From Melioribacter roseus (GTDB lineage Bacteria; Bacteroidota; Ignavibacteria; Ignavibacteriales; Melioribacteraceae), in NCBI GenBank assembly GCA_020724265.1, contig DYHH01000003.1, positions 1 through 64,000 of the forward strand: 64,000 bases of DNA, in the 5' to 3' direction. The notes under the pieces were generated by a model. It saw only the letters and a program-made list of their open reading frames with translations. It did no database searches and was not told the DNA's origin. The translations under genes were made by a program, and so were the position numbers. Numbering within the stretch: the stretch's first letter is position 1; each line of letters opens with the position of its first letter. Positions 1 through 64,000 of this stretch are shown one piece after another.

Positions 1-45
1 TGCCTTACAAGCAGAAGGTCCTTGGTTCGAATCCATGTGCCCCCA
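1..45 (+). tRNA. tRNA-Val (UAC), 3' part only
   Basis: The window opens inside a tRNA. The anticodon loop CTTACAA, flanked by TGC and GCA stem halves, gives anticodon UAC (valine). It is followed by a five-base variable region, a T arm with the GGTTCGAATCC signature and the 3' acceptor strand TGCCCCC with discriminator A. The 5' acceptor strand and D arm lie outside the window. No CCA is encoded after the discriminator, so the end would be added by CCA transferase. Confidence 0.8.
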
Positions 46-51
46 CAATTG

Positions 52-84
52 AAGCTCAAATACATTGCGTATTTGGGCTTTTTG
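52..84 (+). terminator. Rho-independent terminator after tRNA-Val
   Basis: A 12-bp near-perfect hairpin (AAGCTCAAATAC pairing with GTATTTGGGCTT, one G-U pair, five-base loop) is followed by a short T run. It sits seven bases after the tRNA and should end its transcript. Confidence 0.75.
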
Positions 85-165
85 CTTTTAAAGTGTTGTG
101 TCTGAATTTTAATAAGGTCTTAGGTAATGTCGTAGGCATTCTTATAGGAGAATCCATGTACCTCT

Positions 166-194
166 ATAAAAAACCCGTCAGTCGACGGGTTTTT
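166..194. terminator. Bidirectional hairpin terminator
   Basis: A six-base-pair stem, CCCGTC and GACGGG around a four-base loop, has an A run before it and a T run after it, so it can stop transcription on both strands. It separates the plus-strand tRNA from the minus-strand prolyl oligopeptidase gene. Confidence 0.7.
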
Positions 195-291
195 AATTTT
201 ATTAATTGATGGTTTTTTATGTGATGATTGTAAGACTTGAAGATGAGAAATCGTTAATGTTACTTAATTCTCACTTTCTATTTTTCTATCA

Positions 292-2400
292 CTAAATACC
301 AGTTAATCCCAAATTATAAAACATGAACGAAATTATATCCGTATACAATTCAATTGCTTTTGAAGTGCTAGTTCCTGCGCCATGCCCAACTTTAGTTTCT
401 ATTCTAATAAGTATTGGATTTTCAGATGTAGATTTAGCTTGCATCTCTGCAGCATATTTGAATGAATGTGCAGGGAAAACTCTATCATCATGATCGGCTG
501 TTGTTATCATGGTTGCCGGATAATTTAAACCGGATTTTACATTATGAAGAGGGGAGTATTCGTATAAGAATTTAAATTGTTCCGGATCATCACTCGAACC
601 ATATTCGGGAACCCAAGCCCAACCGATTGTAAACTTATGAAATCTCAGCATATCCATAACTCCAACCATCGGGAAGGCAACTTTAAATAACTCCGGTCTT
701 TGATTAATTACTGCGCCCACAAGAAGTCCGCCGTTTGAGCCTCCTTGTATAGCAAGTTTGTTTGGATTTGTATAATTATTTTCAATTAAGTATTCTGCAG
801 CTGCAATATAATCATCGTATACGTTTTGTTTTTTTTCAAGCATACCTGCTTCGTGCCATTCTTTGCCGTATTCACCGCCGCCTCTTAAACATGCCAAAGC
901 ATAAACACCGCCGTTTTCTAAAAGAGGTAGTGCAGTTAGCCTAAAGGATGGTCGCTGAGAAACATTAAAACCGCCGTATGCATAAAGCAACGCCGGGTTT
1001 TCACCGTTCAAATCCAATCCCTTTTTATGAGTAATGAATAACGGAATCTTTGTACCATCTTTACTTTCGTAAAAGATTTGTTTTGTTTTGTAATCTTCAA
1101 TATCGAATTTGATTTCACTTTTTCGGAATAACTCCGTCTCGTTAGTTTCAACATTATATCTGTAAATTGTTGGCGGGTAAGTAAAAGAAGTGAATGTGTA
1201 GAAAACTTCTTTATCTGTTTGTTTTCCTCCAAACCCATATACTGTACCAACACTTGGAAGTTCAATATCATAAAAATATTTACCTTCTTGAGAGTAAACT
1301 TTAACTACATTGTTGGCATCTTTCATATATGTTGCAATTAATTTTTCTCCAACATAAGAAACTGACGAAAGTACATCTTGTGTACCGGGAATTATGTCTT
1401 TCCAATTTTCTCTTGAAGGATTTTCTAAATCGATTAAAATCAGACGATAATTCGGTGCATTATTGTTTGTATGAATGAGGAATTTATCATCGATATTAGC
1501 AACAAAATTATATTCGGATTCCAGTGTATCGACTATTGAAATTATTTGTGAGTCATTCACTAAATCCTTATAAAACAACAAGTTTGATTTAGCAGAACCT
1601 TCCCAAGCATTTATAATTAGATATTTTTCATCATCTGTAACTGATGCAATGAAACCCCTTTTCGGATTCATTTTGTCTTCTAATACAAGCGCATCGTCAG
1701 TTTGGGTAGTACCTATTTTATGATAATATAATTTTTGAAATTCATTCTGTGCTTTTAATTTCTGTTCTTCTTCCGGTTCGTCATATCTGCTATAGAAGAA
1801 ACCATCATTAAACCAAGCAATTGAAGTGAATTTTGCCCAGTTGATATGATCTTCGAGTAAGGATTTATCATCAACATTCATAACAAAGATTTCGCGCCAG
1901 TCGGAACCGCCTCTTGAAATTGCATAAGCTGCATATTTATTGTCATTGGAAAAATATAGTCCTGCTAATGAAACGGAACCGTCATCCGATAGCAAATTCG
2001 GATCCAAAAATACTTCCGGTTCGGCATCAAGTGATTCTTGGATATAGATTACACTTTGTTCCTGCAGTCCGTCATTTTTTGAGAAGATATAAAAATCGCC
2101 GACTTTTTTTGGCGCGGAATATTTTTCATAATTCCATAACTCGGTTATGCGGTTTTTAATGTCTTCCCTAAATGAAATTTGAGATAAATAATTTTCTGTA
2201 AACTGGTATTGTGCTTCCACCCAAATTGCGGTTTCTTCGGAATTATTATCTTCCAACCATCTGTAAGGATCTGCAACTTGCACACCGTGATAATCTTCAA
2301 CTAAATCAATTTTTTTTGTGTCAGGATAATTGAACTTGCTTTGAGCAAGTATAAAGAAGGAAAAACTTACCGCAATAATTAGTATAAAATACTTTTGCAT
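292..2400 (-). CDS. Prolyl oligopeptidase, S9A serine peptidase, secreted
   Basis: This 702-residue protein matches the usual length of the prolyl oligopeptidase family, which cuts after proline in short peptides. It starts with a hydrophobic signal peptide ending near the Ala-Gln at residues 19-20, so it is probably periplasmic. The N-terminus has the family signature DYHGVQVADPYRWLED, then a beta-propeller, then the alpha/beta-hydrolase domain. The nucleophile motif GGSNGG puts the catalytic serine near residue 555, with the Asp in the TADHDDRV region and the His in KVGHGAG. The nearest minus-strand neighbour upstream is about 90 bp away, so it is probably transcribed alone. The family is clear from the sequence; location and substrate are inferred. 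Confidence 0.95.
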   Translation of the reverse strand: MQKYFILIIAVSFSFFILAQSKFNYPDTKKIDLVEDYHGVQVADPYRWLEDNNSEETAIWVEAQYQFTENYLSQISFREDIKNRITELWNYEKYSAPKKVGDFYIFSKNDGLQEQSVIYIQESLDAEPEVFLDPNLLSDDGSVSLAGLYFSNDNKYAAYAISRGGSDWREIFVMNVDDKSLLEDHINWAKFTSIAWFNDGFFYSRYDEPEEEQKLKAQNEFQKLYYHKIGTTQTDDALVLEDKMNPKRGFIASVTDDEKYLIINAWEGSAKSNLLFYKDLVNDSQIISIVDTLESEYNFVANIDDKFLIHTNNNAPNYRLILIDLENPSRENWKDIIPGTQDVLSSVSYVGEKLIATYMKDANNVVKVYSQEGKYFYDIELPSVGTVYGFGGKQTDKEVFYTFTSFTYPPTIYRYNVETNETELFRKSEIKFDIEDYKTKQIFYESKDGTKIPLFITHKKGLDLNGENPALLYAYGGFNVSQRPSFRLTALPLLENGGVYALACLRGGGEYGKEWHEAGMLEKKQNVYDDYIAAAEYLIENNYTNPNKLAIQGGSNGGLLVGAVINQRPELFKVAFPMVGVMDMLRFHKFTIGWAWVPEYGSSDDPEQFKFLYEYSPLHNVKSGLNYPATMITTADHDDRVFPAHSFKYAAEMQAKSTSENPILIRIETKVGHGAGTSTSKAIELYTDIISFMFYNLGLTGI

Positions 2401-2493
2401 AATTCACTCCCCATTTTTTGAATATAGATTTCTGAGACTAATAAATTTAATTATTTTTTTTGTCAGCTCATTATTAGGATAACGAATCGTATT

Positions 2494-3300
2494 TTATTTT
2501 TTGGTACCGGTTGTTTCTGCAAGTTTAGTGTGATGTATAAATGATATTTCTTCGTATGTGTCGGAATATCCGAAAATATAATAACCTTTTTTTGAAAGCT
2601 GCTGAACTATTCTTTTGGATTTGTACTCAGGCAATTCAAAATTCCTATCGTGAAATTCAATTAATAATTGATCAATAGTAACAGGGGATTCGATAATCTT
2701 TTCCAACACTTCATACTCTGCACCTTCGATATCCATTTTTAGAACATCGATATGATTATGTTTCAGTTCGTTTGTGATATCGTCAAAAGATTTCATAAGT
2801 ACATTTATAGTTCTTTCTTTACTTACCGCATCATGTGCGATTAAACTTCCCGAAATTCCTTTCGGATTTTGCGGTAGAAAAAATTTAACAATTCCAGTTG
2901 TTGAAGGGCTAATTCCGTAATTATTAAAATGAAATTTACCGGGTAGTTTTTGTCTGTTTATCCAATCTATTGATTTTGGAGTTGGGTCAAACGCGTGTAT
3001 CTTACAATTATGATTTTTAATGCATGCAAGATCAAATGATATATCCTTGCCGATCCCGAACGAATATATAATTGAATTCTCATTTAGAATATCGGGGTGA
3101 ATGTAGAAACCTCCGTAGCTTGTTCCATACCATTTGTGATTGCATTTAATGTTGACTTTCAAATGAGCTACTTTTCTTTGATCAATTTCTTTACTCAGTT
3201 TTTTCTTTCTCTTTCTTGCTTTAGCATTCAACCTGTAGAAATTAACTTTATCTCTTACGAATAAAAACATGCTTGTCAATTTTTTCTTAAGCGAATACAT
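2494..3300 (-). CDS. FkbM family SAM-dependent methyltransferase
   Basis: This 268-residue protein has the layout of FkbM-type methyltransferases. A basic N-terminal helix is followed by a SAM-binding region around FGIGKDISFD and HAFDPTP, and by the family hallmark VLKMDIEGAEYEVL near the C-terminal half. FkbM enzymes usually O-methylate sugars or other hydroxyl groups, often on surface polysaccharides or secondary metabolites. No glycan cluster surrounds it here, so the substrate is unknown. The highly basic N-terminal 45 residues have no obvious signal peptide. Confidence 0.85.
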   Translation of the reverse strand: MYSLKKKLTSMFLFVRDKVNFYRLNAKARKRKKKLSKEIDQRKVAHLKVNIKCNHKWYGTSYGGFYIHPDILNENSIIYSFGIGKDISFDLACIKNHNCKIHAFDPTPKSIDWINRQKLPGKFHFNNYGISPSTTGIVKFFLPQNPKGISGSLIAHDAVSKERTINVLMKSFDDITNELKHNHIDVLKMDIEGAEYEVLEKIIESPVTIDQLLIEFHDRNFELPEYKSKRIVQQLSKKGYYIFGYSDTYEEISFIHHTKLAETTGTKK

Positions 3301-3645
3301 AAAAAATCCTTATAAAAATTCTTAAAGCTGATTATTATTTTAAGCGATATCCATTCCCAAAATAGAATAAATGAGATAATTAGTAACTAAAGATAACAGA
3401 ATTTTTAAATTATCGTTTTTATAAATATTCTCTTCGGTAGACAGTTAGATAGTAAGATTTTACTTGATTCATAGGTCATTATGCGCAATAATATTTTTTT
3501 TAAATCGAAATATTAATGAGAAGATTGCAATAAGTTATATGCGAATTAATATTTAGAAAGTTTGAAATAAAATAGTAGTATTAACAACTATTTATACTGT
3601 ACTCAGTAAAGCAAATTTAGTGTTCCATCATTCCATAGAATGCCT
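3301..3645. other. Gene-free divergent intergenic region
   Basis: This AT-rich stretch lies between the divergent FkbM gene and the small membrane protein gene. I see no open frame with coding character and no strong hairpin. It presumably holds the two promoters. Confidence 0.5.
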
Positions 3646-3653
3646 TATATTTG
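3646..3653 (+). promoter_or_regulatory. Possible Bacteroidota-type -7 promoter box
   Basis: TATATTTG matches the TAnnTTTG -7 consensus used by the Bacteroidota housekeeping sigma factor. It lies 22 bases before the preferred ATG of the small membrane protein. I see no convincing -33 TTG box at the right spacing. Confidence 0.3.
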
Positions 3654-3674
3654 ACAAGTGTTAATCGGGAATTT

Positions 3675-3887
3675 ATGGCGAGAAAAATTAAAAAACTTAT
3701 TGTTGCGGTAATTGGTTTTACAATCCTGCTTATCGGTTTGATTGTTGTGTTTACACCGGGTCCTGCAATACTTATAATTCCTGTTGGTTTGGCTGTACTT
3801 GCAACAGAATTTGTTTGGGCTGAAAAACTTCTTCATCATTTCAAAGTCAAAGTCAATTCGATTCTTCCGAAAAGAAAAAGCAAATAG
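3675..3887 (+). CDS. Small membrane protein, PGPGW-like
   Basis: This is a 70-residue protein from the ATG at 3675. A longer frame opens at a TTG at 3651, but that TTG lies inside the putative promoter box and adds no conserved-looking sequence. A basic start (MARKIKK) precedes a hydrophobic helix. The motif FTPGPAILIIP and a second hydrophobic helix follow, and the tail is basic. This arrangement resembles the small two-helix PGPGW (TIGR02611-like) membrane family, whose function is unknown. It stands alone between a divergent gene and a convergent operon. Confidence 0.65.
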   Translation: MARKIKKLIVAVIGFTILLIGLIVVFTPGPAILIIPVGLAVLATEFVWAEKLLHHFKVKVNSILPKRKSK

Positions 3888-3897
3888 TAGTAAAAAA

Positions 3898-3933
3898 AAC
3901 CTTCGAATCATATAATATAATGACCCGAAGGTT
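3898..3933 (-). terminator. Hairpin terminator for the cytochrome operon
   Basis: The arms AACCTTCG and CGAAGGTT enclose a 20-base loop. On the minus strand the stem is followed by a run of eight T, so it should end the minus-strand cytochrome/porin transcript; it may also act on the plus-strand gene. Confidence 0.65.
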
Positions 3934-3957
3934 TAATCAATTTGTTAAAGGTATTTC

Positions 3958-5142
3958 TTAGAAAGCAGTAACAAATCCTATTCCTACTTGTCCAAATTCA
4001 TTTTCTAAGTCATAAGTTATTTCGGTAAATAATCTGATATTTCTTCTAAGTACCCATCCTATATGACCGGTAGCTTTAGAAATATTCAGATGGGCATAAT
4101 CGGAATCCTGCCAATTATATAAAGCAGCAGCATACCATTTACTTTTATCGCCGTCGGGAGTATAAATCAGTTCTGCAAACATTCCTTTTGTTTCTATATT
4201 CTCTGCATTTGAATATAAAATTTTTGATACCGGCTGTGAATCTTTACGCAATAGGAATTGAGCATTCAACTCAAACAAATCATCAATGCTGAGAGTTAAA
4301 TCCCCGCCGGCATACCAAACCTCGTTTGTAAAATAATCACCACCTTGTTCTAAATCTTCTTTACCGTAATACCCGAAACCACCTATTCTAAAATAATCAC
4401 CAATATCTTGAGATATTCTTCCGGCAAAATTTTTATGTTTATCGTAATCAAAATTCTTTAATACATCAGCACCTCCTATACCGGTTCCGTTTAATACTTC
4501 AACTATAATATCTGTACCGGTATCGAAACCGTAAGTCAGCATAATTCCCCGGTCGTAAGCTAAGTTGATTCTTGAGGCACCCACTTTTGTTTTGTAGATA
4601 TCATAATCATCAAATGTTAATCTCAGTTCTCTTTTGAATAACGGATCGGAGACCTGAAATTGTCCGATATATAAATCAAGTTCGGTTCCGAATAAGTTAT
4701 TAAACATAAGAAATGCATCTTCTATACCGGCAACATGCCCGCGCTCACTAAAGAAGAAATAAAAATAATAAGCTATATCGGGTGCAATTTCACCGCCGGA
4801 AAGTAGTTTCAAATTATACGGTGCATTAAAATCACTCTTATCGGAATTGTTATGATTATATGTTACCAGTCCATCTAATCTAACAGCTAATGGAAGATCA
4901 CGGATAAGGAATAAATCATCATCACCGGTATTAACATAATAACGAGGATTAGTTTTATCGGAAAGTACAAAACCGTTACCGGCAAATTCATCACCGTATG
5001 CTTTTAATCTTGGTGCAGGTGCATGACAAGTTGTGCAGCTCATGTTATACTTTCTTGCAAATGCCGGTATTGCAAGAAGCGTATCAGATAAGAATAAGAC
5101 AAAAATTAATAAACCAACTACTTGAAAAATTATTCGTTTCAT
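3958..5142 (-). CDS. Outer-membrane porin-like protein with one c-type heme site
   Basis: This 394-residue protein has a signal peptide (about residues 1-25), one heme c site CTTCH at residues 36-40, and a long region of alternating strands rich in Tyr, Gly and Asp. It ends in the aromatic C-terminus GIGFVTAF, a typical outer-membrane beta-barrel signal. It looks like a beta-barrel carrying a single periplasmic heme. It starts 12 bp after the five-heme cytochrome gene on the same strand, so the two are very likely one operon. Together they could form a porin-cytochrome route moving electrons across the outer membrane. The heme site and barrel character are visible; the electron-conduit role is inferred. 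Confidence 0.7.
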   Translation of the reverse strand: MKRIIFQVVGLLIFVLFLSDTLLAIPAFARKYNMSCTTCHAPAPRLKAYGDEFAGNGFVLSDKTNPRYYVNTGDDDLFLIRDLPLAVRLDGLVTYNHNNSDKSDFNAPYNLKLLSGGEIAPDIAYYFYFFFSERGHVAGIEDAFLMFNNLFGTELDLYIGQFQVSDPLFKRELRLTFDDYDIYKTKVGASRINLAYDRGIMLTYGFDTGTDIIVEVLNGTGIGGADVLKNFDYDKHKNFAGRISQDIGDYFRIGGFGYYGKEDLEQGGDYFTNEVWYAGGDLTLSIDDLFELNAQFLLRKDSQPVSKILYSNAENIETKGMFAELIYTPDGDKSKWYAAALYNWQDSDYAHLNISKATGHIGWVLRRNIRLFTEITYDLENEFGQVGIGFVTAF

Positions 5143-5154
5143 TTTTTCACCTCA

Positions 5155-6501
5155 TTAATAGAAAACAGTAAATTCGGTACTATGTTCACCAACTTTAATT
5201 ACTTCCATTTCTTCATCCGGAACTTCTAAAAATTTTCCAACCGATGTAACTAATTTTTGATAATTAATAGTCGCCGTTACTTTAACTTTCCCTTCGGCAA
5301 TTTCATAAGGTAAATTAAAAGTGAATGTTTCGATTTTGGTTTCTCTTGGACCGAAACGGTAATCTACTCCAAGCGAAGCAGTATTCCATTGTTGAATTGT
5401 CATTCTCCCTTGAGGATCAAAATAAGGCATTCTAAAAATTCTGTTGCCGAATGGGATTGCATCTCTTTGCACACCTTTGAAATCCGGCATATCAAGCGGA
5501 ACACCCATATCTTGGTAAGCTAATACATCTGCTGCGATAGTATACTCTTCTCCTTCAAATCCTTTCTTATCGACAGGTAAGTGATAAGTATTTCCTTCCG
5601 AATCTTCGGCTTCAACATGAAGCCAAACAATTCTATCTTCAACTGAACCGGTAGGAAATTTATGACCGGTTTTTTGATTGAATAAAGCAACGGTAAGTTT
5701 AACAACATCACCCGGTTCGACTTCGCGAATATCCGGGTGAATTCTGACTTCAATTGTTCCTTTAACTTTACCGGGATCGTGTGCACCGTGGAATAAATGC
5801 AATTTAGTATCTGGATAAGTAATTCCCATCGTTGCACTTTTTGTTTCAGCTTTTGTCATGTGACAGTCTTGACATCTTACATTTTCTTCGGCATAAGGAC
5901 CCTCTTTCCATTCCAATTGAGTTGATTTTACCCATATATCGTATGGACTTTTTTCGTTATGGCAAATTCCGCAGAACTCCGTTGTTTTATGAAATTCCGA
6001 TCTAACAATTTGATGAGCCGGTGAATCTATATCACCTTTGCGTGAACTATATTTTGTTTTCCCGGGTGACATTATGTAATTAAAATTGTACGGTATATCT
6101 CCGGCAAAACCTGTAATAGTATGACACACATCGCACGAAACAGATTCATTTGCTCTCGAATTTTCCGAAGGGAATGGGGGAGGGTTATCTCCGGAAATAT
6201 AAGCAATCGGTGTATGACATCCGTTACAACCTTCTTTAACTTCCGCAACTTTCTCGTCTCTCTCTGCATGCGGTACTGCTAATTTGAAATACTCAATTTC
6301 ATCCCAATGGTGAGTATATGCTTGAGACATCATTGCTTGTTTCCATTGTTGATAAAAATCAGTATGGCAGGATGTTCCGCAGTATTCCGGTTTTTCAAAA
6401 TCATCATAAGTAAAGTCGCCAATTTTTGTAGCTTCTTGCGGGATAATTGTTACAAAGAAGATAAAGAAAGGTAAAAGTGAATGAAGTAACTTTTTTAACA
6501 T
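5155..6501 (-). CDS. Multiheme cytochrome c, five putative heme sites
   Basis: This 448-residue exported protein has a signal peptide at residues 1-22. It carries four canonical CXXCH sites (CNGCH 92-96, CDVCH 123-127, CGICH 177-181, CQDCH 210-214) and one CXXXCH variant (CGTSCH 41-46). Histidines between them could be distal ligands. The order resembles cytochrome c554-like multiheme proteins. The C-terminal half has no heme sites and looks like a beta-sandwich (GHKFPTGSVEDRIVWLHV region). As first gene of the operon with the heme-bearing porin, it probably passes electrons to or from it in the periplasm. The redox partner and direction are unknown. Confidence 0.85.
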   Translation of the reverse strand: MLKKLLHSLLPFFIFFVTIIPQEATKIGDFTYDDFEKPEYCGTSCHTDFYQQWKQAMMSQAYTHHWDEIEYFKLAVPHAERDEKVAEVKEGCNGCHTPIAYISGDNPPPFPSENSRANESVSCDVCHTITGFAGDIPYNFNYIMSPGKTKYSSRKGDIDSPAHQIVRSEFHKTTEFCGICHNEKSPYDIWVKSTQLEWKEGPYAEENVRCQDCHMTKAETKSATMGITYPDTKLHLFHGAHDPGKVKGTIEVRIHPDIREVEPGDVVKLTVALFNQKTGHKFPTGSVEDRIVWLHVEAEDSEGNTYHLPVDKKGFEGEEYTIAADVLAYQDMGVPLDMPDFKGVQRDAIPFGNRIFRMPYFDPQGRMTIQQWNTASLGVDYRFGPRETKIETFTFNLPYEIAEGKVKVTATINYQKLVTSVGKFLEVPDEEMEVIKVGEHSTEFTVFY

Positions 6502-6676
6502 TTTACCTCCGTGAAATTAGTACAAATCAAATTAGGTAAAAATATTAAGATGTTCAAATCTTATTCTAACTTCTTTGTGAAAGAAATCTCAAATATCAGT
6601 GTTGTCCTAAATATTCCCGCCTAAGCAATAAAAGAATGAAATATTGTATTTATTCCAAACAATATATATCGTTTTG

Positions 6677-6731
6677 AACTCAACCCCCCAGCCCCCTTCT
6701 CTTTGAAGAGAAGGGGGGAGGGGGATGAGTT
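6677..6731. repeat. GC-rich palindromic intergenic repeat, copy 1
   Basis: A 55-bp imperfect inverted repeat begins AACTCAACCCCCC and ends GGGGGATGAGTT, with a TTCTCTT/AGAGAA inner stem. It stands out sharply in AT-rich DNA. Related copies are at 26824-26884 and 27477-27564, with eroded ones near 12930 and 28651. It lies in the otherwise empty divergent region 6502-6901. Confidence 0.8.
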
Positions 6732-6901
6732 ATTTGATATACAAAAATCAAATACATTCGACAAAATTATGCAAGCAAATTTTTTTGATAAAATTATTTT
6801 TGATAGAGGCGTCAAATATTATTCTAAATACTTTGTTTTCACATTTTTATTGACGGATGTTCTTTATAAATTTACCGACTATAATAATTACTAGAGATAA
6901 A

Positions 6902-8155
6902 ATGCTATTGAAAATTCATAAGTCATTTATTGTTTTTTTCTTTTTAGCTGTAAGTTTATTTGCGCAAACCGGGGTATTTAAATCCTATCATTTTAACGGT
7001 AAGAAAAGTGCTGAAATATCATACTCCAATGGAATTTATGACGGTATTTCATATTGGTATTATGAGAACGGCAATCTGAAAGAAATGAAAACATTTGCAA
7101 ACGGAAAACTAAACGGCTGGTGCAGATCATATTATGAATCTGGTTTATTGAAGGAAGAGAAATTTGTAAACAACGGGTATATAGAAGGAATTGTAAAACG
7201 ATATTACGCAAACGGTGCTTTGAAAGAAATAATAAATTATGAAAAGGGGAAACTTATTAAAGCAACTAATTTTGATTATGATCGTTATTATCAAGCTCCG
7301 ATAGAAGCATATAGAGCAGGAAATCAACAGCAAGTTGTTCAAAAGAAAACAGACGAATTTTTGTGTGATGCAAAGATTTGTCCGCAACCTTTAGGAGGTA
7401 TGTCTTCAATTTATGAAAAATTAATTTACCCGCCTGATGCAAAAGCATATGGTCTGGAAGGTATTGTCAGACTAATAGTTACTGTAGATAAAAATGGTTC
7501 AGTTACTGATGCAAAAGTTTTAAAAGGAATTGGACTCGGATGCGATGAAGCTGCAATTGAAGCGGTTCGTAAAACAAGATTCTTACCCGGGCAAAATGAT
7601 AGCGGTCCGGTTATTTCTAATCTTACAATAAACGTCGAATTCAAACTCGAAAAATTTGAAGAAGTTGTAGCAGTAAAAGAAGTCCCAAAATACGTGCAGG
7701 AATCAGAACAAAATTATTCTTCACCAACAATAGGACATTCGACAACCAGAATAACTCCGGAAAATCCTCCGGATCAATCTTCACAGTTGAAGGAAGAAAC
7801 TAAAATTGAATCGGTTATCTCTGAAGAAACCAGAGTTGCTATAAGTCCGATTGATAATTTTAACTGCAGCGGTGTTGATGTTTGTGCTAAACCAAAAGAT
7901 GGTATTAGAGCGGTTATAAATAATTTCAAAATTCCTAAAAGAGTAAGAGAAAATAATGTTAAAGGTAATGTAATTGTACTTTGCGATGTAGATGAAACAG
8001 GACATGTTACTAATACAATAGTAGTGAAAGATTTGCCGCATGGCGCCGGATTAGCAGCAGAAGTTGCTTTACTTGGAACTAAATTTGAACCGGCTCAATT
8101 AAATGGAAAACCGGTACGATCAAAAGTTTCCGTAACCGTACCGGTTAATTATTAA
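6902..8155 (+). CDS. MORN/YwqK-like repeats plus two TonB C-terminal-like domains
   Basis: This is a 417-residue exported protein from the ATG at 6902; an upstream in-frame ATG at 6857 is less likely because it would displace the signal peptide. After the signal peptide come about five YwqK/MORN-like repeats of the type GxYYENGNLKEMKTFANGKLNG (residues 20-115). Next is a TonB-C-like domain (about 160-255, YPPDAKAYGLEGIVRLIV), a Ser/Thr/Glu-rich linker, and a second, shorter TonB-C-like domain to the end. TonB-C domains contact TonB-dependent receptors, but the usual inner-membrane anchor and Pro-rich spacer are missing. This is probably a periplasmic protein with a binding or cell-envelope role, not a classical energy transducer. 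Confidence 0.7.
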   Translation: MLLKIHKSFIVFFFLAVSLFAQTGVFKSYHFNGKKSAEISYSNGIYDGISYWYYENGNLKEMKTFANGKLNGWCRSYYESGLLKEEKFVNNGYIEGIVKRYYANGALKEIINYEKGKLIKATNFDYDRYYQAPIEAYRAGNQQQVVQKKTDEFLCDAKICPQPLGGMSSIYEKLIYPPDAKAYGLEGIVRLIVTVDKNGSVTDAKVLKGIGLGCDEAAIEAVRKTRFLPGQNDSGPVISNLTINVEFKLEKFEEVVAVKEVPKYVQESEQNYSSPTIGHSTTRITPENPPDQSSQLKEETKIESVISEETRVAISPIDNFNCSGVDVCAKPKDGIRAVINNFKIPKRVRENNVKGNVIVLCDVDETGHVTNTIVVKDLPHGAGLAAEVALLGTKFEPAQLNGKPVRSKVSVTVPVNY

Positions 8156-8168
8156 ATAGGAATTTAAG

Positions 8169-9821
8169 TTATTGATTATTTTCTATTTCAAAGTTCGGCC
8201 AGATATCTACCGGTAAATCTGTTAATTGAGATTTTAGATTTATCATAGTAGGAGAATCAATTCCATATTGTTCTATTAGTTGTTTTGCTCCGTCATAATT
8301 ACCTTCTGCTTGTATCATAAGTACTTTTGTTGCAAGTTCTTTGAGAACGTCATAAACTTTTTCATAATTTACTTTCACTTTGTTTGAAGCCTCATTGTAT
8401 TCATAAGCTCCGTTTTCTAATAAGTAATTGAAGATAATAGCATTTCCTCCTCCGTGTGCAGCATCAACACCGAATCTAACAGACCGAAATATTCCGGCTA
8501 AAAATGTTGCCCACAGTTCATTTTCAAATTCTTTTGGATAAACACCTTTTTCAATCATTAATACATTGTTATACATTCCGAGTATATCTGCTTTGCATTC
8601 TTCTATTTTGGAATATGTTTCTTTTAATTCGGTTTTGACTTCGGTATCCCTTCCATTTACTGTTATAAAACCGGGTCCGACACCATGTGACATTTCATGC
8701 ATTAGTGTATGATTGAAAAATGCATCAAAAGTGACATACTCAAGTTGTTCGGCATCTAAGACTTTTTGTGCAATTGGATAGAGAAGTTTTTCAAATTTAG
8801 CTTCGTGAATATTTTTCAACATTACCTTCTTTGAACCTTTTGCTTGACGAACTCTTTCATCATTTGGCAAGTTGAAAGCTAAAGTCTGTACTCCGGCTTT
8901 TGTATCTCCACCGGTGAATACTTCTTGAGCTACTATTATCGGAGAATCCGAACCTCTGTCATAATTTTTATGTTCGTCGGGAATTGGGAGGTTATCTTCC
9001 ATTTCTTTTAAGTACTTGGCAAATATTTCTAATTTTTTAGTTTCGTCGGGATCAACAATTGTAAGAAAACATTCAAATGCGGCTTTATAATTGAAAAGTT
9101 CATCTTCATAAACTTCGTATGGACCGATAATTACTTCGATTGTATGATCTTTCAAATCCATCCATGCCATATCGCTTTCAAAGTAATCATTCGTTTCAAA
9201 TGCGGTTGCACGTGTAAGCAAGTAATTTTTTAGAGTAGGATTATCAGCAAATTCGGCTGCTTCTCTTAACAATTCAGAAGCTCTTTCAAGTTTTGTTTTA
9301 TAAAATTCGGAATAGGGAATTGCAACTAACCCGTTTGCGTTTCTTCTTATTACGGTGAATTCCGATCTAAATGATTTTTCATCTTCGGGATTTACTTGTA
9401 TCCATTGTTCAAATTCTTCTTTGGTTATATCTTCGGGATAATAATTTGCTCCCAATGGTTTTTCGTCATTACCGATAAATGGTTTATTTCCGTCTAATCT
9501 ATCGAAAGGACCGAAATTAATAGTAAAGAATTGCAATTTCAGTTTGTTCAGCTCATCGGACGAAGTTTCCAGTTTCTTTTTGATCTCATGATTTTTAGAA
9601 TAGACTTGTTCTAAGAAAATTTCATCCATTACTTTCGCAGCTTCATATAATTTTTGCACGACAACTTTTTGTCTCTCGTCTAATAAAGATTCATCATAAT
9701 TAATATCGGTTACGGCATATTTCGCAATTTTTTCTTCCAACATTTTCTTTTGATCCTCCTTTGATGTAGTGCAAGCCGAAAAGAGCAAGGTAATAAATAA
9801 AACGGTTAAGAAAATTCTCAT
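8169..9821 (-). CDS. M49-like (dipeptidyl peptidase III-type) zinc peptidase, lipoprotein
   Basis: This is a 550-residue protein from the ATG at 9821, which has a good upstream GGGAGAG ribosome site. A longer frame exists, but only this start gives the lipoprotein signal MRIFLTVLF...LFSAC, with the lipidated Cys near residue 17. The zinc motif is HEMSHGVGP, followed about 50 residues later by EECKAD. This pair is characteristic of the M49 family, although classical members have a six-residue HEXXGH. The HEXXHG(I/V)GP form is the one seen in nudix-fused relatives. The likely role is cleavage of peptides in the periplasm or at the membrane; the substrate is unknown. Confidence 0.75.
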   Translation of the reverse strand: MRIFLTVLFITLLFSACTTSKEDQKKMLEEKIAKYAVTDINYDESLLDERQKVVVQKLYEAAKVMDEIFLEQVYSKNHEIKKKLETSSDELNKLKLQFFTINFGPFDRLDGNKPFIGNDEKPLGANYYPEDITKEEFEQWIQVNPEDEKSFRSEFTVIRRNANGLVAIPYSEFYKTKLERASELLREAAEFADNPTLKNYLLTRATAFETNDYFESDMAWMDLKDHTIEVIIGPYEVYEDELFNYKAAFECFLTIVDPDETKKLEIFAKYLKEMEDNLPIPDEHKNYDRGSDSPIIVAQEVFTGGDTKAGVQTLAFNLPNDERVRQAKGSKKVMLKNIHEAKFEKLLYPIAQKVLDAEQLEYVTFDAFFNHTLMHEMSHGVGPGFITVNGRDTEVKTELKETYSKIEECKADILGMYNNVLMIEKGVYPKEFENELWATFLAGIFRSVRFGVDAAHGGGNAIIFNYLLENGAYEYNEASNKVKVNYEKVYDVLKELATKVLMIQAEGNYDGAKQLIEQYGIDSPTMINLKSQLTDLPVDIWPNFEIENNQ

Positions 9822-10034
9822 TTCACTCTCCCTAATTGATTTGTAATTCATTCTAAAAAATAATGAAAAATGTACACAAATCATCTATTTGCTTGAGTAA
9901 ACAATAAGTGTTTAAAAAAGTATACAGAACGAAAATTCATTTCGAAAAAAAGCTTCATTTCAAGTCATTAATTGATTTTTTCTATTGGCATCGAACTTGA
10001 CTAATAATTTCTAAAAGCACCAAAGGAGGATAAA

Positions 10035-11291
10035 ATGAAAAAGATGATTGTAATACTCGTGATAATGTTTGCCGGTATTTTAACTACCGAGAGCAAAGCC
10101 AGGCATGATTATGCAGATTTCCATTTTTTCTATCATAATTTAAGACCTCATGGCGAATGGATCCAAATAGATTATGATTTAGTAGTTTGGAAACCTTACC
10201 GGGTTGATAGATATTGGTCGCCTTATTCGGTCGGTCATTGGGAATATACCCGATATGGTTGGTATTGGGAATCATATGAACCGTTTGGATGGGCAACTTA
10301 TCATTACGGACGCTGGTATTATGACGATTTCTACGGTTGGGTCTGGGTTCCCGGTTACGAATGGGGACCATCTTGGGTTGAGTGGAGATACAGCGATAAT
10401 TATATAGGTTGGGCACCGCTTCCGCCTTATGCTTCATTCAGAATTAATGTCGGTATTCATTTTTCGATTAGTTATCGATCAAGTTATCACTACTGGAATT
10501 TTGTACCGTTCAATAGATTCCATCACAGAAACGTATATGTTCATTTCGTTCCTGTCGGAAATAAGAATAGAGTTTTTAATAATACTAAATACAGAACCAA
10601 TTATTACTCGGATCGCGGAAGAATTATTAACGGTGGTGTTGATAGAAACTATGTCGAAAGAAGAAGCGGGAACAGAATTGTTGAAAGAGAAATTTCTCCT
10701 ACTACGGATTTAAGAGAATTTACCGGGTCAAGAGGCAATGTTAATTCCAATAGAATAGTAGCATATCAACCGGATGAAAGAGAAGTACAAAAATTTAGAG
10801 AGATCCCGACAAGTGATATTAACAAAGGATCGTCAAAAAGTACATTAAGAAGAGATGTTGTTACTTTCAGAAATGAAGAAAATAAATCTCGTGAAATATC
10901 AAACAACAATAGGGAAGCAGTAAGACGTGATGCCGAAGTGAGGGATGTTCAAAGTAGAAATCCTCAAACTTCCAGACCTGAAGTTAGAGCAACAGAACGT
11001 TCTCAAAGAGAATTGCAGGAAACTCGAACTGTTCCCCAAAGAGATACAAATAATCGAGAAGTACAAAGAAATGATGAACAGTCAAAGAGAACGCCGAGTA
11101 TATTTAAATCAACTCAACCGGCAAAACGTGAAAACAGTGAGACCCGTTCAACAAATAATAGAAATAATAGTCCTTCGGTTTCGACAAACAGAAGTGAACG
11201 TAAAGAAACTGTAAGATCAACACCGGCAAAAAGACAAGAAACGAAAAGCAATACCCAACAAAGAACAACAACGAAAAAGAGAAATGATTAA
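10035..11291 (+). CDS. DUF6600-like secreted YxW-rich protein
   Basis: This 418-residue protein has a strong ribosome site (AAAGGAGG, 10022-10029) and a signal peptide. Residues 30-140 are extremely rich in Tyr, Trp and Gly in a repeating pattern such as GHWEYTRYGWYWESYEPF and GWVWVPGYEWGPSWVEW, which is the DUF6600 signature. The C-terminal half (from about residue 200) is low-complexity, dominated by Arg, Asn, Thr, Glu and Ser, and is probably disordered. The function of DUF6600 is unknown. The charge and repeats suggest an envelope or surface-attached protein. Confidence 0.75.
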   Translation: MKKMIVILVIMFAGILTTESKARHDYADFHFFYHNLRPHGEWIQIDYDLVVWKPYRVDRYWSPYSVGHWEYTRYGWYWESYEPFGWATYHYGRWYYDDFYGWVWVPGYEWGPSWVEWRYSDNYIGWAPLPPYASFRINVGIHFSISYRSSYHYWNFVPFNRFHHRNVYVHFVPVGNKNRVFNNTKYRTNYYSDRGRIINGGVDRNYVERRSGNRIVEREISPTTDLREFTGSRGNVNSNRIVAYQPDEREVQKFREIPTSDINKGSSKSTLRRDVVTFRNEENKSREISNNNREAVRRDAEVRDVQSRNPQTSRPEVRATERSQRELQETRTVPQRDTNNREVQRNDEQSKRTPSIFKSTQPAKRENSETRSTNNRNNSPSVSTNRSERKETVRSTPAKRQETKSNTQQRTTTKKRND

Positions 11292-11339
11292 AGATTCCCT
11301 CTCCCTTAATGAATGGTAGCTGTAGAACCAGTCCTGATA

Positions 11340-11373
11340 ATCCCCGGAAGTGATAAGATTCCGGGGATTTTTT
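11340..11373 (+). terminator. Rho-independent terminator
   Basis: TCCCCGGAA and TTCCGGGGA form a strong nine-base-pair stem followed by a T run. It ends the DUF6600 transcript and touches the stop codon of the convergent M28 peptidase gene. Confidence 0.85.
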
Positions 11374-12770
11374 TATAATCCTTCTTCACTTAATAAATAA
11401 GTTAAAATTGCAATAGCCGATGTACCAAGCTGCATTTCGCGGGGATGAACTTCATCGAAAACATCATTATCCGAATGATGAACATCGAAATAACGCTGAT
11501 CATCCGGTACATAACCTATCAGCGCTTTTGCACCTTCAATTCTGGATATATCGACACCACTTCCACCCGGTCTTATCCATTCAATTAGAGATTTGTTTAA
11601 AACCGGTAGCCAATTTTGCATACCTAAAATTGTAAGCGAATCTGCAGTTACAGAAAATCCTCTTGGTGTATAAGCGCCTCTATCGGATTCAATTGCAGCT
11701 AAATGATATTCATTCTTACTCTTTATTGAATCTGCATAAGCTAACGCACCGCCGATTCCGTTTTCTTCATTAATAAATAACACGCATCTAATTGTTCGTT
11801 TTGGCTTTATATCTAATCTCTTAAAAATGTCAAGAACTTCCATAGTTTGAATACATGGAGCTCCATCATCATGAGCACCGCATCCTTTGTCCCAGCTATC
11901 CCAATGTCCTCCGACGACAATTATTTCATCAGGAAATTCTGTCCCGTTTATTTGGGCAATAACATTATAAGAAAGAACGTTTTCAAAATTTTCACAATCC
12001 ATTTCCAAATTTACTTGAAGATTTGGTTCTTCCTTAAGTGCGTTACTCAAGAAATCGGCATCAATTAAACCAATTGCAGCAGCAGGAATTTTTTTAACCG
12101 AATTATCATAAAATAATGTACCGACATGAGGAACATTATCGTACTTGGAAGTAACGGATCTTACAATTGCACCAATGGCACCGAATTTTGCGGCTTTCGA
12201 AGGACCGCTACCTCGTTGGTCTACTGCATCACCATAACCTCTAAAAGTATTTACAAATGTTTGATTGAACGGTCTATTAAAAAAAACAATTTTGCCTCTA
12301 ACTTCTTCGGCTTTCTGTTCCAATTCTTTGAATGAATGAATTTCTATAACTTCGGCAGTTATACCGCCTTTAGGTGTTCCCACACTGCTCCCCAAAGATG
12401 CAACATTTAATTCTCTTCCGGTAAATTTATTACTTTTTACAATTGTAGCTTTCTCGATATTACCTCTAACCCATTTAGGAACCATTGCCGGCTGCAGCCA
12501 AACGGAATCAACTCCCATTTGATTAAATTTTTCTTCAGCCCAATGAATTGCTATCATCGATTCTTCAGAACCGCTTAAACGGGGACCGATATTTTCGCAT
12601 AAATCCCGCAGCCATTCATATCCTTTCATTTCTGACAAAGATGATTTGATGATTTGCTCGGCTGTATCGGAATGTTTATCTAATATTTTTTTTGACTGTT
12701 CTGTTTGAGATGAGATTTGAATAAATAAAAGTAGAAATACAAAAAGCGGAACTGCAATTTTAGAATTCAC
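11373..12770 (-). CDS. M28 family zinc aminopeptidase, secreted
   Basis: This 465-residue protein probably uses a GTG start preceded by TTGAGG, then a signal peptide. It has a PA-like insert (about 150-240) and the M28 zinc ligands in order: GGHWDSWD, the bridging Asp in CGAHDDGAP, NEENG with the catalytic Glu, the Asp in ESDRGA, and HHSDND near the C-terminus. The length fits secreted M28 aminopeptidases or carboxypeptidase Q relatives. The catalytic set appears complete. It is convergent with the DUF6600 gene and has no same-strand partner nearby. Confidence 0.92.
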   Translation of the reverse strand: MNSKIAVPLFVFLLLFIQISSQTEQSKKILDKHSDTAEQIIKSSLSEMKGYEWLRDLCENIGPRLSGSEESMIAIHWAEEKFNQMGVDSVWLQPAMVPKWVRGNIEKATIVKSNKFTGRELNVASLGSSVGTPKGGITAEVIEIHSFKELEQKAEEVRGKIVFFNRPFNQTFVNTFRGYGDAVDQRGSGPSKAAKFGAIGAIVRSVTSKYDNVPHVGTLFYDNSVKKIPAAAIGLIDADFLSNALKEEPNLQVNLEMDCENFENVLSYNVIAQINGTEFPDEIIVVGGHWDSWDKGCGAHDDGAPCIQTMEVLDIFKRLDIKPKRTIRCVLFINEENGIGGALAYADSIKSKNEYHLAAIESDRGAYTPRGFSVTADSLTILGMQNWLPVLNKSLIEWIRPGGSGVDISRIEGAKALIGYVPDDQRYFDVHHSDNDVFDEVHPREMQLGTSAIAILTYLLSEEGL

Positions 12771-12929
12771 AATAACCTCAAGATTACTAAGAAGAATTTT
12801 GGCAAAGATAATGACTTATGTGTAAAAATGGTAATAACGAATAAAATATATTAACTAACCTAGCTTCTTACATTCAATTAATGTATGCAGCTTTAAATCC
12901 ATTTTTTTAGTTGTACTATAAAGCGAGAG

Positions 12930-12955
12930 GAGAGAAGGGGGGGGAGGCGGTGAGC
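12930..12955. repeat. Eroded half of the GC-rich palindromic repeat
   Basis: A G-run block, GAGAAGGGGGGGGAGGCGG followed by TGAGC, resembles the right arm of the 6677-6731 repeat without its partner arm. It is probably a decayed copy. Confidence 0.4.
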
Positions 12956-12995
12956 ATGTTTTTCAATCCTTGTTTTGATAAACTTCCGTAATGAT

Positions 12996-13121
12996 TTAAT
13001 GCTCCTTATCCCTCGGCGGATTCGGATCATTACCCGGTGCAATTGTGTCTTTACTTCTTATTTTGCCATCTTTGCCTTTAGTGGTTAGTTCTCCGCTTCC
13101 TTGGTTCTTTAGCATTTCTCT
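12996..13121 (-). pseudogene. Truncated DUF2188 gene (3' end only)
   Basis: On the minus strand this encodes about 41 residues ending in the same 20-odd residues as the intact DUF2188 gene at 14748-14993, down to the final KEH and stop. The first 64 bases (12995-13058) are identical to 14747-14810, and identity then falls off. An in-frame stop lies just upstream, so the 5' half of the gene is gone. It is the left member of a direct repeat bracketing the HicAB-SecB module. Confidence 0.8.
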
Positions 13122-13201
13122 TACGGAAACTTATAAAAATGATGCAGTTATTCTTTTGGAACTTATTACAACATTTGATTGAACTTATTGAGAAATTGCT
13201 C

Positions 13202-13627
13202 CTATTTTGTCTTAAAAAATGGTATGGTTAAAGGCGGTACATTCATTCGTGCTGTAGCCTGATTCACAAATTCTCTAAGATAAGGCCATGTATTCAAGTG
13301 AAGACTTACAGATTTGTAAACTTCAAAAAAATCATCTGTAAAGTCATATTCACTAGTTATTCGCACAATGAAAGTTATTTCTAGTTTAACATAACGAGAC
13401 TTGGATTTAGGTTTTCGCGCATCTACTTTATAAGTCTGAAATATATCAACAACCCCGGTACCACGTATTTTATAGCTTGCTTCCTCATCAATTTTGATTT
13501 CAAGATACTGCGGCACATTAATTTCCGGGTTTAAAAATGCGCTGCTTCTCTGTAGAGAGATTGATTTTAAGTCAATCCCCTCTAATATTTTCCTAAATTC
13601 TTCAGGAGAAATTTTTGGTTTGTCCAT
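13202..13627 (-). CDS. SecB-like chaperone of a toxin-antitoxin-chaperone operon
   Basis: This is a 141-residue protein, slightly shorter than the usual SecB of about 155. The end of the sequence, WPYLREFVNQATARM followed by NVPPLTIPFF, matches the SecB pattern of a YxREhhxxhhxxxxhPPLxLxPhxF tail. The middle is beta-rich. It begins two bases after the hicB stop codon and is the last gene of a hicA-hicB-secB operon. In known TAC modules the SecB-like chaperone folds and protects a chaperone-addicted antitoxin. The SecB assignment rests on this tail, the size and the context, so it is likely but not proven. Confidence 0.6.
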   Translation of the reverse strand: MDKPKISPEEFRKILEGIDLKSISLQRSSAFLNPEINVPQYLEIKIDEEASYKIRGTGVVDIFQTYKVDARKPKSKSRYVKLEITFIVRITSEYDFTDDFFEVYKSVSLHLNTWPYLREFVNQATARMNVPPLTIPFFKTK

Positions 13628-13629
13628 TT

Positions 13630-14148
13630 TTACACTGCTTTATTGAATTGATAAATTTGTACTTGACTAAATTCAGTTGGTTCATTTGACCGTTTTATTT
13701 CGTAATGCACCTCTCTATAATCATCTATAATTGATTGAAATTTATCACAAACTGTATCTAATTTCTTGTCAAGGGTATCAGCTATAAAGGTAGTAGAAAT
13801 TAAAAATTGAACATATTGATTTAGGCTTACTTCATTCTCTTTTGCTTTGAGTGCTAACAGTCTGTGCAATTCTTTCGGCACTCTCATCAAGAACTTTCCA
13901 CTGTATGAGTTTTCTTCATTAACCGGTTCGGGTATCTGTGTCCCGCGCTTCAAGTATTCTTCAAACCACTCTTCTTTAACTGAATCGAGTTTAGATAAAG
14001 CTTCTTCGATTGTATCGCCATCAGTTTGAAAAGCATATTTTCCCAGAAGAGGAATTGAAACATGATAACCACCGCCTTCAGCCTCAGTTAATTTTTTAAT
14101 TTCTAACGGGTAATTTAGATTCATAAAATAATTCAAGTCTTTTTTCAT
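13630..14148 (-). CDS. hicB: HicB-like antitoxin with long C-terminal extension
   Basis: This is a 172-residue protein. Residues 20-60 form the partial RNase-H-like HicB fold (GGYHVSIPLLGKYAF, then GDTIEEALSKL). Residues 84-117 look like a ribbon-helix-helix DNA-binding domain (GKFLMRVPKELHRLLALKAK). Typical HicB proteins end near there, but this one has about 55 further residues ending SQVQIYQFNKAV. Its ATG overlaps the hicA stop codon and it is followed two bases later by the SecB-like gene. It should neutralise HicA and repress the operon. The extension is a good candidate for a chaperone-addiction segment. Confidence 0.8.
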   Translation of the reverse strand: MKKDLNYFMNLNYPLEIKKLTEAEGGGYHVSIPLLGKYAFQTDGDTIEEALSKLDSVKEEWFEEYLKRGTQIPEPVNEENSYSGKFLMRVPKELHRLLALKAKENEVSLNQYVQFLISTTFIADTLDKKLDTVCDKFQSIIDDYREVHYEIKRSNEPTEFSQVQIYQFNKAV

Positions 14149-14438
14149 TGTGCTACTTCTCCTAATTCATCAATAATTTTTACTAGCTGTTTAATGTAAA
14201 CCGGCTTAATTTTTTGACCACCTTTTACCGGAATAATAAAATCACCATCAACACCGCACAGTGGGTGACCTTTGAGTCTATCGGCAGTGATTTTGTAATT
14301 GTGTGAACCCCTGGTTTCACCATAAGTCCACTCAGCGGGGAAATATTTGTCAAGAATTGATTCAATTTCATTTTTAGGAACTTCCTGTCTAAATGCAGGA
14401 TTTTTCCACTTTATGAGTCTTTTTTCTATTCGGCTCAT
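14145..14438 (-). CDS. hicA: HicA-like toxin, mRNA interferase
   Basis: This 97-residue protein is close to HicA size. It has the basic dsRBD-like fold and the signature GSHNYKI near residue 45, where the HicA family places its catalytic histidine. A DGDFIIPVKGGQKIKP strand pair and a C-terminal helix follow. HicA toxins cleave mRNA in a translation-independent way. It is the first gene of the three-gene operon and overlaps hicB by four bases. A palindrome that could bind HicB lies just upstream. I see no clear ribosome site, which is consistent with low expression. Confidence 0.8.
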   Translation of the reverse strand: MSRIEKRLIKWKNPAFRQEVPKNEIESILDKYFPAEWTYGETRGSHNYKITADRLKGHPLCGVDGDFIIPVKGGQKIKPVYIKQLVKIIDELGEVAQ

Positions 14439-14461
14439 GAATAAAATTTGAGATTATAAAT

Positions 14462-14477
14462 ATACTATATATAGTAT
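14462..14477. promoter_or_regulatory. Perfect 16-bp palindrome, candidate HicB operator
   Basis: ATACTATATATAGTAT is a perfect palindrome 24 bases before the hicA start codon. Ribbon-helix-helix antitoxins bind such sites over their own promoter. The TATA-rich centre could also be the promoter itself. Confidence 0.55.
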
Positions 14478-14747
14478 CACTTTACAAGAATTTTCTAAAT
14501 CATTATCGGTTGTAATGTGATTTTGTTTAGCTAATAAGGTAATATAACATTTCAATTCACTTAAAAACAATTTCTGAGTCAAGTGATTGCCAATCAAGTT
14601 AGATTGAATTTTTCCCTTAACTGCCTATCCAAGCTTATCAATCTCGCTTTCTATCAACTTGAATTTATCTTTAATTTCTTAACCTAAATGAAATTGCTAG
14701 TAAATCTGTATTGGTCCCTCTAGGGTCTAAAATAATTAATTAACTGT
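14478..14747 (-). other. Gene-free stretch with a possible decayed reading frame
   Basis: There is no intact gene. On the minus strand, roughly 14680 down to 14478 reads nearly open with a single in-frame TAG; a helical segment, EIKDKFKLIESEIDKLG, lies just before the stop. It may be the remnant of a lost island gene. No family is recognisable. Confidence 0.25.
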
Positions 14748-14993
14748 TTAATGCTCCTTATCCCTCGGCGGATTCGGATCATTACCCGGTGCAATTGTGT
14801 CTTTACTTCTAATTTTACCGTCTTTGCCTTTTGTTATTAACTCACCACCACCTTGGTTTTTCAACATTTCTCTTGCTGCATGTTCGGCTTCTTTTTGAGT
14901 TGGATGTTTAGAGGATGCTTTGCTTGCGGAAAGTCTTTTGTTTATCCAGGCTTCATCTTGCTTGTAAACTATTCGGTCAGCTCTCTTAGTCAT
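14748..14993 (-). CDS. DUF2188 family small protein
   Basis: This 81-residue protein is taken from the ATG at 14993, with GGAG eight bases upstream; an in-frame TTG lies just before it. The segment KHPTQKEAEHAAREML-(K)NQGG matches the DUF2188 pattern of a short helical domain that ends in a strand with TKGKDGKI. The tail (APGNDPNPPRDKEH) is polar and Pro-rich. Function is unknown. Its 3' half is duplicated as a fragment at 12996-13121 on the far side of the TAC operon. Confidence 0.7.
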   Translation of the reverse strand: MTKRADRIVYKQDEAWINKRLSASKASSKHPTQKEAEHAAREMLKNQGGGELITKGKDGKIRSKDTIAPGNDPNPPRDKEH

Positions 14994-15087
14994 CAAATTT
15001 CTCCAAATTATTATGCTATTTATTCTGTATTAGGAATATTTTTACTCTGTGTTTAATGCACAACTTTTATGCTATTAAGTGAAAAAA

Positions 15088-17214
15088 TTATTCGCCATTC
15101 TCCCATTTCTTGCAAATTTCTTCAAAGTCTGGCGCTTCAAAATCTGGATCTGACCAAATTTTAGAGAATTTGGGATCATTGCTGTCTGGTATAGGCTCTA
15201 CAACTCGTATTGTAACTTGGATAGGAGCGGTAACACAATCTCCCATTACAATCGCTGATTGCTGTGGTAATGCTGGAAGTTGATTAAGTAAATCATGACT
15301 AACTGAAGAAATTACTGATTTGAAATATTGCTGATCTTCTGGGTTTTGAATTCGATGGACAATAAAAGAATTACATTGTGCCATAATTGTTTTAGATAGT
15401 TCGCTAGGTCGTTGTGACGCGATTAATAAACTCAGGCCAAATTTTCTTCCCTCCTTTGCAATTTTTTCAAATACATGTCTCGCTCTCGTTTGTCTTTCAG
15501 AAATTGCGTTTTCAGGTATATAGTGATGAGCTTCTTCTAAAATTAGTACAACAGGGAATGAACCTCTTGGATTAATACTTTGAGTAAATTCAAATATAAG
15601 CCTACCAATAATCGATGTAATATTTTCTAAAACCTCACTTGCAATAGCACTGAAGTCAATAATAGTAACATTATGTTTATTTTTAGATATATTATTTTTT
15701 TCGATCTGTTCTTCGTATTGATTTTGCCAAGGTATGGAATTATCTTTGAAATTTTTTGAGGGATCCTCTCCAAAAATGAGCCGAAGAAATGAAGCAAGAG
15801 AATTAGAAAAATCATCATTCTTAAACAAAAAATCGTATCTAGCATCTTTTAGCATTCTCTCTATCCTCATTAATAAAGTCCCCATGTTCGATCTTACTCT
15901 TGTATCATGAATGGACTGTTCTTTTATTTCTTCCTCAATCATATTTATTAAGTCAATCATTTTAAATGGAGTAGGTGAATCGACTGACAGATTCCTTTTC
16001 TTTTCTATTACAGGCCTTATTTTTTTTTGATCTTCCTCTAGATAACTTTCTATTTTTAATAGTTCAGAGCGCACAATCGGTTCTTTAGAAGAAGTTAATC
16101 TTTGAGGGTACCCATTCTCCTTTGGCGGTGTATTATCAAAAATTATTTTGAAGGCATCAAAATATCTCTGGGGATCAAAATCTTTATTTATTTCTTGGAC
16201 AGCAATAATCAGTTCCACTGCATCAAATTCTGCTTCCGTCAATCCTTCTGCATCTTCGTGAATTGATGTTCCTATTGCTCCTCTTCCTTCCTCAAGCAAT
16301 ATTTTGATTCTTGTAACACAATTCTTTATTAAATCCAAGAAATTAAATCGCTTAATATCCTCAGAATAATTTTCTTTCACTTTGGTTATAGCATTATGTA
16401 ATATGGGTCTTTGGACCTGTTCTGAAGGTGTAAACAATGCATCAAAGTCCTGTGTATTCATAAACCAATGAGGTAACTTAAACCAGTCGCTTCTTACTAC
16501 TATTTGATTGAAATAATCTCTTTTGTCTCCTTCAACATTAGATGCTTGAAACGCACTCTCATATTCATTATTCGTATCAAAAATTATAAAGTGTGCATTT
16601 TTCATTTCCGGTTTATCTTCCAGAATAGAACGTATGATTGCTGTTACAGTACAAGACTTACCAGAACCTGTATTTCCTAATATTGCTGCATGCTTACCAA
16701 AAAACTTATCCATATCAATTACGACTGGATAATCGGGGAAAACGGTAGAAGTACCAATGTTTATAAACTTTTTATTTTTATCATCACTTTCTTTACTAAT
16801 CTTGAAAATTATGTTCAGCTCATCTTCGGTAATTGACCAAACTTCATTATCCAAAGATGGATATCCTATAATTCCATATTCAAATTTCGATTCTTTCCCT
16901 TGGGACTCATTATTAGTCTTACTAACGATTGAGCCTATCATGGTCACGGTCATAGTTCTCTTTGATTTCGGTAGCACTACTGTTGAGGTTGTTTTATAAT
17001 TCAGTTCCGAGTCTTCGAACATATTTACTTTAGTAACTATACCAACAATTTTATCTGCACCTATTGGTATTATCACATAAGAATTTATGATACCAATTTT
17101 GTGGGTTTCCGCGAAGCTGTTTTTAACAAAAGATTGTGCATCTTTATCAAGCTCTATGATAGCAGAATAAGAATTAACTGAAACAACTTTACCTATCCTT
17201 CGATGTGATTGCAT
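15088..17214 (-). CDS. HerA-like ATPase of a SIR2-HerA defence system
   Basis: This 708-residue protein has an N-terminal HAS-barrel-like beta domain, a Walker A motif GNTGSGKSCTV near residue 183, and a Walker B motif VVLILEEAHHYIPEN near residue 558. These are followed by RARHVFEKIAKEGRKFG and LLIASQRPSEL (sensor region), the hallmarks of HerA/FtsK-type hexameric DNA translocases (DUF87). Its start overlaps the end of the SIR2-like gene by 26 bases, so the two are translationally coupled. HerA paired with SIR2-like effectors is a known antiphage system in which the complex controls NAD+ depletion and DNA processing. The strongly AT-rich composition suggests horizontal acquisition. Confidence 0.9.
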   Translation of the reverse strand: MQSHRRIGKVVSVNSYSAIIELDKDAQSFVKNSFAETHKIGIINSYVIIPIGADKIVGIVTKVNMFEDSELNYKTTSTVVLPKSKRTMTVTMIGSIVSKTNNESQGKESKFEYGIIGYPSLDNEVWSITEDELNIIFKISKESDDKNKKFINIGTSTVFPDYPVVIDMDKFFGKHAAILGNTGSGKSCTVTAIIRSILEDKPEMKNAHFIIFDTNNEYESAFQASNVEGDKRDYFNQIVVRSDWFKLPHWFMNTQDFDALFTPSEQVQRPILHNAITKVKENYSEDIKRFNFLDLIKNCVTRIKILLEEGRGAIGTSIHEDAEGLTEAEFDAVELIIAVQEINKDFDPQRYFDAFKIIFDNTPPKENGYPQRLTSSKEPIVRSELLKIESYLEEDQKKIRPVIEKKRNLSVDSPTPFKMIDLINMIEEEIKEQSIHDTRVRSNMGTLLMRIERMLKDARYDFLFKNDDFSNSLASFLRLIFGEDPSKNFKDNSIPWQNQYEEQIEKNNISKNKHNVTIIDFSAIASEVLENITSIIGRLIFEFTQSINPRGSFPVVLILEEAHHYIPENAISERQTRARHVFEKIAKEGRKFGLSLLIASQRPSELSKTIMAQCNSFIVHRIQNPEDQQYFKSVISSVSHDLLNQLPALPQQSAIVMGDCVTAPIQVTIRVVEPIPDSNDPKFSKIWSDPDFEAPDFEEICKKWENGE

Positions 17215-18532
17215 ACCAAACCTCTTTTAATTTACTTATTGGCCTCTTTTCGCCTTTCTCATTATCATCATATAATCTTTTTAACTCTTCTCTTATCTTC
17301 TCTTCTGTCTTCATATCTTCCATATCTGGTAAAATATTTTTTACAAAACCTTGGAAAGTACCATATCCTTCCAATCTACCATCTTGGTTTTCTTTGCCAC
17401 CCGAAATCACAATTATTCTTTTACTATCTACTTTATTAATTATTTTTTCAATTCTTGAATTTGAATTCCCATCTTCTAATTTAGATTTTCCTTCAGGTAA
17501 TACGATGACTAAATTAAATGTTGGTATTGAAAGTGCTTGGTAAATGAGACGATTAATATGTTCATCGCCAAAGCTATAACCTAAGGTAAACAGAACAGAT
17601 TGAGGGCGAAAGATTGAAAATGAAAAATAACGAAACAATTCAGAATATGGATAGCCTAATGTTTCACCTTCCTTTAATGCAGTTGGATATATTAATAAAT
17701 CTCCAATCTCATTTTCTCTTATTTCTTTTTGGACAATTCCAAAAATGTTATCTGAACTTTCTTTTCGTGCCCAGTTAATTGACCCGTGAAGTTTATATAA
17801 ATGTAGGACCTTATCAATTCGACTAACAACCCCTTCAGTAGTGTCGCCAGGATAATACAAATCATACTGATAAGACTCCGGTCTAAACCCTTTTTCAATA
17901 CTACCAATAAAACCATCCAGATAAGTAATTCCCATCTCATCCATATATTTTTCAAAAACTAAGTCATAATTTGTAGTAAATAGTTTCACTCTTGGTAGAG
18001 TGACAGGTCTTAATAGTATTTTTCTTAAAAACTCTTTATGAAATGTATTCTCATTAAATTCTTCCGATCGAGTTATAAGTTTACACTCATTGAATAAAAT
18101 ATACTTTATCAAGTTTATTGCACTACCAATTATCTCATAATCAAATTCCTTGGCCGCAATAATAACTTTGTCAGTATTAATCAATTTACTTTGTCTATTC
18201 TGATAAATGTTTGAGAGGAATGAAAGCAACGACTCAAGATTATCATCCCATTTGTTTTCATTATACTCGGCAATTGCTTTAAGTAGTTCTTTTCCTTTTT
18301 CCAAAGATTCTTCAACTTGTAATAACTTTCTATCATCATTCCACCATTTCTGAAAACTGAATATGCGCGGAGCTCCTAGATCAATCGAAGTACCATTACC
18401 GACTAAGAAGTTTACATTTTTTAGCATTAGCAAATTTTTAATACGTAGCTGAAGTTTTTCTAAATTCTTTGACTTAGAATCTGATAAATCGTAAGGCGTG
18501 TTACCAATATAATATTCATTTGGCGTATTCAT
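17189..18532 (-). CDS. SIR2-like NAD+-consuming effector of a SIR2-HerA defence system
   Basis: This 447-residue protein has the degenerate sirtuin motifs seen in antiphage SIR2 proteins. They are an NAD-binding VGNGTSIDLG near residue 45, FTTNYD near 186, KLHGSINW with the catalytic His near 249, and LGYSFGDEHINRLI near 318. Such enzymes hydrolyse NAD+ upon infection and stop growth. It is the first gene of the pair, overlapping the HerA-like gene downstream. An AGAG ribosome site precedes the ATG. C-terminal residues 350-447 are charged and may contact HerA. Confidence 0.9.
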   Translation of the reverse strand: MNTPNEYYIGNTPYDLSDSKSKNLEKLQLRIKNLLMLKNVNFLVGNGTSIDLGAPRIFSFQKWWNDDRKLLQVEESLEKGKELLKAIAEYNENKWDDNLESLLSFLSNIYQNRQSKLINTDKVIIAAKEFDYEIIGSAINLIKYILFNECKLITRSEEFNENTFHKEFLRKILLRPVTLPRVKLFTTNYDLVFEKYMDEMGITYLDGFIGSIEKGFRPESYQYDLYYPGDTTEGVVSRIDKVLHLYKLHGSINWARKESSDNIFGIVQKEIRENEIGDLLIYPTALKEGETLGYPYSELFRYFSFSIFRPQSVLFTLGYSFGDEHINRLIYQALSIPTFNLVIVLPEGKSKLEDGNSNSRIEKIINKVDSKRIIVISGGKENQDGRLEGYGTFQGFVKNILPDMEDMKTEEKIREELKRLYDDNEKGEKRPISKLKEVWYAITSKDR

Positions 18533-18557
18533 TTTTTACTCTCTTTTTATTTTTTAT

Positions 18558-18887
18558 CTACACAACAAAAGCCCTAACCCCCGAAGAAATTATCATATCA
18601 AAAAGCCCTGTTGTAAATTTATCAAGATTAGCTTTAGCTAAACCTTTTTGTTTTAGAATAATTAATTCGGCTAAATCTTTTTTACTTTTAACAAGCCATT
18701 CAAAATCTTCGGTACTCATCTCACCGGTTGCTAGCTGCGCAGTCCATAGTTTTAAATCATCTTCGGATTTATTTATAAATTCATATCCGGCAGCAATAGC
18801 TTGATCTTTGAAATCATTAAAACTTGTTTCTGCTAATGTTGTAATTCCGCTTTTTATGTCTTGTAGAAAATCGTTGAAATCTGCCAT
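18558..18887 (-). CDS. Hypothetical helical protein
   Basis: This 109-residue protein has a good ribosome site (GGAG nine bases before the ATG). It is mostly alpha-helical and acidic in its first two thirds, with a moderately hydrophobic C-terminus (LFDMIISSGVRAFVV). I do not recognise the family. It lies 25 bp upstream of the SIR2-like gene and about 30 bp downstream of a small lipoprotein gene on the same strand, so it could be co-transcribed with the defence genes. A role in the SIR2-HerA system is possible but nothing in the sequence shows it. Confidence 0.6.
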   Translation of the reverse strand: MADFNDFLQDIKSGITTLAETSFNDFKDQAIAAGYEFINKSEDDLKLWTAQLATGEMSTEDFEWLVKSKKDLAELIILKQKGLAKANLDKFTTGLFDMIISSGVRAFVV

Positions 18888-18919
18888 ATCTTTATCTCCA
18901 AACTAATATTTTGCCACTA

Positions 18920-19336
18920 TTATTTTCTTTTACCGCTTTCAAGTTCTATAACTTGATCAAAGTGCTCTGAAATTAATTTCATTGAATTATCTATAAACGC
19001 ACGGTTTAGAGTATTTTCCTCTTCCCATCTCTTCAAAAAACCTATAATGGAGTTTCTTTCCGGGTCTTTTATAATCTCCCATTGTGCAACTGTTTCTTCA
19101 TTGTTAGGTAATCCTTTGGCATACTCGTAAGCTTTCTCAATGTCTAATTTTAATTTTTCAATTTCTTCGATAAAATTTGAGTAAGGCTGGTCGGCTTTAT
19201 TCATCAAAGCTATGGATTCAACCTTTATTGAGATATTTTGTTCGTAGGCACGCTGGTTAAAAATTGCGGTGGATGTGCAGGCAGTTAATATTACAAAAAG
19301 AATTACCGGATAAGTTTTATAGAGTTCTCTTTTCAT
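18920..19336 (-). CDS. Hypothetical small lipoprotein
   Basis: This is a 138-residue protein with a lipoprotein signal: basic start, hydrophobic stretch and lipobox ILTAC, placing the lipidated Cys at about residue 20. The mature part is helical and charged (IEEIEKLKLDIEKAYEYA), suggesting a coiled coil. AGAGGT precedes the ATG. It sits 21 bp after the PD-(D/E)XK-like gene and 32 bp before the 109-residue gene, so all may share a transcript. Family and function are not recognised. Confidence 0.6.
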   Translation of the reverse strand: MKRELYKTYPVILFVILTACTSTAIFNQRAYEQNISIKVESIALMNKADQPYSNFIEEIEKLKLDIEKAYEYAKGLPNNEETVAQWEIIKDPERNSIIGFLKRWEEENTLNRAFIDNSMKLISEHFDQVIELESGKRK

Positions 19337-19357
19337 AAAAGACCTCTTGTTTTATAT

Positions 19358-20107
19358 TCAGTTTATTTTTGATCTAACTGTAATTAAATTTAACTCGTAG
19401 ACTTTTTTATCGAAACTGTTTAAAAAAAAGACTCTGTCAAAGTATGATGAATAATGATGATTAAGTGTTTCTTCAGATGGATTAAAGAAAGTACCAGAAC
19501 TCATTGAGACCGTGTGTATTAATAACCAGAGCTGATTACAATTCAAATAGTGATTAACTTTATTGGACTTTCTATTTATTGTTTCTTGTAAAAGATCAAT
19601 CATATTGTATTGCATCCAACCAACTTTAGCATCTAATACAGATGGTGATTGGAGATTGGGTAATTTATAAACTGAAATTCTACTAACTTCTTCCGGAAAA
19701 TTTTCTAAATCTTCAAAATCATTGACAATTTCCGTAGGTACATTTGAGGCAATTATTTTTGCTTCTATCAATCTATAAACTTTATTGGCAATAGTATCTC
19801 GTTCCTTCTTCGTTAAATTTCTATCAATTGTTAAAATGAGATGTATTTCATAATTATTGTAATTATTTCTTTTAAGTAGGTATTTAATTCTTTCAATTAT
19901 ATCATTAGCAATTGAATCTTGCGTAGGAAACGTTAGAGAACTGTGATTATCTTGATAAATTTTTGTTAGCTCGATTCCGATTGTTATGTCTTGGTTATTA
20001 ATTATAAAATCGGGTCGTTCACAAGGTTCTATTATCCCTTGTGGAAAATCACTATAAATTTTTTTGAATAAGTCTAAATAATATTTTTCTTCAATTTTGT
20101 CTTTCAT
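19358..20107 (-). CDS. PD-(D/E)XK-like protein next to a restriction-modification enzyme
   Basis: This is a 249-residue protein. The N-terminal segment has Glu27, then RPDF (Asp33), then IGIELTK (Glu46), the spacing of a PD-(D/E)XK nuclease core in which the usual lysine is shifted (ELTK instead of ExK). A helical region with a KEFDT-like polar stretch and a beta-rich C-terminus follow. It begins six bases after the stop of the restriction-modification gene, so it is clearly in that operon. It may be an accessory nuclease or an inactive relative. The nuclease reading is tentative and rests on this motif only. Confidence 0.45.
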   Translation of the reverse strand: MKDKIEEKYYLDLFKKIYSDFPQGIIEPCERPDFIINNQDITIGIELTKIYQDNHSSLTFPTQDSIANDIIERIKYLLKRNNYNNYEIHLILTIDRNLTKKERDTIANKVYRLIEAKIIASNVPTEIVNDFEDLENFPEEVSRISVYKLPNLQSPSVLDAKVGWMQYNMIDLLQETINRKSNKVNHYLNCNQLWLLIHTVSMSSGTFFNPSEETLNHHYSSYFDRVFFLNSFDKKVYELNLITVRSKIN

Positions 20108-20113
20108 ATAAAA

Positions 20114-23100
20114 TTACTTCTCAAACTCCACAACCTTTATCTCCTCTTCCGTCAACCCGTAAAGCTTATATACCATTTGGTCTATTTCGGATTCTAATTT
20201 GGTTGTGTCTGCCAGAAGATCTTTGTTTTTTAAATTAATTATTCTTCTTACTAGCTCAACCAAAGTTTTCTTGATAGCTGATTGGAATTTGGGAACTGGT
20301 AAAGCAAGCAAGTGGATTATTTTAGTTTCTATAAATGTGTTCCCAAGTCGTGGAGCTATAATTTTCCTTATATAATATTGAGAAAATCTTGAATTAATAA
20401 TGCATAATATTACTGATAGGTTTTCTAATGTGTTTTGCTTATTATCTACAAATTGTAGTGAAAAGAAATTGTTTGATGCGTATGAATCAATATCAATAAA
20501 CGCTTTAAAAGGATTCCCCGTTCTTGTTATATAAATTTTAGGATATTTAAAAATATTTTCATCTCGCAGTGATGCATAATCTCCATTTTCTTTATTAATA
20601 ACTTCTTTACGATAATCAACATACCAGCCTATTCTTTTGCCATAATAATTCATGATATTGTCACCATGTTTTGCGCCTACATATAAAGGTTTTTCATCAC
20701 CTCGTTCCTTTTTGGTTTTAAAAAGTTTTTCTCTGATATTCCCAGTATGAATTCCTTCATGGCATTGCATCAAATCGCCTATTAGTTCAAGATTATCAAC
20801 CTTTGATTTAATAATATAATCCAGTTCACTTACTAACAGATTATATTTATTTCCAAATTCTGGAAATATCATTTTGTTTTTTTCTTTATTATAACTCTCT
20901 TCATGTAATCCTGAATCAAAATAATATTTATAACACTCACAATACTCGTGATAATTGTTGTCATAAATTATCATACAAACATCATGTTCAACATCCTTAA
21001 ATGGTTGGAGTAGAAAAGGCATTCCAGTATTTTGATACCATCGTAAATTCGTGAGTCTATCTTTTATTAAAGTACGCGTTTTTTCAAAATCCTTAATCAT
21101 GAAACTATCAGGCAATAAAATTGCATTCAAATAATTTGGAATTTTTAACGTAAGTCCAAGAAAATATGCAAATGCATTTGGTGTCGAACTATCAATTTGC
21201 GGATAATAATCTTTCAAAAATTCTTTTTCTCTCTTTGTAAATATATCTCCCCACGGCGGATTCCCAATCACAACATCAAACCCAACAAAGTTACCATCTT
21301 CGTCAAGCACTTCGGGGAATTCAAACCGCCATTCAAATGCATTTGCGTAAAGAGCTTTGTATTCTTCCGTTTTGTTTTTCCTTTGCTCTATTGCTTTATT
21401 CAATTTATCCGATATTACATTTCTTTTCTTTTCGGTTTTTTCTTTTTCTTCATCGGTCATATCTCTATCAAAGAGTCCGACTGTATTTAGTCTGTGAAGC
21501 TCTTCGGTAAGCTTATCAACAATTTCATTTTCTTTTTTAAGCGGATCAACCGCAAAACCGCGTATCCTTTCCTTCGTGCTTTCAATAGATTTTTTAAGCT
21601 CTTTCCGTTTATCACGGTCGTGTTCATTTTTATATAAGCCGACGTTGATTTTATAAACATCAAAAATCTTTCTGCTACCGGAAGGGAAGATGTCATGGTG
21701 AATATCAAATTTGCTTACAAGTGAATTTCCCTCTTTAATGTTGATATCGATATTCGGCAGGGTTTCAAGTTCGGTGTACCCGCTTTCTTTTGTATAGTAA
21801 GCATTTTTAAGCAGCTCAATCCACAAGCGGAGCTGTGCAATTTTAACCGAGTTGGGATTTATATCAACACCGAATAAACAGTTTTCAATGATGGTCTGCT
21901 TTTGCGTGAATAGTATTTCCTGAACTCTTTGAGATTCGTTAGGCTTATCTTTGCTGTTTTTAGACGGGTGGTATTCAAAAATATCTTCGCCGTAATTATA
22001 TGTGATAATCAGCTCGTCGTTTTCTATTCTTACTTCGTAACCGCTTAGTATAACACCTTTTTCATCGGCAAGTATTCCAAGCTCCGCCTTAATGGTTATT
22101 ATTTCATTTAAAGCCGATACAAGAAAGTGTCCCGAACCGACTGCAGGATCACAGATTTTAATAGAGTTTACGACTTCATTTGCTTCAATAATATCTTTAG
22201 TATTTTTCTTTCCGGCTAAATGATTTTTAAGATCATCGAACGTTCCGCAGTTCCAATTATATTTTTCGTTGAACTTTTGTATAACTGCTCTTCGTATTGT
22301 TTCCCGGCACATATACATTGTAATAAACCCGGGGGTGAAATAAGAACCGTCTTTGTAACCGTTTATCTTTTCGAATATTAATCCGAGTACCGAAGCATTA
22401 ATAAGCGATTTCTTTTCCTCTTCAATTTTCTCTTTGCCTTCCGATGTAAAGTTGTATGCATCGAGAAATTCAAACAAGTATTGCAGGGTGTTTAGTTTTT
22501 CATTTTTCTTTTTATCCAGCTTTGACGATTTATAAATCTTAATTGAGTGACTGTCATCAAGCTGATTGATTCGTATAGCCTGGTTTTCGAGTTCGGTAAT
22601 TTCAAATAATGAACTATTGAGATAAGGAACTTTGGCATACTTTGTTTTTATTTTATCTACTCGATCATTTATTCTAATCGCCAATACAGAATGAAAAAGT
22701 TTATAGAGTTCGTCGAAATCTGTTATTGTTTTGATGTTAAGAAATTTGTAATCATCATTTTTGTGATAGTTGTATAATTGTGATTCGAGAAGTTTTAAAA
22801 AGAGTATCCTGTTAATCCATGTAAGAGAAAGCTCCAAGGCAATATGGTAAAGCTGTTCTTCTTTATTACTGCCGAATTTTTCGGGTTCTTTAATCCTGTC
22901 TAGTGCACCGTCAACTTTAAGTATTTGAATTGCATTTTCAATAAACGAGCCGGAGTCCCGGTCACCGGTATCTTTCCGGTTGATAACCTTTTTGTTTTTA
23001 TCCTTTTCTTCTTCAAGCCCGATAATGTGCAGAAGTTCGTGATAAAAATTTCTATCGAGTGAGTTGCTGTCGTTGGCAAACGGCTGCTTTAATAAGTGAA

Positions 23101-23797
23101 CGGGGGATAAGATTTTGTATAAAGGTATAAATTTTTCTTCAGTTGCATCATCGGTTTTATGAATTAGCTTTTTATAATTCTCTAAGTTGAAATATGTAAA
23201 GTGAATTTCAATCGTAAGCTCGTCAAGAAAAGGATTGACAATTTCGTTATAAAAATGCTCCGTGCTGCCGGAAACTTTCTGATCGTCTTTCCATTTTGTG
23301 TAGTCTTCAATTAATTTTTTGTTTTTATAAAAAAGATTTTCAAACAGAACGGCATCGAAAATAAACCATTCGTAAATGTTGGTTGCAATTAGATATTTTA
23401 TTTCATCGTTTTTTCTTTCAATTCTTTCCTGTAAATAATAAAGTACAAGTTCGTGGAAGGCTTTCCTATTAATATTGTCAAGTGTAATCATTTCGGATTT
23501 ATTGGTGGGTCTTTTTACTTCCAGCATTACACCCGCATTGCTGCTTTGTTTATTTTCAAGGTAGATTACGAGGTCGGTAGAATTTTTAGAATTAATTAGG
23601 TGCTTCCCTTTATAATAAGTATCATCTAAAAAATTCTTTAAGTGTATTTTATGATTATCTTCTCTTTCTTCGTGATCGATATTATCAAACAAAGTTGAAA
23701 GATTTTTACGAAACATGTCAAATTCTTCTCTAAATACTGTTGCCTTGCGGTAGGCTTTGTTTAAGGATTGTTTGGGTGTAAGGGTTTTGATGTTCAT
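20114..23797 (-). CDS. Type IIG (Eco57I-like) fused restriction-modification enzyme
   Basis: This 1227-residue protein combines nuclease, methyltransferase and target recognition. An N-terminal PD-(D/E)XK site is visible (Asp75 in STDLVIY, then LEVK with Glu93 and Lys95). The methyltransferase has SAM motif I DPAVGSGHFL near residue 552 and catalytic motif IV GNPPWG near 846, the N6-adenine type. The C-terminal 350 residues should be the target recognition domain. It is intact. The C-terminal third is visibly AT-richer than the rest, hinting at a swapped recognition domain. It shares an operon with the PD-(D/E)XK-like gene downstream. BREX PglX is an alternative for the fold, but no other BREX genes are present. 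Confidence 0.88.
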   Translation of the reverse strand: MNIKTLTPKQSLNKAYRKATVFREEFDMFRKNLSTLFDNIDHEEREDNHKIHLKNFLDDTYYKGKHLINSKNSTDLVIYLENKQSSNAGVMLEVKRPTNKSEMITLDNINRKAFHELVLYYLQERIERKNDEIKYLIATNIYEWFIFDAVLFENLFYKNKKLIEDYTKWKDDQKVSGSTEHFYNEIVNPFLDELTIEIHFTYFNLENYKKLIHKTDDATEEKFIPLYKILSPVHLLKQPFANDSNSLDRNFYHELLHIIGLEEEKDKNKKVINRKDTGDRDSGSFIENAIQILKVDGALDRIKEPEKFGSNKEEQLYHIALELSLTWINRILFLKLLESQLYNYHKNDDYKFLNIKTITDFDELYKLFHSVLAIRINDRVDKIKTKYAKVPYLNSSLFEITELENQAIRINQLDDSHSIKIYKSSKLDKKKNEKLNTLQYLFEFLDAYNFTSEGKEKIEEEKKSLINASVLGLIFEKINGYKDGSYFTPGFITMYMCRETIRRAVIQKFNEKYNWNCGTFDDLKNHLAGKKNTKDIIEANEVVNSIKICDPAVGSGHFLVSALNEIITIKAELGILADEKGVILSGYEVRIENDELIITYNYGEDIFEYHPSKNSKDKPNESQRVQEILFTQKQTIIENCLFGVDINPNSVKIAQLRLWIELLKNAYYTKESGYTELETLPNIDINIKEGNSLVSKFDIHHDIFPSGSRKIFDVYKINVGLYKNEHDRDKRKELKKSIESTKERIRGFAVDPLKKENEIVDKLTEELHRLNTVGLFDRDMTDEEKEKTEKKRNVISDKLNKAIEQRKNKTEEYKALYANAFEWRFEFPEVLDEDGNFVGFDVVIGNPPWGDIFTKREKEFLKDYYPQIDSSTPNAFAYFLGLTLKIPNYLNAILLPDSFMIKDFEKTRTLIKDRLTNLRWYQNTGMPFLLQPFKDVEHDVCMIIYDNNYHEYCECYKYYFDSGLHEESYNKEKNKMIFPEFGNKYNLLVSELDYIIKSKVDNLELIGDLMQCHEGIHTGNIREKLFKTKKERGDEKPLYVGAKHGDNIMNYYGKRIGWYVDYRKEVINKENGDYASLRDENIFKYPKIYITRTGNPFKAFIDIDSYASNNFFSLQFVDNKQNTLENLSVILCIINSRFSQYYIRKIIAPRLGNTFIETKIIHLLALPVPKFQSAIKKTLVELVRRIINLKNKDLLADTTKLESEIDQMVYKLYGLTEEEIKVVEFEK

Positions 23798-24139
23798 ATT
23801 AACAATTTGATTGAATTTTAGATAAGGAATAGAAAAAAATATTGGCGAGCGGTAGTTTGTTATTGCTTATGAATTGATCGGGCATTCACATATCCGTTTG
23901 ATTTAATACCAATTCAATTATTTATACAAAATAATCTTTTTCTACAGTAGAAACAAATTATTGAAAATTGAAGTAAAAACCCGTGTCTATTTACTTCATC
24001 TCATCAGCAGAAATTTCGATTGCTACTCACCATTTCCCGCTTCTAGTTCAGAATACTAAAAGATATTGCGTTCATAAAAATTATTGAATAAAAAATCTGT
24101 TAAAGTGTATCATAAATAACAAAACTTTTGGAGGTTGTA
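23798..24139. other. Gene-free divergent region at the island edge
   Basis: This AT-rich DNA lies between the divergent restriction-modification and hydrolase genes. I see no coding frame or strong hairpin. A GGAGG ribosome site for the hydrolase lies at 24130-24134. Confidence 0.5.
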
Positions 24140-25588
24140 ATGAAAACATTATTTGCTAGATTAAACGAATTTGGGATTACGGTTTTTTTGTTGTGTCTAT
24201 TTAATCCAATATTAGGGCAAGATCTTAAATACATTGGAAACTGGGAAGGTAAGTTATTAACCCAGTCAGGCGATGTTAGGGTTGTATTCAATATAACTGA
24301 AGAGATAGGAAAGTATAGTATAACATTTGACATACCTGACCGGAGCGTAACAAAAATCCCTGTATCAATTATTAAATTGGAAGACGACTTTTTCCAGTTT
24401 GAAGTTCCATTAATTAAAGCTTATTATGAAGGAGTATTTGACAATGAGGAAAATTATCTAAATGGGACCTGGCATCAAAACGAAAGATCTTTACCCCTTA
24501 TTCTAAGTAAAATAAAGGTAAGTGAAAAACTGAATCGTCCTCAAACACCCCAGCCACCCTTTCCATATAAAGAAGTTGAAGTAAGTTATGAAAATAAGAA
24601 GGATGGCATTATTCTTAGTGGTACGCTAACTATTCCTGAAAACAATGAACCATTTCCGGCTGTAATTTTAATAACAGGGTCTGGGCCACAAGATAGAGAT
24701 GAAACTATTTTCGGACACAAACCCTTTTGGGTAATTGCAGATTATTTAACCCGCAGAGGTATTGCTGTTTTGCGAGTTGATGACAGAGGAATTGGTGGTT
24801 CTACCGGTGATTTTTCTGAGGCTACTACTTTAGATTTTTCTGAGGATGTTCTATCCGGGGTGAATTTTCTCCTTTCCAGAAATGATATTGACAAAACAAA
24901 AATAGGTCTAATTGGTCACAGTGAAGGCGGTCTGATTGCCCCAATGGTGGCTGCCGAATCTGATAATATTGCATTTATTATAATGCTCGCAGGTCCTGCT
25001 TTACCCGGTGATGAGATCCTTTTATTACAAGCAGAATTAATAGCCAAAACTCACAGTATCCCAGAAAACATTATCATAAAGAGTATTGGGTTAAATAGAA
25101 TGCTATACGATGTTGTTAAGATTTCAACCGATGTTTCTGATATGAAGGTAAGATTAAGAGAAACTATAACTGTTTTCATTAGTCATCTGAATGAAGAAGA
25201 AAAGAAAATTCAAATGTTTTCTGAAGAATATCTTTTATCACAAATTAAAATATTGACATCGCCGTGGTTAAGTTTTTTTCTGAAACATGATCCAAAACCT
25301 TTTCTTGAAAATATTAGTTGTCCTGTTCTTGCAATTTACGGTGAAAAAGATATTCAAGTTCCCCCGAAAGAAAATATTATTGCTCTCGAAGAGATTATTT
25401 CTAATAGCCGGGCACAAAACCAATACATCGAAATTTTAGAAATTGATGGCGTGAATCACTTATTTCAGAGAGCTGAAACTGGTTCGCCGGATGAATATGG
25501 ATTGATTGAAGAAACTTTTTCACAAGATGTTCTCCGGATAATGGGCGATTGGATAACTGAAACGATAATTACATCTAAAGATTATTAA
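24140..25588 (+). CDS. Alpha/beta hydrolase, secreted
   Basis: This is a 482-residue protein. The ATG at 24140 is chosen over the upstream TTG because GGAGG lies just before it and a signal peptide ending ILGQ follows. Residues 25-130 form a beta-rich N-terminal domain of the kind often found before Bacteroidota hydrolases. The hydrolase domain has the oxyanion region ITGSGPQDRDE, RVDDRGIGGS, and the nucleophile elbow GHSEGG near residue 262. A late YGEKDIQVPP acid loop and the His in DGVNHLFQ complete the triad. The likely activity is ester or peptide hydrolysis outside the cytoplasm; the substrate is unknown. Confidence 0.85.
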   Translation: MKTLFARLNEFGITVFLLCLFNPILGQDLKYIGNWEGKLLTQSGDVRVVFNITEEIGKYSITFDIPDRSVTKIPVSIIKLEDDFFQFEVPLIKAYYEGVFDNEENYLNGTWHQNERSLPLILSKIKVSEKLNRPQTPQPPFPYKEVEVSYENKKDGIILSGTLTIPENNEPFPAVILITGSGPQDRDETIFGHKPFWVIADYLTRRGIAVLRVDDRGIGGSTGDFSEATTLDFSEDVLSGVNFLLSRNDIDKTKIGLIGHSEGGLIAPMVAAESDNIAFIIMLAGPALPGDEILLLQAELIAKTHSIPENIIIKSIGLNRMLYDVVKISTDVSDMKVRLRETITVFISHLNEEEKKIQMFSEEYLLSQIKILTSPWLSFFLKHDPKPFLENISCPVLAIYGEKDIQVPPKENIIALEEIISNSRAQNQYIEILEIDGVNHLFQRAETGSPDEYGLIEETFSQDVLRIMGDWITETIITSKDY

Positions 25589-25816
25589 TATTATACTACA
25601 ATCCATTGAATCGAATCTGTAAAATAATTCGAGAATGGGTCTCTGCATTTGCTTAACTGTCTTCCAATTTGGTTCAGTGACATTATCATCTAATTGAATT
25701 TAATCAAATATATTTCACAACCGTAATTAGCTTTGTAGATATTTTAAATGCAAGAATAATCCTCTATTGCCTGCTAAAATTTTTAATTCTGACTTCTGTA
25801 TTCTGCCTCCTGCTTC

Positions 25817-26575
25817 TCACTTCTCCCACAAAATCGTAAGGCACGAATTATAACTCGGCATCGGAATATTTTGCTCCATTACAAATTGGTCTTTTTTATA
25901 ATTAAAGTCCTCCAGGAACCAGGCTTCAATCGGGATTTCTTCTGCTGTTCGTGGAATCTCATTCCCTTTATAAAAGTCCGATGTATAGGAGTTATTGTTT
26001 ACTTTCATTCCGTTCCTAATAAAGTGATAAGGAAAATATTTATTAATCATACTGTATTTTACAATGCCATTGGTAGTTAAAATTATTGCAGTCGGTGTGT
26101 TGCCTAATTCAGCATATCTCATAGCGGCAGAACTTAATGATGTATTAAAATATTCGGCAATATCGCTCAAGAGGCGAGATGAGAGTTTCTTTGCTTTGAT
26201 AAAATTTTGGAACCAAGGTTCGTACATAATTAATTCGGCAGCGAAAACATTTGCGTCAAATTCCTTTCCACTGTTTTGAACTAGTGATTTACCTTCGCAG
26301 TTAACGGATTGATTTTTGTTTCTTTCGTTAAAAAAATGTCCCATCTCATGAGCAAGTACAAAGTTTTCCTGTCCCTTATCTTTAATTGTTGTTGAGATAG
26401 TAATAGCCCCGAAATCATTTTTATAACTTATTCTGCCGAAGCAATGTTCGAGTTTTTCAATCCGTACATCCAAAAATTCTGCATTGGCAATTTTAACAAG
26501 ATTAAGTTGGTCGGGTTTTTCTATACAGTACTTATCCAAAAGTTTTCTTGCGTTTGCTTTGGCAAGTACGCTCAC
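25817..26575 (-). CDS. ImmA/IrrE family metallo-endopeptidase
   Basis: This 252-residue protein has the zinc motif HEMGH near residue 77 and a downstream Glu/Asp-rich helix (GKEFDANVFAAELIM) typical of the ImmA/IrrE (M78, DUF955) family. The C-terminal half resembles the extra domain of longer IrrE-like proteins. Such peptidases cleave repressors, as in ICE excision or the radiation response, and often control mobile elements or defence. No adjacent HTH repressor is present. The nearest same-strand neighbours are a small coiled-coil protein and a sigma-like protein, which could be its targets. Confidence 0.82.
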   Translation of the reverse strand: MSVLAKANARKLLDKYCIEKPDQLNLVKIANAEFLDVRIEKLEHCFGRISYKNDFGAITISTTIKDKGQENFVLAHEMGHFFNERNKNQSVNCEGKSLVQNSGKEFDANVFAAELIMYEPWFQNFIKAKKLSSRLLSDIAEYFNTSLSSAAMRYAELGNTPTAIILTTNGIVKYSMINKYFPYHFIRNGMKVNNNSYTSDFYKGNEIPRTAEEIPIEAWFLEDFNYKKDQFVMEQNIPMPSYNSCLTILWEK

Positions 26576-26823
26576 CGGTTACTCCAATTATTTAATAAAC
26601 TGTTGGTAATTTCATCCTTTCGGAAGTAAGCTAATCCTAAACTTTGAACCGCTGAGCGATAAAATAATTAACAAAAGGTGATATATTCTCAACCCTCCGG
26701 GATAGTTTAATCTTCCTCTCCAAACCGCGCAACAGCATTCTGTCAAAGATATTTTTTTTGGAAATAGAACTTGATTAACACAATTAAATAGAATAAGAAT
26801 TTCATTTTTATTAACTTTTTTAT
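26576..26823. other. Gene-free intergenic region
   Basis: No supported gene. A short minus-strand frame here (26612-26830) runs into the palindromic repeat and has no coding character. Confidence 0.4.
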
Positions 26824-26884
26824 AACTCATCCCCCTTTTATTCCCCCTTCTCTTGCCAAGAGAAGGGGGTTAGGGGGTTGAGTT
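26824..26884. repeat. GC-rich palindromic intergenic repeat, copy 2
   Basis: AACTCATCCCCC at the left pairs with GGGGGTTGAGTT at the right, with an inner CCCCCTTCTCTT/AAGAGAAGGGGG stem around a short loop. It is the cleanest copy of the family and can fold into a stem of over 20 base pairs. Confidence 0.8.
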
Positions 26885-26956
26885 TAAATAACCTAATTCA
26901 GAAAATTCAGAATAATTTCTATTTCTTTTGGACAGCAATACGCAACAGTGAAATTA

Positions 26957-27346
26957 TTATTTTAACTCCCCCTTTTTAATTTTCTCGATAATCTCAAGAC
27001 GGGTTTGCTCTTTAATCTTATCTTGAAATAATTCATTTTCATCTCCTTCGAATTTATTATAAGCAAATTCAACATCTTCAATAGCTTGTTCGGATAATCC
27101 GAGATCAGTTAGATTAATTGTTTTATTACTGATTTTTTCAAAAACAGATTTTAATTTTTCTGCAAATTTTTCTCCCTCAATTAATTTTTGTTTTGCTTCC
27201 ACCTTTTTTAATAGCTTTGCTTTTTTTTCATTGATACGGTCTATATCAATGTTACGAGTTTTAAAGTATTCTTCAAGTTCCTCCTTATCTTCTATTGGTT
27301 GGTAAGAAAAATAAAAATTAAGCAAAGCTAATCTTTGCTTATTCAT
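26957..27346 (-). CDS. Hypothetical helical protein
   Basis: This 129-residue protein has an excellent ribosome site (AAGGAGG). It is highly charged and almost entirely helical: a long Lys/Glu coiled coil at residues 20-70, then an acidic helix pair, ending in a basic helix. I do not recognise the family. It is encoded between the sigma-like gene and the ImmA/IrrE peptidase on the same strand. A role as an anti-sigma or peptidase substrate is conceivable, but only the neighbourhood suggests it. Confidence 0.6.
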   Translation of the reverse strand: MNKQRLALLNFYFSYQPIEDKEELEEYFKTRNIDIDRINEKKAKLLKKVEAKQKLIEGEKFAEKLKSVFEKISNKTINLTDLGLSEQAIEDVEFAYNKFEGDENELFQDKIKEQTRLEIIEKIKKGELK

Positions 27347-27476
27347 AAAACCTCCTTAAAGTTGTTTCCCCTTGTTTGTGATAGATTCTAGTAGTATATG
27401 TATTGTAAAAAATAATTTTTCAAAGCAATACAAAAAGTAAATAAGAAATTTATTTCAAAGTATTATTGGTTGTTTG

Positions 27477-27564
27477 AACTCAACCCGCCAGCCCTCTCCT
27501 CTTAACAAGAGTAGGTCGTCAGACTCCGACGAACTCTATCGAGGGGATAGGGGGATAGGTTGTT
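27477..27564. repeat. GC-rich palindromic intergenic repeat, copy 3, with extra inner hairpin
   Basis: It starts AACTCAACCCGCCAGCCC and ends GGGGGATAGGTTGTT. In the middle TCGTC-AGACTCC-GACGA forms its own hairpin, making this copy longer than the others. It occupies most of the 297-bp gap between the sigma-like gene and the helical protein gene. Confidence 0.65.
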
Positions 27565-27643
27565 ACGTTTATGTGAAAAAGAATTCATTTCTATATCAAA
27601 CTCGAATAAGTAATTTTTTGTATAAAAAACTATCAAGTTGAGG

Positions 27644-28216
27644 TTAGTTATTCCTTCTCATTTTCTTAAATTCATCCGGTAGATATTTGTCAAGTTTATA
27701 ATGTGCTCTTCTTAGTGCGTTATTTACATCAGTTTCAGTCATATTCATTTCTTGTGCAATTTCTTTTACCTGTTTACCTTCGCCCTTAAGCATGAGGCAA
27801 ATTGAAGCTTCTTCATCATTCTTTAGAATTACATCATAAACGGTATTTTCAAAGCTCCTTAGGTCATGATTCTTTTCAATCAATTTTATTTCTGCTTCAG
27901 TTAACTCACCGTTCTTTGCTTTATAGAGATCCAATTCATCATGTTCTTTGTAACCGTCAAAATGATTTTTAAGTCTTTTCCTATGGTTTGCAACTACACT
28001 TTTTATCTGCATTACCATAAAAGAATTAAAATCAATATCGTTTTTGAATGTTACATCACCCTTTTCAATTTTTTCATAAATTACATCAATTGTCTCACCT
28101 TCTTCAAATTGGTGTTTAATACCAAATCCTGCAAGATAACTTTGCTCAAATTTAATCCAATTATAGTAATCGCCGTTTGCCAAACCAGCTTTGAATTTAT
28201 TAAAAAAATCTTCCAT
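27644..28216 (-). CDS. Sigma-70-like (ECF-type) regulator
   Basis: This is a 190-residue protein. Its C-terminal third, VKEIAQEMNMTETDVNNAL with a preceding LKGEGKQ and a following RRAHYKLDKYL, reads as sigma region 4 (helix-turn-helix for the -35 element). The middle, with a helix around NSFMVMQIKSVVANHRKR, could be region 2. It is shorter than group 1 sigma factors and fits the ECF class, though region 2 is weak. No membrane anti-sigma factor is adjacent. It precedes the helical protein and ImmA/IrrE peptidase genes on the same strand, separated by a palindromic repeat. Confidence 0.65.
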   Translation of the reverse strand: MEDFFNKFKAGLANGDYYNWIKFEQSYLAGFGIKHQFEEGETIDVIYEKIEKGDVTFKNDIDFNSFMVMQIKSVVANHRKRLKNHFDGYKEHDELDLYKAKNGELTEAEIKLIEKNHDLRSFENTVYDVILKNDEEASICLMLKGEGKQVKEIAQEMNMTETDVNNALRRAHYKLDKYLPDEFKKMRRNN

Positions 28217-28431
28217 TGGAATTCCCGTTTTTTCTTCTCTTATATAAATATTCTCAAAAACTCAATATCTACGAATAAATATTTTAAAAATTTAATTCGT
28301 TGTCACTTCGCAGATCGGAGTATTTATTATAGAGACCGATAAAAATGGGGAAAATAATCAAGAAAATGAACAAATTATACAAGTTGGAAATAAAATGGAG
28401 ATATTGGATTACCGGGCTGCTTATACAGGTT

Positions 28432-28541
28432 TATCGCTTATTTCTCGATATGTTTTCGCTGAGTTCCCGAATGGTTTCCGCTAAGTTCTCGAAGTATTGC
28501 CGTTACATTCCCAATGTAATGCCGTTGTATACATACTCGGC
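28432..28541. repeat. Degenerate 22-bp tandem repeat array, about five units
   Basis: The core (T/C)CG(C/T)T recurs at 28434, 28456, 28478, 28500 and 28522, an exact 22-base period. In the first four units a second C(G/C/A)A element follows at a fixed offset of 12 bases. Units 2 and 3 are the most alike; unit 5 is the most diverged. The period is not a multiple of three, so it is not coding. It lies in the gene-free stretch 28217-28843. Confidence 0.6.
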
Positions 28542-28650
28542 GTGCAATCCTCGATCTCCTCCATCTTGCCTCTATTGTCTTTCGGCATTCAGTTAGCAGT
28601 GGAATATCCCGATTGAATCAGCGTGAGGTATTCGGATTTCTTCAAATTTT

Positions 28651-28714
28651 TCCTCTCTTAACAAGTCCTGCCCGCCGTTTCGCTTTAGGCAAGGCGGGGT
28701 GGATTAAGGTGAGT
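28651..28714. repeat. Eroded copy of the GC-rich palindromic repeat
   Basis: CCTCTCTTAACAAG at the left and GGTGAGTT at the right match the ends of the family. The middle is replaced by a different hairpin, CCCGCC with GGCGGG around a 17-base loop. Confidence 0.5.
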
Positions 28715-28843
28715 TAATTAAAAAACGAAATCCGAACCCACTCAATACACTCGTGGATGATAATTCATAAGCGTTGAAGATGAGGGCAAACCTTAGACGA
28801 AAAAGAAACAATCAATAAAACAATAGAAAAGGAAAAAATAAAA

Positions 28844-29527
28844 ATGGCTGAATTGAAAGAAAAGTTTTTTGGTAAAATTTCCGGTGCGTTTGGCGATTTC
28901 ATCGGAATAGTAAGAGGGGATGATAATTATATTGTAAAGAAGAAAGCTAATCGTAAAATTGATAATTCACCCCAGGCAGTAGATAGACGAAATAAATTTG
29001 GAGTTGCTATTCAAGCTTCAAAATCGGTTAATTCTATTACTAATTTGAAATTGATTTGGAAATTAAAAGCACCGAGTAAACTCTCGGCGTTTAATAACTT
29101 TATCAAATACAATTATCATTATGTGGAAAGCAATGGAACTACTACGGACTTTTCTTTATTGCCTGGTTTAGGTTTTGCTTTCTCGGTTGATGATTTTGCA
29201 GTTACAGAGGACAGCATTGGGTTAACTTTGCTTCCATTGATTAATTCATACTCTTTCAACACTGAAATTGAGAAGAATATTGAAGCATATTTTCTTGTGG
29301 AGTTGTATAGTCCAGTATCCGAAAGCAGCAAGAAGGTTTTGTTCTTTATCAAGTCAAGTGGAAAACAGTTATTAGATCTTGAAAATTCTTTGTCATTTTC
29401 AGTAGCACTAAAAGAGACCGATACAAAACTTATTTCTCAGTACTCTGGAATAAAAGTTCATGTTGTATTTTGTACCCTAGATGTTGAAGATAAACCTATT
29501 AATTATTCTGTAACATACAGCAATTAA
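28844..29527 (+). CDS. DUF6266-like protein
   Basis: This is a 227-residue protein. The N-terminus GKISGAFGDFIGIVRGDDN followed by YIVKKKANRK and AVDRRNKFGVAIQA matches the pattern of DUF6266, in which a Gly-rich start and a conserved RxKF segment precede a beta-rich body. The rest is beta-rich with a terminal SVTYSN. It has no signal peptide. Function is unknown. It stands alone downstream of the 22-bp repeat array. The family assignment is tentative. Confidence 0.5.
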   Translation: MAELKEKFFGKISGAFGDFIGIVRGDDNYIVKKKANRKIDNSPQAVDRRNKFGVAIQASKSVNSITNLKLIWKLKAPSKLSAFNNFIKYNYHYVESNGTTTDFSLLPGLGFAFSVDDFAVTEDSIGLTLLPLINSYSFNTEIEKNIEAYFLVELYSPVSESSKKVLFFIKSSGKQLLDLENSLSFSVALKETDTKLISQYSGIKVHVVFCTLDVEDKPINYSVTYSN

Positions 29528-29620
29528 TTATCCTTCGGGGTACGGTAAAGTATCCCGTTGGTTTTCTCAAATGGGTTTTTATTATAATTAATTCTGAAAG
29601 CAAGTATTCTTTAAAACAAA

Positions 29621-29643
29621 AAAGCCCGTCATTTAACGGGCTT
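29621..29643 (-). terminator. Rho-independent terminator for rpmB
   Basis: AAGCCCGT and ACGGGCTT pair around a short loop. On the minus strand the stem is followed by TTTTTTGTTTT, a strong T run that ends the ribosomal protein L28 transcript. Confidence 0.8.
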
Positions 29644-29667
29644 GGTTTACTGCTGAAACTTATAGGT

Positions 29668-29907
29668 TTAATTCACTTTAATTTTTTTATCGAGAATCAT
29701 TTTTGCTAATTCTGCAGTGCCGTTTTTTGAAATGGTTTTTAATGCACTTGTAGAAACTTTAACCGTAACGTATCTATTCAATTCTTTAACCCAAATTCTT
29801 TTTTTCTGTAAGTTCGGTAAAAACCTTCTTTTAGTTTTATTATGTGCGTGAGAGATACTGCTGCCTGATTTGGGTCCTACACCAGTTATCTGACATCTTC
29901 TAGCCAT
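29668..29907 (-). CDS. rpmB: 50S ribosomal protein L28
   Basis: This 79-residue protein, the usual L28 length, starts at the ATG at 29907 ([15 protein letters not shown]). A longer frame upstream is not used. The family signatures [20 protein letters not shown] and [12 protein letters not shown] are present. It is a component of the large ribosomal subunit. L28 is often next to L33 genes, but here it stands alone, with its own terminator. Confidence 0.97.
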
Positions 29908-30006
29908 TTTTTGCTCCATTTCTTGAAATTTTACAGACTCCAAATATAATAAATTAAGAGTAATTGTAAAATGAAAAATTTACGTTTTCTTTGAATTCCG
30001 GGTAAA

Positions 30007-30495
30007 TTACTGCCGGCTTCCGAGTTCTCTATCTAACATAAAGAGACCGTTCTTGTTGTCGCCGATAAGTTCAAATTTATTAACAATATCTTCAACACTT
30101 GCAACTTCTTCAACTTGCTCGGTTACAAACCAATGTAAAAAAATATTTGTAGCGTGATCTTTTTCCGTCAATGCCAGATCCGCAATTTTATTTATCATGT
30201 CTGTAATCTTCTTTTCATGAGCTAATGCTTCTTCAAATGCTTGTTTTGGAGAAGTCCATTTATTTTTTGGTTTTTCTATCGCTTTCAGATCAACTTTCGC
30301 CCCAACACTATTAATATATGTGTAAAACTTCATCGCATGCTGGTATTCTTCAATCGATTGTTTGTTCATCCAGTTTGCAAATCCTTTCATGTTGGTGTTT
30401 TCAAAATGACCAGACATTGCTAAGTACAAATATGAAGAAAACAATTCGGCATTTAGTTGATTGTTTAGAGCATCTTGCATTTTTTTTGAAATCAT
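30007..30495 (-). CDS. ftnA: Non-heme ferritin
   Basis: This is a 162-residue protein from the ATG at 30495, with AGGTGG just upstream; the in-frame GTG six bases earlier is less likely. The four-helix ferritin fold is clear: NNQLNAELFSSYLYLAMS, then QSIEEYQHAMKFYTYI and FVTEQVEEVASVEDIV, with the ferroxidase glutamates and histidine (E17-type, EEYQH, EQ) in place. It stores iron as ferric oxide in a 24-mer shell. The multiheme and heme-porin genes upstream suggest an iron-demanding lifestyle. Confidence 0.96.
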   Translation of the reverse strand: MISKKMQDALNNQLNAELFSSYLYLAMSGHFENTNMKGFANWMNKQSIEEYQHAMKFYTYINSVGAKVDLKAIEKPKNKWTSPKQAFEEALAHEKKITDMINKIADLALTEKDHATNIFLHWFVTEQVEEVASVEDIVNKFELIGDNKNGLFMLDRELGSRQ

Positions 30496-30599
30496 GACCA
30501 CCTCAAGTTTATTTATTATCTTTGTTGAATTATTTTATAATCATTAAAATATGATATTGCATCCCATTATTCAACTATAACAACCGAGAGAAATAATTT

Positions 30600-32357
30600 A
30601 TGAGAAATTTATTATTCTTGTTTCTGTTCACTTCAATTTTATTTTCGCAAAAGTTTGATGAAAAATGGCTGACTGAATTTGAAAAAACCGATTTTCTGAA
30701 TACAGCCGATTATGAAACTACTATGAAATATTTCCAACAATTTGCTGATTCTTTTGAGGAAGTAGGATTTGAGAAATTCGGCGAAAGTCCGCAAGGAAGA
30801 GAATTATTTTATTTAATAGTTGATAAAGAAAAAAAGTTTAATCCTTCCCAAAATAGCAAACCTGTTATTCTAATTGAAAATGGAATTCACTCGGGTGAAA
30901 TTGAAGGTAAAGATGCTTGTATGCTTTTACTTAGAGAAGTATTTGTTGAAAAGAAAAATGTGAATTTATTCGATGATGTTATATTAATAATTATTCCGAT
31001 TTTTAATGTCGACGGGCATGAACGTAAATGTAAATATAATCGTATCAACCAAAATGGTCCCGAAGAAATGGGGTGGAGAACAACCGCACAAAATTATAAT
31101 CTCAACAGAGACTTCACAAAAGCTGATGCTCCGGAAATGAAAGCACTACTTAAATTATTCTCAACCTGGAAGCCGGAAATATTTATAGATTCTCATACTA
31201 CCAACGGACTCGATTATCAATATGTAATGACGTACGGAATCGAGAAGTATCAAAATACCCGACCAAGTATCAGCAATTGGGTTCAAAACGAATTCGTTGA
31301 ATATTTTGAATCCGAAATGGCTAACCGGGGATTTTTAACGTCGCCTTACTTTTCATATTTATCAAAAAATTATTTTTATACCGATCCGCGTGACGGATTG
31401 ACCGAATGGGTTTCATCACCCCGTTTTTCTCATGGATATGCAGCATATCAAAATAGAATCGGACTCTTGCTGGAAACTCACATGTCGAAAACGTATAAAG
31501 AAAGAGTCTATGCGACAAAAACTTCAATTGAAGTTGTTTTGGATTTAGTTAATAGAAATCCGGCAAAAATTAAAAATCTAATTCGTACTGCAGATGAAGA
31601 AGCAGTTCAAGAATACTACATAAATAAAAAGCATCTACCTATTGCATTTGAGTCCACAGAAAAATTTAGCGAGTATTTATACAAAGGATACGAACCAGTA
31701 AAATATTTAAGTGAAATAACCGGTTCGGAAATCTTAACTTATTCTGATCAAAAATTTGAAGAGCCGATAAAATATTATAATCACAAAAAAGTAATTGATT
31801 CTGTTTCTGTTCCAAACGGGTACATCATCCCAAAACAATGGAAAGAAATTATTGACATAATGAAGCTACACGGAATTGAAACCGAATCTGCTGGTGGAAA
31901 TAAACAATATTTAGTTGAGAGATATAAATTTACCGGTGTTGAATATTCTAAAACATCTTACGAAGGAAGACAAACGGTTAAAGCTGATTATGAAGTTATA
32001 CTTGATACGGTTACAATTAATAAAGGTGATTACTATGTTTCTACAAACCAAAATTTAGTCCCGCTAATTGTTTATTTATTAGAACCAAAGGCACCCGATT
32101 CATTTTTACAGTGGGGTTTCTTTAATTCAATTTTTGAACGTAAGGAATATTTTGAATTCTATTCGATGGAACCGATTGCAGTTGAAATGTTGAACTCGGA
32201 TGAAGATTTGAAAAATGAATTTTATAATTTGCTCGATACTGATGAAAACTTTAGAACAAATCCTTACGCAAGACTAAGTTTCTTTTATGAACGTTCACCT
32301 TATTACGATGAACAATTAAATGTTTATCCTGTATTGAGGGTTATTGATGAGTTATGA
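30600..32357 (+). CDS. M14 family zinc carboxypeptidase, secreted
   Basis: This 585-residue protein has a signal peptide (MRNLLFLFLFTSILFSQ). The zinc ligands are visible as HSGEIEGKD (HxxE) near residue 98 and DSHTT near 197. In between are the NVDGHERKCKYNR and NYNLNRDFTKAD segments typical of M14 peptidases. The catalytic Glu should lie in the GLLLETHMS region. The C-terminal third is a family-specific extension. Its stop overlaps the LysE-type gene, so the two are co-transcribed. A TATCTTTG box at 30517-30524 could be a promoter element. Confidence 0.9.
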   Translation: MRNLLFLFLFTSILFSQKFDEKWLTEFEKTDFLNTADYETTMKYFQQFADSFEEVGFEKFGESPQGRELFYLIVDKEKKFNPSQNSKPVILIENGIHSGEIEGKDACMLLLREVFVEKKNVNLFDDVILIIIPIFNVDGHERKCKYNRINQNGPEEMGWRTTAQNYNLNRDFTKADAPEMKALLKLFSTWKPEIFIDSHTTNGLDYQYVMTYGIEKYQNTRPSISNWVQNEFVEYFESEMANRGFLTSPYFSYLSKNYFYTDPRDGLTEWVSSPRFSHGYAAYQNRIGLLLETHMSKTYKERVYATKTSIEVVLDLVNRNPAKIKNLIRTADEEAVQEYYINKKHLPIAFESTEKFSEYLYKGYEPVKYLSEITGSEILTYSDQKFEEPIKYYNHKKVIDSVSVPNGYIIPKQWKEIIDIMKLHGIETESAGGNKQYLVERYKFTGVEYSKTSYEGRQTVKADYEVILDTVTINKGDYYVSTNQNLVPLIVYLLEPKAPDSFLQWGFFNSIFERKEYFEFYSMEPIAVEMLNSDEDLKNEFYNLLDTDENFRTNPYARLSFFYERSPYYDEQLNVYPVLRVIDEL

Positions 32358-32976
32358 TTTTATACCTTTGCTGATTGCCGGCATTACTCTCGGATTAGCA
32401 GCCGGTGTTTCGCCGGGACCATTGATGGCTTTGACAATTACCGAAACTCTTAAATTCGGTACAAAAGCCGGTTTATTAGTTGCATTTGTACCGGTTATTA
32501 CAGATCTACCGATTATTACAGTTTCACTTTTTATCCTTTCTCAATTCCAGGATATAACATTGTTTCTGGTCATTATTTCAATTCTCGGTGCTTTTTATTT
32601 ATTCTATCTTGGCTATGAAAATCTTAAGCTAAGTACAATTAAAATTGATCAACCGTTCGGGAAAAATTCGTCTTTCAAAAAGGGAGTAATTACAAATTAT
32701 ACAAATCCCAATCCATATATATTTTGGATAACGATCGGTGGACCTCTTTTAATTTCCGCATATAATTATTCCCCGGTAAACAGTTTTGCATTTATTACCG
32801 GTTTTTATTTTTTCTTAGTCGGTGTAAAAGTGTTGATAGTTCTAATAGGAGGGAACTTCAAGAATTTCTTTCAAACACAATGGTATTTGACGGTAATTAA
32901 ATTTATGGGAGTTCTATTAATTATTTTCGGACTGATTCTACTTTTTGATTCTTACACATTAATTAATGGTATTTAA
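32347..32976 (+). CDS. LysE/RhtB family amino-acid exporter-like protein
   Basis: This 209-residue membrane protein has about six hydrophobic helices. The family signature is the N-terminal LAAGVSPGPLMALTITETL, followed by TNPNPYIFWI after the third helix. LysE/RhtB proteins export amino acids or small metabolites. The ATG at 32347 lies inside the end of the M14 gene (11-base overlap), so translation is coupled. Export of amino acids released by peptidases would fit the neighbour but is only inference. Confidence 0.88.
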   Translation: MSYDFIPLLIAGITLGLAAGVSPGPLMALTITETLKFGTKAGLLVAFVPVITDLPIITVSLFILSQFQDITLFLVIISILGAFYLFYLGYENLKLSTIKIDQPFGKNSSFKKGVITNYTNPNPYIFWITIGGPLLISAYNYSPVNSFAFITGFYFFLVGVKVLIVLIGGNFKNFFQTQWYLTVIKFMGVLLIIFGLILLFDSYTLINGI

Positions 32977-33054
32977 TTACATAAAGAAACCACCAACAAA
33001 TATTTTCATCTTTTCTTATATTCAATACGGTAATTATAATCAAACGAGGGAAAA

Positions 33055-33537
33055 ATGAAATTTTTATCACTAATAACAATTTTGTTTTTGAGTTTTATGT
33101 TAATCAATTGCTCATGTAACTGCGGACAAGAAGACATCGACTTAAAAGTTCATATGAAATTTGAATTTAAGAATGAAGTAAACACATTTGAGAATTACTT
33201 AATAAAAGACCTTGTACAGGCTGGTACTGCAGATACAACTTTTTCATTCTCGATTGAACAAAAACATGCAATATTGGAAATGGCAAACGAAGTCGGATTT
33301 TTTGATATGCCGAAAGAAATAAAATCCACTTCGGATTTCGAACAAGACCCGGCACCCGGTCAACAGATGCTTAGAATCAAATTTGAAAAGTGGGATCATA
33401 CCGTAGTTTGGAGTTACCCGGTTGGTCAATCTGAATTAGAGCAAAAAATTAAGAAGTTATCTTATTTTATTATCGGTATCATTATAGATTCACCGGAATA
33501 TAAAGGATTACCTCAAGCAACCGGCGGATATTTATAA
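33055..33537 (+). CDS. Hypothetical lipoprotein
   Basis: This 160-residue protein has a lipoprotein signal with lipobox LINC and then a Cys-rich SCNCG start to the mature chain. The remainder is a mix of strands and helices with no known family visible. It follows the exporter gene by about 80 bp and is followed by mtgA after 12 bp, on the same strand. Confidence 0.7.
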   Translation: MKFLSLITILFLSFMLINCSCNCGQEDIDLKVHMKFEFKNEVNTFENYLIKDLVQAGTADTTFSFSIEQKHAILEMANEVGFFDMPKEIKSTSDFEQDPAPGQQMLRIKFEKWDHTVVWSYPVGQSELEQKIKKLSYFIIGIIIDSPEYKGLPQATGGYL

Positions 33538-33549
33538 TTAAAGCAGTCG

Positions 33550-34257
33550 ATGAAAACAAAATTATTTTTGAGATTTATAATTTTTTATCCGGTCAGTTTT
33601 TTTATAGTATTTACTCTGATTTCATCTGCTATTATTTTTATTCTCAAATGGATTGACCCACCAACTACCGCTTTCATTCAATCAAAAGCTACTTCAGGAA
33701 TAATTATCTCAACGAATGATTATAAATATGATTGGAAGAATATCGATAAAATTTCACCTCATTTCCCGTTAGCAGTTATTGCATCGGAAGATCAATTATT
33801 TTTTGAGCATAATGGTTTTGATGTTGTACAAATTCAAAAAGCAATTGATGAAATGGAAAGCGGAAGAAGATTAAGAGGTGCAAGTACAATTACTCAGCAA
33901 GTAGCTAAAAATCTTTTCTTGTGGGAAGATAAATCTTTTATACGAAAAGGACTCGAAGCATATTTTACAATTTTAATTGAGCTGATTTGGACAAAGAAAA
34001 GAATTCTGGAAGTATATATTAATATTTGCGAACTAGGTAAAAACATTTATGGAATAGAAGCCGCATCAAAATATTATTTCAACAAATCATCTGAAAGATT
34101 AACACCGGGTGAGGCAGCATTAATGGCTGTTGTACTTCCAAGACCATCAGTTAGAAACCCGGCAAAACCTTCCCAATATATGATCAATAGAAGAGAAAAC
34201 ATTTTAAGACAAATGAATAACTTAGGCGGAAAAGAAATGTTGAAGAAAAAATTATGA
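33550..34257 (+). CDS. mtgA: Monofunctional peptidoglycan transglycosylase
   Basis: This 235-residue protein is the usual MtgA size. An N-terminal membrane helix (residues 8-32) anchors it. The GT51 motifs follow in order: ASEDQLFFEHNGFD with the catalytic Glu, then RGASTITQQVAKNLFL, then KKRILEVYINICELG, and AALMAVVLPRP. It polymerises lipid II into glycan strands at the inner membrane. Its 3' end overlaps the convergent SET-domain gene by six bases. Confidence 0.95.
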   Translation: MKTKLFLRFIIFYPVSFFIVFTLISSAIIFILKWIDPPTTAFIQSKATSGIIISTNDYKYDWKNIDKISPHFPLAVIASEDQLFFEHNGFDVVQIQKAIDEMESGRRLRGASTITQQVAKNLFLWEDKSFIRKGLEAYFTILIELIWTKKRILEVYINICELGKNIYGIEAASKYYFNKSSERLTPGEAALMAVVLPRPSVRNPAKPSQYMINRRENILRQMNNLGGKEMLKKKL

Positions 34258-34674
34258 TGCTTTTGTTTCACCGGCGGATTCGTTGATGCATGTTCTGCAA
34301 GTACATCCTTCATAAATCTCTTCGTAACCGTAATCAATTGTGATTTCTTCTTCCGGGTAAATATCTCTTATGGCAACAAGATTTAATGTTTCTTTGTCTC
34401 TATCCATAACTTCACAATTAGGATCGCAATCATGGTTTATGTAGCGGATTTTTTCTGAATTATTTGTATCAATGTAAGTATCACCGTTCCAAAAAATGTA
34501 GACATTATCTTCTTCATCTTCACGCCGTTCGCACTCGTCTCCGTCGATTACATCGCCGCTTATAATTAATACAAGTTCACCTTTGGGAATGAATGCATTA
34601 GAGAAAATCCCTTTACCGTGTATTTTTGAATCTCGAACTTCTACCGAACAATCCCAATCTCTGCTATACTTCAT
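34252..34674 (-). CDS. SET-domain protein
   Basis: This is a 140-residue stand-alone SET domain. The N-terminal SKIHGKGIFSNAFIPKG is the SET-N signature. The SAM-binding and catalytic core RYINHDCDPNCEV carries the NHxCxPN motif, followed by EEITIDYGYEEIY. A C-terminal CTCRTC looks like a post-SET zinc motif. SET proteins methylate protein lysines. Bacterial examples are scattered and often have unknown substrates. It is co-transcribed with the upstream secreted-protein gene (ATGA overlap) and convergent with mtgA. Confidence 0.85.
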   Translation of the reverse strand: MKYSRDWDCSVEVRDSKIHGKGIFSNAFIPKGELVLIISGDVIDGDECERREDEEDNVYIFWNGDTYIDTNNSEKIRYINHDCDPNCEVMDRDKETLNLVAIRDIYPEEEITIDYGYEEIYEGCTCRTCINESAGETKAS

Positions 34675-35108
34675 TCAGTATCCTTCTTTAGTTCACCGGT
34701 AAGTTCAATGATTCTTTGGTATATAATTTCCTCGTTGCTTCCGCGCATTAGAGGATAATTATATTTATAGGCGGGTATATCTGTCTTGCGGTTGTAATCA
34801 AAACTCTTCAACACATTATCTTTTTCATCATAATAAATGATCGAAAGCATACTATATCGTTTATATTCTTTACTGAAAAGATAATATGTTTTTGTTTTAT
34901 GAATTCTTCCGTCAACCGATTCAATAACAATCGGTGGTATATGTTTTTCCAAAACCCAAACATAAACATCGGAACCTTTAAAACTTTCTAAACTTGTTTT
35001 GCTCAAGTAAAGTATTGAGTTGCCTGAACTAGATAATATTTCCCACTCGTTGGGTGATTGAGCAAAAACCGAGAAACATAAAACAAATAAAATGACAAAC
35101 TTCTTCAT
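34671..35108 (-). CDS. Hypothetical secreted protein
   Basis: This is a 145-residue protein from the ATG at 35108; a longer frame exists but only this start gives the signal peptide MKKFVILFVLCFSVFAQ. The mature part is a small alpha/beta domain beginning PNEWEILSSSG, reminiscent of short periplasmic proteins that follow a surface-adhesin-like pattern. The family is not recognised. It overlaps the SET-domain gene by four bases, so the two are co-transcribed. Confidence 0.65.
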   Translation of the reverse strand: MKKFVILFVLCFSVFAQSPNEWEILSSSGNSILYLSKTSLESFKGSDVYVWVLEKHIPPIVIESVDGRIHKTKTYYLFSKEYKRYSMLSIIYYDEKDNVLKSFDYNRKTDIPAYKYNYPLMRGSNEEIIYQRIIELTGELKKDTE

Positions 35109-35645
35109 ATTTTTTTTATCCTTAGAAATCTTAAGGCAAAAGATAACAGTAATTAACAATTTTAGAAAGCACTAAAAATATTTTGCTTCTTTATCTGATC
35201 CGAGTCGGGTAACAACTCCCTTTGCAGATTTATATAATAAGTTACTAAACATAATTTTCTAAATAGAAAAAAATAAGATTTGACTTCTCTTTGTTTCCCA
35301 AATGAAAACCTTATGTTTCTTGCGGTTAAAAAGTATGACCACGATATACGCAAGGAAGTCACAATGTTAACGATGTACTAAAATAACCACCAAAGATTTT
35401 ATTAGTTATTTCCTTTATACTAGTAGAAAGGAACTTCGATAATATTCACAGTCTCAAGTGATCTAAATTATATTAATAAAACACTGTGCCTGAATAATCT
35501 TACGACCAGCAATAAGATAAGAAGATGCTGAACTGCTCGAATAATTGTAAAAATAAATATGGATATTGTGTCGGAAATGACTAATTTCCACAGATTAATA
35601 TTATCATTTAGCGAATTATATACCTAAACTAATATAGGTTGACTT
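35109..35645. other. Gene-free divergent region before the signalling array
   Basis: About 540 bases of AT-rich DNA with no supported gene. It should hold the promoter of the partner-switching operon. I see no clear TAnnTTTG box close to the 35646 start. Confidence 0.4.
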
Positions 35646-36062
35646 ATGGACAAAAACATCAAGCTGGAAATTAAACTTCCAAAGATTCCTGATATTGAAC
35701 TTGTTGCACTAGAGGGACTCGAAAGAATGGGAGGTCATCTCGGCATTTCGGATGATAAGATTGGTGAAGCAAGAATACTCGTAACTGAAGCAATTATTAA
35801 TGGTCTCGAACATTCGGGTGATGATAATCCTTATGTAAATGTCGAGTTTACTATGACAAAGGAAAAACTAATTATCCTTGTTACTGATTATGGTAAAGGA
35901 TTTGAACCCGAAAAAGTTGCCGACCCCGAAATTGGTGCAAAGATTCACAGCAGCAACAAACGGGGATGGGGTTTGAAACTTATGAAATCGATGTCCGATG
36001 ACTTTATAATCGAATCAGGTAATAACGGTACAAAAATTACAATTATTAAGAATTTAGTGTGA
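35646..36062 (+). CDS. RsbW-like anti-sigma serine kinase (HATPase)
   Basis: This 138-residue single HATPase_c_2 domain has [11 protein letters not shown] (N box), [10 protein letters not shown] (G1 box) and [13 protein letters not shown] (G2 box). It is the size of RsbW/SpoIIAB kinases, which phosphorylate a STAS antagonist on Ser and bind a sigma factor or other target. It is the first gene of the array, ten bases before the STAS gene. Its binding target is not visible here. Confidence 0.88.
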
Positions 36063-36072
36063 GGGAGATAAT

Positions 36073-36435
36073 ATGGTTTCTGAATTTAAGTTAAACTCGG
36101 AAGTTAAAAATGATTGTGTTGTAATTAGTACTTCCGGTTATGTTAATAATCTTGGGGGACAAAAAATAGTAGATGAGTTTAATTCACATCATCAAAATGG
36201 ATTGAATAATTACGTACTCAATCTTGCTGAATCTAAAGTTGTTAATTCTATAGGTATTTCATTTCTTATCGAAGTAATAGAAAAGTTGAATGATTCAAGC
36301 GGTAAGTTGGTCTTTACAAATCTCGATCCTTCGGTTGATAAAACATTTACAATAATGGGACTCTTCCATTATGCGGAAAAAGCGCAAAGTGTTGATGATG
36401 GAATTCAACTATTGACAAACAATAAACCTGATTAA
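36073..36435 (+). CDS. STAS-domain anti-sigma antagonist (RsbV/SpoIIAA-like)
   Basis: This 120-residue STAS domain has a GAGGGAG ribosome site. The central strand-loop-helix, YVLNLAESKVVNSIGISFLI, places a Ser at the usual phosphorylation position (VNSIG). RsbV-like proteins are phosphorylated by the kinase and dephosphorylated by PP2C phosphatases, releasing the kinase from its target. It lies between the kinase and the phosphatase genes and is the obvious shared substrate for the PP2C proteins of this array. Confidence 0.88.
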   Translation: MVSEFKLNSEVKNDCVVISTSGYVNNLGGQKIVDEFNSHHQNGLNNYVLNLAESKVVNSIGISFLIEVIEKLNDSSGKLVFTNLDPSVDKTFTIMGLFHYAEKAQSVDDGIQLLTNNKPD

Positions 36436-36444
36436 TATTTGTTG

Positions 36445-38061
36445 ATGGTTAAGACCGAAAATTATAGTGCTCTGCTTGATCGGCTTTCACTTCAAGTAAA
36501 TTCTTTCCAGGAAGGCTTTAGAATTCTTTCCAACTCGAGAAGTCTGCATGATATAGGAAAGAATTTCGTTCACCTATTAAGAGGTAATCTGCTTGTATCG
36601 GATATTAATTTATTTCATAAACGAAATGAGGATGATGACTGGATTGATTTGTATATCCAAAAAACCGAAAGTAAATCGTTCACATCTTATTTAAAAACTT
36701 CCGAAGCACTTCACCTTAACTTTGAAAAGGATTCGGATTATAAAGTTTACTTCACTTTACGTTGTATAGATAATTCTTACTTCGGAATAATTATCGGCAG
36801 TAAAATTGACAAAAACGATTTTAATTCTCTTGATGCAATTACTTTACAAATTTTCACTAGGTTACTTGATAATGCTTATCAAACATTTAAAGCGAGGTTA
36901 AGAGAAAAAGAATTAATATTCTCGCTTAATCACAAAGTCCTTCAGTTAAATAGCCTTGTTGATACCGGTATTGAAATTTCAAAACTCGAAAATAATACAC
37001 AACTTCTTGAACTTGCGTTAGAGCGAGCTGTTGCATTAACAAATGCTTCAAAAGGAGTGATGAGAATTATTCGGGATGAGAAAGTAATTGCAACACTTCG
37101 TCTTCCGAATACAATCAATGTTGCCGAAACACTTAAATCAAAAGACAGAATTGAAACTCAAGTTGACTACCGGGGTTACAGTTATATAGTTACTTTGGTT
37201 GATAAAGAAAGCAGAGACGGAAACGCAAAATTTGATGATACAGATGAAATTCTTTTAACTGCGTTTGCCCGACAAGTGCACAGTGCTGTGGAAAATAAAG
37301 AACTTCATAAAGAAGCTCTTGAAAACGAAACTATAAAAAAAGAATTATCCGTTGCTTCATCTATTCAGAAAAAAATTATTCCGGAAACTTTACCCGTTAT
37401 TGAAGGTTACGAAATTGCCGGGATTAATATTTCTTCCAAGGAAGTTGGCGGTGATTATTATGATTGCAGAATTCTGCCTAACGGAAAAGTTGCATTGGTT
37501 ATGGCAGATGTTGCCGGTAAAGGTGTTCCTGCGTCTTTATTGGTAAGTTCGCTCAGTGCTTCGCTTCATGCATATCTTGAAACAGAAATATCTTTAGATG
37601 ACCTTGCTGTAAAACTTAACAAGCTTATTTACCAGTCTTCCACTGCCGATAAATTTATAACATGTTTTATCTCCATCCTTAACCCCTCAACCGGCGAACT
37701 GGATATTATAAACGCCGGGCATAATCCTTCACTTCACTTAAGAGAAAATAAGGTTCTTGAAAAAATAGAAGCCGGTGGAATTGCTCTCGGTATGTTCGAC
37801 ATGGGTTTGCCTTTCAAATCCGAGAAACGAAGAATTGAAAAAGGTGAAAGAATATTAATGTTTACTGACGGAATTCCAGAAGCTATGAACGAGAACGATG
37901 AAGAATATTCAGATGAACGGTTGGAAAAATTTTGTATAGATAACTGCTTTCACGATGCCGAAAAATTTATAAATGAACTCGTTGCCGATGTTCGAAGCTT
38001 CACAAAAGATACACCACAAAGCGACGATATTACAGCACTTTATCTTATAAGAAAAAGTTAA
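36445..38061 (+). CDS. RsbU-like PP2C phosphatase with GAF-like sensor
   Basis: This is a 538-residue protein from the ATG at 36445, with two in-frame TTG codons just before. Residues 1-140 and 165-300 look like sensory, GAF-like modules. The C-terminal 220 residues are a SpoIIE/RsbU PP2C domain with the metal-binding motifs KEVGGDYYD, VADVAGKGVPASLL, MFTDGIPEA and PQSDDITALYL. It keeps the canonical NAGHNP motif that the other phosphatases of this array lack. No membrane segment is seen. As third gene of the core it should dephosphorylate the STAS protein. Confidence 0.88.
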   Translation: MVKTENYSALLDRLSLQVNSFQEGFRILSNSRSLHDIGKNFVHLLRGNLLVSDINLFHKRNEDDDWIDLYIQKTESKSFTSYLKTSEALHLNFEKDSDYKVYFTLRCIDNSYFGIIIGSKIDKNDFNSLDAITLQIFTRLLDNAYQTFKARLREKELIFSLNHKVLQLNSLVDTGIEISKLENNTQLLELALERAVALTNASKGVMRIIRDEKVIATLRLPNTINVAETLKSKDRIETQVDYRGYSYIVTLVDKESRDGNAKFDDTDEILLTAFARQVHSAVENKELHKEALENETIKKELSVASSIQKKIIPETLPVIEGYEIAGINISSKEVGGDYYDCRILPNGKVALVMADVAGKGVPASLLVSSLSASLHAYLETEISLDDLAVKLNKLIYQSSTADKFITCFISILNPSTGELDIINAGHNPSLHLRENKVLEKIEAGGIALGMFDMGLPFKSEKRRIEKGERILMFTDGIPEAMNENDEEYSDERLEKFCIDNCFHDAEKFINELVADVRSFTKDTPQSDDITALYLIRKS

Positions 38062-38123
38062 AAAAATTTATTTGATAATTGGACACAATCTCCAATTATG
38101 ATTCAAACTTAAGTGAGGGTGTA

Positions 38124-41100
38124 ATGCATAAGAACTATCTTCGTAACAATCTCATCAGAACTCTCTTTTTTTTACTTATTACCTTCAATCTAATTACGTT
38201 AGCTCAGGATGACTTCTTGTATGAAAATATATCTGTAGCCGAGGGTTTGTCAAGTTCCAGTTTTAATCCATTTGAAAATATTTATCAAGATAAGTATGGT
38301 TTTATGTGGTTTGGCACTCAAGATGGCTTGAATAGATATGATGGTTATGATTTTGTTATCTATAAAAACATTCCTAACGATTCGACAAGCTTACCATCGA
38401 GCAATATTCAAACTATCGCAGAAGATTCAGAAGGTAATTTATGGATCGGTACTCCCGGAGCAATGAGTATATTGAATAGAAAAGAAAACAATTTTATAAA
38501 TTTTCCTATTGATCAAGGTAATAATAATCTTCAACAGGATGTTGCAATCTTCCGCACACTTATAGATTCTAAAAATAATTTTTGGATTACTACACAGGGT
38601 AGAAGTATTCAAAGATGGAATGCTACCGATAAAAAATGGGAAATAGTTCCGGTAATGATGAGGGTGGAAACGGTTGATACTCTTGTAAAAAGTTATTCTG
38701 CACCTACCATAGGTATACGTGAATTACGTAATGGAAACTTACTAGTATCAACATTTAACAGTGGAATATACTTTTATAATGAAAGTAGTAACCTATTTGA
38801 ACCGTTTAATTTTGCCGGGGATGAAGTTCCGGATGGCATAGTCGAAATTTATGAAGATAGAGGCGGTGCAATTTGGCTTGCAGGTAGAGAAACTCTTATC
38901 GAATATAATCCGAAATCATTTAGTTTCGAATATAAAAAAGATCTGGATAGATTTAGGTCAATTGCCGGTGAAGCGTTCTACTTTAATATAAATGAACTTC
39001 AAGACGGAAATTTTCTATTATGTTCAATACCACATGGATTAGTAAAATTTGATCGTACATCAGAAAAATTTGAGATAGTTAAACTAGGTGGTGAACTTGA
39101 TCAGAGAGGTGTCGGAAAATTCGCTTTCAATAAGTTCATAGATAAGTTTGGTGTTTATTGGGTTGGAACCGGAGGTAACGGAATTCTAAAGTTTGATCCA
39201 AATCGTAAACCGTTTAGACATTATTCTTTCCCGAATGATAATCCAAACCAAACTGCACGACCAATAACTTCTGGTGTTAATATTAATAAAAACAATGCTA
39301 ATGAAGTTTTGATTTCAACCGATAGATTTGGGTTTTTCAAATTAAATCTTATTGAGAAATCAATTAAAAGTATTAATGTTCCCGTCCCATCAATTTATAC
39401 GGATTCATCAAATGTTTATTCTTTTGTTGTTGATGATAACAAGAAACTTTGGTTTTCCAATTCAATACATAAAATATCAAGCTATGATTTAACAAACGGG
39501 AAAACAGAGACTTTTAGAATTATTCAAGGAAATATGAACACCGGTGGCGGAGAATTTATAAGAAGGATGGAATACCTTCCTAAAAATAAACTAATGCTTT
39601 CCACATCAATCGGTGGCTATATATTTAACACAGAAACAAAAAAGATTGAAGAATTGCCTTCCACAATGAATAGAAAATATAGTGAACAATTTATTAACGA
39701 TGTAAAAAGTTTTATTAAAGAAAATGAAGCTGTAGTTTCTATGACGAAAGCGGGTGAAGCCGTAGAGCTTTCTCAGAAAATTTCTATCACGGAAGAAACT
39801 GATTTTTTAGTCATTTGTATGGGTGAAGGAAATCATCCTGTCGGAATATTTGATTTCGGCGGGATTACAAACTCATCCGGTGAATCGATTTGGGTGATGG
39901 ACGAAATTAAGAAAACTTTTCATGCTGATGGCGGTTATAAGAATAGATTGAGTATTCAAACAGTTAATCTAAAGCCGGGTGAATACACTGCTTTTTACAA
40001 AACAGATGTTGGTCACTCGTTTGACAATTTCAACGTCCAACCTCCCTCAAATCCTGAATGGTACGGAATTCAATTGATTAGAATAGAACCGGATAAAATA
40101 GACGATTTGAAATCTAAAATTGCTATTGAAGAAAAAAATAATGTGGTCCCCGATATCTATGGTATTTCTTTTGCTTTAAGCAGTAGAAAGTATCCAAGTG
40201 ATTTGTGGGTCGCAGCAAACTCTCTTGGCATTGTTCGATATGATCTTACGAACGGAAAGTTTAAACAGTACCCGATTGACGTTCACAATTCAACAAACTT
40301 CGGGACGGATTTTATTTTTGAAGACAGTAAAGGGCGCTTGTGGGTGACAGTAATTCCATCAGGTTTTTATCGTTTCTTGCCCGAAGAAAATAAGTTCATT
40401 TCAAACGCTTCAATTCCCGATCTACCAAATACCGGAATAAACGGAATGATCGAAGATTTTCAAGGAAGTCTCTGGATAAGTACAACAGGAGGAATCACAA
40501 AATTATCTGAACATGAAGACGGAAGTTGGTCGACTTCTAATTATGACAGTAAGGATGGTGTTACCGGCGGTTTTGGAAGAGGATCTCTTATAACTAGAGA
40601 CGGCGAGATTTTATTCGGTACGTTTAATGGATTGACAGCATTTTATCCAAGCACTGAAAACACAAGTGAACCAATTCCGGTTATTTCTAATATTAATGTT
40701 TCCGACATTTCAGTATTCAATTCTGAAAGTAAAATTAATCTCGAAAAATCTATCTTTGATATCGATCGGTTGAATTTATCCTTTGCACAAAATGACATCT
40801 CTTTTGAATTTTCTTCTCTCCACTTTTCCAGACCTTCAAAAAATAGAGTTAGTTATATGCTGGAGGGTTTTAATGAGAATTGGATTTTTACTGACAAAAA
40901 TTTCGCATCATTTACAAATCTCGATCCGGGTGATTACAAATTAAAAATTAGAGCATACAGTGGCTTTGGAATTCCAAGTTCAACTGAGAGAGTTTTGAAT
41001 ATTACGATCGCCCCACCCTGGTATAGAACTACAATTGCTTACATTAGCTACGGTTTCTTATTCATTGCATTAGTCTTTGGTATTGATAGAGTCCAGCGAA

Positions 41101-41924
41101 GGAGAATACTTAGACAGGAAAGAGAAAAACAAAAAATTCAAGAAGCCGAACTTAGAGCGGTAGCGGCTGAAGCACAAGCACGGGCAATTCAAGCTGAGAA
41201 TGATAGAAAGTCGAAGGAACTTGAAGAAGCACGTCAATTGCAGCTATCAATGCTTCCCAAAAAATTACCTGATCTTCCGCATCTTGATATAGCCGTTTAT
41301 ATGAAAACAGCAACGGAAGTCGGAGGTGATTATTACGACTTTCACGTTGGAATGGATGGAACTCTTACAGTCGTAGTTGGTGATGCAACAGGCCACGGGA
41401 TGAGAGCAGGGACAATGGTAACAGCAGCTAAAAGCTTGTTCAGCACTCATGCAGCAAACCCTGATATACTTTTTACATTTAGCGAAATCTCAAGATGTAT
41501 TAAACACATGGACATGCATCTACTAACAATGTGTATGACAGTTATGAAAATCAATCAGAACAAAATGATTATGTCCACTGCCGGAATGCCGCCCACTTTA
41601 ATTTTCCGTAATCATACTAAACAGTTAGAAGAAATCACTTTAAAAGGTATGCCGCTTGGCGCAGTTGAATCTTTCCCTTATGCTATTAAAGAAACCGAAC
41701 TAAACACCGGTGATACCTTGCTGATGATGAGCGACGGATTCCCTGAGCTGTTCAACAGTGAAAAAGAACTCTATGGATATGAAAGAGTCCAGAATGATTT
41801 TCATAAGGTTGCCGAAAAATCACCGGAACAAATAATCGAACGACTTAAAGCAAATGCTTTTGAATGGAGCGGTAATTCCGAGCCTGATGACGATGTGACA
41901 TTTGTTGTAATTAAAGTGAAATAG
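38124..41924 (+). CDS. Propeller-Y_Y_Y-TM receptor with cytoplasmic PP2C output (1)
   Basis: This is a 1266-residue protein; the ATG at 38124 (GTGAGGGTGTA upstream) is preferred over a start at 38079 because it gives the signal peptide. A long periplasmic region holds two-component-regulator propeller repeats (YGFMWFGTQDGLNRYDGY and relatives). It is interrupted near residues 530-680 by a predicted beta-sandwich insert. Then come a Y_Y_Y domain (PSKNRVSYMLEGFNENW), one membrane helix (YISYGFLFIALVFGID), a coiled coil and a PP2C domain (GGDYYDFHVG, GDATGHG, MSDGFPEL, EPDDDVTFVVIKVK). It should sense an extracellular ligand and dephosphorylate a STAS protein. Propellers are usually joined to histidine kinases, so the PP2C output is unusual. 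Confidence 0.9.
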   Translation: MHKNYLRNNLIRTLFFLLITFNLITLAQDDFLYENISVAEGLSSSSFNPFENIYQDKYGFMWFGTQDGLNRYDGYDFVIYKNIPNDSTSLPSSNIQTIAEDSEGNLWIGTPGAMSILNRKENNFINFPIDQGNNNLQQDVAIFRTLIDSKNNFWITTQGRSIQRWNATDKKWEIVPVMMRVETVDTLVKSYSAPTIGIRELRNGNLLVSTFNSGIYFYNESSNLFEPFNFAGDEVPDGIVEIYEDRGGAIWLAGRETLIEYNPKSFSFEYKKDLDRFRSIAGEAFYFNINELQDGNFLLCSIPHGLVKFDRTSEKFEIVKLGGELDQRGVGKFAFNKFIDKFGVYWVGTGGNGILKFDPNRKPFRHYSFPNDNPNQTARPITSGVNINKNNANEVLISTDRFGFFKLNLIEKSIKSINVPVPSIYTDSSNVYSFVVDDNKKLWFSNSIHKISSYDLTNGKTETFRIIQGNMNTGGGEFIRRMEYLPKNKLMLSTSIGGYIFNTETKKIEELPSTMNRKYSEQFINDVKSFIKENEAVVSMTKAGEAVELSQKISITEETDFLVICMGEGNHPVGIFDFGGITNSSGESIWVMDEIKKTFHADGGYKNRLSIQTVNLKPGEYTAFYKTDVGHSFDNFNVQPPSNPEWYGIQLIRIEPDKIDDLKSKIAIEEKNNVVPDIYGISFALSSRKYPSDLWVAANSLGIVRYDLTNGKFKQYPIDVHNSTNFGTDFIFEDSKGRLWVTVIPSGFYRFLPEENKFISNASIPDLPNTGINGMIEDFQGSLWISTTGGITKLSEHEDGSWSTSNYDSKDGVTGGFGRGSLITRDGEILFGTFNGLTAFYPSTENTSEPIPVISNINVSDISVFNSESKINLEKSIFDIDRLNLSFAQNDISFEFSSLHFSRPSKNRVSYMLEGFNENWIFTDKNFASFTNLDPGDYKLKIRAYSGFGIPSSTERVLNITIAPPWYRTTIAYISYGFLFIALVFGIDRVQRRRILRQEREKQKIQEAELRAVAAEAQARAIQAENDRKSKELEEARQLQLSMLPKKLPDLPHLDIAVYMKTATEVGGDYYDFHVGMDGTLTVVVGDATGHGMRAGTMVTAAKSLFSTHAANPDILFTFSEISRCIKHMDMHLLTMCMTVMKINQNKMIMSTAGMPPTLIFRNHTKQLEEITLKGMPLGAVESFPYAIKETELNTGDTLLMMSDGFPELFNSEKELYGYERVQNDFHKVAEKSPEQIIERLKANAFEWSGNSEPDDDVTFVVIKVK

Positions 41925-41959
41925 ATCATTTTGACCGTCAAAATTGTCGGTAAGTAAAA

Positions 41960-42066
41960 AACCGTTGAAAACGGTTATAATAAATTGTTTTTCGTTTTAT
42001 TAACCCACGGATTAATCCGTGGGTGAATGAGAAAAAAAGTGAAGATTTTGAACCGTTTTAACGGTT
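41960..42066. repeat. Composite palindromic element (two like hairpins around a perfect palindrome)
   Basis: Three inverted repeats lie in a row: AACCGTT-GAA-AACGGTT (41960-41976), a perfect 22-bp palindrome centred on ATTAAT with ACCCACGG/CCGTGGGT arms (42003-42024), and AACCGTT-TT-AACGGTT (42051-42066). The outer two share the same stem. This layout resembles a bacterial interspersed mosaic element. It fills the gap between a receptor gene and the receiver gene. Confidence 0.7.
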
Positions 42067-42137
42067 TATAAATGTAAAGGTCAACTTGAATAAAATAATT
42101 AATAAAACTTTGTGAAATTATAATGAGGGACATAGAA

Positions 42138-42506
42138 ATGAAAATAATGGTAGTTGATGACGAAAAAGATATAAAGTTACTTTTCGAACAAAGATTTAGA
42201 AAAGAAATCAAAGAAGGTAAGCTTGCCTTTCTTTTTGCTTTCAGTGGTGAAGAAGCAAAAGATTATTTGCAGTCGAACGGAAGTGATAATCTCAATCAAA
42301 TTCTCTCCGATATAAACATGCCTGGCATGAACGGTTTGGAATTATTGAAATGGATCAAAGATAATTATCCCGAGTTAAAGGTTGCAATGATAACCGCTTA
42401 TGGCGATCAAAACAACTACAAACAAGCAGTCGAATACGGTGCTGATGATTACATGACTAAACCAATTGATTTTATTCAGCTCAAGGGAAAAGTACTTCCC
42501 AAATAA
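42138..42506 (+). CDS. Single-domain response regulator receiver
   Basis: This is a 122-residue CheY-like protein. GAGGGA lies seven bases before the ATG at 42138, so that start is preferred to an ATG at 42123. The acidic pocket is VVDDEKD, the phosphorylatable Asp is in ILSDINMPGMNG, the switch Thr in MITAYG and the Lys in MTKPID. No output domain follows. It precedes the nine-GAF histidine kinase by 36 bp and closely resembles the receiver of the REC-PP2C protein, including a shared FRKEIKEGK segment. Confidence 0.92.
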   Translation: MKIMVVDDEKDIKLLFEQRFRKEIKEGKLAFLFAFSGEEAKDYLQSNGSDNLNQILSDINMPGMNGLELLKWIKDNYPELKVAMITAYGDQNNYKQAVEYGADDYMTKPIDFIQLKGKVLPK

Positions 42507-42541
42507 TCACCTAATTGAATAATTACATAAATGGGAAATAA

Positions 42542-45500
42542 ATGAAAGCAGCTACACAAAAAACGGATGTAATATCCGACGAAAATGAATTACTTAAGAA
42601 TCAATTAGCTCAAAAAGAAGCTGAACTTGCAATTATTAGTACCGTAAGCGAAGCAATTTCTCGCCAACTCAAAATTGAAGATATAATTAAAATTATCGGG
42701 GATAAGATTCGAGATATTTTCAAGTCCGAAGTCACAGAAATATTATTGTTAGATCCGGCTACTAACATGATAACCGTTCCGTATTCATTTTATCGTGAAT
42801 ATCAAACGGCGGAGCCGTTTCCTTTAGGTGAAGGATTAACATCTAAAATAATTCAAACAGGTAAACCTTTAGTTCACGGAACATTTGAAGAAGGAGTAAA
42901 ACTTGGAGTTCTTGTTCAATCAGAAGAAGAGAAAACCGAAACTTATATAGGTGTTCCAATTATTGTTAACAATAAAGTTATTGGTGTTGTTAGCATACAG
43001 AGTTATAAACAAAATGATTACAGTGACGAAAAAGTTCGTCTTCTCTCAATTCTTTCAACCAATATGGGTATTGCTCTTACAAATGCAAAACTGTTTGATG
43101 AAACAAATCGTTTGTTGAAAGAAACAGAACAACGAACCGCAGAACTAGCCGTTATAAATAGTGTACAGCAAGGGCTGGTTGCCGAAATGGATTTGCAAGG
43201 CATTTATGATCTGGTCGGAAATCGTTTACGTGATTTATTTGATGCACAAGTAACAGGTATATATACATTCGATCAGGAAAACGAAACCGAACACTTCATG
43301 TATTTATTCGAAGACGGTGAAAGATTATATCCCAAACCGCGCCGGTTAAATGAAATTCGTAAATGGATAATTAACAATTCAACACATCTGTTAGTAAATG
43401 AAAATGCCGACGTAAAAATTTATGAATTAACCGGTGAGAGACATGCGCCGGTTCCGGGAACACGGCTGCCGAAATCTTTACTTTTTGTGCCGCTTATAGT
43501 CGGTAATGAAGTAAGAGGTTGCGTTAGTCTTCAAAATCTGGATAGAGAAAATGCTTTTACCGATGCGGATGTTCGACTACTTACCACACTTGCAAACAGC
43601 ATGAGTGTTGCGCTTGAAAATGCTAGACTATTTGATGAAACTGTTCACCTACTTAAACAGACCGAACAACGGAAAGCCGAACTGGCGATTATCAATAGCG
43701 TTGGTGAAGCAATGTCAAAACAATTGGATATTAATACAGTTACTAAGATTGTCGGAGATAAAATAAAAGAAATATTTAAAGCTGAAGTAACTGAAATTCT
43801 TTTGTTAGATCATGAAGCGGAAGTTATAAACGTTCCGTATTCTTATTACAAAGGTTATCAGATAGTAGAGCCGTTTAAATTAGGTGCGGGTTTAACTTCG
43901 AAAGTTATTAAATCAAAAAAACCACTTCTGCTTTTAAACTTCGAAGAACAAAAAAATTTCGGTGCTTTAGTTGATGCCGGTATTGGCGAAGCGGATATTA
44001 CCGAAACTTATCTCGGTGTTCCAATCATGTTTAATGATAGAATTCTTGGCGTTGTTAGTATCCAGAGTTATGAAAAAAATGCATACGATGATAATAATGT
44101 TCGGCTTCTATCTACTTTATCAAGTAACATGGGCGTTACACTTGAAAATGCAAAACTTTTTGAAGAAACAAAAAGATTACTAAAAGAGACCGAACAACGA
44201 TCAGCCGAGCTGACAATTATTAATAGTGTCGGTGAAGCAATGTCTAAACAGCTTGATGTTTTGACGGTTACAAAAATAGTCGGCGACAAAGTAAAAGAAA
44301 TTTTTAATGCCGAGGTGACAGAAATTCTTTTAGTTGACGAAGAAACTAAAATGATCGAAGTACCTTACTCATACTATAATGGGTACCAAAAATTTGATCC
44401 TTTCCCGCTCGGAGAAGGATTGACTTCAAAGATAATCAAATCTCGAGAACCGTTAGTCTTTGGTTCGTTGGAAGAACAGGTCAAAAACGGTGCACTAACA
44501 TTTTCGGAAGAAGATAAAACCGAATCTTATATGGGAGTGCCGATAGTATTTGAAGGAAAAGTACTTGGAGTTGTAAGTGTACAGAGTTATAAAAAGAGCG
44601 CTTATGATTCTAATAATGTGCGGCTTCTATCTACTTTATCGACAAATGTTGGTGTAACTCTGCAAAACGCAAAACTGTTCGAAGAGACCAAAAGATTGTT
44701 AAGTGAAATGCAACAGCGAAATACGGAACTTGGCGTAATTAATAGTGTGCAGGAAGGATTAGTTAAACAAGTTGAGCTTCAGGCAATTTACGATTTAGTC
44801 GGCGATCAAATTCACAAAATATTTGATACGCAAGTGGTTGCAATTGTAAGTTTTAATCATGATGACAAAACCGAATCTTTTAACTATTTGATTGAAAAAG
44901 GAGAAAGATTTTATCCAAAGGGTAGAAAGTATGATAAACTTAGAGAACATCTAATAAAGAACAAAAAACTCATTTTGATTAATAAAAATTATTCAGAAGC
45001 AGCTAAGAAATACGGAATGAAAGTAGTGGAAGGAACAGAGATGCCGAAATCACTTCTCTTTGTTCCGCTTGTTGTTGGTCAAGTAGTAAAAGGTTATATA
45101 TCTCTTCAAAACATTGACCGCGAAAATGCATTCAGCGAATCGGATGTTAGATTATTAACAACGTTGACAAATAGTATGAGTGTTGCACTCGAAAATGCTC
45201 GCTTATTTGACGAGACAACAAAACTTCTTGAAGAAACAAAACAACAAGCAATTGAGCTCGGCATTATTAACAGTGTTGGAGAAGGTCTCGCAAAGCAAAT
45301 GGATTTCCAATCCATTATTGATTTAGTCGGTGAAAAAATTCGTGAAGTATTCAACGCGCAAGTTGTAAGTATATCAACATATGAGAAAGAGACTGATCAG
45401 ATTCATCATCGCTATGTAGTTGAGTTAGACAATCGATTTTATTTTGATAAGCCACAGAAAATTGATCCTGATCGAAAAGAAATTGTTGAGACAATGCAGC

Positions 45501-48148
45501 CTTTAATCTTTGGTACCGCACAAGAAGCAATCGAACACAGCGGTGATGAAGTTGTAGCCGGTGAAATGCCGGAATCCTATATGGGAGTCCCGATTATACG
45601 TAATCAAGAAGTTACCGGTGTTATTACCGTTCAGGATATTCATAAACAGAATTTATATACTCAAAAAGATGTTCGACTATTAATGACGCTCGCATCAAAC
45701 ATGGGTGTAGCGCTTGAGAATGCGAGACTTTTTGAAGAAACAAAACATCTATTAAACGAAACACAGCAAAGAAACGTTGAGCTTTCAATTCTTAATGCAA
45801 TTCAAGAAGGGTTAGTGATGGAAATGGATTTTAATTCCATCATTAATCTTGTCGGTGATAAGTTCAGAGAAGCGCTCGGATTTTTGGACCTAGGAATTAG
45901 AATTTATGATAAAGAAAAAAATATTCTTCACTTTCCGTATGAGTATGAACACGGTGAAAGATTATTTATAGATTCAATGGAGCCGACACCACTATCGAAA
46001 TACGTTCTTGAAACCGGTAAAACTCTTGTACTCAAAAAAGCTACCGATGAAGAATTTGCTAAACTGGGAATCACAGAAGACACTACTATTCCCGGGACCG
46101 ATTCAAGTAAATCACTTGTGTTTGTCCCGATCATTGTTGGGTCGGAAGCTAAAGGATTAATCTTAGTTGAAAACTATGAAAAAGAGGATGCCTTTAGTGA
46201 ATCGGAAGTAAGATTGCTTACAACGGTTGCAAACAGTATGAGTGTCGCACTTGAAAATGCAAGATTATTCGATGAAACAAACAGATTACTCAAAGAAACA
46301 GAACAACGCACTGCTGAATTATCAGTGATCAATAGTGTACAAGAAGGTTTGGCTAAAGAACTTGATATGAAAGGAATATATGAACTTGTCGGCGAACGTT
46401 TATGTAGTTTATTCCCGGATTCCCAAACATTAGTCATTCGTTCTTTTGATCATGATACTGGTTTAGAAGAATGGCAGTATGCGATAGAAAAGGGAGTAAG
46501 ATTGGAAGTTGCTCCTCGTCCTTTTAATTGGGCGAATAAGTTAATGATAGAAACAAAGAAACCCTTAGATATCAGAGAAAATTATATTAAGACGGCGCAG
46601 AAATACGGCGGTAAAGGTGTAACAAAAGGTAAACCGCCTAAATCTGCAGTATTTGTCCCAATCATAATAAACGATGTTGTTCGAGGTTCAATCAGTCTCC
46701 AGAATATCGACAAAGAAAATGCCTTTGATGATGCCGATGTTCGATTAGTTACTACTCTTGTTAACAGTATGAGCGTTGCACTTGAAAATGCGCGATTATT
46801 CGATGAGACATTGCGACTTCTTGAAGAAAGTAAGAAACGAACAGCAGAGTTAAGCACTGTAAATAGTATTAGTCAAGCGATTGCAGGACATCTTGAAATT
46901 GATAAACTGATTAATCTTGTTGGTGATAAAGTACGAGATCTTTTCAACGCCAACATAGTTTACTTAGCCATGCTCGAAAAAGAAACCGACATAATTAATT
47001 TCCCTTACGGTTATGGTGAAGAATTACCGCCGCTTCCGTTAGGTGACGGATTAACATCTCATATTATTTTGAAAAAGGAGCCCCTCCTTATAAATAAAGA
47101 AGCTGAAAAGAAGACAGAAGAATTGGGAGTGGAGCGTATCGGCACTCCCTCAGCTTCTTACCTCGGTGTTCCAATTCCGGTCGGTGGTGAAATCATAGGT
47201 GTCCTAAGTGTACAAAGTACAGAAAAAGAAAATGTTTTTAATGAAGATGATATGAGATTACTTAGTACTATTGCGGCACACGTTGGAATAGCCATAAATA
47301 ATGCGAATTCTTACGAAGAATTGAACACAACTTTAGAAAATTTAAAATCTACTCAAGATCAACTCGTTGCACAGGAAAAACTTGCCTCACTCGGTCAGTT
47401 AACCGCAGGTATTGCACATGAAATTAAAAATCCATTGAACTTTGTTAACAACTTCTCTGAACTTTCCGTTGGATTGGTTGAAGAATTATTTGAAGAGTTT
47501 GATAAGCTAAAAGAAAAAATCAGTCAAGATTCACTTGAAGAAGTAAACGAAATTTTAAGTACGTTAAAACAGAATTCGGAAAAGATTAAAGAACATGGTA
47601 GACGTGCCGATAGTATTGTTCATAGTATGTTGCAACATTCAAGAGGGAAGACGGGTGAAAAGCAGCCGACGGATATTAACGCAATGCTGGATGAAGATCT
47701 TAATCTTGTATATCACGGTATGCGTGCTCAAGACAGTTCATTCAATATTAAAATTGAACGAGAATATGATAAGGAATTAAAACCAATTAACATTATCCCT
47801 CAGGATATGAGCCGTGTATTCCTCAATATTTTATCAAATGGTTGTTATGAATCGCATCGTAAAAAAATGGAATTAAATTCTGATGAACCAGCAATCATTA
47901 AAGTATCCAGTCATGATAACAGTAATTTTGTTGAAGTTCGTATCAGAGATAATGGTCACGGAATCCCTAAAAAGGTTCAGGATAATTTATTCACACCGTT
48001 CTTTACTACAAAACCTTCGGGCAAAGGAACCGGTTTAGGTTTATCAATTAGTTATGATATTGTAGTAAGGGAACACAACGGGGAAATTTTATTTGAAACC
48101 GAAGAAGGTAATTACACAGAATTTATAATCAGACTTCCAAAAAAATAA
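42542..48148 (+). CDS. Soluble histidine kinase with nine tandem GAF domains
   Basis: This 1868-residue protein has no signal peptide or membrane helix. Nine GAF modules, each about 171-180 residues, begin near residues 29, 200, 380, 556, 728, 905, 1079, 1259 and 1436, each led by a signature like ELxIINSVGEAMS. Two flavours alternate: one with PLGEGLTSKII and TYxGVPI, the other with KSLLFVPLIVG and NSMSVALENARLFDET. They are followed by HisKA (GQLTAGIAHEIKNPL, His near 1625) and HATPase_c (NILSNGCYES, DNGHGIP, GTGLGLSI). It should phosphorylate the neighbouring receivers. Nine GAFs is far above the usual one to three. The similarity of repeats 3 and 4 suggests recent internal duplication. 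Confidence 0.9.
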   Translation: MKAATQKTDVISDENELLKNQLAQKEAELAIISTVSEAISRQLKIEDIIKIIGDKIRDIFKSEVTEILLLDPATNMITVPYSFYREYQTAEPFPLGEGLTSKIIQTGKPLVHGTFEEGVKLGVLVQSEEEKTETYIGVPIIVNNKVIGVVSIQSYKQNDYSDEKVRLLSILSTNMGIALTNAKLFDETNRLLKETEQRTAELAVINSVQQGLVAEMDLQGIYDLVGNRLRDLFDAQVTGIYTFDQENETEHFMYLFEDGERLYPKPRRLNEIRKWIINNSTHLLVNENADVKIYELTGERHAPVPGTRLPKSLLFVPLIVGNEVRGCVSLQNLDRENAFTDADVRLLTTLANSMSVALENARLFDETVHLLKQTEQRKAELAIINSVGEAMSKQLDINTVTKIVGDKIKEIFKAEVTEILLLDHEAEVINVPYSYYKGYQIVEPFKLGAGLTSKVIKSKKPLLLLNFEEQKNFGALVDAGIGEADITETYLGVPIMFNDRILGVVSIQSYEKNAYDDNNVRLLSTLSSNMGVTLENAKLFEETKRLLKETEQRSAELTIINSVGEAMSKQLDVLTVTKIVGDKVKEIFNAEVTEILLVDEETKMIEVPYSYYNGYQKFDPFPLGEGLTSKIIKSREPLVFGSLEEQVKNGALTFSEEDKTESYMGVPIVFEGKVLGVVSVQSYKKSAYDSNNVRLLSTLSTNVGVTLQNAKLFEETKRLLSEMQQRNTELGVINSVQEGLVKQVELQAIYDLVGDQIHKIFDTQVVAIVSFNHDDKTESFNYLIEKGERFYPKGRKYDKLREHLIKNKKLILINKNYSEAAKKYGMKVVEGTEMPKSLLFVPLVVGQVVKGYISLQNIDRENAFSESDVRLLTTLTNSMSVALENARLFDETTKLLEETKQQAIELGIINSVGEGLAKQMDFQSIIDLVGEKIREVFNAQVVSISTYEKETDQIHHRYVVELDNRFYFDKPQKIDPDRKEIVETMQPLIFGTAQEAIEHSGDEVVAGEMPESYMGVPIIRNQEVTGVITVQDIHKQNLYTQKDVRLLMTLASNMGVALENARLFEETKHLLNETQQRNVELSILNAIQEGLVMEMDFNSIINLVGDKFREALGFLDLGIRIYDKEKNILHFPYEYEHGERLFIDSMEPTPLSKYVLETGKTLVLKKATDEEFAKLGITEDTTIPGTDSSKSLVFVPIIVGSEAKGLILVENYEKEDAFSESEVRLLTTVANSMSVALENARLFDETNRLLKETEQRTAELSVINSVQEGLAKELDMKGIYELVGERLCSLFPDSQTLVIRSFDHDTGLEEWQYAIEKGVRLEVAPRPFNWANKLMIETKKPLDIRENYIKTAQKYGGKGVTKGKPPKSAVFVPIIINDVVRGSISLQNIDKENAFDDADVRLVTTLVNSMSVALENARLFDETLRLLEESKKRTAELSTVNSISQAIAGHLEIDKLINLVGDKVRDLFNANIVYLAMLEKETDIINFPYGYGEELPPLPLGDGLTSHIILKKEPLLINKEAEKKTEELGVERIGTPSASYLGVPIPVGGEIIGVLSVQSTEKENVFNEDDMRLLSTIAAHVGIAINNANSYEELNTTLENLKSTQDQLVAQEKLASLGQLTAGIAHEIKNPLNFVNNFSELSVGLVEELFEEFDKLKEKISQDSLEEVNEILSTLKQNSEKIKEHGRRADSIVHSMLQHSRGKTGEKQPTDINAMLDEDLNLVYHGMRAQDSSFNIKIEREYDKELKPINIIPQDMSRVFLNILSNGCYESHRKKMELNSDEPAIIKVSSHDNSNFVEVRIRDNGHGIPKKVQDNLFTPFFTTKPSGKGTGLGLSISYDIVVREHNGEILFETEEGNYTEFIIRLPKK

Positions 48149-48158
48149 CAGAAGAATT

Positions 48159-49310
48159 ATGAACAATACAATTCCAAAAATATTAGTAGTAGATGACGAA
48201 CCGGATCTTGAGTCATTAATTAAGCAAAAGTTTAGAAAAGAAATTAAAGAAGGTAAATACAATTTCTCGTTTGCGAATAACGGTGTTAAAGCTTTAGAAA
48301 AATTAAATGAAGACAAAGAAATTGAACTGGTTCTAACCGACATCAATATGCCGGAAATGGATGGACTTACTCTTCTTTCAAAAATAAAAGAAATGAATAA
48401 CCCGCTTCTTCATTCGGTTATTGTTTCTGCTTACGGTGATATTTTTAATATCCGTACTGCTATGAACGGAGGAGCTTTTGATTTTGTCGTTAAACCCATC
48501 GACTTAAGCGATCTCGAAATCACAATTAAAAAAGCAATCGATAATCTCGGCACATTTAAAGAAGCGGTAAAATCTCGAGATGAACTTATAATCGTTAGAA
48601 AGGAATTGGAAGAAGCGAGAACTTTGCAATTGTCTATGCTTCCAAAATCAATTCCTCAAAACGGCAAACTTGACATCGCTGTTCATATGAAAACAGCGAG
48701 TGAAGTCGGCGGCGATTATTATGATTTCTCAAAGAAAAATGATGGTTCGTTAAATGTCGCAATAGGCGATGCAACCGGACATGGAATGAAAGCCGGTATA
48801 ATGGTATCCATAATGAAGACATTATTCATATCGGATTCGGATGAAATCGAGCTGGAAGATTTTTTTGATATATCAAACAAAACAATCAAATCTCTCAATC
48901 TCGGCAGAATGATGATGGCTTTTGCAATGTTGAATATAAAAGAGAACAAAATAAATTTTATCAATGCCGCAATGCCTACAATTTTTGTTTATAAATCAGC
49001 AGAGAAAAAAGTAATCGAATATGTAAATCAAAGTATGCCGCTCGGGGCTTTATCTGAATTCGAATTCAATATAAACGAATTTGAAGTCGATTCGGGAGAT
49101 GTAATTCTACTTTTAAGTGACGGCTTACCGGAATTGTTTAACCATAATAAAGAAATGTTTGGATATGAACGCGTTGCCGGTTTATTAAAAGAACATTCCG
49201 ATAAATCTCCTGATGAAATAATTGAGACATTAAAATATGCTGCAAAAGAATGGGCCGGCGAATTAGAACCTGATGATGATATAACTTTTCTTGTAATAAA
49301 AGTGAAATAA
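48159..49310 (+). CDS. Receiver-PP2C phosphatase response regulator
   Basis: This is a 383-residue protein. Residues 1-125 form a receiver (VVDDEPD, phosphorylatable Asp in VLTDINMPEMDG, VVKPIDL). A coiled coil with ARTLQLSMLPKSIPQ follows, then a PP2C domain with GGDYYDFS, GDATGHGMKAG, LSDGLPEL and EPDDDITFLVIKVK. The AGH motif is replaced by NAAMPT. It begins ten bases after the nine-GAF kinase stop codon, so it is almost certainly that kinase's partner. Phosphorylation would then adjust PP2C activity on a STAS protein, joining two-component signalling to partner switching. Confidence 0.92.
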   Translation: MNNTIPKILVVDDEPDLESLIKQKFRKEIKEGKYNFSFANNGVKALEKLNEDKEIELVLTDINMPEMDGLTLLSKIKEMNNPLLHSVIVSAYGDIFNIRTAMNGGAFDFVVKPIDLSDLEITIKKAIDNLGTFKEAVKSRDELIIVRKELEEARTLQLSMLPKSIPQNGKLDIAVHMKTASEVGGDYYDFSKKNDGSLNVAIGDATGHGMKAGIMVSIMKTLFISDSDEIELEDFFDISNKTIKSLNLGRMMMAFAMLNIKENKINFINAAMPTIFVYKSAEKKVIEYVNQSMPLGALSEFEFNINEFEVDSGDVILLLSDGLPELFNHNKEMFGYERVAGLLKEHSDKSPDEIIETLKYAAKEWAGELEPDDDITFLVIKVK

Positions 49311-49313
49311 ATT

Positions 49314-51704
49314 ATGAAAGCTCAAACTTCGATAGATATAAAAGAAAGAGAAGCTTCACTTAAAGAAGCATATCAAAAACTTCTAGAAGTTGGGCTTGGG
49401 AATAGGCCGATTGATGATCTTCCAAGTTTTGTTGAGCAGGACGTTATGGGATATGGAACAGCTCTTGATGAGAAGATTTTTTCTATAACTGATTTCATAG
49501 AACTCGTCAAATTACAACGAAAACAATCAATAAATTTTGATGATTTTCATTACACCTCTAAACCTGTTTTAATTCGCTTTAATGATAATTCAACTACAGT
49601 AGTTGTTGTTGATGAAATTGAATTGGTTACTGTAATTGGAAATGATTCAAATAAATTGAATCTGCGAATGACAGCTGTATTTGACTTCATAGATGTATCA
49701 TGGAAATTAATTCATTGGCATGCATCAAAAGCCGAGCATGTTTCCGGTGGTGAGGATCCTTGGCATGTTGAAGAATGGAAGAAAAAAACCGAAATACTTG
49801 AAAAGATGATTGATGAAAAGACAGCTGAGTTAGTTAAAAAAAATAATGAATTAGAAATTGAAGCTAGTTTGGAAAGAGTTCGGGCGATTGCGATGGGTAT
49901 GCAGAAATCCGAGGACCTGCTTAGTATTTGTGAAGTTTCATACCATGAATTTGAAAAGTTAGGTTTCAACAACCTAAGAGCTGTGTTGATTCATATACTT
50001 GATGATGAAACAAGAACCTTCACGGATTATGATTATTGTGAATTATTCGGCGGTGAAATTTCCAATTTAAGTTATGATTCTCATCCGGTTGTAGTGAACT
50101 ATTTCAAACAAATCAAAAGTAGAAAAGATGCCTTTGCAGAAGCAGTTTTGTCTGGCAGTGAACTTGAAAGCTGGAAAAAAGTTCGATTGGAAACCGGGCA
50201 AAAGAATGACCCAAGGTTAAATACTACCGATGCACTTTATTACTACGGATATTCAATTGGATTTGGAGATTTTTCGATCTCGACCTTAAAACCAATAAAT
50301 GAAAAACAAAGAAGAATTCTGAAAAGATTTAGGAATGTATTTGACTTAGCTTACCGAAGATTTATCGATATAGAAAAAGCCGAAGCACAGGCAAGAGAAG
50401 CACAGATTGAATTAGGGCTTGAAAGAGTCCGAGCAAGAGCTATGGCAATGCAGAAATCCAGTGAATTGGCTGAACTTGTAGCCATATTATTTACTGAATT
50501 AAATAAACTTGACTTTGCCTTAACCAGATGCTACATCTATATCATAGATCCTGATTCATTATCATTGAGATCATGGACAGCTAATACAGAGAGCGGAGAA
50601 ATACCGGAATCCTATTTCATTAAGTATCTTGACTTGCCTTATTATAAAACCATGATTAATTCATGGAAGGAAAATAAAGGAAAGCTAGTATATGAACTTG
50701 GGGGTACAGAAAAACAAGTTGCTGATCAAGTACTTTTTGAGGAAACTGAATATAGCCGATTACCTGAAAATGTAAAGAAAGGTATGAAGTCTGTAGAGAA
50801 AGTTTTTTTGGCTTTTTCATTTAACAAATATGGAGCTCTTCAGACTGGAGGACTTGAACCGTTATCTGGAGCTAATCTTGATATTTTAACAAGATTCAGT
50901 AAAGTATTTGAGCAAACCTATACCCGTTTCCTCGATCTGCAAAAAGCAGAAACGCAGAACAAAATAATTCAAGCCGAGAATGACCGCAAATCCGAAGAGC
51001 TTGAAGAAGCAAGAAAACTTCAGCTCGCGATGCTTCCAAAGGAACTACCACAGCTTTCGAAATTGGATATCGCGGTTTATATGCAGACAGCAACCGAAGT
51101 CGGCGGTGATTATTATGATTTTTCAACTAAGGATGATGGCTCGCTGAATATTTGTTTGGGAGATGCAACCGGTCACGGACTTAAAGCCGGTACATTGGTA
51201 GCTATGATGAAGTCACTTTTTATTAACGATTCAGTAAAACTGGATATTAGCAAATTCTTTAACTCCTCTAATGAAACATTAAAGAAGATGTCTCTCAGCC
51301 GAATGATGATGGCATTTGCAATGATCAATATATATGGCAATAGAATTAGGATTGTCAATGCCGGTATCCCACCGGTATATATCTATAGAAAGAAAGAAAA
51401 TATTGTTGAGGAAATAAATCTAAACGGATTACCAATCGGTGCGATGAGAAATTCTAAATATGAAGTTTATGAAAATGAAATAAATTATGGCGATGTAATT
51501 TTAATGATGAGTGATGGTATGCCTGAATTGCAGAACAGAGAAAACGAAATGTATGGTTATAAAAGAATCAAGGAAATATTAATTGGTAGTGCAGACAAAA
51601 ATTCAGAAGTGATAATTACCTCTTTAACAAGTGAAATAAGAATCTGGTCTAACAACACAGAGCCGGATGACGATATTACCTTTGTTGTAATAAAAGTGAA
51701 ATAG
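49314..51704 (+). CDS. SnoaL-like / GAF-like / PP2C phosphatase
   Basis: This 796-residue protein has no membrane helix. Residues 1-145 resemble a SnoaL/NTF2-like ligand-binding domain (DVMGYGTALDEKIF, then SWKLIHWHASK). A coiled coil follows. Two related sensor modules then start with the linker LERVRAIAMGMQKSEDL and LERVRARAMAMQKSSEL, known from Bacteroidota signalling proteins. The C-terminal PP2C has GGDYYDFS, GDATGHGLKAG, MSDGMPEL and EPDDDITFVVIKVK, with NAGIPP in place of NAGHNP. It begins three bases after the REC-PP2C gene and is part of the same operon. The ligand is unknown. Confidence 0.85.
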   Translation: MKAQTSIDIKEREASLKEAYQKLLEVGLGNRPIDDLPSFVEQDVMGYGTALDEKIFSITDFIELVKLQRKQSINFDDFHYTSKPVLIRFNDNSTTVVVVDEIELVTVIGNDSNKLNLRMTAVFDFIDVSWKLIHWHASKAEHVSGGEDPWHVEEWKKKTEILEKMIDEKTAELVKKNNELEIEASLERVRAIAMGMQKSEDLLSICEVSYHEFEKLGFNNLRAVLIHILDDETRTFTDYDYCELFGGEISNLSYDSHPVVVNYFKQIKSRKDAFAEAVLSGSELESWKKVRLETGQKNDPRLNTTDALYYYGYSIGFGDFSISTLKPINEKQRRILKRFRNVFDLAYRRFIDIEKAEAQAREAQIELGLERVRARAMAMQKSSELAELVAILFTELNKLDFALTRCYIYIIDPDSLSLRSWTANTESGEIPESYFIKYLDLPYYKTMINSWKENKGKLVYELGGTEKQVADQVLFEETEYSRLPENVKKGMKSVEKVFLAFSFNKYGALQTGGLEPLSGANLDILTRFSKVFEQTYTRFLDLQKAETQNKIIQAENDRKSEELEEARKLQLAMLPKELPQLSKLDIAVYMQTATEVGGDYYDFSTKDDGSLNICLGDATGHGLKAGTLVAMMKSLFINDSVKLDISKFFNSSNETLKKMSLSRMMMAFAMINIYGNRIRIVNAGIPPVYIYRKKENIVEEINLNGLPIGAMRNSKYEVYENEINYGDVILMMSDGMPELQNRENEMYGYKRIKEILIGSADKNSEVIITSLTSEIRIWSNNTEPDDDITFVVIKVK

Positions 51705-51724
51705 AAAAATAATTTGAGAAAGTA

Positions 51725-54700
51725 TTGAAGCAATTATTTCTTTTAAAGTTTATCCTGGCAGTATTTTGCATTGTCAATGCACAACCTGTCAAAAACGGAT
51801 TTATCCACTTTACAGAGCGGAACGGACTATCATCGAATGTAACTAACTGCATTATGCAGGATCAGCTCGGCTATATTTGGATTGGAACCGGTAACGGGGT
51901 AACAAAATACGACGGTTTTGAATTCGATAATTTTACTGTAGCTCCCAATGATACAAACTTTTTGCAGCTTCCGCTTACTCAATCCTTATATGAAGATTCC
52001 AAAGGCAATATTTGGATCAGTTCAGTCGACGGAATAACAAAATATGACAGGAACGCAAAAACTTTTAAACTTTACAATTTATCTCACCTTTCACAAAAGT
52101 ACGATCGCACTTTTGTAGTCGGAGATATTCAAGAAACTTCGGATAATAAATTTTTACTAGCAACTTATGATTTTCACTTTCAAGATATTAAAAATGGACT
52201 CCTCTTACTTGATACAAAGTCGAAAAGTATATCGGAAATAAATGTCGTCAATGGTGATTCAACAAAACCATTAATTCATATTATTGATATAGGGAATGAT
52301 AAATATTTAGTCTCGGGAGTTAAAGGTTGTGGCGAATATGACTATACTAAAAATAGTATTAACTGGTTTCCTTTTGATGAACCAACTATAGTTTTATCTG
52401 CCCTGAAAGATAATGATAATAATTATTGGCTTGGTACTTCACGTAAAGGACTTATTAGATATAATATTTCTGACAGTACATATACTACTTACCCCTCCTA
52501 TATTGATCGTTCGAAATTCGGAAGTATGCCGAACATTAATAGGATTATTTATGATAAACAAAAAAATTTGTTTTTAGCTACAGACCAAGGGGTAATGCAC
52601 TTTGATGTAAATACACATCAATACACTATTTCAGACATTGATACAAAGAATCCTTCCGCACTTCATTCTTCTTACATTGTGGACATCATTCTAGATAACT
52701 CAGGAACTATATGGATTGCAAGTTTTGATGCCGGTTTAAGTAAGTATGATTATGTGAAGAATAACTTTAGAGCCTATACCGCAAAAGTTGATGACAAAAA
52801 CAGTATTGCTACCGGTTGGGTCGGTACAATTTTCGAGTATAATAAAAACGAATTATGGTTAAGCAGCGGATGGAATGTATTAGTAAAATTTAATCTGGAA
52901 AAAGAAACTTTTGTAAGATATCCAATCCCGGAAAATTTTGAAATATTCGACATCCTAAGAATTTCAACTGGTGATATTCTTATGGCAGGAGGAACCGGTT
53001 TTTATAAAGTTGATCCGGTCAAGTGGCAATTTGAAAAATTAGATTTGACAAAAAATCTTGAAACAGAACTTGTCTTTTCCGCAATAGAAGTTGATGAAAA
53101 GACAATCTGGTATGCAACAGTTTACGGTATTTTTATTTACGATAGAATAAACCAAGTTACTACAAAAGTAGATTTTAGAGACCTTGGCATTGGCGGCAGC
53201 GGGAGCAATTCCAATCAAGTATTGGTTAAAGACAAACAAAAAAATATCTGGATTGGTAGTGACAATGGCCTATTTAAATATGATTATGAAAAGAAAATAT
53301 ATTCACGAATTGGTCATTCAAATGATTCACGAAAATCATTGTCGTCACAGGATATAAATTCCTTATATGTTGATAACGATACCAATTTATGGATTGGTAC
53401 ATGGCTCGGTGGATTAAATAAATATGATCGGAAATCCGGGACTATCAAATCTTATACGCAAAAGGATGGATTAAAATCGCATTCTGTTCAGGGAATTCTT
53501 GGCGATGAAGAAAATGGTGCTTTATGGCTAAGTACATTTGAAGGAATTTCAAGATTCGATTTAATCAAAGAAACATTTAGTAATTTTGGTGTTGAAGACG
53601 GTATACACGCAAATCAATTTGCAGACGGCGGTCAGTTAAAAACATCTAGAGGATTATTTGTATTCGGAGGATCAAACGGAATAACTGTTTTTAATCCGAA
53701 AGAAATTCAAAGTAATCTAACGCCTCCTAAAGTAACGATCATAGATTTTAAACTCTCTAACACATCTGTTTCTCCGGGTGAAAATTCAGTATTAAAAAAG
53801 CCAATTTATGAAACAGAAAAAATAGTCTTGGACTATCACGAAAACGATATTCAATTTGATTTTTTTGCGGCTCATTATGTTGATCCTGCTAAAAACCAAT
53901 ATGCATATAAATTAGAAAATTATGAAGACGAATGGCGCTATGTTGGAAATCAAAGAAGCGCAATCTATCCTAATCTCCCTCCTGGAGAGTATGTATTCAA
54001 ATTGAAGGCATCAAACAATAATGCTGTGTGGAATGAGGTTCCGAAATCACTTTCAATAATAATCGGGACACCGCCGTGGGCAAGTTGGTGGGCTTACTTG
54101 GTTTATGGCTTTATTATTTTAGGATTTCTCTATTCTGCACGAAAATTCGAGTTGGGTCGTCAACGTAAAAACGTTCTTATAAAAGAAAACCAACTGCGAG
54201 CCGAAGCAGCGGAACTTCAAGCAAGAGCAATACAAGCAGAAAATGACCGCAAAACTACAGAACTTGAAGAAGCCAGACAACTTCAACTTTCTATGCTTCC
54301 GAAAGAACTTCCCAAATTACCAAATCTAGATATCGCGGTTTACATGAAAACAGCTACTGAAGTCGGCGGTGATTATTATGATTTCCATCTCGGATTGGAT
54401 GGCACTCTCACTATTGTTTTAGGTGATGCAACCGGTCATGGACTTAAAGCCGGAACAATGGTTACTTCCGTGAAAAGCTTATTTAATAGTTATGCTGATA
54501 ATAGTGACATCGCTGCAACATTTAATGAAATGACGAAATGTATTAAGAAGATGCATTTCGAAAAACTATTTATGTCATTTACAATGTTAAAGATCAATGG
54601 CAGTAAATTAATGATGTCCGCCGGAGGAATGCCGCCGGCTTATTTATATCGTTCAAATCACGATTCAGCCGAAGAACATGTATTTCAAGGAATGCCTTTA

Positions 54701-54967
54701 GGCACACTCGAAAATTTTCCATATGAAGAGAAAGAACTTAGTTTGAACAAAAGTGATGTAATACTTCTTACATCCGACGGGTTACCTGAATTGCAAAATG
54801 AAAATAATGAACAATATGGATACAAAAGACTACGAAATAAATTTGAGGAGTTTGCTAAACATGAACCTGATAAGATAATTGAATTCTTAAATCAAGATGG
54901 TAATGCCTGGTTAAACGGAAAAGAACCTGATGATGATATTACTTTTGTTGTAATAAAAGTGAAATAA
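51725..54967 (+). CDS. Propeller-Y_Y_Y-TM receptor with cytoplasmic PP2C output (2)
   Basis: This 1080-residue protein probably starts at a TTG (51725), since that gives the signal peptide MKQLFLLKFILAVFCIVNAQ. Propeller repeats (LGYIWIGTGNGVTKYDGF and others) fill the periplasmic part. A Y_Y_Y domain (NQYAYKLENYEDEWRYVG), a membrane helix and a coiled coil (RAIQAENDRKTTELEEARQ) follow. The PP2C domain has all four Asp motifs. The last 624 bases, plus 61 bases beyond, are identical to the end of the receptor gene at 55365. It has no beta-sandwich insert. Substrate and ligand are unknown. Confidence 0.9.
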   Translation: MKQLFLLKFILAVFCIVNAQPVKNGFIHFTERNGLSSNVTNCIMQDQLGYIWIGTGNGVTKYDGFEFDNFTVAPNDTNFLQLPLTQSLYEDSKGNIWISSVDGITKYDRNAKTFKLYNLSHLSQKYDRTFVVGDIQETSDNKFLLATYDFHFQDIKNGLLLLDTKSKSISEINVVNGDSTKPLIHIIDIGNDKYLVSGVKGCGEYDYTKNSINWFPFDEPTIVLSALKDNDNNYWLGTSRKGLIRYNISDSTYTTYPSYIDRSKFGSMPNINRIIYDKQKNLFLATDQGVMHFDVNTHQYTISDIDTKNPSALHSSYIVDIILDNSGTIWIASFDAGLSKYDYVKNNFRAYTAKVDDKNSIATGWVGTIFEYNKNELWLSSGWNVLVKFNLEKETFVRYPIPENFEIFDILRISTGDILMAGGTGFYKVDPVKWQFEKLDLTKNLETELVFSAIEVDEKTIWYATVYGIFIYDRINQVTTKVDFRDLGIGGSGSNSNQVLVKDKQKNIWIGSDNGLFKYDYEKKIYSRIGHSNDSRKSLSSQDINSLYVDNDTNLWIGTWLGGLNKYDRKSGTIKSYTQKDGLKSHSVQGILGDEENGALWLSTFEGISRFDLIKETFSNFGVEDGIHANQFADGGQLKTSRGLFVFGGSNGITVFNPKEIQSNLTPPKVTIIDFKLSNTSVSPGENSVLKKPIYETEKIVLDYHENDIQFDFFAAHYVDPAKNQYAYKLENYEDEWRYVGNQRSAIYPNLPPGEYVFKLKASNNNAVWNEVPKSLSIIIGTPPWASWWAYLVYGFIILGFLYSARKFELGRQRKNVLIKENQLRAEAAELQARAIQAENDRKTTELEEARQLQLSMLPKELPKLPNLDIAVYMKTATEVGGDYYDFHLGLDGTLTIVLGDATGHGLKAGTMVTSVKSLFNSYADNSDIAATFNEMTKCIKKMHFEKLFMSFTMLKINGSKLMMSAGGMPPAYLYRSNHDSAEEHVFQGMPLGTLENFPYEEKELSLNKSDVILLTSDGLPELQNENNEQYGYKRLRNKFEEFAKHEPDKIIEFLNQDGNAWLNGKEPDDDITFVVIKVK

Positions 54968-55028
54968 AAAATATGGTATTGAAACTTAAAAATATATTGG
55001 CGGCAATCTTATTTTCAGCAGTGCTGAT
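54344..55028 (+). repeat. Perfect 685-bp direct repeat, copy 1
   Basis: Every base from 54344 to 55028 matches 58494-59178. It covers the PP2C domain end of one receptor gene, the short gap, and the first codons of the next reading frame. The flanking bases differ (54343 C against 58493 T; 55029 T against 59179 C). Confidence 0.95.
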
Positions 55029-55368
55029 TTCTGCCCAGGAGCAAGATATATACTTTACTCAAACGAATATTATTGACGGCTTACCCGGGGATGATCCGTT
55101 TAGATTGCTTGAGGATCGGTACGGATACATCTTGATGACTGCAGAAACTGGTGTTTTCAGATATGATGGTTATGAGTACAGAAATTTTCTCTACGATGAA
55201 AATGATCCAACATCTTTCAGTGGTGAAATAGGGGGAAATATTTGTGAAGATGCAACCGTCCAGAGTCCTGAAAAAATAATTGAAACCCTGAAAAGTAGGA
55301 TTGAAGAGTGGAGCAACGGCAGGGAAAACGAAGATGACGAAACATTTGTAACAATAAAGTTTAAATGA
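54973..55368 (+). pseudogene. Receptor stub: propeller N-terminus joined to a PP2C C-terminus
   Basis: This is an open frame of 131 codons. The first 93 residues follow the N-terminus of the receptor at 59123 almost exactly (same signal peptide, DGLPGDxPFRLLEDRYGYI), up to CEDAT. From there it jumps to a 35-residue phosphatase tail (SPEKIIETLKSRIEEW and DDETFVTIKFK). Some 950 codons, including the propeller, Y_Y_Y domain, membrane helix and catalytic core, are missing. The tail differs from every intact phosphatase here, so it came from a paralogue now lost. It cannot be an active phosphatase, but a small secreted peptide might still be made. Confidence 0.85.
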
Positions 55369-58300
55369 GAATGAGACAATTAAAAATTAGATATAATTTA
55401 TACACAACAATGCTGCGATTAATATGCTGCACTATTATTTTGCAAGCACAGGAAAATTTGCAATTTAAAGAACTAACAACCTTAGATGGACTCTCTTCAA
55501 ATAGTATTTCTGATGTACGGCAAGATAAATATGGTTATTTATGGGTGATTGCTGGTGCTAATTTAAACAGGTATGACGGTGAAACTTTTAAAGAATATAA
55601 AAATGATCCTGATGATTCTACCAGTTTAGGTAGTAAACAATTATGGGAATTGTTCCTGGATAAAAATGAAAACTTGTGGGTCAATGGAAGAGATTATATT
55701 TCAAGATACAATTACAATGATGATTCGTTCTCCAATTACCCAATAAAAAATGTTTTTAAAATTGATCAAGATTCGTATGGGGAATTCTGGCTCTCCAAAA
55801 TTGATGGGACAGTCCATTTTAACCCTGAAACAGGTGAAATCAATCCGATTAAACTTGCAATTGATTCTTCAATTGTAAATTCAACAATGTTTGGTGCAAT
55901 TAATGAATTATCAGATGGCACTTTACTGACACATCAAAGCCGTCTTGGGCTTTTTGAATATGACCGGGATTCTGAAATATTCCGCAAAGTAGATTGGGGT
56001 AATAGCGATATTTTAGAAAAAGAAGAATTTATTTTTTACATGACAGATGATACTCTGGGAAATGTTTGGTTAAATGGGTTTAAACTTATTAAATATTATA
56101 AGCAGCAAGATTCTGTTTCGGTATATGACTATGGTGCTGATGAGAGAAAATTTATCAGTAAAATTGGCGAAGATGAAAATAATAACCTATGGGTTCAAGA
56201 AAGATTAAATGGAAAGTTTGTTTTTTACAGATTGAATCCTTACAAGGATGAATATAAAATTATTGATAAAAGTAATGGATTGGATGACTCTTATTATACC
56301 TCATTCTATATGGATAGAAATGGTATCTACTGGGTTGGTGGTTATAGAAATGGTTTATTTAAGGCAGATCCTTCCATTGAGCCTATTGAGTCTTATAGAT
56401 CGGGAGTTACAGAGGACTATCCAATTGAAAGTGATTCAATAAGGTGTATTTATACTTCTCCATTCGACCCTGATGTAATTTGGATTGGAACTTATAATTA
56501 CGGGCTTTATAAATTTATCGAATCAAAAAATAGGTTTGAAAAAATATCATTGAAGTTTAATAAGCCGGATGAAGAAGTACTTACAGACGCGATAAATGGT
56601 ATTTATGAAGATTCAAAATACTTGTGGTTTGGAATTAATCAGATAGGATTGTGCAGACTTGATAAAAAAAATATGAAAAATAAAATATATTATCTTGATG
56701 AATACGACAGCAATTCAATTTTACCATTCTACATTAATAGCATAATAAGCGATGACAAAGGTAATTTATGGATTGGCGGGAATGGCGGGCTTTCATATTT
56801 CAATGTAATGGAAGAAAAATTCACAAATTTTTATCCCCATCAGTCAAAAAGATATAGTAATAATCTTTTATATGAATTCAGTAAATATGAAAAAAATAAT
56901 GAAATGATTTATGGTATAACTGCTGCGGGTGACTCAACTTTTTATCGTGAAGAATTCACTGTAAATAGTACGGCAAGGTTTTTAGTCCAATCTACCGGTG
57001 AAGTATGGCTCTGGACAAATAATACCTTTAATGATTACGGATGGATTGAAAATAGCTATGGGGATATAGTTTGGACTTTGAAAGATTATATAACTACGAT
57101 GAGAGTCGGAGATAAAACAGCCCTTCGAATGAAGCTTGAAGCTATTACTCTTGAGCCGGGTAAATATTCACTGAATTATATTTCTGATAGTAAAAACTCT
57201 TCTGATTTACTAACTGAAGTAAAAGAATATAAAAGAAGATACGGGATTCAGATATATGATCTTTCATTCGACAATTTCCAAAGATTCCAAAATATGATAA
57301 ATAAAGAACTTGATAGGGATTTACTGAGCGGGTATATAGTATATGATCTTCATTTGGATAATAGGAATCTCTGGGCAGCAACAACTAATGGAATCAACAA
57401 GCTTAATTTAGAAACTCAAGAAATCACATACTTTGAAAATGGTCCAGTATTAGAGTTCTCCGATGAATATTTCAATAAAATTCTAATTCAATCTGACTCG
57501 ACATTATGGATTGGCTCTTACGATGGACTGTGTCTCTTTAATAAAAACAGCGGTGCGGCAAAATATTATAATGTGAAAGATGGATTGCCAAGTAATACAA
57601 TTTCTTCATTGGTTAGGGATGATTTAGGCAATATATGGCTATCTACAGAAAACGGCATATCTAAGTTTATAAATAGTAGTAATCCATCTCCTCCGAGATT
57701 TATAAATTATGATACACGAGATGGACTCAATTCAAATACTTTTAATAGGAACTCAGCTGACAAATCCGGAAGCGGGAAACTATATTTTGGTTCAAATTAT
57801 GGCATTAATTCTTTTCTTCCTTCGTATGTTAACAGTACAAAACCAATTATAGGTATTACAAATTTTTTTATCAAAAACAACGAAATAACTGTTAATAGTC
57901 CCAATTCACCTCTTAAGAAAAACATATATGAGACTGATAAAATTATACTTGAATATGAACAGAACAGTTTTGGATTCAGCTTTAATTCATTTCATTTTTC
58001 AAGACCAAATAAGAATAAACTTGCACATATGCTGGAAGGATTCGATAAAGATTGGATTTATGATAATAAATCGAACGTAACATATACTAATATGGATCCT
58101 GGTGAGTATACATTTAAAGTAAAGGGATCCAATGGTGACGGCTTCTGGAATGAGGAAGGGAAGTCAATTAAAATCATAATCTTAAAACCCTGGTACACTA
58201 CCTTTTGGGCATATTTCGGATACTTCATTGCTTTTGGTCTGCTTTTTTGGGGAATTGATCGGGTTCAAAGAAAACGCCTGCTTGCAAAAGCAAAAGAGGA

Positions 58301-59117
58301 GATGAAAATGAAGGATGCCGTACACCGTGCTGAAACTGCAGAGTTGCAGGCAAAAGCTGCAGAGGCACAATCGAGAGCAATACAGATTGAAAATGAAAGA
58401 AAGACAAAAGAACTTGAAGAGGCACGTCAACTTCAGCTATCGATGCTTCCGAAGGAGATACCGCAATTACCGAACCTTGATATAGCATTGTATATGAAAA
58501 CAGCTACTGAAGTCGGCGGTGATTATTATGATTTCCATCTCGGATTGGATGGCACTCTCACTATTGTTTTAGGTGATGCAACCGGTCATGGACTTAAAGC
58601 CGGAACAATGGTTACTTCCGTGAAAAGCTTATTTAATAGTTATGCTGATAATAGTGACATCGCTGCAACATTTAATGAAATGACGAAATGTATTAAGAAG
58701 ATGCATTTCGAAAAACTATTTATGTCATTTACAATGTTAAAGATCAATGGCAGTAAATTAATGATGTCCGCCGGAGGAATGCCGCCGGCTTATTTATATC
58801 GTTCAAATCACGATTCAGCCGAAGAACATGTATTTCAAGGAATGCCTTTAGGCACACTCGAAAATTTTCCATATGAAGAGAAAGAACTTAGTTTGAACAA
58901 AAGTGATGTAATACTTCTTACATCCGACGGGTTACCTGAATTGCAAAATGAAAATAATGAACAATATGGATACAAAAGACTACGAAATAAATTTGAGGAG
59001 TTTGCTAAACATGAACCTGATAAGATAATTGAATTCTTAAATCAAGATGGTAATGCCTGGTTAAACGGAAAAGAACCTGATGATGATATTACTTTTGTTG
59101 TAATAAAAGTGAAATAA
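55365..59117 (+). CDS. Propeller-Y_Y_Y-TM receptor with cytoplasmic PP2C output (3)
   Basis: This is a 1250-residue protein whose ATG overlaps the stop codon of the preceding stub (ATGA). A signal peptide (to about residue 29) is followed by propeller repeats (YGYLWVIAGANLNRYDGE), an inserted beta-sandwich (near 520-640, TARFLVQSTGEVWLWTNN), more propeller, then Y_Y_Y (NKLAHMLEGFDKDWIYD), a membrane helix and a coiled coil. The PP2C domain is identical in DNA to that of the receptor at 51725. The insert is in a place comparable to that of receptor 1. Its extracellular region is clearly different from receptor 2 despite the shared output. Confidence 0.9.
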   Translation: MRMRQLKIRYNLYTTMLRLICCTIILQAQENLQFKELTTLDGLSSNSISDVRQDKYGYLWVIAGANLNRYDGETFKEYKNDPDDSTSLGSKQLWELFLDKNENLWVNGRDYISRYNYNDDSFSNYPIKNVFKIDQDSYGEFWLSKIDGTVHFNPETGEINPIKLAIDSSIVNSTMFGAINELSDGTLLTHQSRLGLFEYDRDSEIFRKVDWGNSDILEKEEFIFYMTDDTLGNVWLNGFKLIKYYKQQDSVSVYDYGADERKFISKIGEDENNNLWVQERLNGKFVFYRLNPYKDEYKIIDKSNGLDDSYYTSFYMDRNGIYWVGGYRNGLFKADPSIEPIESYRSGVTEDYPIESDSIRCIYTSPFDPDVIWIGTYNYGLYKFIESKNRFEKISLKFNKPDEEVLTDAINGIYEDSKYLWFGINQIGLCRLDKKNMKNKIYYLDEYDSNSILPFYINSIISDDKGNLWIGGNGGLSYFNVMEEKFTNFYPHQSKRYSNNLLYEFSKYEKNNEMIYGITAAGDSTFYREEFTVNSTARFLVQSTGEVWLWTNNTFNDYGWIENSYGDIVWTLKDYITTMRVGDKTALRMKLEAITLEPGKYSLNYISDSKNSSDLLTEVKEYKRRYGIQIYDLSFDNFQRFQNMINKELDRDLLSGYIVYDLHLDNRNLWAATTNGINKLNLETQEITYFENGPVLEFSDEYFNKILIQSDSTLWIGSYDGLCLFNKNSGAAKYYNVKDGLPSNTISSLVRDDLGNIWLSTENGISKFINSSNPSPPRFINYDTRDGLNSNTFNRNSADKSGSGKLYFGSNYGINSFLPSYVNSTKPIIGITNFFIKNNEITVNSPNSPLKKNIYETDKIILEYEQNSFGFSFNSFHFSRPNKNKLAHMLEGFDKDWIYDNKSNVTYTNMDPGEYTFKVKGSNGDGFWNEEGKSIKIIILKPWYTTFWAYFGYFIAFGLLFWGIDRVQRKRLLAKAKEEMKMKDAVHRAETAELQAKAAEAQSRAIQIENERKTKELEEARQLQLSMLPKEIPQLPNLDIALYMKTATEVGGDYYDFHLGLDGTLTIVLGDATGHGLKAGTMVTSVKSLFNSYADNSDIAATFNEMTKCIKKMHFEKLFMSFTMLKINGSKLMMSAGGMPPAYLYRSNHDSAEEHVFQGMPLGTLENFPYEEKELSLNKSDVILLTSDGLPELQNENNEQYGYKRLRNKFEEFAKHEPDKIIEFLNQDGNAWLNGKEPDDDITFVVIKVK

Positions 59118-59178
59118 AAAATATGGTATTGAAACTTAAAAATATATTGGCGGCAATCTTATTTTCAGCAGTGCTGAT
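58494..59178 (+). repeat. Perfect 685-bp direct repeat, copy 2
   Basis: Identical to 54344-55028 at an offset of 4150 bases. Beyond the right boundary the two copies stay alike, with scattered differences, for about 230 bases until the stub diverges near 55259. Confidence 0.95.
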
Positions 59179-62100
59179 CTCTGCCCAGGAACAAGATATA
59201 TACTTTACACAGACTAATATAATTGACGGTTTACCCGGGGATCATCCGTTTAGGTTGCTTGAGGATCGGTACGGTTATATCTGGATGACTGCTGAAACTG
59301 GTGTTTTCCGTTACGATGGTTATGAGTACAGAAATTTTCTCTATGATGAAAATGATCCAACATCTTTCAGTGGTGAAATAGGCGGAAATATTTGTGAAGA
59401 TGCAACCGGTAAAATCTGGATCTCACACAGAGATGGTTTAGAATATTACGACTATAATATTGACGGATTTGTTCAATACAATCTACTACCTGATTCGTTA
59501 AATGGCACTTATGCAGTGATGGCCGCATCAAAAGATAGCTCATTATATATAAGTATTAGCAATGATGGAATATTTCAAATAAATAAATACGGGAAGTTTG
59601 ATAAAGTCAACTTTTCATCAATAGAAGGAGGCAGTTTCTTTGATAACAAAACTGGGTTAATCTTCTTTGATAATTATGATAGACTGTGGATGGCACAGTA
59701 TAATTATTTTCTCGTTTATGACCAACAGAAAAAAAATCTATCAAAAATATATTTGGATGAATCAATCAAGAGTAAAAACTACAAATCAGCCGACGATGAA
59801 TTCTTTTGGCAAAATCCAAATTGGATAAATACATTCTTTATATATAATAATAAAGAAATTTGGGTTGGTACTAAAGATGGCAGAGTTTTTATTGTGAAAT
59901 TCGGTAATGATATCACTGCCGAAGAATATAGAATGACCGATGATTTGAAAAAGTTGTTGAACGGAAAGGAAATATCCGGATTATTTATTTCAGAAGAAAA
60001 TAAGTTGTGGATCTCAATCGATGACTTCACAACCGGGTTAGTTCTTGTTGATTTAAAGGATGGCTCTTATGAACATATTGAAGCCGAATTTGGTGTTCAG
60101 GGCAGTATCAGTAGAAACAGAATTCATCAGATTTACCAAGATCAATTTAATACACTCTGGCTTCCGGCCGGCAGAGGTGGAATAAATAGGTGGGATCCTT
60201 ATGCAAACAAATTTAGTAAGTTTTTTGACGGCACAAAAAATAATTTGAAATCAAACATCGGCAGATTTTTAGAATTAGATGATGGTACATTTCTAATAAC
60301 CGACCGAGATGCAAAAATTTATAAGTTTAATCCTTACAATAACAAGCTGACTCTCTTGAAGTCGTTTGACGATAATATTACTCAATCGGGTTCGAATAAT
60401 ATCCGCACGATAATAGGATGGAAAGAAAACAAATTTTTTCTGACCACGATAGGAGCTGTTGGATTACTTTTTGATCTAAACACCAAAAGCTATCACAAAT
60501 TAAAAGGATTCGATGAAAGTGTTTATCTTTATGACGGTGTTGTCAGTAGAAATGATGTAGTTTGGTATTCGGGTAAAGCCAATAATAAATCGGCAATTAT
60601 TTCATATAATATCAACACAGGTAAATCCAACATTTACTATCCGGTAGTGAATGAGCAGCCCCATCCAGGCTTTAATTATACATATACTGTAATTGAAGAT
60701 CGTTTTGGAAAAATCTGGACCGGAACAAACGGCAAAGGATTTTTCCGGTTTGATCCTCTCAAAAATGAATGGCTGAAAATTGATCATCCGCAGCTTACTA
60801 CGGTAAGAATTTCTTATGAAGCAAGTGACGGTAACATTTGGGCAGGTTCCAGCAAAGGTCTATTTGTAATTAGTTCGAGCGGTGAAATAATAAAAAAGTT
60901 TACAACCCGAGAAGGTCTCCTTCACGAAATGGTTTCTGAAATAACCGAAGATGATGAAAAGAATATTTGGGTTCAATCTGAAAGAGGTATTTCCCGCATT
61001 AATATGGAAAACTATGAAATTAGAAATTTTGGAGAACAAGACGGTTACCCAATACGCAATGCAACAAATTACGATCTAATAAAAATTGCAAACGGTAAAT
61101 TGGTTTTTATTTCCGAAGATAACTTGCTTAGTCTATCTCCCAAAAATATTAAGGATAATAAAATCCCGCCTCTAGTTTCCATAACTGAATTGCAATTATC
61201 CGGTAATCTTATAGAACCCGAAACTTCACCAATTCTTGGCAACTACATTGGTTCTACTAAAAGTATTGATTTAGAATATAATCAAAATGATATCGAATTA
61301 AGCTACGTAGGAATTCACTATTCTCGATCGGATAGAATTAATTATCAATATTATTTAGAAGGATATGATACCGAGTGGCAGCAAGTTGGAAAAGTTAGAA
61401 CAGCGCGATATACAAATTTACCGGGAGGCGAATATACATTTATGGTGAAAGCTCAAAATGCAGATGGATACTGGAATGAAACTCCGTTAACATTAGCCAT
61501 AACTATTCATCCTCCGTTCTGGCAAACCTGGTGGGCATATACCGGTTACTTTCTTTTGCTCGTTGGTTTATTAGTTACTTTACGTAAAATAGAATTAAAG
61601 AGAAGAGAAAGAAAAGAATCACAAAGATTACTGGAAGCGGAAAACAGAAGAAAGACCGAAGAACTTGAAGAGGCACGTCAACTTCAGCTATCGATGCTAC
61701 CAAAAAAGGTCCCTCAAATACCCCATCTCGATATTGCAGTTTATATGAAAACCGCTACTGAAGTAGGCGGTGATTATTATGATTTTCACGTTGCACCGGA
61801 TGGTACGTTAACCGTTGTTCTTGGTGATGCAACCGGTCACGGAATGAAAGCCGGAACAATGGTTACTGCTGTTAAAGGCTTATTTAACTCATACAGTGCA
61901 AACCCCGATATACTTTACTCTTTCCAAGAAATTAGCAGATGTATAAAACAAATGCGTCTAGGTAAGCTTTCGATGTGTATGACAATGCTTAAGATTAATA
62001 AAGATAAAATGATAATGTCTGCCGCAGGAATGCCTCCGATTATGATTTACAAAAGTGAAGATCAATTTGCATCCGAAGAAGTAATAAAAGGTATGCCACT

Positions 62101-62368
62101 TGGTACGTTTGATAATTATCCTTATGAGATTCGTGAAACAAAATTAAAAACCGGTGACACGATTCTACTTATGAGCGACGGGTTACCCGAACTTCAAAAT
62201 AATGAAGGAGAATTATACGGTTATCAACGAATTAGAAATTTGTTTGAGAATAACGCATCAAAAACACCGGAGTATATAATCGATCAATTAAAGAGTGAAG
62301 GTAAATCTTGGTCTTCTAATAAAGAACCTGATGATGACATTACCTTCGTGGTTATAAAAGTAAAATAA
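59123..62368 (+). CDS. Propeller-Y_Y_Y-TM receptor with cytoplasmic PP2C output (4)
   Basis: This is a 1081-residue protein. The signal peptide MVLKLKNILAAILFSAVLIS is followed by propeller repeats (GYIWMTAETGVFRYDGYE), a Y_Y_Y domain (RINYQYYLEGYDTEWQQVG), a membrane helix (YTGYFLLLVGLLVTL), a coiled coil and PP2C (GGDYYDFH, GDATGHGMKAG, MSDGLPEL, EPDDDITFVVIKVK). The PP2C is closer to that of receptor 1 than to receptors 2 and 3. Its N-terminal 93 codons are copied in the stub at 54973. It is the last complete member in the window. Confidence 0.9.
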   Translation: MVLKLKNILAAILFSAVLISAQEQDIYFTQTNIIDGLPGDHPFRLLEDRYGYIWMTAETGVFRYDGYEYRNFLYDENDPTSFSGEIGGNICEDATGKIWISHRDGLEYYDYNIDGFVQYNLLPDSLNGTYAVMAASKDSSLYISISNDGIFQINKYGKFDKVNFSSIEGGSFFDNKTGLIFFDNYDRLWMAQYNYFLVYDQQKKNLSKIYLDESIKSKNYKSADDEFFWQNPNWINTFFIYNNKEIWVGTKDGRVFIVKFGNDITAEEYRMTDDLKKLLNGKEISGLFISEENKLWISIDDFTTGLVLVDLKDGSYEHIEAEFGVQGSISRNRIHQIYQDQFNTLWLPAGRGGINRWDPYANKFSKFFDGTKNNLKSNIGRFLELDDGTFLITDRDAKIYKFNPYNNKLTLLKSFDDNITQSGSNNIRTIIGWKENKFFLTTIGAVGLLFDLNTKSYHKLKGFDESVYLYDGVVSRNDVVWYSGKANNKSAIISYNINTGKSNIYYPVVNEQPHPGFNYTYTVIEDRFGKIWTGTNGKGFFRFDPLKNEWLKIDHPQLTTVRISYEASDGNIWAGSSKGLFVISSSGEIIKKFTTREGLLHEMVSEITEDDEKNIWVQSERGISRINMENYEIRNFGEQDGYPIRNATNYDLIKIANGKLVFISEDNLLSLSPKNIKDNKIPPLVSITELQLSGNLIEPETSPILGNYIGSTKSIDLEYNQNDIELSYVGIHYSRSDRINYQYYLEGYDTEWQQVGKVRTARYTNLPGGEYTFMVKAQNADGYWNETPLTLAITIHPPFWQTWWAYTGYFLLLVGLLVTLRKIELKRRERKESQRLLEAENRRKTEELEEARQLQLSMLPKKVPQIPHLDIAVYMKTATEVGGDYYDFHVAPDGTLTVVLGDATGHGMKAGTMVTAVKGLFNSYSANPDILYSFQEISRCIKQMRLGKLSMCMTMLKINKDKMIMSAAGMPPIMIYKSEDQFASEEVIKGMPLGTFDNYPYEIRETKLKTGDTILLMSDGLPELQNNEGELYGYQRIRNLFENNASKTPEYIIDQLKSEGKSWSSNKEPDDDITFVVIKVK

Positions 62369-62410
62369 GAAGATGCTTGCCCTCCGAAGTTGACTTGTAA
62401 ACGAAGGAGG

Positions 62411-62443
62411 GACATTACATTCGTCGTAATAAAAGTAAAATAA
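62411..62443 (+). pseudogene. Vestigial PP2C C-terminal tail
   Basis: Thirty-three bases encode DITFVVIKVK and a stop, exactly the last ten residues shared by the phosphatases of this array. It follows the complete receptor by about 40 bases and is not in an open gene. It appears to be the leftover end of a deleted paralogue. A small CCCTCC/GGAGGG inverted repeat lies just before it (62380-62411). Confidence 0.75.
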
Positions 62444-62467
62444 TATTTCAATTTAAGTGAACTCTTA

Positions 62468-64000
62468 ATGAAAATAATTAAAAAGCTCTACATAATATTT
62501 ATCATAAGTTTTTTGTTTGTAAATGTCTTAGCACAAAATAAATACAAGACATTCGGCAATTCCGATATTGTGGAGTATAGAAGCAAGGACGGATTGCCGA
62601 CTAATAAATTTACCAACGCCATAAAAACAAATGATGGTTACATCTGGTTCTCCGGTCCGGAGGGAACTTTTAGATTTGACGGGTATGAATTTGCATTTGT
62701 AGGTGAGGAATATGGTATACCAGAAATGCAGTCGATCTATTATGACTCAACAAAAGATATGCTTTATTTCGCATCACCGGATAAGTTTGCAACTTTTGAC
62801 GGAGAAAATTTTAATTCATACGATGCATCGTCCGGGTATAAGTTGAACGAAAACCAAGGACAGCTTATAAGTTTTGTTAAGGGCGACAGCAAAGGTAGAA
62901 TATGGGTCGGATCATATACACCTTATACCGATAAAGTTTTCAACGGATCACTTCTTTATTACGAAGAAGGAAAGTTCACATTATTTGATTCAGAAACTTT
63001 TCCATTAGATAATGCAAGAAATTTTATTGAAACTCCATTCGGTGATTTGATATTTACCTCACATGGAAAGAATACTCAAAACGGTGACGGAGCATACATT
63101 GCTCTTTATAAGAATAATGTGTTTACAAGAATCGATAATTCTTTCGGATTCAATTACATTAATTCATTTATCGGAGATGAATATTCTTCATATATAGATT
63201 CGGAGGGAAATACATGGATTCCGTTCAGCGGAAATTTTGATTACGCAAGCGCAAAAGAAGTGAAAGGAACAGGTGTATTAATGTACGATGGGGATAGTTT
63301 TCATAATTATCCCGGTTTGGAATCTTATTTTGATAATGACTTAAGTGTAGTGGATGTGTTTTGCGATAACGATGATAACAAAGTATACGTAAATATTGAT
63401 TATATAACATCAACAGCTAAAAAAGTTTCTTCTTCCACCAAACCGATTCTTGAATTAAAAAATAATCGTTGGGAGCCGACAAAAATAATTGAAAAAATAA
63501 TAAGCACATCCGGCGGCGATAAATCGAGTTCGATATTTCAATATAATTTTTCAAGATTTTTAAAAAGTAAAACTCCGCCTTATCTCTCGTTAATTTTCGG
63601 AACAATCGGATTGTCACTTAGCTCGGTTGATCCAACTCAATTTTTTTCGAAAACACCGGATGGCTGGGAAAAATATGACGCTTATAACGGACTGCCCGTT
63701 CTTGATTTAGATAATAGTATTTTGATATCAACCGCAAAGGGAATGGGTTTTCTGACACCAAGTAATGCGGTGTTACTTGAGAACGAAGATGGTATTCTCG
63801 ATCCTGATATTCAAATCCCCGATCTATATGCGGATCGAAATGGTTTGGTCTGGATAAATTATTCTTATTCTCAAATACCGACATATGCTATTTTGAATAA
63901 TGTTGGATTAAATGTGTGGGACGGTAGTAAAATAAAAACTCTCACCACTTATGACGGACTTAAGAGTAACACAACTTTTTCGCCTTATCAAGACATCAAT
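62468..64000 (+). CDS. Propeller receptor (5), N-terminal part, runs off the window
   Basis: This frame is open from the ATG at 62468 to the window end (511 codons, no stop). A signal peptide (MKIIKKLYIIFIISFLFVN followed by VLAQ) leads into propeller repeats (DGLPTNKFTNAIKTNDGYI, then WFSGPEGTFRFDGYEF). This is the same N-terminal plan as the receptors before it, but with distinct sequence. The output domain lies outside the window. A PP2C is likely given the neighbours, but a histidine kinase cannot be excluded. Confidence 0.85.
   Translation, partial: MKIIKKLYIIFIISFLFVNVLAQNKYKTFGNSDIVEYRSKDGLPTNKFTNAIKTNDGYIWFSGPEGTFRFDGYEFAFVGEEYGIPEMQSIYYDSTKDMLYFASPDKFATFDGENFNSYDASSGYKLNENQGQLISFVKGDSKGRIWVGSYTPYTDKVFNGSLLYYEEGKFTLFDSETFPLDNARNFIETPFGDLIFTSHGKNTQNGDGAYIALYKNNVFTRIDNSFGFNYINSFIGDEYSSYIDSEGNTWIPFSGNFDYASAKEVKGTGVLMYDGDSFHNYPGLESYFDNDLSVVDVFCDNDDNKVYVNIDYITSTAKKVSSSTKPILELKNNRWEPTKIIEKIISTSGGDKSSSIFQYNFSRFLKSKTPPYLSLIFGTIGLSLSSVDPTQFFSKTPDGWEKYDAYNGLPVLDLDNSILISTAKGMGFLTPSNAVLLENEDGILDPDIQIPDLYADRNGLVWINYSYSQIPTYAILNNVGLNVWDGSKIKTLTTYDGLKSNTTFSPYQDIN

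What the first reader, a model, noticed from the sequence alone, without database searches (positions are those of the whole stretch)
13202..14438. HicA-HicB-SecB-like toxin-antitoxin-chaperone operon
Three overlapping or abutting genes encode a HicA toxin, a HicB antitoxin with about 55 extra C-terminal residues, and a SecB-like protein. TAC modules with a SecB-like chaperone are established for HigBA in Mycobacterium, and chaperone addiction through an antitoxin C-terminal extension is known. The long HicB tail next to the chaperone gene is what such an addiction segment would look like.
Basis: partly seen in the sequence, partly recalled or inferred. Interest (0 to 1): 0.72.

Follow-up and report, generated by a model that had tools for sequence, protein, structure and literature searches.

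The report
HicAB toxin-antitoxin with SecB-like chaperone
A bacterial self-poisoning switch (an RNA-cutting toxin and its antidote) carries a third gene for a chaperone that the antidote probably needs to survive; it is a real and complete example of an already known kind of switch, here sitting in a cluster of anti-virus genes.

Summary
Three near-contiguous minus-strand genes encode a HicA-like toxin (97 aa), a HicB antitoxin (172 aa) with a 55-residue tail, and a 141-aa SecB-like protein. Pfam misses the last one. Its predicted structure best matches M. tuberculosis SecB-TA solved with its antitoxin's chaperone-addiction peptide (Foldseek E 6.5e-9, VIA Z 14.1). It also matches the PADLOC profile of the CmdTAC phage-defence chaperone (E 1e-5). 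Six other genomes (Ignavibacteria, Bacteroidales, Fibrobacter MAGs) carry the same trio in the same order, each with a long HicB tail. A candidate operator, found once in this genome, sits before hicA and is shared by the nearer relatives.

SecB-linked HicAB modules were reported before, and one (Methylomonas methanica) was shown experimentally to be chaperone-dependent in 2016. One refinement: a HicB about half identical to this one keeps most of the tail without any SecB found nearby. So the addiction segment is probably only the last ~20 residues.

The module lies in a 16.8-kb island absent from a sister genome, next to SIR2-HerA and a type IIG restriction enzyme. That fits CmdTAC-like phage sensing, which is untested. 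Verdict: new member of a known kind.

The parts
14145..14438 (-). hicA, putative mRNA-cleaving toxin, 97 aa; G44-S45-H46 in the place of the HicA catalytic box
13630..14148 (-). hicB antitoxin, 172 aa: HicB-type N-terminal domain, ribbon-helix-helix at residues 77-114, 55-aa C-terminal tail
   Evidence: PF05534 1.1e-14; structure model resembles HicB of solved HicAB complexes, weakly
13633..13797 (-). HicB C-terminal tail (residues 118-172): helix predicted to about residue 154, then a low-confidence end
13633..13692 (-). candidate chaperone-addiction segment plus ClpX-type C-terminal degron (residues 153-172, ending ...EFSQVQIYQFNKAV)
   Evidence: inference and PMC8165232
13202..13627 (-). 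SecB-like TAC chaperone, 141 aa
14462..14479 (-). candidate HicB operator TGATACT-N6-AGTAT, inside it a perfect 16-bp palindrome, overlapping the likely hicA promoter; only exact copy in the genome
12818..29608 (.). 16.8-kb island holding the module, absent from same-genus genome G120 whose flanks are colinear
12995..13122 (-). remnant of a DUF2188 gene 3' end, 88% identical to 14747-14874; with it brackets the module as a 128-nt direct repeat
14748..14996 (-). DUF2188 gene (PADLOC PDC-S16), neighbour, not part of the module
15088..17214 (-). HerA of a SIR2-HerA type defence pair, neighbour
17189..18532 (-). SIR2 of a SIR2-HerA type defence pair, neighbour

Best explanation
This is a complete toxin-antitoxin-chaperone (TAC) module of the HicAB type. 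HicB, through its ribbon-helix-helix, is inferred to repress the operon at the palindrome in front of hicA, and its N-terminal domain to bind and block HicA, an mRNA-cleaving toxin. The end of HicB's tail is inferred to be aggregation- and protease-prone and to be bound by the SecB-like tetramer, which keeps HicB folded and hides the C-terminal Ala-Val from ClpXP. When another client occupies the chaperone (unfolded export precursors, or a phage structural protein as in CmdTAC), HicB would be degraded and HicA would stop translation. Shown here: gene anatomy, SecB fold, HicB identity, tail, conserved trio, conserved operator-like site, location in an island of defence genes. Inferred: toxicity, binding, degradation, trigger.
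For: The SecB fold is closest to Rv1957 SecB-TA solved with its ChAD peptide. A profile of three relatives finds the same PDB chain at 2e-6, and the aligned stretch puts V130-P131-P132-L133 opposite Mtb L154-P155-P156-L157, which PMC6377645 names among the walls of the ChAD Tyr114 pocket. PADLOC's PD-T4-9_C (CmdC) profile matches this protein at 1e-5, and all three members scanned. Seven trios share the order A-B-C. HicB tails are 46-70 aa in 7 of 7 trios, against >=40 aa in 2 of 9 SecB-less HicB genera (Fisher p 0.003; small, hand-chosen sets). All seven tails have a Tyr within the last 18 residues. The tail evolves faster than the body (22% vs 59% identity to the nearest relative), as published ChADs do (PMC5105189). 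HicB ends in Ala-Val; the HigA1 ClpX degron is its last two hydrophobic residues, Val-Ala (PMC8165232). HicAB-SecB TAC function was shown in M. methanica (PMC5105189).
Against: No toxicity, binding or protease data exist for this locus. HicA matches Pfam only through relatives. HicB of L062, ~50% identical, has most of the tail but no SecB, so a tail alone does not prove addiction. Only 3 of 7 tails (this one, L073, L075) end in two aliphatic residues; L074, L076, L077 and L078 do not. The Tyr observation was made after looking.
Confidence: 0.87

Rival explanations
1. A TAC module whose natural job is phage defence in the manner of CmdTAC or MqsRAC: a phage late protein titrates the chaperone, HicB is degraded, HicA aborts the infection. 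(A more specific version of the best explanation.)
For: Chaperone matches the CmdC profile. The module lies in a 16.8-kb island absent from a sister genome, beside SIR2-HerA, a type IIG restriction enzyme, a Csx23-like and a CapP-like gene. CmdTAC and MqsRAC protect E. coli from T-even phages (PMC11618068, PMC9519451).
Against: Location alone does not show function, and toxin-antitoxin genes gather in islands anyway. The trios L073 and L074 lie among housekeeping-looking genes. No phage for this host is known.
Confidence: 0.4
2. An ordinary two-gene HicAB whose HicB tail serves HicB's own assembly, with a SecB-like export chaperone merely co-transcribed. The genome has no other SecB detected, so the protein could be its export chaperone.
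For: L062 HicB has the helix part of the tail with no SecB nearby. No PF02556 match in the genome.
Against: The same three genes stay together in seven divergent genomes. The gene sits in an island missing from a congener, unlike a housekeeping chaperone. The fold is nearer to a TAC chaperone than to export SecB.
Confidence: 0.1
3. A decayed module in which one part no longer works.
For: HicA has no direct Pfam match.
Against: All three frames are open; the Gly-Ser-His box is kept; dN/dS for hicB is about 0.19 against L073 (dS could not be estimated for the other two).
Confidence: 0.05

Closest known systems
Mmet-TAC, Methylomonas methanica HicAB with SecB-TA (Metme_2813, Metme_2812 and chaperone; PMC5105189)
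   Same: HicA, HicB with C-terminal extension (residues 119-159 there, 118-172 here) and SecB-like chaperone in one operon
   Different: Sequences could not be compared directly with the tools held; ChAD sequences are said to share no significant similarity between systems
Mtb-TAC, HigB1-HigA1-Rv1957 (SecB-TA)
   Same: Chaperone fold (TM 0.76-0.78, Z 14.1); PPL motif at the ChAD Tyr pocket; hydrophobic C-terminal dipeptide on the antitoxin
   Different: Toxin and antitoxin belong to HigBA, not HicAB; chaperone only 16-18% identical in the structural alignment
CmdTAC (PD-T4-9) and MqsRAC phage-defence TACs
   Same: Third gene is a SecB-like chaperone matching the same PADLOC profile (CmdC); defence-gene surroundings
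   Different: Other toxins (ADP-ribosyltransferase, MqsR) and other antitoxins; phage defence untested here
Classical two-gene HicAB
   Same: HicA and HicB domains; HicB with ribbon-helix-helix
   Different: Most classical relatives found here end shortly after the ribbon-helix-helix and have no third gene

Membership tests
Toxin-antitoxin-chaperone (TAC) systems | Toxin, antitoxin and SecB-like chaperone genes in one operon | tested here: met
   gene spacing -4 and +2 nt; same order in seven trios
Toxin-antitoxin-chaperone (TAC) systems | Third protein has a SecB fold | tested here: met
Toxin-antitoxin-chaperone (TAC) systems | Antitoxin carries a C-terminal extension absent from classical homologues | tested here: met
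   7 of 7 trios vs 2 of 9 SecB-less genera; caveat L062
Toxin-antitoxin-chaperone (TAC) systems | Chaperone binds the extension and is needed for toxin neutralisation | not testable with these tools
   needs growth and binding assays; ChAD pocket motif PPL is conserved
HicAB | HicB antitoxin domain | tested here: met
   PF05534 1.1e-14, over cut-off
HicAB | HicA toxin domain (PF07927) with catalytic His | tested here: inconclusive
   no direct Pfam hit; aligned relatives match PF07927; G44-S45-H46 aligns with the HicA box
CmdTAC | CmdC-type chaperone | tested here: met
   PDLC04072 1e-5 here, and in all 3 members scanned; the same profile also hits chaperones of other TAC types
CmdTAC | ADP-ribosyltransferase toxin CmdT | tested here: not met
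   the toxin here is HicA-like
Canonical SecB (PF02556) | Match to PF02556 above cut-off | tested here: not met
   no match for this protein; 4 of 7 relatives match weakly, best 0.0011

The most novel reading that the evidence does not exclude
HicAB paired with a SecB-like chaperone is an anti-phage sensor in Ignavibacteria and Bacteroidales: the chaperone is the bait for a phage protein and the HicB tail end is both chaperone handle and protease tag. No published HicAB-type TAC tested against phage was found in the open-access papers searched.
Probability: 0.35. Interest if true: 0.5.

Novelty: new member of a known kind. Interest (0 to 1): 0.3.

Why it matters
It extends HicAB-type TACs to Ignavibacteria, Bacteroidales and Fibrobacter MAGs with seven aligned examples. 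A relative with the tail but no chaperone narrows down where chaperone addiction resides. Its place among defence genes makes HicAB-TAC a sensible candidate for phage tests, after CmdTAC and MqsRAC.

Tried and rejected
Pfam and NCBIfam on the single proteins: no SecB or HicA hit; the structure route was needed. Single-protein scan of genome contigs and two-sequence scan of viral contigs: no relatives. Plasmid and phage tblastn gave only weak SecB-like hits: C. difficile plasmids at 23% identity, temperate phages at 35-40% over part of the protein. Considered that the whole 55-residue tail is the addiction segment: rejected because L062 shares the helix part without a chaperone. Considered that the palindrome was a chance match: composition shuffles of single upstream regions are not decisive (20 of 200 reach the window's score), but the exact site occurs once in 3.77 Mb and at the same place in relatives. 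Mets et al. 2024 and Sala et al. 2013 are not in the library. G137 and G266 gave no chaperone hit with the family profile; the tool warns that an empty answer without a positive control is weak.

Full report
What is there. The window comes from a 3.77-Mb genome. The nearest named relative of the chaperone is in a Melioribacteraceae MAG that the genome search places in the window's own family, so the source is probably an Ignavibacteria-class bacterium. On the minus strand, hicA (14145-14438), hicB (13630-14148) and a 141-codon gene (13202-13627) follow each other with a 4-nt overlap and a 2-nt gap.

The chaperone. The 141-aa protein matches no Pfam or NCBIfam family. PADLOC's PD-T4-9_C profile, the chaperone of CmdTAC, matches at 1e-5. 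A profile of three relatives finds Rv1957 SecB-TA in the PDB at 2e-6, and one of seven relatives at 8e-6. AlphaFold2 with seven sequences gives pLDDT 88 and four long strands between a short and a long helix. Foldseek ranks Rv1957 with its ChAD peptide first (5mtw, E 6.5e-9, TM 0.76/0.78), then E. coli and H. influenzae SecB. VIA-align gives Z 14.1 over 131 residues for 5mtw and 12.7 for E. coli SecB.

The antitoxin. HicB has the PF05534 ribbon-helix-helix at residues 77-114 and 55 residues after it. The model, of moderate confidence, shows one helix from 109 to 154 and then an end with pLDDT mostly below 50; its first part weakly resembles HicB of solved HicAB complexes.

The toxin. HicA aligns with Pfam-recognised HicA proteins and keeps G44-S45-H46. 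In the distant Bacteroidales trios the His of this box is not conserved (L076, L078: GSS).

Relatives. The chaperone alignment found six loci in 84,980 genomes, each with hicA-hicB-chaperone in this order: L073 (Melioribacteraceae), L074 and L077 (Ignavibacteria), L075 (Fibrobacter), L076 and L078 (Bacteroidales). The scan works from short patterns, so this is a lower bound. In 395 genomes of the phylum, 14 have a PD-T4-9_C match; by eye most stand beside HigBA-like, CmdT-like or HEPN genes, and only the window and G259 (= L077) beside HicAB. A search with HicA in 79 genomes of the window's own family found one more genome with the trio, G401, the same locus as L073.

The tail. In all seven trios HicB has a tail of 46-70 residues. 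Among SecB-less HicBs, most end within 30 residues of the ribbon-helix-helix; L062, L063 and L065 are exceptions. L062 is closest to the window's HicB (~50% identical over residues 1-143) and shares the helix with its KFQ/NFQ motif, but lacks the aromatic, hydrophobic end. I therefore place the likely addiction segment in the last ~20 residues (inference). The end ...FNKAV resembles the HigA1 ClpX degron described in PMC8165232, where chaperone site and degron lie in the same segment.

Regulation. TGATACTATATATAGTAT (14462-14479, minus strand) stands just before the hicA start codon, its palindrome ending 23 nt upstream, and overlaps the best promoter-like match. The pattern TGATACT-N6-AGTAT occurs exactly once in the genome and stands before hicA in L074, L075, L077 and L062, with one change in L073. 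L076 and L078, the most distant, lack it. I read it as the HicB operator (inference).

Surroundings. The same-genus genome G120 has colinear flanks that meet where the window has 12818-29608, so the module lies in a 16.8-kb island. Island neighbours include DUF2188 (PDC-S16), HerA and SIR2, a Csx23-like gene, a type IIG restriction-modification protein and a CapP-like peptidase. A 128-nt repeat of the DUF2188 3' end brackets the module.

Known or new. PMC5105189 reports TACs of HigBA, MqsRA and HicAB type and shows experimentally that M. methanica HicAB depends on its SecB-TA; PMC3968373 cites an earlier survey naming HicAB among them. So this is a new member of a known kind. The specifics that may be new are the Ignavibacteria/Bacteroidales branch, the shared operator, the tail-without-chaperone relative and the defence-island location. 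Phage defence by TACs is shown for CmdTAC and MqsRAC (PMC11618068, PMC9519451); I found no such test for a HicAB type in the papers searched.

Noticed in passing
window 15088-18532: SIR2 and HerA genes of an anti-phage pair directly upstream of the module; both far below NCBIfam equivalog cut-offs but strong PADLOC matches.
   Followed up: partly
window 20114-23797: 1227-aa type IIG restriction enzyme-methyltransferase (PADLOC 8e-216) in the same island.
   Followed up: partly
window 18920-19336 and 25817-26575: A Csx23-like protein (PADLOC 7e-19) with no CRISPR genes seen beside it, and a CapP-like IrrE peptidase (4e-47).
   Followed up: no
window 12995-13122 and 14747-14874: 128-nt direct repeat (88%) of a DUF2188 gene end brackets the HicAB-SecB module, perhaps a trace of how it was gained.
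   Followed up: partly
L065:2284-3498: HicA-like ORF, HicB with a 77-residue tail, and a DUF6941 protein in a row: a possible three-gene HicAB variant with a non-SecB third partner.
   Followed up: partly
L062:2663-3482: HicAB with long HicB tail and the same operator pattern but no SecB; a HigB-like gene and a small ORF lie downstream.
   Followed up: partly
[quoted passage not shown]
   Followed up: partly
KY271395.1 (L080), PV340577.1 (L081), NZ_CP149718.1 (L079): SecB-like stretches in the repressor-recombination region of two temperate phages, and a SecB gene on a C. difficile plasmid with holin and amidase genes, beside unassigned genes.
   Followed up: no
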